A stretch of 42,558 bases of DNA from Chloroflexota bacterium (GTDB taxonomy: Bacteria; Chloroflexota; Limnocylindria; P2-11E), in the NCBI GenBank assembly GCA_028876375.1, contig JAGWSB010000010.1:1-42558 (forward strand). Reading direction: 5' to 3'. Below are positions 1 through 42,558 of the stretch, piece after piece (positions within the stretch are counted from its first letter, which is position 1; each line of letters starts with the position of its first letter). A program made the position numbers and the translations under genes. The notes beneath the pieces were generated by a model, which saw only the letters and a program-made list of their open reading frames with translations, did no database searches and had not been told where the DNA came from.

Positions 1-706
1 TGTTGTTGACGTGCGCGCCACCGACCGCGTACTCGTGACCACGGTGGTTCACGCGCAGGTGGACGTAGCCCTTGCCGGAGAGTGTGTGGTAGCTCAACAG
101 CTCGTCCGTGTTCACCGTCGCGCCCTTCTCGACGTACCGCTCGATCAGCGGCATCAGTGTCCGGCGCTTCACGTCTGGCACGACCTCCGCGTAGACCCGC
201 CCGCCGCGCTGGTGGATGCCCATCACGACGGTCTTGGTGTCGCGCCGCCAGCCGCGCTTGTGCCCCCGGTGACGCGGCCTGCCGCCGAAGAGCGTCTCGT
301 CCAGTTCGACCGTCCCGCTCATTGGTGGCGGTGCGCCCTCGTCGAGCATCGAACGGATCTCTCGGAACATGCGCCATGCGGTCTTGTAGGTCACGCCGGT
401 CGAACGCTGTAGCCACTTCGCGGACACGCCCGTCCGCGTCGTCGCCATGAGGAAGATCGCATAGAACCATGTCCGCAAGCTCGTCGTGGACTTTTCGTAG
501 ATTCGGCCCGACAGCGGGTGGACGTGGTGGCCGCAGTTGGAGCACGAGAATGACGGGCGCGTCCGGTCCTGATAGTGCTTGGTCTCTTTCAGGCACTTAA
601 CGCAGTGGAGCTTGCTGTCCGGGTAGAAGACAGCCCAGATCCAGCGCAGGCAGGCTGCGTCGTCAGGGAAGTCCCGGTCGAAGTCGCGCTTGGTGTACCG
701 CTCCAT
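1..706 (-). CDS. IS1595-family (ISXO2-like) transposase, 3' part outside window
   Basis: Translating the minus strand from the ATG at 706-704 gives 235 codons without a stop, running off the left edge. The N-terminus has a four-cysteine zinc ribbon (C35, C38, C55, C58), as in IS1595 transposases. An ISXO2-like DDE nuclease domain follows, with the first acidic motif ELDETLFGG (D136) and the second motif TDE (D201). The expected NH...EY...HVNN segment is at the edge; the last catalytic residue would lie outside. It should catalyse cut-and-paste or copy-type transposition of its own element. No frameshift is seen, so it may be intact. A TTGACA/TAGGGT promoter lies directly upstream. The plus-strand frames here have no family resemblance and are shadows. 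Confidence 0.9.
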   Translation of the reverse strand, partial: MERYTKRDFDRDFPDDAACLRWIWAVFYPDSKLHCVKCLKETKHYQDRTRPSFSCSNCGHHVHPLSGRIYEKSTTSLRTWFYAIFLMATTRTGVSAKWLQRSTGVTYKTAWRMFREIRSMLDEGAPPPMSGTVELDETLFGGRPRHRGHKRGWRRDTKTVVMGIHQRGGRVYAEVVPDVKRRTLMPLIERYVEKGATVNTDELLSYHTLSGKGYVHLRVNHRGHEYAVGGAHVNN

Positions 707-713
707 GAGCAGT

Positions 714-743
714 ACCCTACACCTAAGGGATACCTACTGTCAA
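714..743 (-). promoter_or_regulatory. Promoter of the IS1595 transposase
   Basis: On the minus strand, TTGACA (743-738) is followed 18 bp later by TAGGGT (719-714), which ends 7 nt before the ATG at 706. Transcription would begin at or next to the start codon. This is the only promoter in the window where I see a perfect TTGACA -35 hexamer. Confidence 0.55.
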
Positions 744-749
744 GGGATA
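725..749. repeat. Short direct repeat at the likely IS end
   Basis: AAGGGATA occurs at 725-732 and again at 742-749. A partly inverted TACCCT lies at 713-718. The copies flank the transposase promoter, where the terminal inverted repeat of an IS1595 element would be expected. The exact element boundary cannot be set because the other end is outside the window. Confidence 0.35.
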
Positions 750-764
750 ATCGCGAAAAGAAGC

Positions 765-1042
765 GTCCCGAGCGACCTGCCTCCGCTTCCGACCGCCGCT
801 TCGAAGACGGCGACCGGGTCGTGGAGCCGGTCCTTGATGCCATCTCGGACCGCCTTTGATGCTATCTCCGGTTGCGCTCCCGAGGCCCGGGCCCTTGATC
901 GGATCTCCGGCCCTGACCCCTTTGGCAGACCCCTCGGGACGGCGAGGAACATACGGTCAGCGAATATGCCGAGCAAGCAGGTTGTCCACGATCTCGTTCT
1001 GCGGTGACGTCCCCGTGTCCACCGATCCACACACTTATCCAC
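765..1042. repeat. Diverged repeat unit A (non-coding, DnaA-box-like end)
   Basis: Lies in the gene-free stretch 707-1300. It shares a collinear series of blocks with 1088-1262: GTCCCGAGCGAC (765-776), CTTGAT..ATCTC motifs (three copies), CCCCTCGGGACGG (930-942), TCCACGATC (985-993), GTCCACCGAT, and CACTTATCCAC (1032-1042). TTATCCAC matches eight of nine positions of the DnaA box TTATCCACA. No ORF here resembles a protein family. Confidence 0.6.
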
Positions 1043-1135
1043 GGCGATCGAACACGTCTGTGGAGACCGATGCGCCGGACAAAGTTGGTCCCGAGCGACG
1101 GCCGCCCGACGGATCTCGCACCTTGATGCGATCTC
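833..1135. repeat. Four copies of a 14-nt motif CTTGATSSNATCTC
   Basis: Copies are at 833-846, 855-868 (first base T), 894-907 and 1122-1135. The first three are closely spaced, about 22 and 40 bp apart. All lie in the same orientation inside the duplicated intergenic region. The function is unknown. Confidence 0.5.
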
Positions 1136-1262
1136 GGTAGCGTTCCCCCGGACGGTCCCCTCTCGGGACGGGCGCGAACACTACTCCGGCCCCTTGCCCC
1201 CGCCACCCGGTCATCCACGATCGACAGGGGCGTCCGTCCACAGATATCGGGCACTTATCCAC
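1088..1262. repeat. Diverged repeat unit B (non-coding, DnaA-box-like end)
   Basis: A shorter second copy of the unit at 765-1042 with the blocks in the same order: GTCCCGAGCGAC (1088-1099), CTTGATGCGATCTC (1122-1135), CCCCTCTCGGGACGGGCGCGAACA (from 1157), a TCCACGATC block (1214-1222), CGTCCACAGAT, and CACTTATCCAC (1252-1262). The pcrA promoter follows 26 bp later. Nothing further is seen in 1043-1087. Confidence 0.6.
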
Positions 1263-1288
1263 CAAAGCGGTCGAGACGGGGCCGAACC

Positions 1289-1294
1289 TACCAT
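1289..1294 (+). promoter_or_regulatory. Extended-free -10 element for pcrA (leaderless type)
   Basis: TACCAT ends six bases before the GTG at 1301, the normal -10 to +1 distance, so the transcript should start at the start codon. No ribosome binding site is visible. No convincing -35 hexamer is seen. Confidence 0.5.
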
Positions 1295-1300
1295 CGGCGA

Positions 1301-3607
1301 GTGACCGATCAGACCGCGGAGCGCCTCGATCCGGAGCGCGATCCCCTGCTGGCGCCGCTGAACGCCGAGCAGCGGGAGGCCGTGACCCACGGCGCCGGCC
1401 CCCTGCTCATCCTCGCCGGCGCCGGCTCGGGCAAGACCCGCGTCCTGACCCACCGCATCGCGTACCTCATCCGCGAGCTCGGCGTCCCGCCGCACGCCAT
1501 CCTCGCCGTCACCTTCACCAACAAGGCCGCGCGCGAGATGCGGCAGCGCCTCGAGCGGCTCCTGCCCGCCGCCGCGCTCGGCGAGCTCTCGGCCGGGACG
1601 TTCCACGCCTTCTGCGCTCGCCTGCTGCGCCGCTGGGCGCGCGCCGTGGGGATCGACCCGAGCTTCGTCATCTACGACGAGGCCGACCAGCGCGCGCTGC
1701 TGCGGCGGGCCATGGAGGACGTCGGGCTGGGGGAGCGCCTCGTGCCGCCCGGCGCCATCGCCGCCACGATCTCCAACGCCAAGAACGAGCTCCGCGGCCC
1801 CGCCGACCTCACGGCCACCGCGCGCGGCCAGCTCGAGCGCGCCGCCTCCGTCGTGTGGCCGCGGTACGAGGCGCTCCTGCGCGAGAACAACGCCGTCGAC
1901 TTCGACGACCTGCTCCTCTTCGCCGTCCGCCTCTTCGAGACGAGCGACGAGGCGCTCGAGCACTTCCAGGACCGCTTCGAGCACATCCTCGTCGACGAGT
2001 ACCAGGACACGAACCGGGCGCAGTACCAGCTGCTGCGCTACCTCACGGGCTGGAAGCAGAACCTCGCCGTCGTCGGCGACGACGACCAATCCGTCTTCTC
2101 GTGGCGCGGCGCCGACCTGCGGAACATCCTCGACTTCGAGCGCGACTTCCCCAAGACGAAGGTCGTCAAGCTCGAGCGGAACTACCGCAGCACGCAGCGC
2201 ATCCTCGACGCCGCCCACGCCATCGTGAGCAACAACGAAGCGCGGAAGGAGAAGAAGCTCTGGACGGACCGCTCCGGCGGCGAGGACGTCGTCGTGCTCG
2301 AGGCGTACGACGAGCACCAGGAGGCGGAGCTCATCGCGCGCGAGATCGAGCGTCTCCGCCGCGAGGGCGAGGCGAACGAGCCGCGCGACGTCGCGATCCT
2401 CTACCGCACGAACGCGCAGTCGCGCGCGATCGAGGACACCTTCCGCGAGTTCGGGCTCGCGTACCAGGTCGTCGGCGGCGTCTCCTTCTACGAGCGGCGC
2501 GAGGTCAAGGACGTCCTCGCGTTCCTGCGCATCCTGCGCAACCCGCAGGACACCGTCGCGCTCGCGCGGGTCGTCAACGTGCCGCCGCGCGGCGTCGGGC
2601 CGAAGACGCAGGCAGCGCTCCTCGCCGCGGCGCGCGCCGGCGAGGGCGTCATCGCCGCGCTCGCGGACGCCGACGCGTTGGCGGGCGTCGCGCAGCGGCA
2701 GCGATCGGCGCTCGCCGCGTTCGGCCGCGCGCTCTCCGAGTTGCGCGCCGCGGCCGAGGAGCGGGATCTCCCCGATCTCGTCGATCTGCTCCTGCAGAGG
2801 ACGGGCTACGCGACGTACCTCAAGGACGGCACCGAGGAGGGCGAGGAGCGCTTCGCGAACGTTCTCGAGCTGCGGACCATCGCCCAGGACTTCGTGCGCC
2901 TCCCGCGCGAGGAGCAGCTGCCGGCGTTCCTCGAGGACGTCGCGCTCGTGTCCGATCAGGACCAGTACCAGGAGGACCGGCCCGCCGCGACCCTCATCAC
3001 GCTGCACGCGGTGAAGGGCCTCGAGTTCCCCGTCGTCTTCCTCACCGGGATGGAGGAGGGCGTCTTCCCGCACGCGCGCTCGCTCGACGACGAGGCGCAG
3101 GTCGAGGAGGAGCGGCGCCTGTGCTACGTCGGCGTCACGCGCGCGATGGACCGCTGCTATCTGTCGTGGGCGCGGCAGCGGACGCTCTTCGGGCGCACGA
3201 CGTCGAACGCGCCGTCGCGCTTCCTCCGTGAGCTGCCGCGTGAGGGCGTCGAGAGGCGGGCCGGCACCGAGGCCGAGGAGCGCGACGTGTGGGCCGAGAT
3301 CGACTCCCAGGAGGCTCGCGCGCGCTACGCGGAGCGTCGTGCCGCGAGACGCCGCGAGGCGCTCACCGACCTTCCCACCGCCTGGAGCGGCGCGCGGAGC
3401 GTGAACGGCAACGGGCGGAAGGAGGCGCGGTCGGCACCGGGCAGCACGCGGTTCAAGGCGGGTCAGAAGGTGCGGCACGCTTCCTTCGGCGAGGGGATCG
3501 TCGTCTCGAGCTCGACACGCGCGGACGACGAGGAGGTCACCGTCGCGTTCCCCGGCAAGGGCGTGAAGAAGCTCATGGCCTCTTTCGCGGACCTGCGGCC
3601 GATCTGA
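1301..3607 (+). CDS. pcrA: ATP-dependent DNA helicase UvrD/PcrA
   Basis: A superfamily 1A 3'-5' DNA helicase for repair and for clearing stalled replication or recombination intermediates. The 768-aa length is typical. Motif I AGAGSGKT is at residues 39-46 and motif Ia VTFTNKAAREM follows. Walker B LVDEYQDTN is near 230, with VVGDDDQSVFSWRGAD just after it. HAVKGLEF is near 568 and the arginine motif GVTRAMDR near 609. The last ~50 residues form the Tudor-like domain typical of PcrA (KVRHASFGEGIV), which contacts RNA polymerase in characterised homologues. It is joined by a low-complexity NGNG-containing linker. The GTG start sits six bases after a -10-like TACCAT. UvrD and PcrA cannot be separated firmly; the Tudor tail favours PcrA. 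Confidence 0.96.
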   Translation: MTDQTAERLDPERDPLLAPLNAEQREAVTHGAGPLLILAGAGSGKTRVLTHRIAYLIRELGVPPHAILAVTFTNKAAREMRQRLERLLPAAALGELSAGTFHAFCARLLRRWARAVGIDPSFVIYDEADQRALLRRAMEDVGLGERLVPPGAIAATISNAKNELRGPADLTATARGQLERAASVVWPRYEALLRENNAVDFDDLLLFAVRLFETSDEALEHFQDRFEHILVDEYQDTNRAQYQLLRYLTGWKQNLAVVGDDDQSVFSWRGADLRNILDFERDFPKTKVVKLERNYRSTQRILDAAHAIVSNNEARKEKKLWTDRSGGEDVVVLEAYDEHQEAELIAREIERLRREGEANEPRDVAILYRTNAQSRAIEDTFREFGLAYQVVGGVSFYERREVKDVLAFLRILRNPQDTVALARVVNVPPRGVGPKTQAALLAAARAGEGVIAALADADALAGVAQRQRSALAAFGRALSELRAAAEERDLPDLVDLLLQRTGYATYLKDGTEEGEERFANVLELRTIAQDFVRLPREEQLPAFLEDVALVSDQDQYQEDRPAATLITLHAVKGLEFPVVFLTGMEEGVFPHARSLDDEAQVEEERRLCYVGVTRAMDRCYLSWARQRTLFGRTTSNAPSRFLRELPREGVERRAGTEAEERDVWAEIDSQEARARYAERRAARRREALTDLPTAWSGARSVNGNGRKEARSAPGSTRFKAGQKVRHASFGEGIVVSSSTRADDEEVTVAFPGKGVKKLMASFADLRPI

Positions 3608-3623
3608 TCGAGAAGGAGGGGGG

Positions 3624-4463
3624 ATGGAGAGCGCGGAGCAGCGCGCCAAAGCGGAGGCGTTCCGCGCCCTCCACGCCGGACCGCGGATCCTCGTCCTTCC
3701 CAACGCGTGGGATGCCGCGAGCGCGCGCGTCTTCGAGGAGGCCGGGTTCCCGGCCATCGCCACGACCAGCGGCGGCGTCGCCGCGGTGTTCGGCTACCCG
3801 GATGGCGAGCGCGTCCCGCTCGCGGACGTCCTGCGCATCGTCGAGCGGATCGCGGCGGTCGTGCGCGTGCCCGTGACGGCCGACATGGAGGCGTGCGGCG
3901 CGCCCTCGGCCGAACGCGTCGCGGAGACGGTGCGGCGCACCATCGCGGCGGGAGCCGTGGGCATCAACCTCGAGGACTCGACCCACGCCGGGGAGCGCGC
4001 GCTGACCGACGTCGGCCGACAGGTCGAGCTGCTCCAGGAGGCGCGGCGCGCAACCGGCGCGGCGGGCGTGCCGATCGTCATCAACGCGCGGACCGATGTG
4101 TACCTGCGCGGGAGCGGCGAGGCCGGCGAGCGCTTCGACGAGGCGGTGCGCCGCGCGAACGCGTATCGCCGCGCCGGTGCGGACTGCCTTTTTCTCATCG
4201 GCGTCCGCGACGGCCTCACCATCGAGCGCCTCGTGCGCGCGATCGATGGGCCGGTCAACGTGGTGGGTGGCCCGGGCGCGCTCCCAGTACCGGAGCTCGA
4301 GCGGCTCGGTGTGAGGCGCGTCAGCATCGCATCGGGCGCGTCGCGCGCATCGCTCGCGCTGGTCGAGCGGATCGCGACGGAGCTCCGCGCGACGGGGACA
4401 TATGGGGCGATGGAGCAGAAGACGATGACCCACGCGAAGGTGAATGCCCTGTTCGAGCGCTAG
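3624..4463 (+). CDS. Isocitrate lyase/PEP mutase superfamily protein
   Basis: A 279-aa TIM-barrel enzyme of the isocitrate lyase/phosphoenolpyruvate mutase superfamily, which acts on C-C or P-C bonds of alpha-oxycarboxylates using Mg2+. The N-terminal LPNAWDAASARVFEEAG and the metal-site strands TADMEA (D87, E89) and NLEDS (E117, D118) are typical. The isocitrate lyase KKCGH loop is absent, so it is not a glyoxylate-shunt isocitrate lyase. The usual D-x-E-x-GYG gating loop reads ADMEACGAP, which makes substrate prediction unsafe. A strong AAGGAGGGGGG precedes the ATG, and the gene follows pcrA by 16 bp, so it is probably co-transcribed. Its stop codon overlaps that of the convergent thioesterase gene. 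Confidence 0.88.
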   Translation: MESAEQRAKAEAFRALHAGPRILVLPNAWDAASARVFEEAGFPAIATTSGGVAAVFGYPDGERVPLADVLRIVERIAAVVRVPVTADMEACGAPSAERVAETVRRTIAAGAVGINLEDSTHAGERALTDVGRQVELLQEARRATGAAGVPIVINARTDVYLRGSGEAGERFDEAVRRANAYRRAGADCLFLIGVRDGLTIERLVRAIDGPVNVVGGPGALPVPELERLGVRRVSIASGASRASLALVERIATELRATGTYGAMEQKTMTHAKVNALFER

Positions 4464-4888
4464 GTGGGCTCCTCGACCAGGCTCCGGATCCGGTCGGCGA
4501 CCTCCCGCGGGAACGGCACCGAACGCCGTGCGGCGCGGTCGATGAGGACGCCGGTGACCTCCGCGGTCGCGACGACCTCGCCCGTCGCGCCGTTCGACAT
4601 CTCGTGCGCGTACGCCAGGCTCGAGCGGCCCATCCGCGTGAAGTGAGAGCGGATGGTCACGACGTCGCCGGCGAGGAGCTCCTTCTTGAACTGCATGTCG
4701 TAGCGAACGGCCGACAGCGCGAAGCCGGCGGTGCGGATCCATTCGGGGGTCATCCCGACGTCGGCGAAGAAGCTCCAGGTCGCCGCGTCGAAGTGCGCGA
4801 GGTACGCGACGACGTTCACGTGGCCCATGACGTCGAGGTCGCGCGGATAGAAGACGCCGCGATGCGAGACGACGGACTTCTCGGGCAT
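4460..4888 (-). CDS. Acyl-CoA thioesterase, hot-dog (4HBT) family
   Basis: A 142-aa single hot-dog protein. The N-terminal segment PRDLDVMGHVNVVAYL matches the 4HBT/FadM signature D-x-x-G-H-V-N; D19 is the expected catalytic acid or base. The family hydrolyses acyl-CoA or aryl-CoA thioesters; the substrate here is unknown. The start at 4888 is preceded eight bases upstream by TAGTCT, a leaderless-type promoter. The gene is divergent from ligA and convergent with the preceding lyase, sharing stop-codon bases 4460-4463. A much longer open frame continues upstream on this strand across ligA but is a G+C-driven shadow. Confidence 0.9.
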   Translation of the reverse strand: MPEKSVVSHRGVFYPRDLDVMGHVNVVAYLAHFDAATWSFFADVGMTPEWIRTAGFALSAVRYDMQFKKELLAGDVVTIRSHFTRMGRSSLAYAHEMSNGATGEVVATAEVTGVLIDRAARRSVPFPREVADRIRSLVEEPT

Positions 4889-4896
4889 CGCCCCGG

Positions 4897-4902
4897 AGAC
4901 TA
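4897..4902 (-). promoter_or_regulatory. -10 element for the thioesterase gene
   Basis: TAGTCT on the minus strand ends eight bases before the ATG at 4888. It is divergent from the ligA -10 at 4952-4957. Confidence 0.4.
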
Positions 4903-4951
4903 CCGCGCCGCCGCGGAGCCCGGATCCGCCGCAGCGCGCGGTCGGGATCAC

Positions 4952-8349
<3,398 letters not shown>

Positions 8350-8390
8350 CGGGACGTCCGGCCCTAGCCTTCCCTTCCGCGCCGTCCTGA

Positions 8391-8396
8391 TATGTT
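8391..8396 (+). promoter_or_regulatory. -10 element for the transketolase-family gene
   Basis: TATGTT ends six bases before the GTG at 8403. The same spacing is seen at pcrA, ligA, gatC and the methyltransferase fusion gene. Confidence 0.5.
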
Positions 8397-8402
8397 CCCG
8401 AC

Positions 8403-10760
8403 GTGGCGGTCACATCCGCGCCCGCACGCGCCGCTGACGCCGACATCGCACACCTCGAGGTCGTCAAGGACGTCGTCGACGAGCTCATCGACCTCTCGCT
8501 GAACTACCGTCAGAGCGGGCACCCCGGCGGCTCGCGGTCGAAGGTGCACATCCTCCTGTCGCTCCTTCTCACCGGAGCGATGCGCTGGGACCTGTGGCGC
8601 CCGTGGCGGCGCTTCGGCGACCGCCTCATCCTCGCCGCCGGGCACACCGTCCCCCTCGTATACGCGACGCTCGCCACGCTCGACGAGATCGTGCGCATCG
8701 AGCACGAGCGCCGCGGCGACGACCGCCTCGCGTTCCCCTTCGACGGCCGCTTCGCGCTGACGTGGGAGGACCTCCTCGGACTGCGCCACAACAAAGGACT
8801 GCCCGGGCACGCCGAGATGGCCGGGAAGACGCTCCTCCTCAAGTGGAACACCGGCCCCTCGGGCCATGGCCTCCCGCCGTCGGTGGGCGAGGCCGTCGCG
8901 CTCCGCGCCGCGGGGCTCGACGAGGTGAAGGTCTTCGCCATCGAGGGCGAGGGCGGGCTCACCCCCGGCGCGAGCCACGAGACGCGCAACTCGGCCTGGG
9001 GCCTCGGCTGCCACAACCTCGTGCTCCTCGTCGACTGGAACGACTTCGGGATCGACGAGAACCCGACCTCGAGCGTCGTGCACGGGACGCCGCGCGACTG
9101 GTTCGCCTCGTACGGCTGGCGCGTCCTGGGGACGGAGCACGGCAGCGAGTGGCCCGACGTGACCCGCGTCGTCCTCGAGGCGGCGCGCGGCGAGAACCCC
9201 GACAAGGTGCCGACGATGGCGTGGTTCCGCACGCGCAAGGGCCGCGGCTACCTCAAGTACGACTTCGGGTCGCACGGTACGCCGCACCCGCTGAACAGCC
9301 CGCCCTTCTGGCAGCTGCGCAAGGACTTCATGGCCAAGTACGGCGTCGAGTACGCGGGCGTGGACGCGCCCGCGCCCAAGGATCCGCGCGAGCTCCGCGA
9401 GCAGGCGCGCCGCAACCTCGAGATCGCGGCGTCGACGCTGCGGCGGCGGCCCGCGGCGGTCGCGGCCGTCTGCGACATGCTCCGCGCGCGCGCGGAGAGC
9501 GTGCCGGAGGAGATCCCGACGTTCCGCCTCGGCGGCGCGAGCGGCGCGATCCACCGCGACGAGCGCGTCACCGACTTCGAGCGGTACCCCGCGGAGATGT
9601 GGGCCAAGCCCGGAGAGTCGAAGCCGAACCGTGCCGCGCTCGCGGCGTGGGGCGCGTGGGTGAACTCGTTCGCGCGGAAGGAGTACGGGCGGCCGCTCGT
9701 CATCGCCATGTCGGCCGACCTGGCGGAGTCGACGAACATCGCCGGCTTCGCGAAGGGCTTCGGCGGCGTAGAGGGCTGGGGCTGGTACCAGCGCGACACG
9801 AACCCCACCGGAACGCTCCTGCCCCAGCAGATCACCGAGTTCACGAACGCCGGCATCGCCTGCGCCATCGCGTCGGTCAACCTCGCGGAGGATCCGTTCC
9901 GCGACTTCGACGGCTTCTGGGGCGCGTGCTCGACCTACGGCGCGTTCTCCTATCTCAAGTACGGCGAGATGCGGCTCTTCAGCCAGCTCGCGCAGGACTG
10001 CGAGCTGAAGGTGGGGAAGGTGATCTGGGTCGCCGGCCACTCGGGCCCGGAGACGGCGGACGATTCGCGGACGCACTTCGGCGTCTTCGAGACGGGTGTC
10101 ACGCAGCTCTTCCCCGACGGCGCCGTCATCGACGTCCACCCCTGGGAGTACAACGAGGTCCCCGTCGTGCTCGGCGCGGCGCTCCGCGAGAAGGCGCCCA
10201 TCGTCGCGCTCCACCTCACGCGTCCGGCCATCGCCATCCCCGACCGCGCCGCGCTCGGCATGCCGTCGCACTTCGCCGCCGCGAGGGGCGCGTACGTCCT
10301 GCGGCCGTACCGGCCGGGGCAGCCTCGGGGCGGCACGGTCTTCGTCCAGGGCACGTCGACCACGGCCAACCTGGTGAAGGTCCTCTCGGAGCTCGACGCG
10401 CGCGGCCTCAACGTGAAGGTCGTCGCCGCCGTCAGCCCGCAGCTGTTCGCGCTCCAGGATCGGGCGTACCGCGACTCCGTCGCGACGCTCGGCGACCGCC
10501 TCGACGCCATGGTCATCTCGAACCGCGCGCGGCGCGTGATGGGCGACTGGACAGCGAGTCCCCTCGTCGCGGAGTACTCGCTCACCTCGGATCAGGACGA
10601 CCGCTGGCGCACCGGCGGCACGGTCGACGAGGTGATCGCGGAGGCGCACCTCGCGCCGGAGCACCTCCTCGCGGGCATCGAGCGCTTCGTGCGCGACCGA
10701 GACGCGCGCCTCGCGCGCCTCGTCGACGCGGTCGCCGACGCGCGGAAGGACCGCGCCTAG
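8403..10760 (+). CDS. Transketolase-family thiamine diphosphate enzyme
   Basis: 785 aa, longer than the ~660 aa of classical transketolase. Residues 38-44 (SGHPGGS), AAGH at 78-81 and GPSGHG at 151-156 align with the ThDP and substrate histidine regions of transketolase. The ThDP/Mg motif reads GEG (182-184) and ends at N213, the correct 28-residue spacing, but the usual aspartate (GDG) is glutamate. A FGSHGTPH segment fits the active-site histidine before the pyrimidine-binding domain, which contains MSADLAEST. A role in pentose phosphate interconversion is the default reading. The extra length and the GEG motif leave open a different ketol-transfer or 2-oxoacid chemistry. The gene is expressed from its own leaderless-type promoter, upstream of the ABC permease. 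Confidence 0.88.
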   Translation: MAVTSAPARAADADIAHLEVVKDVVDELIDLSLNYRQSGHPGGSRSKVHILLSLLLTGAMRWDLWRPWRRFGDRLILAAGHTVPLVYATLATLDEIVRIEHERRGDDRLAFPFDGRFALTWEDLLGLRHNKGLPGHAEMAGKTLLLKWNTGPSGHGLPPSVGEAVALRAAGLDEVKVFAIEGEGGLTPGASHETRNSAWGLGCHNLVLLVDWNDFGIDENPTSSVVHGTPRDWFASYGWRVLGTEHGSEWPDVTRVVLEAARGENPDKVPTMAWFRTRKGRGYLKYDFGSHGTPHPLNSPPFWQLRKDFMAKYGVEYAGVDAPAPKDPRELREQARRNLEIAASTLRRRPAAVAAVCDMLRARAESVPEEIPTFRLGGASGAIHRDERVTDFERYPAEMWAKPGESKPNRAALAAWGAWVNSFARKEYGRPLVIAMSADLAESTNIAGFAKGFGGVEGWGWYQRDTNPTGTLLPQQITEFTNAGIACAIASVNLAEDPFRDFDGFWGACSTYGAFSYLKYGEMRLFSQLAQDCELKVGKVIWVAGHSGPETADDSRTHFGVFETGVTQLFPDGAVIDVHPWEYNEVPVVLGAALREKAPIVALHLTRPAIAIPDRAALGMPSHFAAARGAYVLRPYRPGQPRGGTVFVQGTSTTANLVKVLSELDARGLNVKVVAAVSPQLFALQDRAYRDSVATLGDRLDAMVISNRARRVMGDWTASPLVAEYSLTSDQDDRWRTGGTVDEVIAEAHLAPEHLLAGIERFVRDRDARLARLVDAVADARKDRA

Positions 10761-10774
10761 AGGGCACCGCGACC

Positions 10775-10780
10775 TAGACT
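10775..10780 (+). promoter_or_regulatory. -10 element for the permease operon
   Basis: TAGACT lies nine bases before the ATG at 10790, in the 29-bp gap after the transketolase-family gene. An out-of-frame GTG at 10786 would give no long protein. Confidence 0.35.
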
Positions 10781-10789
10781 GCCCCGTGC

Positions 10790-12514
10790 ATGGGGGCGGG
10801 GACGGAGCGGCCGCGTGCCTGGTCGCGGCGTCTCACGCCGACCGGCGTCTTCCTCGCGGCCGCCGTCGCGCTCTCGGCCGCGCTCTGCATCTACCCCGCG
10901 GCGACGCTCCTGCGGGGGAGCTTGTTCAGCGGAAGCATCAGCGATCCGGGCCCGGCGACGCTCCAGAACTACGTCTCCGTCTACGGCGACGGCGCCACCT
11001 ACGCGCTCTTCGGGACGACGCTCGTCTATGCCGTCGGGACCGCGGTCGCGGCCGTCGTCGTCGGCCTCGTCGTCGCGTGGATCGCCGTCCGCACGAACGC
11101 GCCCCTCGCGCGCCACATGGGCTGGCTCGTGTTCGCGACCTACGCGCTGCCGGGGACGCTCACGTCGATCGCCTGGATCCTGCTCGCGAACCCGAACACC
11201 GGGCTGCTCAACGAGCTCGCGAGATCGGTCCTCGGCCCCGACGCCACCCTCTTCAACGTGTACTCCTTCCTCGGGATGCTGTTCGTCTCCGTCGGGCACT
11301 CCTATGCGCTCGCCTTCGCGTTCCTCGCGGCGTCGCTCCACTCCACGGATCCGTCGCTCGAGGAGGCGGCCGGCACGTCGGGCGCGCGCCCTCTCACGGT
11401 CTTCTGGCGCGTCAACCTTCCTCTGGCGTGGCCCGCGCTGCTGTCGACGGCGACCATTCTCGTGATCCTCGGGCTCGAGTCGTTCGACGTGCCCGCCTTC
11501 GTCGGCATCCCCGCCAACGTCCGCGTGTTCAGCACGCAGATATTCGTCGAGACCTCCGTCCGCACCCCCCCGGACTTCGGGCGCGCGGCGACGTACGGCG
11601 TCCTCCCGCTGCTCGTGGCGCTCGGGCTGACGCTCGTCTACCAGCGCTCGATCGTGGCTCCGGAGCGCTACGCGACGATCCGCGGCAAGGCGTTCCGGCC
11701 GCGACGGCTCGACCTCGGCCGCTGGCGCTGGCCGGCGACCGGCGTATTCCTCGTCGTCTTCTTCGTCACCGCGCTACTGCCGGTCGCCACGCTCGTCCTC
11801 GTGTCGCTCGCGCCGACGCTCAGCGAGGCGACGTCCTTCGACGTGCGCACCTTCGGGCTGGGGAACTACGCGACGATCCTGGGCGATCCGGTCGCGCAGC
11901 GCGCCATCCGCAACACGCTGATCCTCGCCGCGCTCGGCGCGACGGCGGCGATGCTGCTCGCCTTCGGGGTCGCCCTCGCCTCGCTGCGCACGCGGCTGCG
12001 GGGTCGCGGCCTCGTCGAGTACGCCATATTCCTGCCGTTCGCGGTCCCCAGCGTGGTGCTCGCCGTGGGCATCCTGTGGGGGTACGTGTCGTTCCCCATC
12101 GGGGTCTACGGGACGATCTTCATCCTCCTGATCGGGTACGTGACGAAGTTCATGCCGTACGGTCTGCGTAGCGCGTCGACGTCGCTTCTGCAGATCCATC
12201 CCGAGCTCGAGGAGCAGGCCCGCGTCGCGGGCGCGTCGCTGGGCCAGACCATCCGCCGTGTCGTCATGCCGCTCATCCTCCCCGGCTTCGTCGCGGGGTG
12301 GACGCTCCTCGCCGTGGTGTTCATGCGCGAATTCAGCATGAGCATCCTGCTGTGGTCATCGGGGTCCGAGGTCGTCACCGTGCTGTTCTTCGATTACTGG
12401 ACGAACGGGCGGTTCGGTCTCGTCGCCGCGCTCGGCCTCCTGCTCATCGCCGTGTCCCTTGCCGTCGTGTTCGCCGTCCGGCGCGTCTCGCGCGTCGATA
12501 CGGTGGCGGCATGA
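10790..12514 (+). CDS. ABC transporter permease, FbpB/iron(III)-type, fused two-domain
   Basis: 574 aa with about twelve hydrophobic segments arranged as two permease domains. Each carries an EAA loop: EEAAGTSGA near 190 and EEQARVAGAS near 471, both followed by the conserved ...LPL/MPL..P segment that contacts the ATPase. Fused permeases of this class import Fe3+, thiamine or organic anions, depending on the binding protein. No ATPase gene is adjacent. The only substrate-binding protein in the window (19322-20437) is of the matching class but lies on the other strand of the convergent operon. The downstream CoA-metabolism genes suggest an organic substrate, which is inference. Confidence 0.92.
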   Translation: MGAGTERPRAWSRRLTPTGVFLAAAVALSAALCIYPAATLLRGSLFSGSISDPGPATLQNYVSVYGDGATYALFGTTLVYAVGTAVAAVVVGLVVAWIAVRTNAPLARHMGWLVFATYALPGTLTSIAWILLANPNTGLLNELARSVLGPDATLFNVYSFLGMLFVSVGHSYALAFAFLAASLHSTDPSLEEAAGTSGARPLTVFWRVNLPLAWPALLSTATILVILGLESFDVPAFVGIPANVRVFSTQIFVETSVRTPPDFGRAATYGVLPLLVALGLTLVYQRSIVAPERYATIRGKAFRPRRLDLGRWRWPATGVFLVVFFVTALLPVATLVLVSLAPTLSEATSFDVRTFGLGNYATILGDPVAQRAIRNTLILAALGATAAMLLAFGVALASLRTRLRGRGLVEYAIFLPFAVPSVVLAVGILWGYVSFPIGVYGTIFILLIGYVTKFMPYGLRSASTSLLQIHPELEEQARVAGASLGQTIRRVVMPLILPGFVAGWTLLAVVFMREFSMSILLWSSGSEVVTVLFFDYWTNGRFGLVAALGLLLIAVSLAVVFAVRRVSRVDTVAA

Positions 12515-13899
12515 GCGCGACGCGGGCCCTGGCGGAGTTCGCGCTCGGCGTCGACGCCGAGGCGACGCCCGAGGCGGTCCGTCACGAAGCGCTGCGGATC
12601 CTCGTCGACTGCGTCGGCTGCGCCGTCGCCGGGGTGGTGACGCCGGCCGGACGCATCGCGCTCGAGATGGCGCGCGACGAGCGCGGCCCGCTCACCGCCC
12701 GCCTCGTTGGCGGCGGCCGCGCGAGCCTCATGCCGGCCGCGTTCGCGACCACCGTGCTCTGCAACGCGCTCGACTACGAGCCCGTCGGGCCGGAGGGCCA
12801 CGTCTGCGCCGTCGCGGTGCCCGTCGCCCTCGCCGTGGCGGACGCCGTCGACGCGCCCGGAAGCGAGCTCCTTGCCGGGCTCCTCGCGGGGCTCGAGGCC
12901 GGCGGACGGGTCGGCGGTGCGCTGCGGCGGGTCGGGCAGTCCGGCGCGAAGGTGACCCCCGCCGTCCGCGGGACGGCGCATGCGGTCTTCGCCGCTGTGG
13001 CCGCGGCGGGGCGGATCCTCCGCCTCACGCCCGCGCAGATGCACGAGGCGTTCGGGATCGCCGGGTACAGCGCCACGCTCCCCACGCTGAAGAAGGTCAT
13101 GAGCTCGGAGCACGCGCCCATGACCAAGTACGACCACCTCGGCCTCATCGCGCAGAACGGGATCCAGGCGGCGCTCCTCGCGCGCAAGGGCTTCACCGGC
13201 GACCGCTCCGTCCTCGAGGGCGAGTACGGCTTCTGGCGGTTCGCCGGCGCGCTCGGCTACGACGAGGACTTCGTCACCCGCGACCTGGGCGCGACGTGGA
13301 CGATCGGCCAGACGTGGTTCAAGCGTTACCCCGTGATCCTCTACACGACGCCGGTCCTCGACACCGTACGACGGCTCATGGCCGAGAGCGGGCTCGTCGC
13401 CGACGCGATCGAGCGTGTCGAGGTCGCGACGACGCGTCCGAACGCGGTGCAAGCGGTCTCGGAGGTCCGCGACGAGATGGACGCCTGGACGAGCACTCCC
13501 TACAACGTCGCGGTCGCCGCCCACGACGTCCGGCCGCGACGGGCGTGGCAGCAGCCGGCGACATACCGTCGCCCCGACCTCGTCCGGCTCACGCGCGCCG
13601 TGACCGTGCGCGCGCTGCGCGCCGACGAGCTGCCGCCCGCGGGGAACTACTGGGAGGGCTGGTGCCCCGTCCGGGTCACTGTGCACTCCGGACAGGCGCA
13701 CGAGGGTGCCCAGGATCGCCTGCCGCGGATCGAGGACGACGAGATCGACAAGAAGTTCCGTGACAATGTCGTCGGCCTCCTGAGCGACGACGCGGCCGAG
13801 CGGCTGAGAACGGCCTGCTGGCGCGCGGCGGGCATCGGGAGCGCGCGGGAGATCACGGAGCTCATCGGAACGGCGACGGCGCCGGCGCGAGCGGGATAG
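12511..13899 (+). CDS. MmgE/PrpD family protein
   Basis: 462 aa starting at the ATG overlapping the permease stop (ATGA). The N-terminal helical region (DCVGCAVAG near 35-43) and the later KYDHLGLIAQNGIQAALLA and FKRYPVILYTT segments match the MmgE/PrpD fold. The family includes 2-methylcitrate dehydratase, cis-aconitate decarboxylase and many uncharacterised members. It usually acts as a hydro-lyase, decarboxylase or isomerase on polycarboxylates. The position between a permease and crotonases suggests it processes a catabolic intermediate. A methylcitrate cycle is not supported, since no prpB or prpC accompanies it. Confidence 0.88.
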   Translation: MSATRALAEFALGVDAEATPEAVRHEALRILVDCVGCAVAGVVTPAGRIALEMARDERGPLTARLVGGGRASLMPAAFATTVLCNALDYEPVGPEGHVCAVAVPVALAVADAVDAPGSELLAGLLAGLEAGGRVGGALRRVGQSGAKVTPAVRGTAHAVFAAVAAAGRILRLTPAQMHEAFGIAGYSATLPTLKKVMSSEHAPMTKYDHLGLIAQNGIQAALLARKGFTGDRSVLEGEYGFWRFAGALGYDEDFVTRDLGATWTIGQTWFKRYPVILYTTPVLDTVRRLMAESGLVADAIERVEVATTRPNAVQAVSEVRDEMDAWTSTPYNVAVAAHDVRPRRAWQQPATYRRPDLVRLTRAVTVRALRADELPPAGNYWEGWCPVRVTVHSGQAHEGAQDRLPRIEDDEIDKKFRDNVVGLLSDDAAERLRTACWRAAGIGSAREITELIGTATAPARAG

Positions 13900-13913
13900 G
13901 AGAGGAAGCACAC

Positions 13914-14744
13914 GTGAAGAGCTACGAGACGATCCTCATCGACAAGGCGGGCGGCGTCACGACGATCCGCTTCAACCGCCCCGACAAGCGGAACGCGATG
14001 AACCCGCAGCTGCACCGCGACATGTACGACGCGCTCACCGAGCTCGAGTTCGACGACGAGACCAAGGTCCTCGTGATCACCGGCCAGGGCGAGGCGTTCT
14101 GCGCGGGACAGGACCTCAAGGAGTACTTCTACGAGAAGAAGGACGACCCGCGCGGGCGTGAAGAGGCGCGCCGTATGTCGCACGCGTGGCGCCACCAGAA
14201 GCTGCGCTACTTCCCGCGTCCGACGATCGCCGAGATCAACGGGTGGTGCTTCGGCGGCGCGTTCACGGTCGTGGCGTCCGTCGACATCGCGGTCGCCGCG
14301 AGCGAGGCGACGTTCGGGCTCTCCGAGATCAACTTCGGGCACATTCCCGGCGGCCTCGTGACGAAGGTCGTGCAGGAGATCGTGCAGCCGCGCCAGGCGC
14401 TCTACTACATCCTCACCGGCGAGCCCTTCACCGGGGCGCGCGCCGCGGAGATCGGGCTCGTCACCATGGCCGTGCCGAAAGCCGAGCTCCACGCGAAGGT
14501 GATGGACATCGCGGCGACGCTCATGAAGAAGGATCCCGAGGCGATGCGCGCGTGCAAGGAGGTCTTCAAGGCCGTCACGCCCGAGGTGACCTACGAGGAC
14601 GCGTGGTACTGGCTCTCCTCCAAGTCGGACCAGCTCACCTACCGGCAGAAGGGCGGCTGGATCGAGGAAGGCATCGGACGCTTCATGAAGAAGGAGTACC
14701 GCCCGGGACTCGGCACGCCGCCGCCCGAGAAGGAGCGCGCCTAG
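13914..14744 (+). CDS. p-Hydroxycinnamoyl-CoA hydratase/lyase-like crotonase
   Basis: A 276-aa crotonase-fold enzyme with a GTG start behind AGGAGAGG. Several stretches match hydroxycinnamoyl-CoA hydratase-lyase (HCHL/FerB/Ech), which converts feruloyl- or coumaroyl-CoA to vanillin or 4-hydroxybenzaldehyde plus acetyl-CoA. These are AGQDLKEYF (Y71), the INGWCFGGAF oxyanion region, ATFGLSEINFG (E138), ALYYILTGEPF and a C-terminal YRPGL. E138 corresponds to the catalytic Glu143 of the Pseudomonas enzyme. The position of Ser123 is Thr118 here. Function is assigned by motif recall, not a search; a plain enoyl-CoA hydratase on another aromatic or branched acyl-CoA remains possible. Confidence 0.75.
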   Translation: MKSYETILIDKAGGVTTIRFNRPDKRNAMNPQLHRDMYDALTELEFDDETKVLVITGQGEAFCAGQDLKEYFYEKKDDPRGREEARRMSHAWRHQKLRYFPRPTIAEINGWCFGGAFTVVASVDIAVAASEATFGLSEINFGHIPGGLVTKVVQEIVQPRQALYYILTGEPFTGARAAEIGLVTMAVPKAELHAKVMDIAATLMKKDPEAMRACKEVFKAVTPEVTYEDAWYWLSSKSDQLTYRQKGGWIEEGIGRFMKKEYRPGLGTPPPEKERA

Positions 14745-14748
14745 GCCG

Positions 14749-15552
14749 ATGCCCGACCCCGCCGCACCGACGCCGATCTCACCGCACGTCCGCTGGACGC
14801 GGGACGACGCCGTCCTGACCGTCACGCTCGCGCGGCCCGAGGCGCGCAACGCGCTCACGCGCGAGATGCGCGAGGAGCTCGACCGCGTCCTCGCCTGGTG
14901 CGAGGGCGAGGGGTCCGTCCGCGTCGTCGTCCTCGCCGGGGACGGCCCCGCCTTCTGCGCGGGGCAGGACCTCAAGGAGAGCGCCGGCCCCGCCGGTCCC
15001 GCGGAGAGCGTGGAGGCCAAGCTGCGCGGAGATTTCCAGACCCGCCTCGCGTCGCTGCCGCAGGTGACGATCGCCGCTCTGCACGGCGCCGTCGTCGGGC
15101 GCGGCCTCGAGATCGCGCTCACGTGCGACATCCGCGTCGCCGGCGACGACGCGACCTTCGCCCTTCCCGAGGTCGGGCTGGGCATGATCCCCGCGAGCGG
15201 GGGAACGCAGAGGCTGCCGCGGCTCGTCGCGCCGGCCCGAGCGCTCGACATCATCCTTTCGGGTGAGCGCGTCGACGCCTCGACGGCGCTGTCGTGGGGT
15301 CTCGTCACGCGCCTCGTCCCCCTCGCGGAGCTGGCTCCGACGGTGCGCGAGCTCGCGCGACGGATCGCCACCCACGCGCCCATCGCCCTGCGCTACGCCA
15401 AGCGCGCCGTGCTCGAGGGAGAGCACCTCGCGCTCTCCGAGGGGCTGCACCTCGAGGCGACGCTCGCGGCGCTGCTGCGAACGACCGACGACCGCGCGGA
15501 AGGGATCCGCGCCTTCCGCGAGAAGCGGCCGCCGCGCTTCACCGGCCGGTGA
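14749..15552 (+). CDS. Enoyl-CoA hydratase/isomerase family protein
   Basis: A 267-aa crotonase. The first oxyanion element is AFCAGQDLK (69-76). The second is HGAVVGRGLEI, in which an Arg interrupts the usual GGG. Both acid/base glutamates of classical hydratases are present at the right 20-residue spacing (E121 and E141, the latter in LPEVGLGMIP). Syn-hydration of a 2-enoyl-CoA is therefore plausible. The gene starts 4 bp after the hydroxycinnamoyl-type crotonase gene and its stop overlaps the acyl-CoA synthetase start (GTGA), so all three are one operon. The exact substrate is unknown. Confidence 0.92.
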   Translation: MPDPAAPTPISPHVRWTRDDAVLTVTLARPEARNALTREMREELDRVLAWCEGEGSVRVVVLAGDGPAFCAGQDLKESAGPAGPAESVEAKLRGDFQTRLASLPQVTIAALHGAVVGRGLEIALTCDIRVAGDDATFALPEVGLGMIPASGGTQRLPRLVAPARALDIILSGERVDASTALSWGLVTRLVPLAELAPTVRELARRIATHAPIALRYAKRAVLEGEHLALSEGLHLEATLAALLRTTDDRAEGIRAFREKRPPRFTGR

Positions 15553-17759
15553 GCGGGCCGATCCCGGCGCATCGTCTCGCGCCGCTGTTCTCGGCGCGGT
15601 CGATCGCGGTCGTCGGCGCGAGCGAGCAGGGCTACGGCGCGGGCCCGGGGAACGCGCTCCGCGCGATCGGCTACGACGGACGCTGGTATCCCGTCAACCC
15701 CAAGCGCCTCGAGGTGCAGGGCGTCCGCTGCTATCCCGACGTAGCGGACATCCCGGAGCGCATCGACCTCGCCGTCATCGTCGTCGGGCGCGACCGCGTG
15801 CCGGCGACCCTCGCCGCGTGCGCCGAGCGCGGCGCGCGCGCCGCCGTCGTCGTGTCGGCCGGCTTCGCCGAGTCCGGCGAGCGAGGCGCGCAGCTCCAGC
15901 GCGAGCTCTCCCGCGTCGCCCGCGACCGCGGCGTGCTCGTCGTCGGCCCGAACTGCTTCGGCGTGGCCTCGCTCGTGACGCGCTCCGCGGGCTTCACCGG
16001 ACACGGCCTCGGAAGCGCGCGCCGCGGGAGCGTCGCCGTCCTCTCGAACAGCGGCGGCCTCCTCAACGAGGTCATCTCGTACGGGAACGCGCGGGGGATC
16101 GCCTTCAGCCACCTGGCGTCGACGGGTAACGAGGCCGGCGTCACCGGGGCCGACGTCCTCGACTTCTACGTCGACGATCCGGCGACCGAGGTCGTGCTCG
16201 CGATCCTCGAGACGGTGCGCGATCCGCGCCTCTTCGTCGAGGTCGCGGATCGTGCGCGCACCGCGGGCAAGCCGATCGTCGTGCTGAAGATCGGCTCCTC
16301 CGAGAAGGCCGCGCGCGCGGCGCTCACGCACACCGGCGCGCTCGCCGGCAGCGATGCGGTCTACTCGGCGCTCTTCCGCCAGAAAGGCATCCTGCGTGTG
16401 CGCGACCTCGACGAGCTCGTCGAGGTCGGCGCCCTCCTCTCCGGCGCTTCGCCCGTGCTACGCCGACGGCGTCTCGAGCGTGCCGCGATCGTCGAGATCT
16501 CGGGTGGCGGCAAGGGTCTCGCCTGCGATGCCGCCGCCGCGGCGGGCCTCGAGCTGCCCGATCTCTCGCCGGCCGTCGCGTCGGCGCTCGACGGCTTCGT
16601 CGCTCCGGGGGCGCGAATCGAGAATCCGCTGGACACCGGCCTCACCTGGGGCGGCGCGGACATGGAGCGCCTGTATCCGCGCGCGCTCGACGCCCTCGCG
16701 AGTGAGGACGCGATCGACGTGGTCGTCTCGCGCTTCACCATCCCCGCGGACGGGCCGCTCGGGCCGATCCGCGCGCGCGTCGACGAGATGATCGCCGCGC
16801 GCGAAGCGCATCCGGATCGCCTCTTCGTCGTCCTGTCGCGCACCTGCGACCGCTTCAGCGACGAGTGGCGCCGTGTGCTCGCGGACGACCGCGTTCTCTT
16901 CGTCCAGGGCTACGGGCGCGGTCTGGCGTCGCTGGGGGCGCTCGCCCGGTACAGCCGGCACCTACGGCGCGGCGCCGAGCCGGCCGGGGTCGCCTCGGTG
17001 GGGATCGCGCGCGAGGTCGTCGTCCCGGACCGGAGCGGCGCACTCGACGAGATCGCGTCGAAGGACCTGCTCCGGGGCGCCGGCCTCCCCGTGCTCCCGA
17101 CCGCGCTCGCGGTGAGCGCCGACGATGCCGTCCGCCTCGCGCGCGGGTACGGCCATCCCGTGGCGCTCAAGGTCGTGTCGCCGGAGATCGTCCACAAGAG
17201 CGACAGCGGCGGAGTGCTCCTGGGCCTGGGCGACGACGACGCGGTCCGCGAGGGCTTCGACCGGCTGCGCGACGTGGCGCGCGGCGCGGGCGCGCCGTTC
17301 ACGGGCGTCGCCGTCCAGCCGATGGCCACGCCCGGCCTCGAGCTCGTCATCGGCGCCCACCGCGATGAGCAGTTCGGCCCCGTCGTCCTCTTCGGCCTCG
17401 GCGGCGTCTTCGTCGAGACGCTGCGCGACGTCGCGCTGCGCGTCGCGCCGGTCGACGACGTCGACGCTCGGGAGATGCTCGACGAGATCGCCGGGAGCGC
17501 GCTCCTCCGCGGCGCACGCGGCCGGCCGGCCGTCGACCGCGGTGCCCTAGCAGACGCTCTGTGCCGGCTGGGGGCGCTCATGATCGCGGTCCCACGTATC
17601 GCGTCCGTGGACCTCAATCCCGTCATCGCCCGGGCCGACGGTGTCGTCGCGGTCGACGCGCGCGTCCTCCTCGCGGCGCGCGAGGATCAGCCGGCGACGG
17701 GTCGGACGTCGGCGAGCGTGAACGGCGCGGCGTCGCCGTCGGGCGTCACGTCGCGGTAG
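15549..17759 (+). CDS. ADP-forming acyl-CoA synthetase (acetate-CoA ligase type)
   Basis: 736 aa from the GTG coupled to the upstream crotonase. Order of parts: a CoA-binding Rossmann domain (SIAVVGASE near 17); the succinyl-CoA-synthetase-like domains with VGPNCFGV and the phosphohistidine loop THTGALAG (H261); then the ATP-grasp beta part (KVVSPEIVHKSDSGGV) with FGLGGVFVE near the end. This class makes an acyl-CoA from acid, ATP and CoA via an acyl phosphate. It includes FerA, the feruloyl-CoA synthetase of Sphingobium, which fits the HCHL-like gene two genes upstream. Acetate or other acids remain possible. The last ~24 codons overlap the 3' end of the convergent DUF35 gene and may be a non-conserved tail. 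Confidence 0.9.
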   Translation: MSGPIPAHRLAPLFSARSIAVVGASEQGYGAGPGNALRAIGYDGRWYPVNPKRLEVQGVRCYPDVADIPERIDLAVIVVGRDRVPATLAACAERGARAAVVVSAGFAESGERGAQLQRELSRVARDRGVLVVGPNCFGVASLVTRSAGFTGHGLGSARRGSVAVLSNSGGLLNEVISYGNARGIAFSHLASTGNEAGVTGADVLDFYVDDPATEVVLAILETVRDPRLFVEVADRARTAGKPIVVLKIGSSEKAARAALTHTGALAGSDAVYSALFRQKGILRVRDLDELVEVGALLSGASPVLRRRRLERAAIVEISGGGKGLACDAAAAAGLELPDLSPAVASALDGFVAPGARIENPLDTGLTWGGADMERLYPRALDALASEDAIDVVVSRFTIPADGPLGPIRARVDEMIAAREAHPDRLFVVLSRTCDRFSDEWRRVLADDRVLFVQGYGRGLASLGALARYSRHLRRGAEPAGVASVGIAREVVVPDRSGALDEIASKDLLRGAGLPVLPTALAVSADDAVRLARGYGHPVALKVVSPEIVHKSDSGGVLLGLGDDDAVREGFDRLRDVARGAGAPFTGVAVQPMATPGLELVIGAHRDEQFGPVVLFGLGGVFVETLRDVALRVAPVDDVDAREMLDEIAGSALLRGARGRPAVDRGALADALCRLGALMIAVPRIASVDLNPVIARADGVVAVDARVLLAAREDQPATGRTSASVNGAASPSGVTSR

Positions 17760-18121
17760 ACGACCTCGACCGGCATGCCGATCCGCACCTCGGCGGGTTC
17801 GCAGCCGACGACGTTCGTGCCGTACATCGGCCCTTCCGCGAGCTCGATGAGCGCATACACGTACGGCAGCTCGTCGGCGAAGCCGGGGTGGAAGGCGAAG
17901 CGGTGCACGTTGAACGCGAAGATCCTTCCGCGGCCGCTCGCCGGGACCCACTCCATGTTCCCGTAGAAGGGCTCGGGCGGGCAGGCGCGGCAGTACGCGA
18001 CCGGCCAGTACGAGCGGCCGCAGCGCTTGCAGCGGAACACGAGGAACTCGTGGCGCCGCAGTCCCTCCCAGAACGGCTGGTTGTCCGCATCGACGTTCGG
18101 AAGCGGCTTGTTCCAGGACAT
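17687..18121 (-). CDS. DUF35 OB-fold / rubredoxin-like zinc ribbon protein
   Basis: 144 aa from the ATG at 18121, two bases after the thiolase-like stop; a longer frame upstream would overlap that gene. The N-terminal helix (NQPFWEGLRRHEF) leads to a four-cysteine ribbon (C31, C34, C44, C47) and then an OB fold (PYVYALIELAEG). DUF35 proteins bind thiolase-fold partners and help deliver or hold the acyl-CoA, as in archaeal thiolase/HMG-CoA synthase and bacterial steroid aldolase complexes. The adjacent gene encodes exactly such a partner. The 3' end overlaps the opposite-strand acyl-CoA synthetase by 73 bp. Confidence 0.93.
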   Translation of the reverse strand: MSWNKPLPNVDADNQPFWEGLRRHEFLVFRCKRCGRSYWPVAYCRACPPEPFYGNMEWVPASGRGRIFAFNVHRFAFHPGFADELPYVYALIELAEGPMYGTNVVGCEPAEVRIGMPVEVVYRDVTPDGDAAPFTLADVRPVAG

Positions 18122-18123
18122 GG

Positions 18124-19314
18124 CTAAGCGTCCCGTCCGAGGAGCAGCGTGCCGTGGGTCGAGCACATGCCCGGCCGCAAGATCTCGCCGCCGTGGCCGC
18201 TGACGATCGCGACCTCCGCGTCCTTCGCCTGTCGCTCGCCGCCGTCGCCGCGGAGCTGCGTGACCGCCTCGACGAACGGCGTCCAGTCGGCCATGTAGTA
18301 GCCCGAGAGGAGGCCGCCGCCGGTGTTGACCGGGATGGACCCGCCGGGCGCGATGGCCCCCGACGCGACGAACGGTCCGCCCTCACCTTTCGCGCACCAC
18401 CCGTAGTCCTCGACCTGGAGGACGACCTCGGTGGTGAAGCAGTCGTACAGCTCCGCGACGTCGACGTCCGCGAGGGTGAGCCCGGCCTGGCCGAACGCGG
18501 ACTCCTTCGCCGTCGCCACGGCGAGGTTCGTGTAGTTCCTCTTCTCCCACCACAGCTCGCGCATGGCCTCGCCGAGCCCGAGACCCAGGACGCCGATAGG
18601 TGGGCGGCGCAGGCTGCGGGCGCGCTCCATCGTCGTGATGACGAAGGCGGCACCGCTGTCGCTCTGGAGACAGAGGTCGAGCTTGCGGTACGGCTCGACG
18701 AAGAACGGCGAGGCACGGTAGTCGTCGAGGGTGAGCGGCCGCCCGTACATCTGCGCTCGCGGGTTGAGGCACGCCCAGCGGCGGTGCGAGACGGCCACCA
18801 TCCCGAGCTGGTCCGACGTCGTGCCGAACTCGTGCATGTGGCGCGACGCGAAGAACGAGTGGTGCGAGGCCGCGGCGAGGTCCCCGTGCGGCCGGCCCCA
18901 CAGGCCGTCGCGCTCGCGATGCCGCTGGCGCCTCTCGCCCGCTCCGCGGGTGTCCGACCAGTCCGTCGCGCCGTAGCCGACGGCGACGTATGTCGCGATC
19001 CCGAGCTCGAGGAGCTGCGTCGCCGCGAGGATCGCCAGGTGCGTCATGATCCCGCCGCGCTGGACGGTGAAGTACGTCTTGGCCGGGAGGCCGAGGATGC
19101 GGGCGTAAGAATCGGTCCAGCCGCGCGACTCGCCGGATCCCGACTCGATCCGAGTATTGATCGCGGCATCGACGTCCTCGCGTCGCAGGCCGGCGTCCTC
19201 GATCGCGAGCCGTACGGCCTCGACCTCCAGCGTCCGCGCGGTCTTGCCGGGAAAGCGTCCCGCCAGGAACGCCATCCCGGCGATCGCGTACTTCCCCGAG
19301 AACGCGTGCGTCAT
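18124..19314 (-). CDS. Thiolase-fold protein (lipid-transfer/aldolase type)
   Basis: 396 aa of the thiolase superfamily, SCP-x/Ltp branch. Where a thiolase has its nucleophilic cysteine, the segment reads FTVQRGGIM (82-90), with no cysteine, so ordinary thiolysis is unlikely. The later motifs ELYDCFT (Y290), NTGGGLLSGYY (Y339/Y340) and SGHGGE resemble Ltp aldolases. As I recall, these use two tyrosines about 50 residues apart for retro-aldol cleavage of a 3-hydroxyacyl-CoA side chain. The DUF35 gene follows immediately, forming the usual two-subunit unit. Acting after the hydratases of the facing operon would be sensible, but this is inference. Confidence 0.85.
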   Translation of the reverse strand: MTHAFSGKYAIAGMAFLAGRFPGKTARTLEVEAVRLAIEDAGLRREDVDAAINTRIESGSGESRGWTDSYARILGLPAKTYFTVQRGGIMTHLAILAATQLLELGIATYVAVGYGATDWSDTRGAGERRQRHRERDGLWGRPHGDLAAASHHSFFASRHMHEFGTTSDQLGMVAVSHRRWACLNPRAQMYGRPLTLDDYRASPFFVEPYRKLDLCLQSDSGAAFVITTMERARSLRRPPIGVLGLGLGEAMRELWWEKRNYTNLAVATAKESAFGQAGLTLADVDVAELYDCFTTEVVLQVEDYGWCAKGEGGPFVASGAIAPGGSIPVNTGGGLLSGYYMADWTPFVEAVTQLRGDGGERQAKDAEVAIVSGHGGEILRPGMCSTHGTLLLGRDA

Positions 19315-19321
19315 CCCGCCG

Positions 19322-20437
19322 TCATTTGAGCAGCGCGGTGAGGTACTTCGTCATCTCGTCGAACTTGTCCTTGGGCAGGTCGGGCAGCAGCTCGTAGTCG
19401 ATCGCGTCCGCTCCCGGGATCGCGCTCTTCACCCCCGGCACGGTGATCGGGTAGCCCAGATCGCCCGAGAGCTGGAGGTACTCCTTCGAGAAGAAGAGGT
19501 CCTCCGCGACCTTCGTCGCCTCGGGGTGCGGGGGCTTGGAGGCCAGCGCGAACGCGCCGTTCCCCGCGACCATGGGATCCATGCGCATGTAGTCCATGTT
19601 CCCGTTCGGGCCGCCGACCGAGAGCACGTGCGTCATGAAGCCGATGCCGATGGGGAACTGGCCCTGGTTGACGTTGGTCGACACGGTGAGGCCCGACGAG
19701 AAGTTCGTCGCGCCCTGTGCCTTCAGACCGGAGAAGAACGCCTTCGCCTTGTCCTCGCCCATCTGCTGCCGGATCACGTAGAACCAGCGGAGGAACGTCT
19801 CGTTGAGGGTCGGGTCGACCATCGCGATCTTGCCCTTCCACTTGGGCAGCAGCAGGTCCTCGAGGGTCTTCGGCGCATCCGCGGGAGCCACGAGCTTCTT
19901 GTTGTAGATGACCGTCTGCGGGAACAGGGTGAAGACCGCGTAGTACCCGTCGGGGTCGCGCCACTTCTCCGGCACCCGCTCGATGATCGCCTTCGGCAGC
20001 TTCACGAGGTAGCCCTGCTTCGCGAGCGCGGGCATGTAGACGGACTCGACGATGAAGAAGTCGCACAGGTCCTTCCCCGCGCTCTTCTCCGTCTCGAAGC
20101 GGCTCATCGCCTGCGCGGTCGGCGCCCGGTAGTTCTCGAGCGCGATCCCGGCTCGCTTGTCGAGGACGTCCTTCAGCGCCTTCCACTGAGAGTCGATGAG
20201 GACGCCGTATCCGACGACCTTGCCCTCGGCCTTGGCTTTGGCGAGGTCCGGCGCGAAGGCCGCCGCCGCCGCCGACCCGCTCGGCGCGGCGGCTGAGGCG
20301 GTCGGCGCCGACGAGGGGCTCGGAGCGGCCGCGGGCGCGCAGGCGGCGACGAACGCGCCCACCGTTCCCAGCCCCGCGATGCGAAGGAGCTCGCGCCGCG
20401 ACAGCCCGCGCTGAGACGCCATTGACCGGCGATCCAT
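19322..20437 (-). CDS. ABC transporter substrate-binding lipoprotein, iron-type family
   Basis: 371 aa. The N-terminus has a Tat-like twin arginine (SRRELLRIAG, 13-22) and a lipobox ending at C33 (FVAAC), then an Ala/Ser/Pro-rich tether to about 60. The mature part is a class II periplasmic-binding fold (KVVGYGVLIDSQW, FTLFPQTVIYNKK, LLLPKWKGKIAMVDP) of the Fe3+/organic-anion group that pairs with FbpB-type permeases. A GGGAGGGAA ribosome site precedes the ATG at 20437; a second ATG at 20422 would shorten the leader but keep the Tat motif. It is likely co-transcribed with the thiolase-like gene 7 bp downstream. No tyrosine-rich iron site could be confirmed, so the ligand is open. Confidence 0.9.
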   Translation of the reverse strand: MDRRSMASQRGLSRRELLRIAGLGTVGAFVAACAPAAAPSPSSAPTASAAAPSGSAAAAAFAPDLAKAKAEGKVVGYGVLIDSQWKALKDVLDKRAGIALENYRAPTAQAMSRFETEKSAGKDLCDFFIVESVYMPALAKQGYLVKLPKAIIERVPEKWRDPDGYYAVFTLFPQTVIYNKKLVAPADAPKTLEDLLLPKWKGKIAMVDPTLNETFLRWFYVIRQQMGEDKAKAFFSGLKAQGATNFSSGLTVSTNVNQGQFPIGIGFMTHVLSVGGPNGNMDYMRMDPMVAGNGAFALASKPPHPEATKVAEDLFFSKEYLQLSGDLGYPITVPGVKSAIPGADAIDYELLPDLPKDKFDEMTKYLTALLK

Positions 20438-20521
20438 CGTCTATTCCCTCCCCGCGTTCGAAGCCGAAAGGGTAGATCAGGCGACAGCGTGGATACGCCC
20501 GCCCCGTTGCAGATCGCCCTG

Positions 20522-21727
20522 CTAGCCGACGTCCTCCCATCGCAGGCCGAGCTTCCGGACGCGGTCCGCTATTCGCGGGTGGCTGTAGAACCAGATCTCC
20601 TCCCACCGCGGGGGCTCGGGATCGGAGAGGTTCTGGTCGGCGAGGCGCACGAGCGCCCGGCCCATCGAGTCGGGCGACGTGTGACGCGCGCCGAAGACGT
20701 CGGCCGCGCTCTCGCGCCAACGTGTGAACGCCATCAGGGCGGGGCGGCCGACGAAGGAGAGCAGCGCGAGGGCTGCCGCGACCAGGGGATACGAGGCGGG
20801 ATCCGCGACGCCTCCCACCGGTCCGACGGCGCCGGCGGCGCAGCCCGCGGCGCCGCAGATGACGCGGTCGAGCGCGACGCGGATGACGACGAGCGCCGCC
20901 GCGCCGGCGATCCCGAGCGCGACGACGTAGCGAGGAGGATCGCCGCTCACGTCGTGGCCGACCTCGTGCGCGACGACCGACTCGACCTCTTCCATCGGGA
21001 AGCGCTCGAGGAGCGTGTCGCCGAGGACGATGCGCTTCGTCGGTCCGACGCCGAGGACGGCGGCGTTCGCGGCCGTCGTCTTCGCGGCCATCCCCCAGCG
21101 GTAGACGCCCGAGACGCGAACGCCCGCGCGCTCCGCGACGGCGCGCACGCGTTGTGCGACCTCGGCATCGGCGAGCGGCTCGAAGCGGAAGAAGAGCCCC
21201 GCCAGCGTCGGTCCGGCGAGCGTTCCCGCCGCGCTGAGGACGAGCGATCCGACGATCGTCCAGGCCGCCCACTCGGGCCGCACGAGGATCAGGTACCACG
21301 CCGTCACGGGGACGCCGACCAGGACCACCGTGATGACGAGCGCCTTGGCGCGGTCCGCGAGCTCGCCCCGCCAGCTCTGAACGACGAGGCCCTCGCGTCG
21401 TCCGCGCCTCCAACCGAGGTATGCCTCCGGCAGCGCCACGAGCGAGCCGATGAGCGTGAAGACGACGATGACGAGGTACGTGACGCCCGCGCGCACCGGA
21501 GTGCCGCCCGGGCAGCTCACGAGATCGCACGGCCGCGCGCCACCTTGCAAGAGATGCGCGAACGCGTCGCGGACGGCGACGCCCGTCCCCGCCCAGTAGA
21601 GCCCGAGCATGACGACGATCCCGACCGCGGCCGTCACGAGCTCGAGCGCGAGGCTGAACTTCCGGTACGACCGCGCTCGCCTCAGCCGATCGGGATCCAT
21701 GCGCGGCCGCCGCGCGGCGTCGATCAC
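20522..21727 (-). CDS. M48 family membrane metalloprotease (Ste24/HtpX-like)
   Basis: 401 aa from a GTG overlapping the upstream stop (GTGA); an ATG at 21700 is an alternative. Four hydrophobic segments lie at about 26-46, 82-100, 128-148 and 155-178. The zinc motif HEVGH is at 254-258 with the preceding TKRIVLGDTLL typical of the family. Two more membrane spans follow, then RESAADVFG with the third ligand, and a C-terminal FYSHPRIADRV. M48 enzymes cleave misfolded or prenylated membrane proteins; the cysteine-rich loop and topology are nearer Ste24 than HtpX. It is coupled to the methyltransferase-membrane fusion gene. Confidence 0.93.
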   Translation of the reverse strand: MIDAARRPRMDPDRLRRARSYRKFSLALELVTAAVGIVVMLGLYWAGTGVAVRDAFAHLLQGGARPCDLVSCPGGTPVRAGVTYLVIVVFTLIGSLVALPEAYLGWRRGRREGLVVQSWRGELADRAKALVITVVLVGVPVTAWYLILVRPEWAAWTIVGSLVLSAAGTLAGPTLAGLFFRFEPLADAEVAQRVRAVAERAGVRVSGVYRWGMAAKTTAANAAVLGVGPTKRIVLGDTLLERFPMEEVESVVAHEVGHDVSGDPPRYVVALGIAGAAALVVIRVALDRVICGAAGCAAGAVGPVGGVADPASYPLVAAALALLSFVGRPALMAFTRWRESAADVFGARHTSPDSMGRALVRLADQNLSDPEPPRWEEIWFYSHPRIADRVRKLGLRWEDVG

Positions 21728-23184
21728 GCCGACAGTCTGAGCGCGACCGCGACCGAGGCCACCAGGATGGAGACGGCGACGAGCCAGCGCAGCGCCCCCT
21801 CGGGCGTGGCGATGAGCCGGTCGCGATCCAGCATGACGCGGTCGCCGTTCGTCATGCGCATCTCGCCCGACACGGCAGCCGTGCGGCGGCGCAGCGTGCG
21901 CACCCACGTGCTCAGCGTGCGCTCCCACGTGCTCAGCGTGCGCTGCGCGTAGCTCAAGGCGAGCGCGTAGAGCGCCGCGACGAGCGCCGCGGGCGTGAGC
22001 GAGCCTCCGCTTGCGTACGCGCCGGTGAGGACGGGCAGTGCACCCCACGCGATGGCGAACCAGGCGTCGCTGTGCAGGCGCCCGCCCGCCAGCTCGAGCG
22101 GATAGCCGATGGCCAGGGCGACACCGGCGGCCATGAAGAGGAGGAGGCCGGGCCCGAGGACGCCTAGGCCGACGACGCCGAGAGCGACCGCGCCGCCGAT
22201 GCCGGCGACGGCGAGCGCGCGCAGCACGGCATCGGGGATCCGCGTGCGCAGCGGCCGTCCGTTGAGCTCGTCGAGCGCGTGCGCGCCGATGCCGAGCGCG
22301 AGAAAGAAGGCGAGCAGCGTCGAGAGGAGGCGGTCCGGTCGCAGCGCCGTGGCCACCGCGGCGCCGAGGACGACGTAGCTGAGGTGCCACAGCAGGTATG
22401 GCAGGTGGAGGAGCGTGAGGTAGTCGCGCCAGGCTCCGGGAGCGAGCGCGTAGAACGCGGGACGAACGGGGTCCGCCACGGTGGGAACGTCCGCGCCGCC
22501 GGTCGCGGCGCGGACGCGACCCCACGTCACCGCAGCCGCGCCGAGCGACAGTGTCTCGCTCCGAACGTCGGTGATGCCCGCGCTGCGCCAGACGTCCTCC
22601 ATCCGGTAGCGATCGCAGAAGCGGTCGATGGAGCGACCGAGGAACGCGCCGACGTCGCGCCACTGCGCCGACACGAGCGAGCCGACGAGGGGGAGGCCGA
22701 AGCGCGTGTACGTCCACCAACCGAGCCGCAGCGGCAGCGCGCGCGGACGATCGAACTCGAGCATGGCGATGCGGCCCCCCGGCCGGACGACGCGCGCGAG
22801 CTCACGCAGCGTCGCCACGGGGTCGTCGACGTAGCGCAGGAGATATGTGACCGTCAGGCCGTCGAACGTCGCGTCGGGGAAGGGGAGGCGCTCGGCGCGA
22901 CCGAGCACGAACGCGATCCCGTCCGAACGGTCGGCAGCGCCGACCATGCCCGCGACGAGGTCGAGGCCGACCACGCGGCAGCCGCTGCGGCGCAGCTCCC
23001 GGGCCACGAGTCCCGTGCCCGTCGCGACGTCGAGGTATCTCTCGATCGCGCGCGGCGCCGCCCTCTCGACGAGCCGATGTCGCCAGCCCGACTCGAGCCC
23101 GAGGCTCAGCAGCGTGCTCGCGCGCTCGTAGTCCGGACCGAGCGGCGGAAAGAGCACGTCCGGTCGAACGTCGGTGGGGATCAT
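21724..23184 (-). CDS. UbiE-like methyltransferase fused to a polytopic membrane domain
   Basis: 486 aa. Residues 1-225 are a class I SAM methyltransferase: DVATGTG (52-58, motif I), GLDLVAGM, RAERLPFPDATFD, and RVVRPGGRIAMLEF. This is closest in style to UbiE/MenG quinone methyltransferases. Residues ~240-410 hold about six membrane segments, with ALDELNGRPLRT in a loop. A short repeat (TLSTW twice) comes next, then one last membrane helix at the C-terminus. Methylation of a lipid or quinone and its handling in the membrane is plausible; I do not recognise the membrane domain. The start is six bases after a TAGCAT hexamer. The stop overlaps the M48 gene. Confidence 0.85.
   Translation of the reverse strand: MIPTDVRPDVLFPPLGPDYERASTLLSLGLESGWRHRLVERAAPRAIERYLDVATGTGLVARELRRSGCRVVGLDLVAGMVGAADRSDGIAFVLGRAERLPFPDATFDGLTVTYLLRYVDDPVATLRELARVVRPGGRIAMLEFDRPRALPLRLGWWTYTRFGLPLVGSLVSAQWRDVGAFLGRSIDRFCDRYRMEDVWRSAGITDVRSETLSLGAAAVTWGRVRAATGGADVPTVADPVRPAFYALAPGAWRDYLTLLHLPYLLWHLSYVVLGAAVATALRPDRLLSTLLAFFLALGIGAHALDELNGRPLRTRIPDAVLRALAVAGIGGAVALGVVGLGVLGPGLLLFMAAGVALAIGYPLELAGGRLHSDAWFAIAWGALPVLTGAYASGGSLTPAALVAALYALALSYAQRTLSTWERTLSTWVRTLRRRTAAVSGEMRMTNGDRVMLDRDRLIATPEGALRWLVAVSILVASVAVALRLSA
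21892..21954. repeat. 21-bp in-frame tandem repeat, two and a half copies
   Basis: Units at 21892-21912 and 21913-21933 differ at one base; a third copy from 21934 decays after about eleven bases. The 21-bp period encodes seven-residue units (TLSTWxR) in the loop before the last membrane helix of the methyltransferase fusion, so copy-number change would keep the frame. Confidence 0.85.
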
Positions 23185-23190
23185 CGCCGG

Positions 23191-23196
23191 ATGCTA
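23191..23196 (-). promoter_or_regulatory. -10 element for the methyltransferase-fusion gene
   Basis: TAGCAT on the minus strand ends six bases before the ATG at 23184, a leaderless arrangement identical in hexamer and spacing to ligA. Confidence 0.5.
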
Positions 23197-23228
23197 TGCG
23201 CGCGGAATGCCCCTCTGGCGCTGTTTGT

Positions 23229-23249
23229 TACGATGGTTGCGCACGCAAC
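23229..23249 (+). promoter_or_regulatory. Pirin promoter with palindromic operator candidate
   Basis: A -10-like TACGAT (23229-23234) is followed by the inverted repeat GTTGCG-CA-CGCAAC (23236-23249), which would cover the transcription start. TTGC/GCAA palindromes of this size are typical sites for MarR/OhrR-type regulators. No regulator gene is seen in the window. Confidence 0.5.
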
Positions 23250-23277
23250 TTCCGCGCAGGAACAGAGGAACACATCC

Positions 23278-24255
23278 ATGCCCGCCATCACCGTCGAAAA
23301 GCCGCTCTCGCTGCCCGCCGTCCAAGTCGCCGAGGGCGCCCTCGTCGCGTATCGCAAGGTTCAGCGCGTCGTCGACGCGATCCAGACCTACGAGGGAGAG
23401 GGCTTCCCGGTGCGGCGACCGTTCCCGGGCCTCTCGCGTGCCGTCGCCGATCCCTTCGTCCTCCTCGACCAGATGGGGGAGGTGCAGTACGCGCCCGGCG
23501 AGGCGAAGGGCGCGCCCGACCACCCGCACCGCGGGTTCGAGACCGTCACGTACATGATCGACGGCGAGTTCGTGCACCGCGACTCCAACGGCGGCGGAGG
23601 GGTCATCGCGAACGGCGACACGCAGTGGATGACCGCGGGCGCGGGCATCGTGCACTCGGAGATGCCGCCGGAGAAGCTCGTCCGCAGCGGCGGCCTCTTC
23701 CACGGCATCCAGCTCTGGGTGAACCTTCCCGCTGCGCGGAAGTGGGCGGCGCCGCGGTATCAGGACATCCGCGCGAGCACGGTCTCGCTCGTGCGATCGC
23801 ATGATGGCGGCGCGCTCGTCCGCGTGATCGCGGGCGAGCTCGACGGGCACACCGGCCCGGGCGCGACGTTCACGCCGATCACGTACGCGCACGCGACGCT
23901 CCTGCCCGGATCGCGTCTCGACGTGCCGTGGCGGCCCGACTTCAACGCCCTCGTCTACGCGCTCGGCGGCTTCGGGAGCGTCGGCGTCGAGCGGACCGCG
24001 CTCCGCTCCGGTCAGCTCGCGGTGCTCGGCCCCGGGAGCGCTCTGCGGGTCGAGGGGAGCGACCGGCAGGACAGCCGGACGCCGACGTTCGACGTGCTGC
24101 TCCTCGGCGGGCGACCCATCGGCGAGCCCGTCGTGCAGTACGGACCGTTCGTCATGAACACGCGTGAGGAGATCCTCGAGGCGATCGCCGACTACCAGAG
24201 CGGCAAGATGGGATACATCCCGGTGACGCACTTCGGAGCCGGACCGAAGGGCTAG
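23278..24255 (+). CDS. Pirin family protein
   Basis: A 325-aa bicupin. The metal site is intact: H82 and H84 in DHPHRGFETVTY, H126 and E128 in GAGIVHSEMP. Pirins bind iron; some show quercetin 2,3-dioxygenase activity and others modulate regulators or pyruvate metabolism. The start ATG is chosen because the conserved N-terminus begins there and AGAGGAAC lies upstream. The frame open further upstream overlaps the divergent methyltransferase gene and is not coding. The 5' leader contains a 14-nt palindrome, so regulated expression is likely. The C-terminal pirin domain (PVVQYGPFVMNTREEI) is complete. Confidence 0.95.
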   Translation: MPAITVEKPLSLPAVQVAEGALVAYRKVQRVVDAIQTYEGEGFPVRRPFPGLSRAVADPFVLLDQMGEVQYAPGEAKGAPDHPHRGFETVTYMIDGEFVHRDSNGGGGVIANGDTQWMTAGAGIVHSEMPPEKLVRSGGLFHGIQLWVNLPAARKWAAPRYQDIRASTVSLVRSHDGGALVRVIAGELDGHTGPGATFTPITYAHATLLPGSRLDVPWRPDFNALVYALGGFGSVGVERTALRSGQLAVLGPGSALRVEGSDRQDSRTPTFDVLLLGGRPIGEPVVQYGPFVMNTREEILEAIADYQSGKMGYIPVTHFGAGPKG

Positions 24256-24282
24256 CCGCTCGCCGGACCCTTCTTGAACCCC

Positions 24283-24302
24283 CCGAACGCATTGCCGTTC
24301 GG
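24283..24302. terminator. Hairpin between convergent pirin and SnoaL-like genes
   Basis: CCGAACG (24283-24289), a six-base loop and CGTTCGG (24296-24302) form a perfect 7-bp stem in the 84-bp gap where transcription from both sides converges. There is no T-tract, so it is at best a weak or factor-assisted terminator. Confidence 0.35.
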
Positions 24303-24339
24303 CACCGTCGCTGGCCGGAAAGCGGACCGGAGGGGAGCG

Positions 24340-24771
24340 CTAGATCTTCGGAACGACCCCGAGCTGCTGCATCTGGCCGAGCGTGTCGTACGAGGCGTAG
24401 ATCTCGACGATCTTGCCGTTCCGAACGCGGAAGGTGTCGAGGCCACGGACGCTGAACGCCTCTCCGTTCGGAAGGAGCCCCATCAGCGTGCTGAGGAAGG
24501 TGCCGCTCATCGTGTAGCGCGTGCAGACGACCTCGCCCTCGCGGATCTCCTCCTCGATGTCGAAGTGGAGGTCCGGGAACGCCTCGCGCGTCTGCTGCGC
24601 GAAGTGCTGGAACTCACGCCGGCCGTTCAGCGTCGTCCCGATCGCCGTGTGGAACACGACGTCATGCTCGAGGATCTCGTCGGCGGCGCTGAGGTCGCCG
24701 CGCACCATGACGTCCTCGAAGCAGCGCCGGACGATGGCCTTGGGGTCAGCGCTCCTCGTGTCGGTGCCCAC
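24340..24771 (-). CDS. SnoaL-like/ester cyclase family protein
   Basis: A 143-aa alpha+beta-barrel (NTF2-like) protein. The pattern AIVRRCFEDVMVRGDLSAADEIL, FPDLHFDIEEEIREGEVVCTRYTMSGT and FRVRNGKIVEIYASYD is typical of SnoaL-like proteins, which are predicted polyketide cyclases or hydrolases but mostly have no known reaction. The GTG start at 24771 lies eight bases after TAGAGT on the same strand. It is divergent from the DUF1801 gene and convergent with pirin. Confidence 0.88.
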   Translation of the reverse strand: MGTDTRSADPKAIVRRCFEDVMVRGDLSAADEILEHDVVFHTAIGTTLNGRREFQHFAQQTREAFPDLHFDIEEEIREGEVVCTRYTMSGTFLSTLMGLLPNGEAFSVRGLDTFRVRNGKIVEIYASYDTLGQMQQLGVVPKI

Positions 24772-24779
24772 CGCGCCGC

Positions 24780-24785
24780 ACTCTA
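24780..24785 (-). promoter_or_regulatory. -10 element for the SnoaL-like gene
   Basis: TAGAGT on the minus strand ends eight bases before the GTG at 24771. Confidence 0.35.
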
Positions 24786-24815
24786 GCGGCGCTCCGCGCG
24801 CGATGCAGCCGCGCT

Positions 24816-24821
24816 TATCCT
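24816..24821 (+). promoter_or_regulatory. -10 element for the DUF1801 gene
   Basis: TATCCT ends seven bases before the ATG at 24829; no ribosome site is present between them. Confidence 0.4.
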
Positions 24822-24828
24822 CGGCGCC

Positions 24829-25212
24829 ATGTCACCGGTCCGTACGCGTCCCGCCGTCGCGACGACCGTCGCGGAGTACATCTCGAACGCGGACCCGGCG
24901 TTCCGCCCGCTGCTCCGCAGCGTCCGCCGCGCGATCCGCACCGCGGCGCCGCGGGCCGTCGAGAGCATCAGCTACGGCATCCCCACCTTCAAGCAGTACG
25001 GCAAGAGGCTCATCTACTTCAGCGCCGCCAGCCGCCACTGCGCGATCCACATGATCGGCGCGGCACACCTCGCGGAGGCGAAGCGCCGCGGGTTCGGCGT
25101 CGGCCGCGGATCGATCCAGTTCACGCCGGAGAAGCCGCTTCCGGCGGAGCTGCTCGAGCGGATCGTGAAAGCGCGCCTCGCCGAGATCGCGGCTGACGAG
25201 AAGCGCCGCTAG
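24829..25212 (+). CDS. DUF1801 domain protein (YdhG-like)
   Basis: A small 127-aa cytosolic protein with the DUF1801 pattern: VAEYISNADPAFRPLLRSVRRAI, then SYGIPTFKQYGKRLIYFSA, and a C-terminal PLPAELLERIVKARLAEI. Bacterial relatives have been described as iron-chaperone-like (frataxin-like fold); function in this organism is unknown. It is monocistronic, with an apparently leaderless promoter, and is separated from the nitroreductase gene by 71 bp. Confidence 0.87.
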   Translation: MSPVRTRPAVATTVAEYISNADPAFRPLLRSVRRAIRTAAPRAVESISYGIPTFKQYGKRLIYFSAASRHCAIHMIGAAHLAEAKRRGFGVGRGSIQFTPEKPLPAELLERIVKARLAEIAADEKRR

Positions 25213-25257
25213 ATCCGGCTCGGCTCGGCGATACGACAGCGCGAGTGCGCGCCGCGC

Positions 25258-25263
25258 TAGTGT
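25258..25263 (+). promoter_or_regulatory. -10 element for the deazaflavin nitroreductase gene
   Basis: TAGTGT lies 20 bases before the GTG at 25284. Here, unlike most neighbours, a ribosome site GGAGGG (25271-25276) follows, so this transcript should have a short leader. Confidence 0.35.
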
Positions 25264-25283
25264 GAGGACCGGAGGGATCTGCG

Positions 25284-25769
25284 GTGGGGCATCGGACATT
25301 CGGCATCCTCCCGGTCTCGTGGTTCTATCGGGAGCGAAAGGCGACGACGCTCGGGAGGGGCCTCTCGCGCTTCTGGGCGGCATGGGCATCGCTCGGCCTG
25401 CCACCGCGTCGGCAGGTGCAGCTCGAGGTGGTGGGGAGGAGGTCGGGCCGGCCGCACCGGCTCGCGCTCGTCGTGGCGAAGTACGAAGGCCGGGAGCATC
25501 TCGTTTCGATGCTCGGTGAGGGCGAATGGGTCAAGAACGTGCGTGCTGCCGGAGGCGAGGCATTCATCGTCAGCGGCCGCCGGCGGAAGGTGAGCCTCCA
25601 GGAGATACCCGTCGGCGAACGCGCGCCGATCATCCAAGCATTCCTGCGCTCCGCGCCCGGAGGGCGACCACACCTCGGCCTTGACGCGAACGCGACGCTC
25701 GCGGAATGCGACAGCGTCGCTCCGGGCACTCCCGTGTTCCGGGTCGTGAGAAATACACTCGCGACGTGA
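25284..25769 (+). CDS. Deazaflavin-dependent nitroreductase family protein
   Basis: 161 aa of the Ddn/F420-dependent split-barrel family: VQLEVVGRRSGRPHRLALVVAKYEGREHLVSMLGEG, WVKNVRAAGGEAFIVSGRRR and a C-terminal GTPVFRVV. Members bind F420H2 or flavin and reduce quinones, nitroaromatics or enones. It implies, but does not prove, F420 production by the host. The GTG start is supported by GGAGGG seven bases upstream. Its last codons contain the gatC -10 hexamer, and its stop overlaps the gatC start (GTGA). Confidence 0.9.
   Translation: MGHRTFGILPVSWFYRERKATTLGRGLSRFWAAWASLGLPPRRQVQLEVVGRRSGRPHRLALVVAKYEGREHLVSMLGEGEWVKNVRAAGGEAFIVSGRRRKVSLQEIPVGERAPIIQAFLRSAPGGRPHLGLDANATLAECDSVAPGTPVFRVVRNTLAT
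25754..25759 (+). promoter_or_regulatory. -10 element for gatC, inside the upstream gene
   Basis: TACACT ends six bases before the gatC GTG at 25766 and lies within the last codons of the nitroreductase gene, so the gat operon can be transcribed independently of that gene. Confidence 0.4.
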
Positions 25770-26074
25770 GTGAGATCGATCCTGGCGTCGTCCGCTATGT
25801 CGCCGACCTCGCGCGCATCGCGTTGACCGACGAGGAGGTCGACCGCTTCGCGGCGCAGCTCTCCGTCGTCCTCGACGCCGTCGGGAAGCTCCGCGAGGTC
25901 GACACCGAGCACATCTCGCCGACGGCATCGGTCCTCCCGCTCGAGAACGTTCTGCGCGAGGACGAGGCCCGCGAGGGCCTGACCGTCGAGGAGGCCATGC
26001 GCAACGCCCCCGCGCGCGACGGCGACCTGTTCCGCGTTCAGACGGTCATCGAGGAGCGGCCGTCGGGTGGCTGA
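25766..26074 (+). CDS. gatC: Asp-tRNA(Asn)/Glu-tRNA(Gln) amidotransferase subunit C
   Basis: 102 aa from the GTG at 25766; an open frame upstream of it overlaps the nitroreductase gene and lacks family resemblance. The protein begins with the conserved VRYVADLARIALTDEEVDRFAAQLSVVLD helices and ends with LRED...NAPARDGDLFRVQTVIE, the GatA-GatB bridging tail. GatC stabilises the amidotransferase complex that converts Glu-tRNA(Gln) and Asp-tRNA(Asn). It is followed by gatA with an 8-bp overlap. Confidence 0.95.
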   Translation: MSEIDPGVVRYVADLARIALTDEEVDRFAAQLSVVLDAVGKLREVDTEHISPTASVLPLENVLREDEAREGLTVEEAMRNAPARDGDLFRVQTVIEERPSGG

Positions 26075-27539
26075 GGCCGGCACCATTCGCGAGATCGCCG
26101 CGGCGCTGCGATCCCGCCGAACGAGCGCCTCCGAGCTCGCGCGCGCGGCGATCGCGCGCGCCAAGGCCGATGCCTACAACGCCTGGCTCGTCGTCGCCGA
26201 GGACCATGCGCTCGTGCAGGCGCGCGCGGCGGATGAACGCATCTCCACCGGGGACGCGCCGCTCCTGTGCGGCGTCCCGTGGGCCTGCAAGGACATCATC
26301 GGGACGAAGGACGTCGAGACCACGGCGGCGTCGCGGATCCTCGACGGGTACGTCCCGCCGTACTCGGCGACGGTCGTCGAGAGGCTCGACGGCGAGGGCG
26401 CGGTGATGGTCGGCAAGACGAACCTCGACGAGTTCGCGATGGGCTCGTCGAACGAGAACTCGGCCTTCGGTCCCGTGCACAACCCGTGGGATCCGTCGCG
26501 CGTCCCCGGAGGATCGTCCGGCGGGTCCGCGGTCTCCGTTGCGGCGGGCGAAGTGACGTTCGCGCTCGGGACGGACACCGGCGGCTCGATCCGCCAGCCC
26601 GGCGCTCTCACCGGGATCGTCGGGATGAAGCCGACATACGGTCGCGTCTCGCGCTACGGCGTCGTCGCGTTCGCCTCCTCGCTCGACCAGGTCGGTCCGT
26701 TCACGCGCACGGTCGAGGACTGCGCGATCGTCTGCCAGGCGCTCTTCGGCCAAGACCCGTCCGACGCGACGACGATGCCGCTTCCGGTCGAGGATCTTCG
26801 TCGCGACCTCGACCGCGGCGTGAAGGGGATGCGCCTCGGCGTTCCCAAGGAGTACTTCATCGCCGGCATCGAGCCGGGCGTCGAGCGCGCGGTGCGCGCG
26901 GCGATCCGGGAGCTCGAGTCACAGGGAGCGGCGATCGAGGAGGTCTCGCTGCCCTCGACGGACAGCGCCCTGGGCGTCTACTACATCATCCAGCCGGCCG
27001 AGGCATCGGCGAACCTCGCGCGCTACGACGGCGTGCGGTTCGGTTTGCGCGTCGAGGGGCCCGACCTCGTGGAGACGTACAAGCGGACACGCGGCGCGGG
27101 TTTCGGCGCCGAGGTGAAGCGCCGCATGATCCTCGGGACGTACGCGCTCTCGACGGGCTACTACGACGCCTACTACGTGAAGGCGCAGAAGGTCCGCACT
27201 GTCATCAAAGAGGAGTTCGAGCGCGTCTTCGGAAAGGTCGACGCGCTCGTGACGCCGACCTCGCCGACCGTCGCCTTCGGCATCGGCGCCAAGGTGAACG
27301 ATCCGCTCCAGATGTACCTCAACGACGTGTTCACGCTCCCCGTGAACATCGCGGGTCTGCCCGGCATCTCGATCCCCTGCGGCCTGAGCGAGGGGCTGCC
27401 CGTCGGGCTGCAGGTCATCGCTCCGTACTACAAGGAAGCGACGATGTTCCGTGTCGCGGCCGCCTACGAGCGCGCGACGATGCATCACACGCTGCGTCCA
27501 ACGGCGCGCGACAGCCGCCCCCAGGAGGTGCGTTCATGA
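26067..27539 (+). CDS. gatA: Asp-tRNA(Asn)/Glu-tRNA(Gln) amidotransferase subunit A
   Basis: A 490-aa amidase-signature protein supplying ammonia from glutamine for tRNA-dependent amidation. The Ser-cisSer-Lys triad is K75 (WACKDII), S150 (GGSSGGS) and S174 (TGGSIRQPG), the same spacing as in staphylococcal GatA. The C-terminal NIAGLPGISIPCG and GLPVGLQVIAP segments are intact. The GTG start overlaps gatC; the stop overlaps the aminotransferase ATG (ATGA). Confidence 0.97.
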   Translation: MAEAGTIREIAAALRSRRTSASELARAAIARAKADAYNAWLVVAEDHALVQARAADERISTGDAPLLCGVPWACKDIIGTKDVETTAASRILDGYVPPYSATVVERLDGEGAVMVGKTNLDEFAMGSSNENSAFGPVHNPWDPSRVPGGSSGGSAVSVAAGEVTFALGTDTGGSIRQPGALTGIVGMKPTYGRVSRYGVVAFASSLDQVGPFTRTVEDCAIVCQALFGQDPSDATTMPLPVEDLRRDLDRGVKGMRLGVPKEYFIAGIEPGVERAVRAAIRELESQGAAIEEVSLPSTDSALGVYYIIQPAEASANLARYDGVRFGLRVEGPDLVETYKRTRGAGFGAEVKRRMILGTYALSTGYYDAYYVKAQKVRTVIKEEFERVFGKVDALVTPTSPTVAFGIGAKVNDPLQMYLNDVFTLPVNIAGLPGISIPCGLSEGLPVGLQVIAPYYKEATMFRVAAAYERATMHHTLRPTARDSRPQEVRS

Positions 27540-28711
27540 CGATCGTCAAGCGCGCGCTCACCAACGAGCGGGTCACGAAGATCCCGGCGAGCGGCATCCG
27601 GCGCTTCTTCGACATGGTCTCCGGCGTCGAGGGCTCCATCTCGCTTGGCGTGGGCGAGCCGGACTTCGTGACGCCGGAGCGCTTCCGCCAGGCGGCGATC
27701 CGCTCGATCGACGAGGGGCACACGCACTACACGTCGAACTACGGCATCAAGCCGCTCCGTGAAGCGATCGCGGAGCACACCGCTCGCCTGCGCGGCCTGC
27801 GGTACGACCCGGCGACGGAGATCCTCGTCACCGTCGGCGTCTCCGAGGCCGTCGACCTCGCTCTGCGCGCGACGCTCAACGACGGCGACGAGGTCATCGT
27901 CGCCGATCCCTCGTACGTCGCGTACGTCCCCGGCATCGTGCTCGCCGGCGGCGTCCCCGTGCCGGTCGCGACGGACGAGGCCAGCGACTTCCGCCTCCTG
28001 CCGGAGGACGTCGAACGCGCGGTCACGCCGCGCACGCGCGCCATCCTCCTCGGATTCCCGAACAACCCCACGGGTGCGGTGCTGGAGGCGCGCGACGTCG
28101 AAGGCATCGCCGGCATCGCGCGCGAGCACGACCTGCTCGTGTATTCGGACGAGATCTACGACCGGCTCGTGTACGGCACGGAGCACCGTTCGATCGCCGC
28201 GGAGCCGGGCATGAAGGAGCGCAGCGTCTACCTCGCGGGCTTCTCGAAGTCCTACGCCATGACCGGCTGGCGCGTGGGGTACGCGTGCGCGCCGGCGGCG
28301 GTCATCGAGCAGATGATGAAGATCCACCAGTACACGGTCATGTGCGTGCCGACGTCGGGGCAGTACGCCGCGCTCGAGGCGCTCCGCAGCGGCGAGCCGG
28401 AGGTGGGGCGGATGGTCGCCGAGTACGACGCCCGTCGCCGCGTCATGTGGTCGCGCTTCAACGCGATGGGCCTCCACTGCTTCGAGCCGCGCGGCGCCTT
28501 CTACTGCTTCCCGAGCGTGAGCTCGACCGGGCTGGACGACGAGGAGTTCGCCGCCCGTCTCTTCAAAGAAGAGAAGGTCGTCGTCGTCCCGGGATCCGCT
28601 TTCGGCGAGCGTGGCAAGGGCCACATCCGCGCCTGCTACGCGACGTCGATGGAGAGGATCCATGAAGCGTGCGATCGCATCGAGCGCTTCGTGAACAGGA
28701 ACACGCGATAG
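27536..28711 (+). CDS. Class I/II PLP-dependent aminotransferase (aspartate-type)
   Basis: 391 aa from an ATG behind CAGGAGGTG. Fold type I aminotransferase features: SGIRRFFDM near the start, THYTSNYG, GVSEAVDLALRA, NNPTGAV, YSDEIYDRL, and the PLP lysine in SKSYAMTGWRVGY (about residue 239). It most resembles aspartate or N-succinyldiaminopimelate/aromatic aminotransferase-like proteins; the substrate cannot be set from motifs. Its position inside the gat operon could link transamination products (Glu, Asp) with tRNA amidation, but that is inference. Confidence 0.93.
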   Translation: MTIVKRALTNERVTKIPASGIRRFFDMVSGVEGSISLGVGEPDFVTPERFRQAAIRSIDEGHTHYTSNYGIKPLREAIAEHTARLRGLRYDPATEILVTVGVSEAVDLALRATLNDGDEVIVADPSYVAYVPGIVLAGGVPVPVATDEASDFRLLPEDVERAVTPRTRAILLGFPNNPTGAVLEARDVEGIAGIAREHDLLVYSDEIYDRLVYGTEHRSIAAEPGMKERSVYLAGFSKSYAMTGWRVGYACAPAAVIEQMMKIHQYTVMCVPTSGQYAALEALRSGEPEVGRMVAEYDARRRVMWSRFNAMGLHCFEPRGAFYCFPSVSSTGLDDEEFAARLFKEEKVVVVPGSAFGERGKGHIRACYATSMERIHEACDRIERFVNRNTR

Positions 28712-29082
28712 ACGAGAGCTGGGAAGACGCTTTCGAGCGGAAGCTGCGCGGAGGGGATGTGCTCGGCGCCTCCGACGTCCTGCGGAAGACGGGCAAGGAG
28801 GGTTGGGTGCGGAAAGCGGAGCACGACCGCGCCGCCGCGATCGTTGACGCCGTGGCCCCCGCTCCGATCGTGCGGCGCGACTGGGCCATCCGGCTCCTCG
28901 CGCATCCGCGGCGCGTCGACAAGGAGCTGGCCGTCACCGTGCTCCTGCCGCTGATCCGCAGCCACCGCGGCGACTGCGAGCGCGCGGCGGAGCGCCTCCG
29001 GGCCGAGACCGACCCGGCGGTGAAGCGCGCGCACTCGAGGCTGGTGCGCGCGCTCGCCGAAGCGCGCTCTCCCGACCTCTAG
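28669..29082 (+). CDS. Hypothetical helical protein (HEAT-like)
   Basis: 137 aa, not recognised. It is rich in charged and leucine residues and appears all-helical; DWAIRLLAHPRRVDKELAVTVLLPLIRSH resembles HEAT/PBS-lyase-like repeats. The start at 28669 overlaps the aminotransferase by 43 bp. A GTG at 28759 directly after GGAGGGG is a good alternative, giving a 107-aa protein. The acidic stretch DESWEDAFERKL upstream of that GTG looks coding, so I keep the longer form. The stop abuts the GTG of the next gene. It is conserved in context at most; no function can be assigned. Confidence 0.65.
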   Translation: MRSHRALREQEHAIDESWEDAFERKLRGGDVLGASDVLRKTGKEGWVRKAEHDRAAAIVDAVAPAPIVRRDWAIRLLAHPRRVDKELAVTVLLPLIRSHRGDCERAAERLRAETDPAVKRAHSRLVRALAEARSPDL

Positions 29083-29687
29083 TGGGGACGCACTTCCACG
29101 ATCAACCGCCCGAACACTGGGCCGCGCCCGTCTCCCTCGACCCGACCCCGGTCTGGAAGCAGTACATCGTCATCGGGGTGCTGCTCGTGGTCGCGCTCCT
29201 CGTCATCGCGGTGGTCTCGGTCCCCGCGCTCATGCCGACGATGGTGGCGCCGCCGGCCGTCGTTCCGGGCGGCCGCGTCGTGCTGCCGCGCGGCGACGTC
29301 CCCGCCGTCGCGGCATACCCGAAGCTGATCGGCGCGCCGCTCGTGGACGACGCGCATTCCTTCTGGCTCGTCCAGCCTTCCGCCGGCGACGTCGTCGCGG
29401 TGCGCGCGCGCTGGTCGCCCGCGGACGGCGCGCGCGAGTGCCCCGTCGCCGCGTTCTCGGGCGGCATCGGCAACACGAGCGTTCCGGTCGACCGGCGCCC
29501 GTTCTTCCAGGCCTGCCCCGACGCCCAGGGATGGCTCTTCGGCCCCCGTGGCGAGCCGCTCGGCGCTCCGCGCTCGCTGGCTCGATATCTTGTGTCGGTG
29601 ACGACGGACCGCGTGATCGTGAACGTCAGCGACGAGATCCCGAGCTCGCTGCGCACGCCCGCGCCGAGCGCTTCGAGGACGCCGTGA
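29082..29687 (+). CDS. Membrane-anchored Rieske-fold-like protein lacking cluster ligands
   Basis: 201 aa. One transmembrane helix lies at about 28-50 (WKQYIVIGVLLVVALLVIAV), with the rest probably outside. The C-terminal half follows the layout of a Rieske domain: a cysteine segment (ECPVAAFSGG, C120), then QACPDAQGWLFGPRGEPLG (C145), then RSLARYLVSV and a final strand. A true Rieske domain needs two C-x-H / C-x-x-H pairs. Here each pair retains one cysteine and no histidine, so a 2Fe-2S cluster is not expected. This assignment is by pattern only. The GTG start follows the preceding stop directly, and the end overlaps gatB (GTGA). Confidence 0.6.
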   Translation: MGTHFHDQPPEHWAAPVSLDPTPVWKQYIVIGVLLVVALLVIAVVSVPALMPTMVAPPAVVPGGRVVLPRGDVPAVAAYPKLIGAPLVDDAHSFWLVQPSAGDVVAVRARWSPADGARECPVAAFSGGIGNTSVPVDRRPFFQACPDAQGWLFGPRGEPLGAPRSLARYLVSVTTDRVIVNVSDEIPSSLRTPAPSASRTP

Positions 29688-31147
29688 CCGTCGCGACCGA
29701 GCGGCCGTACGAGATCGTCATCGGGATCGAGACGCACGTCGAGCTGGGGACGCTGTCGAAGATGTTCTGTCCCTGCTCGGCGCGCTGGTTCGGCATGCCG
29801 CCGAACACGCTCGTATGCCCCGTCTGCCTCGGGCTTCCCGGCGCCCTGCCGGTGCCGAACCGCCGCGCGATCGAGCTCTCCATGACGGCGGGCCTCGCGC
29901 TCCACTGCGAGGTGCCCGAGCACACGAAGTTCGACCGCAAGAACTACATGTACCCCGACCTCCCGAAGGGCTATCAGATCTCGCAGTACGACCTGCCGCT
30001 CAACGTGAAGGGCTGGCTCGAGATCACCGGCGACGACGGAAGCCCGAAGCGCATCGGCATCATCCGCGCGCACCTCGAGGAGGACACCGGCAAGCTCCTC
30101 CACGGCGATGGGTACTCGCTCGTCGACTTCAACCGCTCCGGAGTGCCGCTCCTCGAGATCGTGAGCGCGCCCGACATGAGCTCGGTGAGCGAGGCCCTCG
30201 CCTACGCGGATGCGCTGCGCGAGATCCTCATCCACGCCGGCGTCTCGGAGTTCCGGCTGGAAGAGGGCGCCGCTCGCTTCGACACGAACGTCTCCATCCG
30301 CTTCCGTGAGGACGGTCAGGTGCGCTGGCCGCCTCAGAGCGAGATCAAGAACCTCAACAGCCTGCGTGCGCTGGAGCAGGCCGTCACGTTCGAGTCGGGG
30401 CGCTTGTGGGAGGACTGGCAGGCGGGCGGCGAGATCCGCACGCGTAAGGCGAAGATCACGGTCGGCTGGAGCCCCGAGACCGGCCGCACTTTCCTCCAGC
30501 GGCGCAAGGAGGAGGCGGAGGACTACCGCTACTTCCCGGAGCCCGACCTCGTGGCGCTCGCGCCGTCGCGGGAGACCGTCGAGCACATCCGCTCGTCGCT
30601 GCCGGAAATGCCGAGCGAGCGCCGCGCTCGCTTCGTCGCGCAGTACGGCCTTTCCGACTACGACGCGCGCATCCTCGTGTCGGATCCGCTGCTCGCGGCC
30701 CTGTTCGAAGGCGCGGTCGCCGCGGGGGCCGACGCGAAGACGACGGCGAACTGGATCACCGGCGAGACGCTGCGCTTCCTGCGCGAGCGGTCCGTGCGCG
30801 CGGCCGAGATCCCTTTCACCGCCGCGCAGCTGGCGGAGCTCGTCGGGCTGATCGTCAAGCGAGAGATCAGCGCGACGATCGCGAAGGACGTGTTCGCGGA
30901 GATGTGGGCCAGCCGCAAGGGCCCCGCCGCCATCGTGACCGAGAAGGGTCTGCGCCAGGTCTCCGACGAAGCGGCGATCGCCTCCGTCGTCGACGACGTC
31001 ATCTCCGCGCAGGCGAAGGCCGTCGCCGACTACCGCGGCGGCAACAAGCGCGCGCTGGAAGCGCTGTTCGGCGGCGTCATGGGGCGCACGAAGGGCAAGG
31101 CCGATCCTCAGGTCGTCCGCCGGGTCCTCACGGAGAAGCTGGGCTAG
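29684..31147 (+). CDS. gatB: Asp-tRNA(Asn)/Glu-tRNA(Gln) amidotransferase subunit B
   Basis: 487 aa from the GTG at 29684, overlapping the upstream stop; the frame open before it belongs to the neighbour's region. GatB binds tRNA and activates the misacylated aminoacyl group. Visible are EIVIGIETHVEL at the N-terminus, the four zinc-type cysteines (CPCS and CPVC), DFNRSGVPLLEIVS, the kinase-like EEDTGKL, and a C-terminal YqeY-like tail ending VMGRTKGKADPQVV. With gatC and gatA upstream the complex is complete, separated by three unrelated genes. Confidence 0.97.
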   Translation: MTVATERPYEIVIGIETHVELGTLSKMFCPCSARWFGMPPNTLVCPVCLGLPGALPVPNRRAIELSMTAGLALHCEVPEHTKFDRKNYMYPDLPKGYQISQYDLPLNVKGWLEITGDDGSPKRIGIIRAHLEEDTGKLLHGDGYSLVDFNRSGVPLLEIVSAPDMSSVSEALAYADALREILIHAGVSEFRLEEGAARFDTNVSIRFREDGQVRWPPQSEIKNLNSLRALEQAVTFESGRLWEDWQAGGEIRTRKAKITVGWSPETGRTFLQRRKEEAEDYRYFPEPDLVALAPSRETVEHIRSSLPEMPSERRARFVAQYGLSDYDARILVSDPLLAALFEGAVAAGADAKTTANWITGETLRFLRERSVRAAEIPFTAAQLAELVGLIVKREISATIAKDVFAEMWASRKGPAAIVTEKGLRQVSDEAAIASVVDDVISAQAKAVADYRGGNKRALEALFGGVMGRTKGKADPQVVRRVLTEKLG

Positions 31148-31164
31148 CGCGCCCATCGGCGCGC
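31147..31164. terminator. G+C-rich hairpin at the end of the gat operon
   Basis: GCGCGCC (31147-31153), loop CATC and GGCGCGC (31158-31164) make a perfect 7-bp stem beginning at the last base of the gatB stop codon. No T-tract follows. It sits between convergent gatB and the glycosylase gene. I see nothing else in 31165-31246. Confidence 0.35.
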
Positions 31165-31859
31165 GAAGGGCTGGCCGTTCGCGCCGAGGTCGCGGAGGGC
31201 GCGCTCGACGTCCGCGTCGACCGCCGTCAAGCGCGTTGTTGTTCCGCTACGGGATCGTCGGCGGGATCCCCAGCGACTCCCACAGGTAGAGCGACGCGAG
31301 CGTGCGGTAGGGCCGCCACGGCTCGGCGATCGCGACGAGACGATCGGGCTTGAGCGCGGCGACGCCGTACGCGCGCTCGACGGCACGGCGCAGCCCGAGG
31401 TCGCCGACGGGCAGCACGTCGGGACGACGCAGGTGGAACATGAGGAACATGTCCGCGCTCCACGGCCCGAGCCCCTTCACCGCCGTGATCGCCTCGCGGA
31501 CGGCGTCGTCCTCGAGCCGCCGCAGGCGGCGGACGTCGAGGCCGCCGGCGAGGAAGTGCCGCGCCAGGTCGCGCATGTAGACGACCTTCGTCCGCGAGAG
31601 GCCGCACGCGCGCAGCTTCGTCTCGCTCATCCGCAGCAGCTCCTCGGGGTCCGGTGAGCGGCCGCCGTTCGCCGCGACGAGCCGCGCGAAGATCGCGCGG
31701 GCGGCGACCACGGAGAGCTGCTGCCCGACGATCGTCCGGAGCAGCGAGCCGAAGGCGTCGCGCGGACGGCCGCGCGTCCAGTGCGTGACGTCGAGCGGGC
31801 CGACGGCGTCCACGATCCGCCGCAGCGTGCGGTCGCATCGGCGCAGGTACGCGACGGGG

Positions 31860-33452
<1,593 letters not shown>

Positions 33453-33504
33453 GGGGTGATCCGTATCCTACCCAGCGAATGAGGCGGGGACGCGCCGATC
33501 CCAC

Positions 33505-35376
33505 ATGGCGGAAGGCCGCGCCGAGGTGAGCGGCGCTCTCCTCGGCGGGAGCACGTTCGCCGCGATCGGTCTCCTGTTCCTCCTCACGGCGATCCGGATG
33601 TTCACCTCCACCCTCTATCAGTCGATGTTCGGCGCGGTGCCGAACGAGACGGTCGGCGCCATCGCGCTCGGAGTCTTCGCCGCGTCGATCCTCGCCGTCG
33701 TCGTCGCATGGCGCGTCGGTCCGCGCGGGTCCGTCGCCCTCTCGGGGACGCTCCTCGCCGGCGGCACGCTCCTCGCCACGGCGTCCCACTGGGACCGCGC
33801 GGCCATCGTCCTGGCCGCGGTCGCCGTCATCGGAGGGACGTGGTGGGTCGCTCTCGTCCAGAGCGCGCGCGGTGGGGCGGGGGCGTCGCCGTTCGTGCTC
33901 GGTCTCCCGCTCGCTGTCGTCGCGGACCTGGCGCTGCGCGCCGCCTTCCGCACCGAGCTCGTCGTCGAGCAGACGACCGCGGTCGGGCTCCTGCTCGCCG
34001 CGGTCGCCGCGCTCGTGTTCCTCGCGGCGGGCCTCGCATGGGCATCGGGTGAGCGCGAGTGGACCTCGCCCGGGGTGCGCGGCGCGATCGCGCTCGCCGC
34101 CATCCCCGCGCTGCTCCTTTTGTCGGAGCTCATCGGCGCGAACCCGGGCGAGGCCGCCGGCGCGGGTGGCCTCGACCGCGGGCCGCAGGCGTCGGGGACC
34201 TGGTACGTCGCCGCGGCCGCGCTCGGGCTCGGCATGACGACGGGCGCGGTCATCCTCGCGCGGCGCCGTCCGCCCGCGCGTCTCAGCGCGCTCCTGTTCG
34301 TCTTCGCCGGATCGCTGCTCGTCTGGTCGCACCTGCCCGTTGCCGCGACGCTGGGCGCGATGATCCTCAGCGTCGGCACCTTCGCCGGCGCGTCGATCCT
34401 CGCCGACACCGCGGCGCGTCCGGCGCGCGGCCCCGCCCTCGGCGTCGTCGCCCTGGCGATCGGGTGGGTCGCCTTCGTCGCGGTCGCGTTCGTCTACTAC
34501 GCGTACTACGCGCCGGGCGTCGCGCCGTTCGTCGCGGTCGCGATCGTCGCCGTCGGCCTTGTCGCCGCCGTGCCGCTGCCGATGCCGCGCTTCGGCGTCG
34601 CCGGCATCGCGCTCGTCGGCCTGCTCGGCATCGTCGTCCCGGTCGTCGCTCTGCTCACGCCGCCGACCGCGTCGCGTTCGGAAGCGCGCTCGACGTTCCG
34701 CTTGATGACCTACAACCTCCACCAGGGGTTCGACGTCGGGGACCTCCCGTCCGTCCAGCGCCTCGGCGACGTCATCGCGGCCGAGGACCCCGACGTCGTC
34801 GTCCTCGAGGAGGTCGTCCGCGGCTGGATGATCGACGACCAGCACGACGTGCTCACCGTCCTATCCGAGCGGCTCGGGATGCCGTACGTGTTCGGCCCGC
34901 AGATCGGCGACCTCTACGGCGACGCCATCCTGTCGCGCCTGCCGATGACGGACGTGAAGGTCATCCACTTCGCGCGCGAGCCGCAGCTCAAGCACCAGCC
35001 GCGCGGCGCGATCCTCCTGACGGTCGGCGGAGTGCGGCTCATCGGCACGCACCTCGACGAATTCGACCCCGCGACGGACGTGCGGCAGCGCCAGGTGGGC
35101 TCGATCCTCGCCGCGTGGGGCGGCGCGCGTCCCGCGATCGTCGCGGGCGACCTCAACGCGCGGCCGGGCGCCGCCGAGCTGCAGCTGCTCGCCGACGCGG
35201 GCTTCCGCGACCTCGCGAAGGACGATGGCGCGGACCAGCCGACGATCCCGTCGGACAAGCCCACCGACCGCATCGACTACGTGTGGGGCATCGGCGTGGT
35301 CGGGTCGGAAGCGCACACGGTGGCGACGACGGCATCGGATCATCGGCCCGTCGTGATCAACATCTCCGTTCGCTAA
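33505..35376 (+). CDS. Polytopic membrane protein with C-terminal endonuclease/exonuclease/phosphatase domain
   Basis: 623 aa. Residues 10-390 contain about twelve hydrophobic segments. From about 397 an EEP (DNase I-like) domain begins: TYNLHQGF (Asn), VVVLEEV (Glu), GTHLDEF (His), VAGDLNARPG (Asp, Asn) and SDHRPVV (Asp-His), all catalytic positions present. The EEP part hydrolyses phosphodiesters or phosphomonoesters (nucleic acid, inositol phosphates, sphingolipids). Membrane anchoring favours a lipid or extracellular substrate, by inference. It is divergent from malate synthase across 52 bp; no clear ribosome site precedes the ATG. Confidence 0.9.
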   Translation: MAEGRAEVSGALLGGSTFAAIGLLFLLTAIRMFTSTLYQSMFGAVPNETVGAIALGVFAASILAVVVAWRVGPRGSVALSGTLLAGGTLLATASHWDRAAIVLAAVAVIGGTWWVALVQSARGGAGASPFVLGLPLAVVADLALRAAFRTELVVEQTTAVGLLLAAVAALVFLAAGLAWASGEREWTSPGVRGAIALAAIPALLLLSELIGANPGEAAGAGGLDRGPQASGTWYVAAAALGLGMTTGAVILARRRPPARLSALLFVFAGSLLVWSHLPVAATLGAMILSVGTFAGASILADTAARPARGPALGVVALAIGWVAFVAVAFVYYAYYAPGVAPFVAVAIVAVGLVAAVPLPMPRFGVAGIALVGLLGIVVPVVALLTPPTASRSEARSTFRLMTYNLHQGFDVGDLPSVQRLGDVIAAEDPDVVVLEEVVRGWMIDDQHDVLTVLSERLGMPYVFGPQIGDLYGDAILSRLPMTDVKVIHFAREPQLKHQPRGAILLTVGGVRLIGTHLDEFDPATDVRQRQVGSILAAWGGARPAIVAGDLNARPGAAELQLLADAGFRDLAKDDGADQPTIPSDKPTDRIDYVWGIGVVGSEAHTVATTASDHRPVVINISVR

Positions 35377-35392
35377 ACTGGCGCCAGCCGCG

Positions 35393-38300
35393 GTGCTTCC
35401 TCTGCGGCGCGAGAGGAAGGAGGCCGCCATCCGCCCGTTCGTCCACCTGCACACCCACAGCGAGTTCAGCCTGCTCGACGGCCTCTCCCGGATCGACGAC
35501 CTCGTCGCGCGGGCGAAAGAGCTCGCGATGCCCGCGCTCGCCCTCACCGATCACGGCGCGCTGTACGGCGCGATCGACCTCTACGTCGCCGCCAAGCAGG
35601 CGGGCATCAAGCCGATCGTCGGCGTCGAGACCTACGTCGCGCGCGGGAGCCGCTTCGACCGCGACGCGCGCATCGAGGGCCACGGGCGACCGTTCCACCT
35701 CGTCCTGCTGGCGAAGGACTTCGACGGCTACCAGGCGCTCGTAAAGCTCATCACCGCCGCGCACCTGGAGGGCTACTACTACCGCCCGCGCATCGACAAG
35801 GAGCTCATCCGCCAGCACGCCGGCCACCTCATCGCGCTGTCCGCGTGCCTTCAGGGAGAGGTCTCGCGCGCCATCCAGGAGGAGGGCCTCGACGCCGCGG
35901 TGGCGGTCGCGGAGGAGCACCGCGAGCTGTTCGGCGAGGGCAACTACTTCCTCGAGCTCATGGACCACGGCATCCCGGAGCAGGCGCAGGCGTCGCGGGG
36001 CATCCGCGAGGTCGCGAAGCGCACCGGCATCCCGCTGGTCGTGACGAACGACCTCCACTACGTCAACGCCGACGACGCCGAGGCCCAGGACGTCATGGTC
36101 TGCATCCAAAGCGGCAAGACGATCGACACCCAGGACCGTCTGAAGATGATCGACCACCCCGAGCTGTGGATGAAGAGCGGCGATCAGATGGCCGAGCTGT
36201 TCCCACAGGACGGCGAGGCCATCGACAACACCCTGCGGATCGCGGAGATGGTCGACATCGACCTCCCCCTCGGCCAGATCCGCCTGCCGCACTTCCCGCT
36301 GCCCGAGGGGCGGACCGCGGACGAGCAGCTGCGCGCCATGGCGGAAGCCGGGGTCGCGCGCAAGTACGGCTCGATCACGCCGGAGCTGCGCGCACGCCTC
36401 GAGCACGAGCTCCACATCGTCCAGGAGACCGGGTACTCGGGATACATCCTCATCGTCCAGGACTTCATCCGCTTCGCGAAGGAGCAAGGGATCCTCACCG
36501 CCGTCCGCGGATCCGCGGGCGGATCGCTCGTGACCTACGCCATCGAGCTCACCGACATCGACCCCATCCGCTACGGCCTCATCTTCGACCGCTTCCTCAA
36601 CCTCGAGCGCTTCACGCAGCCGGACATCGACGTCGACTTCGAGGACGACCGCCGCGACGAGGTCATCGCCTACGTCACGCAGAAGTACGGCGCGGACCGG
36701 GTCGCGCAGATCGGAACGTTCAACACGATGCTCGCGCGCGCGGCCGTGCGCGACGTCGCGCGCGTCCTGGGGATGCCGTACGGCGAGGCCGACCGCGTCG
36801 CGAAGACGATCCCCTTCGGCTCGACGCTCGACGAAGCGCGCGAGATGGTCGGCGAGCTCAAGCAGCTCGAGGAGGAGCCGCACGTCGTCCGCCTCCTCGA
36901 CCTCGCCGAGAAGGTCGAGGGCCTCGTACGCTCGACGGGGACGCATGCCGCGGGCGTGGTCATCACGCGCGACCCGCTCACCGAGCTGGTCCCGCTCGAG
37001 CGGTCGAAGGGCAAGGCCGACGCCATCCAGACCCAGCTCGAGGACAAGGCGCTCGAGAAGCTCGGCGTCCTCAAGTTCGACTTCCTCGGGCTCGCGAACC
37101 TCACCATCCTCGACCGCGCGCTCGAGCTCATCCGCGAGAAGCGCGGCGTCACGATCACGCGCGAGGAGATCCCGCTCGACGACCGCAAGACGTTCGAGCT
37201 GCTCGCGTCGGGCGAGACGACCGGCATGTTCCAGCTCGAGTCGGCGGGGATGCGGCGGCACATCAAGGATCTGAAGCCCGACCGCGTCGAGGACGTCATG
37301 GCCATGGTCGCGCTCTTCCGACCGGGGCCGATGGAGTGGATCCCCACGTACATCCGCCGCAAGCGCGGACAGGAGCCCATCACGTACGACCACCCGGCGC
37401 TCGAGCCCGTGCTCAAGGGGACGTACGGCGTCATGGTCTATCAGGAGGACGTCATGGCGGTGACCCAGGCGCTCGCCGGGTTCTCGCTCGCCGAGGCGGA
37501 CGTCCTCTGCTACACGATCCGCAAGAAGATCCGCGAGAAGCTCGACGCGCAGAAGACGAAGTTCATGTCCGGCGCGCACAAGCAGGGCGTGCCGATGGAC
37601 GTCATCGAGAAGGTGTGGGCGAACTTCGAGCCCTTCGCGCGGTACGGCTTCAACCGCGCGCACGCGGCGATCTACGGGATGATCGCTTACCACACCGCCT
37701 ACCTCAAGGCGAACTACACCGCGGAGTACATGACCGCCGTCCTCTCGACCGAGATGGGATCGCCGGAGCGCGTCGCCATCGCCGTCGCGGAATGCCGGCG
37801 CCTCGGCATCGAGGTCCTTCCGCCGGACATCAGCGCGAGCGAGCTCGGGTTCGTGGTCGACGGGAACACGATCCGCTTCGGGCTCGGCGCGGTGAAGAAC
37901 GTCGGCCAGGGCGCGGTCGAGACGATCATCGAGGCGCGCCGCGCCGGCGGGGCGTTCCGGTCGCTCGACGACCTGTGCCAGCGCGTCGACCTGCAGCGCG
38001 TCAACAAGCGCGTCCTCGAGTCGCTCGTGAAGTGCGGCGCGTGCGACGCCTTCGGCCCGCGTCTCGCGCAGCTGGACAAGCTCGATGCCGTGCTCTCCAC
38101 GGCGCAGCGGGAGCAGAAGGACCGCGCCAGCGGGCAGGTCGGTCTCTTCGACATGTTCGCCGCCGTCCCCGACGCCGGACGCGTCGACGGGCCGGAGGCG
38201 CCGCGCCGCGAGCTCCTGGGGTGGGAGAAGGAGCTCCTCGGCATCTACCTCTCGCAGCACCCGCTCCAGGAGTACAGCCAGCGCCTCCCGGCCGATCTCG

Positions 38301-39025
38301 TCGTCACCTACCTCGCCGAGCTGCGCGAGGCGGGGGACGACCTCGTCACCGTCGCGTGCGTCGTGACGAGCGCGCGGAAGCACGTCACGAAGAACAAGCA
38401 GCTCATGCTCTTCGCCCAGGTCGAGGACCTCACCGGGTCCGCCGAGGTGACCGTCTTCCCGCGCACGTACGAGGCGACGAGCGGCGTGTGGGCTTCCGAC
38501 GAGATCCTTCTCGTCCTCGCGCGCGTCGAGCAGCGGGACGACGCGGCGCAGCTGCTCTGCGAGCACGCGGCCCGCTTCGACGAGGCCGGCATCGCCGAGA
38601 TACGCGCGAAGACCGAGGAGCGCCGCGCGTTCCTTGCGCGGAAGCAGAAGTGGTCCGGGAACGGCGGCGGGTATCGCGCGAACGGCAACGGCAACGGCAA
38701 CGGCAGCGGCGGCACGGCAAATGGGAACGGGCACGTCGTGGCGCCTCCGCCTCCCCTCCCGACGCCCGCGTCGGCCGCTCCGCCGATCCTCGTGCGCTTC
38801 CGCGCGGCGCTCGATTACGAGCGCTCCATCGCCCTCTTCCAGCGCATCCAGGGCGTCCTCGACAAGCACCCCGGCGCGTCGCCCGTCGCGCTCGAGCTCC
38901 CGCGCGCGCAGGGGATGCCGCAGCGCGTACGCACGTCGTTCCGCGCGCAGGCGTCGGACGATCTCGCCGCGGCGATCGAGCGCGAGGTGGGCGACGTCGT
39001 CGAAGTCGTCGTGGAGAGCGTCTAG
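35393..39025 (+). CDS. dnaE: DNA polymerase III subunit alpha
   Basis: 1210 aa, the replicative polymerase catalytic subunit. The N-terminal PHP domain keeps HLHTH (H18, H20, H22), LTDHGALYG, SACLQGE, ELMDHGI and NDLHY, so its metal site looks complete and proofreading by PHP is possible. Polymerase aspartates are in PDIDVDF (D411, D413, D415) and LKFDFLGL near 565. The HhH and OB-fold (VTVACVVTSARKHVTKN... VEDLTG) domains follow. A low-complexity NG-repeat linker (about 1097-1120) leads to a short C-terminal domain. The GTG at 35393 is the start called. A striking AGGAAGGAGG (35411-35420) lies inside the frame, five bases before an ATC codon. Confidence 0.97.
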   Translation: MLPLRRERKEAAIRPFVHLHTHSEFSLLDGLSRIDDLVARAKELAMPALALTDHGALYGAIDLYVAAKQAGIKPIVGVETYVARGSRFDRDARIEGHGRPFHLVLLAKDFDGYQALVKLITAAHLEGYYYRPRIDKELIRQHAGHLIALSACLQGEVSRAIQEEGLDAAVAVAEEHRELFGEGNYFLELMDHGIPEQAQASRGIREVAKRTGIPLVVTNDLHYVNADDAEAQDVMVCIQSGKTIDTQDRLKMIDHPELWMKSGDQMAELFPQDGEAIDNTLRIAEMVDIDLPLGQIRLPHFPLPEGRTADEQLRAMAEAGVARKYGSITPELRARLEHELHIVQETGYSGYILIVQDFIRFAKEQGILTAVRGSAGGSLVTYAIELTDIDPIRYGLIFDRFLNLERFTQPDIDVDFEDDRRDEVIAYVTQKYGADRVAQIGTFNTMLARAAVRDVARVLGMPYGEADRVAKTIPFGSTLDEAREMVGELKQLEEEPHVVRLLDLAEKVEGLVRSTGTHAAGVVITRDPLTELVPLERSKGKADAIQTQLEDKALEKLGVLKFDFLGLANLTILDRALELIREKRGVTITREEIPLDDRKTFELLASGETTGMFQLESAGMRRHIKDLKPDRVEDVMAMVALFRPGPMEWIPTYIRRKRGQEPITYDHPALEPVLKGTYGVMVYQEDVMAVTQALAGFSLAEADVLCYTIRKKIREKLDAQKTKFMSGAHKQGVPMDVIEKVWANFEPFARYGFNRAHAAIYGMIAYHTAYLKANYTAEYMTAVLSTEMGSPERVAIAVAECRRLGIEVLPPDISASELGFVVDGNTIRFGLGAVKNVGQGAVETIIEARRAGGAFRSLDDLCQRVDLQRVNKRVLESLVKCGACDAFGPRLAQLDKLDAVLSTAQREQKDRASGQVGLFDMFAAVPDAGRVDGPEAPRRELLGWEKELLGIYLSQHPLQEYSQRLPADLVVTYLAELREAGDDLVTVACVVTSARKHVTKNKQLMLFAQVEDLTGSAEVTVFPRTYEATSGVWASDEILLVLARVEQRDDAAQLLCEHAARFDEAGIAEIRAKTEERRAFLARKQKWSGNGGGYRANGNGNGNGSGGTANGNGHVVAPPPPLPTPASAAPPILVRFRAALDYERSIALFQRIQGVLDKHPGASPVALELPRAQGMPQRVRTSFRAQASDDLAAAIEREVGDVVEVVVESV
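38681..38704 (+). repeat. AACGGC hexanucleotide repeat in the DnaE linker
   Basis: Four perfect AACGGC units followed by AGCGGC encode an Asn-Gly repeat between the OB fold and the C-terminal domain of DnaE. Six-base slippage would preserve the frame. Confidence 0.85.
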
Positions 39026-39040
39026 AGGCTCGCTCGGCTA

Positions 39041-39841
39041 GTGCCGTATAGCGCCCGGTGTCATGCTCCGGGGGTGGACCCGACCTCAGGCGTCCCCGAG
39101 CCGGCGTCCGATCTCGCGGAGGCGATCCGGCGCGTCGAACAGGAGAAGGAAGAGTTCCTCTCGATCGTCGCGCACGAGCTGAAGACACCGCTCACGCCGC
39201 TCAAGAGCATGGCCCAGCTCATCCGCCTGCGGCTGGCGCGTGCGCGCCGCGGCGAGCGCGAGCTCGACCTCGACTCGCTCGAGCGGAACCTCGCCACGAT
39301 CGAGCGTCAGGTGGACCGTATGGACCGGCTCGTCACGGACGTACTGGAGGTGTCGCGCATCCGCCGCGGCCGGTTCGAGCTCACGCCCGCGCCGATGGAT
39401 CTCGCCGGCGTCGTCCGCGAGGCGGTGCAGCGCTGGTCGGAGGCCGTCGCCGAGGAGGGCCGGCATCGCCTCGAGCTCGACGCGCCCGCGACCCTGACCG
39501 TGACCGCCGACCAGCAGCGGATCGAGCAGGTCGTCGGCAACCTCATCGGGAACGCGATCAAGTACTCGCCCCACGGCGGGACGGTGCACGTGCGGCTCGA
39601 GGAGCGGCCGCAGGAGGCGGTGCTGACCGTCGCCGACGGCGGGATCGGGCTGGCCGAGGACGAGCTGGCGCAGATCGGGCGCGAGCCCTTCGCGCGCGGC
39701 CGGCGCGCGCACGGGTTCGCGGGCATCGGCGTCGGCCTGTACCTCTCACGTCTGGTGGCGGAGGGCCACGGCGGCCGCGTCGAGCTCGAGAGCGAGGGCG
39801 AGGACAAGGGGACGACGGCGCGCCTGATCCTGCCGCGCTGA
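39041..39841 (+). CDS. Soluble sensor histidine kinase (HisKA + HATPase)
   Basis: 266 aa, or 255 aa if the GTG at 39074 is used. After a ~25-residue lead comes a coiled-coil-like helix and the HisKA H-box SIVAHELKTPLTPLK (H45). The HATPase has N-box NLIGNAIKYSP, a G1 box reading VADGGIGLAEDE, and G2 GIGVGLYLSRLV. There is no transmembrane segment or sensor domain such as PAS or GAF, and no response regulator gene is next to it. It may be an orphan kinase or take its input from a partner protein. It starts 15 bp after dnaE. Confidence 0.92.
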   Translation: MPYSARCHAPGVDPTSGVPEPASDLAEAIRRVEQEKEEFLSIVAHELKTPLTPLKSMAQLIRLRLARARRGERELDLDSLERNLATIERQVDRMDRLVTDVLEVSRIRRGRFELTPAPMDLAGVVREAVQRWSEAVAEEGRHRLELDAPATLTVTADQQRIEQVVGNLIGNAIKYSPHGGTVHVRLEERPQEAVLTVADGGIGLAEDELAQIGREPFARGRRAHGFAGIGVGLYLSRLVAEGHGGRVELESEGEDKGTTARLILPR

Positions 39842-39844
39842 CGG

Positions 39845-39928
39845 TGCCGGAGGAGGGACTCGAACCCTCACGGGCTTGCGCCCAACGGATTTTGAGTCCG
39901 TATCGTCTACCGATTTCGACACTCCGGC
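39845..39928 (-). tRNA. tRNA-Leu (anticodon CAA)
   Basis: On the minus strand, GCCGGAG (39928-39922) pairs with CTCCGGC near the 3' end to form the acceptor stem. The anticodon stem is ACGGA/TCCGT around the loop CTCAAAA, giving anticodon CAA (codon UUG). A T-arm with GGTTCGAGTCC and a long class II variable arm (GGGCGCAAGCCC) confirm leucine. Length is 84 nt. The base after the discriminator A is followed by CCG, so CCA is not encoded. It converges on the histidine kinase gene with three bases between. Confidence 0.95.
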
Positions 39929-39949
39929 GCGACATTCATTGTCGCAGGC

Positions 39950-40735
39950 TCAGCGCGCGGCCCGCACCTCGACGACCGCACCGCGCTTCACGTTCAGCCG
40001 GTCGATCGCGCGCGCGCCGCGCATCGCCAGCTCGAGGTGGCCCGAGCTGTTGATGACCGCGACGACCTCGTCGTTCTCCGCTTCGGCGTAGAAAGAGACC
40101 AGCCGCCCGACGACGACGCTCCCGACGCCGACGGTGATCGCGCCGCGCGGCACGAGATCCTTGCCGATGTCGGTGACGACGTTGCCGAAGCGGTCGACGT
40201 GGACGATGTGCCCCGCGGCGGATCCGTCCGGACGCCGCTGCGGCGGGTGGATGGGGTAGGGGACGATCGAGTCGATCGCGTCGCCGACCTCGCGCAGCGC
40301 GGCGCCGCTCGCGAGACGAGCGGCGATGGGTGAGAAGATGTCGCGCCCGTGGAACGTCGGGCTCACGGGATGGCGCCAGAGGGCGCGCACCGTGAGCTCG
40401 ACGGCCTCGCCGTCGGTCGATCCGCGCGCGACGAGCTCGAGCGTCCCGTTGTCGGGGCCGACCGCGCGGCGCCCGTGCGCCTGGATGGCGATGCCTCTGC
40501 GGTCCGACCCGACGCCGGGATCGACGACGCACACGACCACCGTTCCCTCGGGCAGGTCGCGCCACGCCGCGTTCAGCACCCACCCGGCCTCCGTCACGTC
40601 GCCGGGGGCGATCTCGTGCGAGATGTCGATGAGCTGCGCGTCCGGGAGCGCCCCCGTGAGGACGCCCTTCATCGAGGCGACGTAGTGGTCGCGCGCGCCG
40701 AAATCGGTCAGCAGCGCGACGACGGGCCGCGTCAT
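39950..40735 (-). CDS. SAM hydroxide adenosyltransferase (DUF62 family)
   Basis: 261 aa. Characteristic segments: VVALLTDFGARDHYVASMKGVL at the N-terminus, IDISHEI, VCVVDPGVGSDRRGIA, GPDNGTLEL, TFHGRDIFSPIAARLA and VDRFGNVVTDI, then a C-terminal barrel with NSSGHLELA. Family members related to fluorinase and chlorinase hydrolyse S-adenosylmethionine to adenosine and methionine using hydroxide. The ATG at 40735 overlaps the stop of the inositol monophosphatase-family gene, so both are co-translated. A halogenase is unlikely without the fluorinase-specific loop, though I cannot align it here. Confidence 0.92.
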   Translation of the reverse strand: MTRPVVALLTDFGARDHYVASMKGVLTGALPDAQLIDISHEIAPGDVTEAGWVLNAAWRDLPEGTVVVCVVDPGVGSDRRGIAIQAHGRRAVGPDNGTLELVARGSTDGEAVELTVRALWRHPVSPTFHGRDIFSPIAARLASGAALREVGDAIDSIVPYPIHPPQRRPDGSAAGHIVHVDRFGNVVTDIGKDLVPRGAITVGVGSVVVGRLVSFYAEAENDEVVAVINSSGHLELAMRGARAIDRLNVKRGAVVEVRAAR

Positions 40736-41559
40736 TTCGCCTTCCGGGGGCGCACCAACGTCGGCATCGTACGCAGCGCGTCACGCACCAGCGCGGGCGG
40801 GCCGATGATGACCTGAGGCTCGTCCCACGTCGCCTCCGCTCCGGTCGTCAGCGAGGTCAGCGCCGCGCCCGCCTCCCGCGCGATCAGACCGCCCGCGGCG
40901 ACGTCCCAGGGGCCGAGCGCGCCGTGCACGAAGAGGTCGAAGCGGCCCGCGGCGACGTAGGCGATCTCGAGCGCGGCCGATCCGAGCATCCGCATGCGCG
41001 CGCAGTGCGCGTTGAGCATCACGAAGCGCGACGTCGGCCGCGAAGCCGCCTTGAACGCGAGGCTGCACAGGACGAAGGCGCGCGCGACCTCGCGCACGCG
41101 GGACACGTGGATCGGCGCGCCGTTGAGGCGCGCGCCGCCGCCCTCGCACGCGACGAACGTCTCTCCGGTGCGTGGGGCGTGGATCGCGCCGGCGCGGGCG
41201 CGGCCATCCTCCACGTAGGCGATGGAGACGCAGTAGAAGGGCACGCCCCGGCTGAAGTTGAGCGTCCCGTCGATGGGGTCGACCACCCAGAACCGCTCGC
41301 CGCGCCGTGTCTTCGCCGCCGCGCCCTCCTCGGCGAGGACCGGGACGCCGCGGTCGTGCTTGCGCAGCAGCCGGATGATCGCGTCCTGAGCGGCGTGGTC
41401 GGCCGCCGTCGCGAAGTTCGCGCGCCCCTTCTTGCGCTTCACGATCTCGATGCGCTCGACGTCGATCGCGTCGCCCACGAGCTGGGCGGTCGAGGCGGCG
41501 AGGTCGGCCAGGTCGGACCAGCGCCGGGCGGGCATCATGCGCGCTGTGGCGGACACCAA
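40732..41559 (-). CDS. Inositol monophosphatase family protein
   Basis: 275 aa of the Mg-dependent FIG superfamily. Metal ligands are visible: LAEEG (E77/E78), WVVDPIDGTLNF (D94, D97) and GPWDVAAGGLIAREAG near 220. These enzymes dephosphorylate inositol 1-phosphate, histidinol phosphate, fructose bisphosphate or 3'-phosphoadenosine phosphates, and motifs alone do not choose. Coupling to the SAM hydrolase may point to nucleotide or methionine salvage, by inference. The start is uncertain: GTG at 41559 overlaps the divergent sigma factor, whereas ATGs at 41538 and 41535 reduce the overlap. Confidence 0.93.
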   Translation of the reverse strand: MVSATARMMPARRWSDLADLAASTAQLVGDAIDVERIEIVKRKKGRANFATAADHAAQDAIIRLLRKHDRGVPVLAEEGAAAKTRRGERFWVVDPIDGTLNFSRGVPFYCVSIAYVEDGRARAGAIHAPRTGETFVACEGGGARLNGAPIHVSRVREVARAFVLCSLAFKAASRPTSRFVMLNAHCARMRMLGSAALEIAYVAAGRFDLFVHGALGPWDVAAGGLIAREAGAALTSLTTGAEATWDEPQVIIGPPALVRDALRTMPTLVRPRKAK

Positions 41560-42154
41560 GCCGATAGTGCATCAGCCCGACGCCGAGGCCGGCGACCTCC
41601 TGCGCCGAGCGCGGGACGGCGACCCGCGCGCCTTCGAGCAGCTCGCGCGTCAGAGCGAGCGCGCCCTGTACGGACACGTCCTGAGGATCGTCGGGAACTC
41701 CGCGGACGCGGAGGACGTCGTACAGGACGCCTTCGTGTCGGTATGGCGCTCGCTCGGCGCGTTCCAGGGCGGATCGTTCCGCGCCTGGATCTTCCGCATC
41801 GCGACCAACCGAGCGATCGACGTCATCCGCGCGCGGAGGCGGCGCGGCGAGCTGCCCCTCGAGCCGTCGGAGGACGACGAGGTCGAATGGGCCGAGCCGG
41901 CGGCGTCCGGCCCCGGCCTCGCGGAGCTGGCAAGCCAGAGCGAGGCGATCGCGGTCGTCGAGCAAGCCCTCGAGACCATCCCCGCGGAGCAGCGGGCCGC
42001 ACTCCTCTTGCGCGACGTGGAGGGCTTCGCGTACGAGGAGATCGCGCGGATCATGGCGGTGGAGGTCGGCACGGTGAAGTCGCGCATACATCGCGCACGC
42101 CTCGCCGTCCGGAACGGCCTCGTACGCCGCGGCTGGCAGGGGGCGGGCGGATGA
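41537..42154 (+). CDS. ECF-type RNA polymerase sigma factor
   Basis: 205 aa from the ATG at 41537; GTGs at 41546 and 41567 are other possible starts, and the 5' end overlaps the divergent phosphatase gene. Region 2 is clear (YGHVLRIVGNSADAEDVVQDAFVSVWRSL, then FRAWIFRIATNRAIDVIRARRR), as is region 4 (IPAEQRAALLLRDVEGFAYEEIA, then VGTVKSRIHRARLAVRN). There is an acidic linker (EPSEDDEVEW) and no region 3. It directs core polymerase to stress- or signal-specific promoters. The anti-sigma gene follows after 37 bp, suggesting release on membrane signals. Confidence 0.95.
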   Translation: MRAVADTKPIVHQPDAEAGDLLRRARDGDPRAFEQLARQSERALYGHVLRIVGNSADAEDVVQDAFVSVWRSLGAFQGGSFRAWIFRIATNRAIDVIRARRRRGELPLEPSEDDEVEWAEPAASGPGLAELASQSEAIAVVEQALETIPAEQRAALLLRDVEGFAYEEIARIMAVEVGTVKSRIHRARLAVRNGLVRRGWQGAGG

Positions 42155-42191
42155 CGGGAACCGCGCGGCCCCCGGGGGCGTCAGGACAAAG

Positions 42192-42558
42192 GTGAGGGAC
42201 GTGCACGTCGATAGCGACCTGTCCGCGTATCTCGACGGCGAGCTCGCGCCGGCCGAGAGGGCGCCGGTCGACGCCCACCTCGCCTCCTGCGCGCGCTGCC
42301 GGCAGCGGCTCGGCGAGCTCCGCGCGACCGCGGCGCTCATCGCGGCGCTCCCCACGCCAAGCCCGTCGCACTCGCTCGTGCCGGTCGTCGCCCAGCGTTG
42401 GAGCTGGCTGCGCCCCGTCCGCGCGCTCTCCGCGATAGCGACCGGCGCCTTCCTCTTCGCGTTCCTGCTCACCGCGGTCGGCCGCGGCGGCAGCGGCCTC
42501 GGCGGCGGCGACGAGTCGACCGCGATCTTCGGCGGCAGCGGCGCGACGACCGCCGCGT
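42192..42558 (+). CDS. Zinc-finger anti-sigma factor, 3' part outside window
   Basis: The frame is open from the GTG at 42192 (or GTG 42201, preceded by AAAGGTGAG) to the right edge, 122 codons. The N-terminal part HVDSDLSAYLDGEL, then HLASCARCRQRL, is the ZAS H-x3-C-x2-C anti-sigma domain that sequesters ECF factors. A transmembrane segment follows at about 77-95 (ALSAIATGAFLFAFLLTAV), with a Gly-rich outside part beginning after it. It should hold the upstream sigma factor inactive at the membrane. The extracytoplasmic domain lies outside the window. Confidence 0.9.
   Translation, partial: MRDVHVDSDLSAYLDGELAPAERAPVDAHLASCARCRQRLGELRATAALIAALPTPSPSHSLVPVVAQRWSWLRPVRALSAIATGAFLFAFLLTAVGRGGSGLGGGDESTAIFGGSGATTAA

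Follow-up and report, generated by a model that had tools for sequence, protein, structure and literature searches.

Two kinds of described gene sets come closest to the locus considered here. The FerA/FerB pair of Sphingobium SYK-6, with relatives at two of our comparison loci (L084 and L094), consists of an NDP-forming acyl-CoA synthetase encoded beside a crotonase of the p-hydroxycinnamoyl-CoA hydratase/lyase (HCHL) family, in an operon with an aldehyde dehydrogenase and an MFS transporter. The steroid sets, Shy-Sal of Comamonas and ChsH1/ChsH2-Ltp2 of Actinomycetota, combine a MaoC hydratase with a thiolase-fold retro-aldolase and a DUF35 protein. The roles of the YD(C/H) motif residues in these Sal/Ltp2-type aldolases have been described; the motif is YDCF in TbSLP and YDCY in CtSal, the thiolases having HDCF (PMC12329534).

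The window, by which we mean the whole 42,558-nucleotide stretch of a Chloroflexota genome that was analysed, contains a block of eight genes with features of both. Like FerA/FerB, the block has an NDP-forming synthetase with the same domain architecture and catalytic His, together with a crotonase that shares the HCHL fold and Glu; unlike that operon it lacks the aldehyde dehydrogenase and the MFS transporter, and adds an enoyl-CoA hydratase (ECH), a predicted Sal-like aldolase with DUF35, an MmgE/PrpD protein and an ABC importer. Like the steroid sets, it has hydratases, a thiolase-fold protein with a YDC motif and no nucleophilic Cys, and a DUF35 protein nearest to that of Shy. Its hydratases, however, are crotonases, its DUF35 protein stands alone, with a C4 ribbon like that of ChsH2 (the Shy DUF35 is fused and C3H1), no steroid genes lie near, and it has its own synthetase and importer. 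The parts are already known; here HCHL, from the world of hydroxycinnamates, and the steroid-type Sal/Ltp2-DUF35 aldolases are joined in one transferable unit of an uncultured, Limnocylindria-like lineage. We found no description of this combination in the literature searched, from which subscription papers were mostly excluded.

Organization of the locus

All eight genes named in the original prediction are long open frames with curated-family support, and the two convergent operons that it described are borne out by translational overlaps and short gaps. The plus-strand operon encodes an ABC importer permease of the PhnU2/Fe-type family with two fused permease domains (10790-12514; PF00528, BPD_transp_1, matched twice), the MmgE/PrpD-family protein (12511-13899; PF03972 at 146 bits, PF19305 at 51 bits), the HCHL-family crotonase, a candidate hydratase or hydratase/lyase (13914-14744), a second crotonase, ECH2, of the ordinary enoyl-CoA hydratase type (14749-15552; PF00378, 207 bits) and a single-chain ADP(NDP)-forming acyl-CoA synthetase (15549-17759). 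The spacings, in order, are an ATGA overlap, 14 nt, 4 nt and a GTGA overlap. Encoded on the minus strand, with gaps of 7 and 2 nt, are the DUF35 partner, a zinc ribbon plus OB fold (17687-18121; PF01796, 73 bits), the SCP2-thiolase-fold protein, a predicted Sal/Ltp2-type retro-aldolase (18124-19314; PF22691, alignments and fold search), and a solute-binding lipoprotein or Tat-type protein of the permease's importer family (19322-20437; a sub-threshold PhnS-type match). At their 3' ends the two operons overlap by 73 nt. Transporter parts had been predicted, and permease and binding protein are indeed present, but the block has no gene for the transporter ATPase. It likewise has no acyl-CoA dehydrogenase, aldehyde dehydrogenase or regulator. 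Of the remaining genes of the window, those scanned with Pfam yielded no aldehyde dehydrogenase or ring-cleavage dioxygenase, in keeping with the earlier remark that the window holds no vanillin dehydrogenase or ring-cleavage gene.

What might the importer carry? By score it does not qualify as a 2-aminoethylphosphonate importer of the PhnS2/PhnU2 kind: the matches to the best NCBIfam models fall far below the equivalog cut-offs (permease to PhnU2, 115 bits against 593; solute-binding protein to the 2-aminoethylphosphonate binding proteins, 50 against 310) and only the broad family is shared. In the PDB, the solute-binding protein matches Fe-type binding proteins. Nor does the MmgE/PrpD protein score as 2-methylcitrate dehydratase PrpD: it has no NCBIfam match at E 0.001, hence no PrpD equivalog score, and matches only the Pfam MmgE/PrpD domains. 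The second crotonase scores below threshold for each listed NCBIfam equivalog.

The block is an accessory unit, because 10745-20514 is a clean insertion or deletion relative to a congener. In BLASTN of the window against the corresponding locus of that congener (L119 of genome G003), the matches at 8388-10744 and 20515-21731 adjoin (8010/8007), and there the transketolase stop is followed directly by the M48 peptidase stop. Both flanks are colinear, the block lies exactly between two gene ends, and its G+C content matches that of the flanks. HCHL is absent from all four congeners. We rejected mobile-element boundaries, since neither junction has a tRNA, long repeat or transposase. An IS1595-type transposase is found at the left edge of the window, 10 kb from the block.

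That a single clean 9.7-kb indel is involved, and that sub-sets of the genes recur in unrelated genomes, shows the block to be more than a chance grouping. One might think that a 134-contig assembly, about 90% complete, has joined the genes by artefact, or that they are chance neighbours with no shared function; the congener does lack the block. The placement between colinear flanks, the unchanged G+C content, the translational overlaps within the operons and the recurrence of sub-sets elsewhere all argue against such an origin, which we consider very improbable.

The HCHL-family crotonase and the synthetase

The original prediction likened the synthetase and the first crotonase to FerA and FerB. 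For the crotonase, membership of the HCHL family, away from the fatty-acid hydratases, is firm: it passes the NF006588 cut-off (323 bits against 276), matches 6p5u, 6l3o and 2vss at 232-243 bits, and groups with HCHLs in the tree with support of 100/100. In a fold search with its model (pLDDT 75), 31 chains of 2j5i, 2vss, 2vsu, 6l3o, 6l3p, 6p5u, 7xwc and 7xwt precede all other crotonases. Tyr71 and Glu138 align with HCHL Tyr75 and Glu143, which we take to be the catalytic residues. At the position of HCHL Tyr239 there is Ser235. Loss of this Tyr is not decisive, as 6p5u, a hydratase/aldolase of HCHL type that came from a lignin-degrading consortium, lacks it too, and so does the Sphingobium FerB-like protein; Tyr239 was accordingly dropped as a test of HCHL function.

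The parallel with FerB weakens within the family. The crotonase lies outside the clade that holds the HCHLs of known structure and those with ligase or aldehyde dehydrogenase neighbours, and a constraint that places it there lowers the log-likelihood by 58.6 units (AU p = 6.5e-8). Basal homologues also score above the NF006588 cut-off (279-353 bits). The nearest of these have CoA-transferases, acyl-CoA dehydrogenases and tricarboxylate-type transporters as neighbours, so that the block may well act on something other than a phenylpropanoid.

The synthetase has the CoA-binding, CoA-ligase and ATP-grasp domains (PF13380, CoA_binding_2; PF13607, Succ_CoA_lig; PF13549, ATP-grasp_5) and the phospho-His of the FerA-type NDP-forming feruloyl-CoA synthetases. 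The latter is His261, conserved within a THTGA motif; its equivalent in FCS1 is His267 (PMC6388921). The protein matches 8wzu, a 4-hydroxybutyrate-CoA ligase, at 340 bits. In the best tree it is a long branch outside the 100/100 clade of proteobacterial synthetases encoded beside HCHL, but its union with the FerA types is not firmly rejected (AU p = 0.059). Union with two synthetases from its own phylum (L129 and L132) has a p of 0.44, and the protein is at most a candidate orthologue of either group.

Does the block then follow a FerA/FerB-like route, in which the synthetase would activate ferulate, p-coumarate or a relative, the HCHL-like enzyme would form an aromatic aldehyde and acetyl-CoA, and the other genes would finish side chains? 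The family score and fold, the retained Tyr75 and Glu143 equivalents and the precedent of 6p5u are consistent with it, as are operons of NDP-forming synthetase, HCHL and aldehyde dehydrogenase in Sphingobium and Neorhizobium and the synthetase and HCHL found together in Sagittula. The placements of both enzymes in the trees argue the other way, as does the lack of an aldehyde dehydrogenase in the block; moreover, the genome, at about 90% completeness, encodes no intradiol dioxygenase (PF00775) or Rieske oxygenase (PF00848). We regard this route as unlikely, though it deserves to be kept in mind, and phenylpropanoids as possible but not favoured substrates. One LigB-family protein is encoded elsewhere in the genome.

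The neighbours of the basal HCHL homologues raise another prospect, that a short branched dicarboxylate or an acid derived from a tricarboxylate, similar to itaconate, mesaconate or citramalate, is activated, hydrated and split by retro-aldol cleavage, the Sal-like aldolase replacing a citramalyl-CoA-type lyase and the MmgE/PrpD protein acting as decarboxylase, dehydratase or isomerase. The nearest solved structures to the MmgE/PrpD protein are B. subtilis 'IRG1' (7bra, 87 bits), cis-aconitate decarboxylase and IDS-epimerase; the basal homologues adjoin tricarboxylate-type transporter genes, citryl-CoA lyase and CaiB proteins, for which succinate-glutarate and succinyl-CoA:mesaconate CoA-transferases are the best models, none of them above threshold; and the importer is of a small-anion family. 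Each of these similarities is weak and sub-family, however, those HCHL proteins whose function is known use aryl substrates, and tricarboxylate-type transporters carry aromatic acids as well. On balance this proposal is improbable as it stands.

The thiolase-fold protein and its DUF35 partner

The original prediction of a thiolase-fold/DUF35 pair of aldolase type is well supported, judging from residues and modelled fold. The thiolase fold itself holds, but the thiolase catalytic residues are missing. Residues 83-98, the expected site of the nucleophile, include no Cys, so that the protein cannot be an ordinary thiolase; the motif is Y290-D-C292-F rather than HDCF, and Tyr340 is at the position of Ltp2 Tyr344. 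A plain SCP2 thiolase was therefore rejected. In a fold search with its model (pLDDT 82, pTM 0.88), 4u4e, Ltp2 (6ok1) and Sal (9myr) come ahead of thiolases, that is, the nearest folds are the Sal/Ltp2 retro-aldolases and one uncharacterised protein. In a tree from which Sal was left out, and in which Ltp2 is a long branch, the protein is in a well-supported clade of its own with genus paralogues. The adjoining DUF35 gene encodes a C4 zinc ribbon (Cys31/34/44/47), and its best PDB match, at 91 bits, is 9myr_B, the DUF35 of the Sal-Shy aldolase, followed by ChsH2 (6ok1_B).

DUF35 partners also occur in complexes of the PhlABC, BbsAB and archaeal HMG-CoA-synthase types, and the matches of the pair include BbsB, PhlC and archaeal thiolases. 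The block might then be a general β-oxidation-like side-chain module, with an acyltransferase or Claisen-type enzyme and two plain hydratases. The absent Cys, the YDCF motif and the higher rank of Ltp2 and Sal in the fold search make this quite improbable.

A proposed pathway

We favour, at a probability of roughly 0.55, an accessory catabolic cassette that imports a carboxylic acid and degrades it by activation, hydration and retro-aldol cleavage. Uptake of the acid would fall to the solute-binding protein and the permease, together with an ATPase encoded at another place in the genome, and the synthetase, from its family and the residue present, would form the CoA thioester through phospho-His261. 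One or both crotonases (the HCHL-family enzyme with its Glu138, and ECH2) would hydrate an α,β-unsaturated acyl-CoA to the β-hydroxyacyl-CoA, which the HCHL-like enzyme may also cleave. The Sal/Ltp2-like protein with DUF35 would carry out the retro-aldol split, Tyr290 acting as the base and Cys292, or else Tyr340, as the acid; the products would be acetyl- or propionyl-CoA and an aldehyde or ketone. As a guess, the MmgE/PrpD protein might hydrate, dehydrate or isomerise the acid or a product. Two kinds of substrate would fit, an aromatic or alicyclic acid that bears a side chain and a short branched dicarboxylate.

The family and fold assignments, the TbSLP-like motif without the thiolase Cys, the DUF35 closest to that of Sal-Shy, the 9.7-kb indel with HCHL in none of the congeners, and the independent recurrence of overlapping sub-sets all favour this cassette. 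Set against it are the failure to find the whole set in any other single genome and the block's lack of an acyl-CoA or aldehyde dehydrogenase, a regulator and the transporter ATPase. The order of steps is one that we infer, because relatives activate to CoA by other enzymes, a CaiB CoA-transferase or an AMP-ligase.

A bolder suggestion, which we offer tentatively, is that the HCHL-family crotonase is now a dedicated hydratase that passes the β-hydroxyacyl-CoA to a separate Sal-like aldolase/DUF35 complex, in a new side-chain or short-acid pathway that has an importer and an ADP-forming activation step to itself. If so, the two HCHL half-reactions would be divided between two proteins. Confirmation of the proposed reading would make the annotation 'p-hydroxycinnamoyl CoA hydratase/lyase' unsafe for the basal HCHL branch, extend Sal-like aldolases beyond steroids, and give a function to a widespread set of genes annotated as 'acetyl-CoA acetyltransferase'/DUF35, whose products cannot be thiolases.

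Occurrence of related gene sets

Do the genes keep company elsewhere? The expected co-occurrence in relatives holds for sub-sets, the complete eight-gene set having been found in no single genome besides that of the window. In a distant phylum, genome G159 (L063) has a one-strand run of AMP-ligase, HCHL, ECH, esterase, aldolase, DUF35 and acyl-CoA dehydrogenase. HCHL, ECH, aldolase and DUF35 are shared with the block (57%, 52%, 38% and 43% identity, respectively), with the same HCHL-ECH order, and this ECH is the best non-self match of the second crotonase (229 bits). Unlike the block, the run has an AMP-forming ligase and an acyl-CoA dehydrogenase in place of the ADP-forming synthetase, and its contig has no importer or MmgE/PrpD gene. 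No further such runs were found in the class of G159, represented by that one genome, or in a larger sample of the phylum.

Two other members of the window's phylum, G481 (L129) and G727 (L132), have an operon of ADP-forming synthetase, DUF35, ECH and aldolase, the same four families as in the block but in another order, with no HCHL, MmgE/PrpD or importer detected alongside; the literature searched held no description of these operons. Locus L126 (G516), where only part of the synthetase is present, was left out of the count. In Binatia-type MAGs (loci L009, L011 and L012), the solute-binding protein of a PhnS2/PhnU2-like importer, the family to which the block's importer belongs, accompanies HCHL with or without the permease; the block's permease is 34% identical to the one adjoining the HCHL homologue in L009. 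Importer, aldolase and DUF35 genes also lie together on another contig of the window's own genome (C33), where the permease is 38% identical to that of the block.

Gene block

Scans for ORFs and families bear out the two convergent operons of the original prediction, with eight genes in all. On the plus strand lie genes for a permease (10790-12514), an MmgE/PrpD protein (12511-13899), a crotonase resembling p-hydroxycinnamoyl-CoA hydratase/lyase (HCHL; 13914-14744), a second crotonase, ECH2 (14749-15552), and an ADP-forming acyl-CoA synthetase (15549-17759), neighbours that either overlap (ATGA, GTGA) or stand a short gap apart. Facing them on the minus strand are genes for a solute-binding protein (20437-19322), a thiolase-fold protein (19314-18124) and a DUF35 protein (18121-17687), spaced by 7 and 2 nt; the 3' ends of the two operons overlap by 73 nt. 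The window lies on contig C134 of a 134-contig genome, about 90% complete. In the congener G003 the neighbourhood is colinear (UvrD, PEP-mutase family, DNA ligase, transketolase, M48 peptidase, methyltransferase, pirin), the M48 gene directly follows the transketolase gene, and exactly window positions 10745-20514 are absent; no searched congener has an HCHL-like gene. The block shares the G+C content of its flanks, and a search of its ends for a tRNA, long repeat or transposase found none. The adjoining transketolase-like protein (8403-10760) is divergent, scoring 90 bits versus a 488-bit cut-off, and is kept across the class at 67-90%. At the left contig edge lies a fragment of an IS1595-type (ISXO2-like) transposase (2-706, minus strand).

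Enzymes of the block

Is this a FerA/FerB-like pair, as was proposed? Family membership of the crotonase stood: it scores 323 bits against the 276-bit cut-off of the NCBI HCHL equivalog, its nearest solved structures by sequence are HCHLs, the first 31 fold-search matches of its model are all HCHL-family chains, and the tree places it within the HCHL family with 100/100 support versus other crotonases. By alignment, equivalents of Tyr75 and Glu143 are present, and Tyr239 is replaced by Ser, a tyrosine that 6p5u and the Sphingobium FerB-like protein lack as well. Equivalence to FerB, however, was not established, as the crotonase falls outside the clade holding all HCHLs of known structure in the tree and all plasmid-borne HCHLs linked to an AMP-ligase or NDP-synthetase plus an aldehyde dehydrogenase, and constraining it inside the known-structure clade is rejected (AU p = 6.5e-8). 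It belongs instead to a basal set of unsettled internal branching, with homologues from G159, G584, Roseomonas OT10 and Binatia-type MAGs and one of the G322 copies; most members read SEINF or SEVNF, versus SEINW or SEVNW in known HCHLs. Nor was the FerA half established. The synthetase is a single chain of NDP-forming architecture that keeps the catalytic His, and its top solved-structure match is 4-hydroxybutyrate-CoA ligase. In the best tree it lies outside the FerA-type group encoded beside HCHL in Sphingobium, Sagittula and Neorhizobium, but on a long branch; the AU p value is 0.059 when it is joined to FerA and 0.44 when it is joined to synthetases of aldolase operons.

The proposed aldolase-type pairing of the thiolase-fold and DUF35 proteins held up well. 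Aligned with the retro-aldolase Ltp2, the thiolase-fold protein has Y290, within a YDCF motif, at Tyr294 and Y340 at Tyr344; its residues 83-98, the expected site of a thiolase nucleophile, contain no Cys. CtSal relies on Tyr302 and Cys304, both in a YDCY motif, TbSLP, a proposed aldolase, has YDCF, SCP2 thiolases have HDCF, and an enzyme that has lost the nucleophilic Cys cannot carry out thiolysis (PMC12329534). The DUF35 protein, which carries a C4 zinc ribbon, is closest (91 bits) to the DUF35 domain of the Sal-Shy structure 9myr, and the fold search with the thiolase-fold protein ranks the uncharacterised 4u4e first, then the Ltp2-ChsH2 and Sal-Shy aldolases, then SCP2 thiolases. Retro-aldolase is therefore the best reading of this predicted enzyme.

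Recurrence

Among the compared genomes no second one has the full set. Overlapping sub-sets recur independently, and these tie most of the block's parts together. G159, of the same phylum group as a Binatia MAG, has a single-strand run of AMP-ligase, HCHL (57%), ECH (52%), esterase, aldolase (38%), DUF35 (43%) and acyl-CoA dehydrogenase; G481 and G727, both of the window's phylum, have synthetase-DUF35-ECH-aldolase; and G749 has aldolase and DUF35 with an MmgE/PrpD match at 28%. Contig C33 of the same genome (loci L121, 20-10003, and L122, 2000-3510) encodes two binding proteins, a permease (38%), an amidase, an aldolase (60%) and DUF35 (53%), and the congener carries a C33-type aldolase/DUF35 pair (58% and 54%). 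The C33 sets and the block suggest a family of parallel importer-aldolase cassettes. A third aldolase/DUF35 pair on C33 accompanies sugar-type ABC permeases.

Binatia/Deltaproteobacteria-type MAGs share a conserved run (L009, 1-10815; L011, 1894-11117; L012, 496-7817) of crotonase, FabK-like flavoprotein, fused double CaiB CoA-transferase, Fe/2-AEP-type binding proteins, HCHL homologue and acyl-CoA dehydrogenase, apparently an undescribed pathway. Its transporter parts and those of the window match the same PhnS2/PhnU2 models, and in L009 a permease, along with binding proteins, stands beside the HCHL homologue. Another arrangement of this HCHL/CoA-transferase/transporter theme occurs in two other genomes of one class (L042, 8191-10341; L043, 2504-4545), where an HCHL-family gene accompanies paired CaiB CoA-transferases and NitT-type ABC permeases; L042 also includes an aldehyde dehydrogenase.

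Substrate and chemistry

What does the block degrade? As originally stated for vanillin dehydrogenase and ring cleavage, no aldehyde dehydrogenase or ring-cleavage enzyme was found among the window proteins tested; the genome, about 90% complete, shows neither an intradiol dioxygenase nor a Rieske ring-hydroxylase, and it encodes a single LigB-family protein, on a different contig. These missing genes make aromatic catabolism less likely, though such a route may still operate, because the assembly may lack about 10% of the genome and aldehyde products might be consumed elsewhere. A short dicarboxylate would be compatible with the MmgE/PrpD relatives, the transporters and the CoA-transferases of the basal HCHL homologues. 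With the aromatic route weakened and a dicarboxylate allowed, we therefore commit to a chemistry and not to a substrate: import, CoA activation, hydration and retro-aldol cleavage, which we put at slightly better than even odds (about 0.55). The broader proposal of a CoA-dependent side-chain-type block was right.

Genes for a PEP-mutase/isocitrate-lyase-family protein (3624-4463), also present in the congener, and malate synthase (31860-33452) flank the block, less than 20 kb away. A selenocysteine tRNA called by ARAGORN (26572-26664, minus strand) lies within a strong amidase gene (26067-27539) and is probably false.
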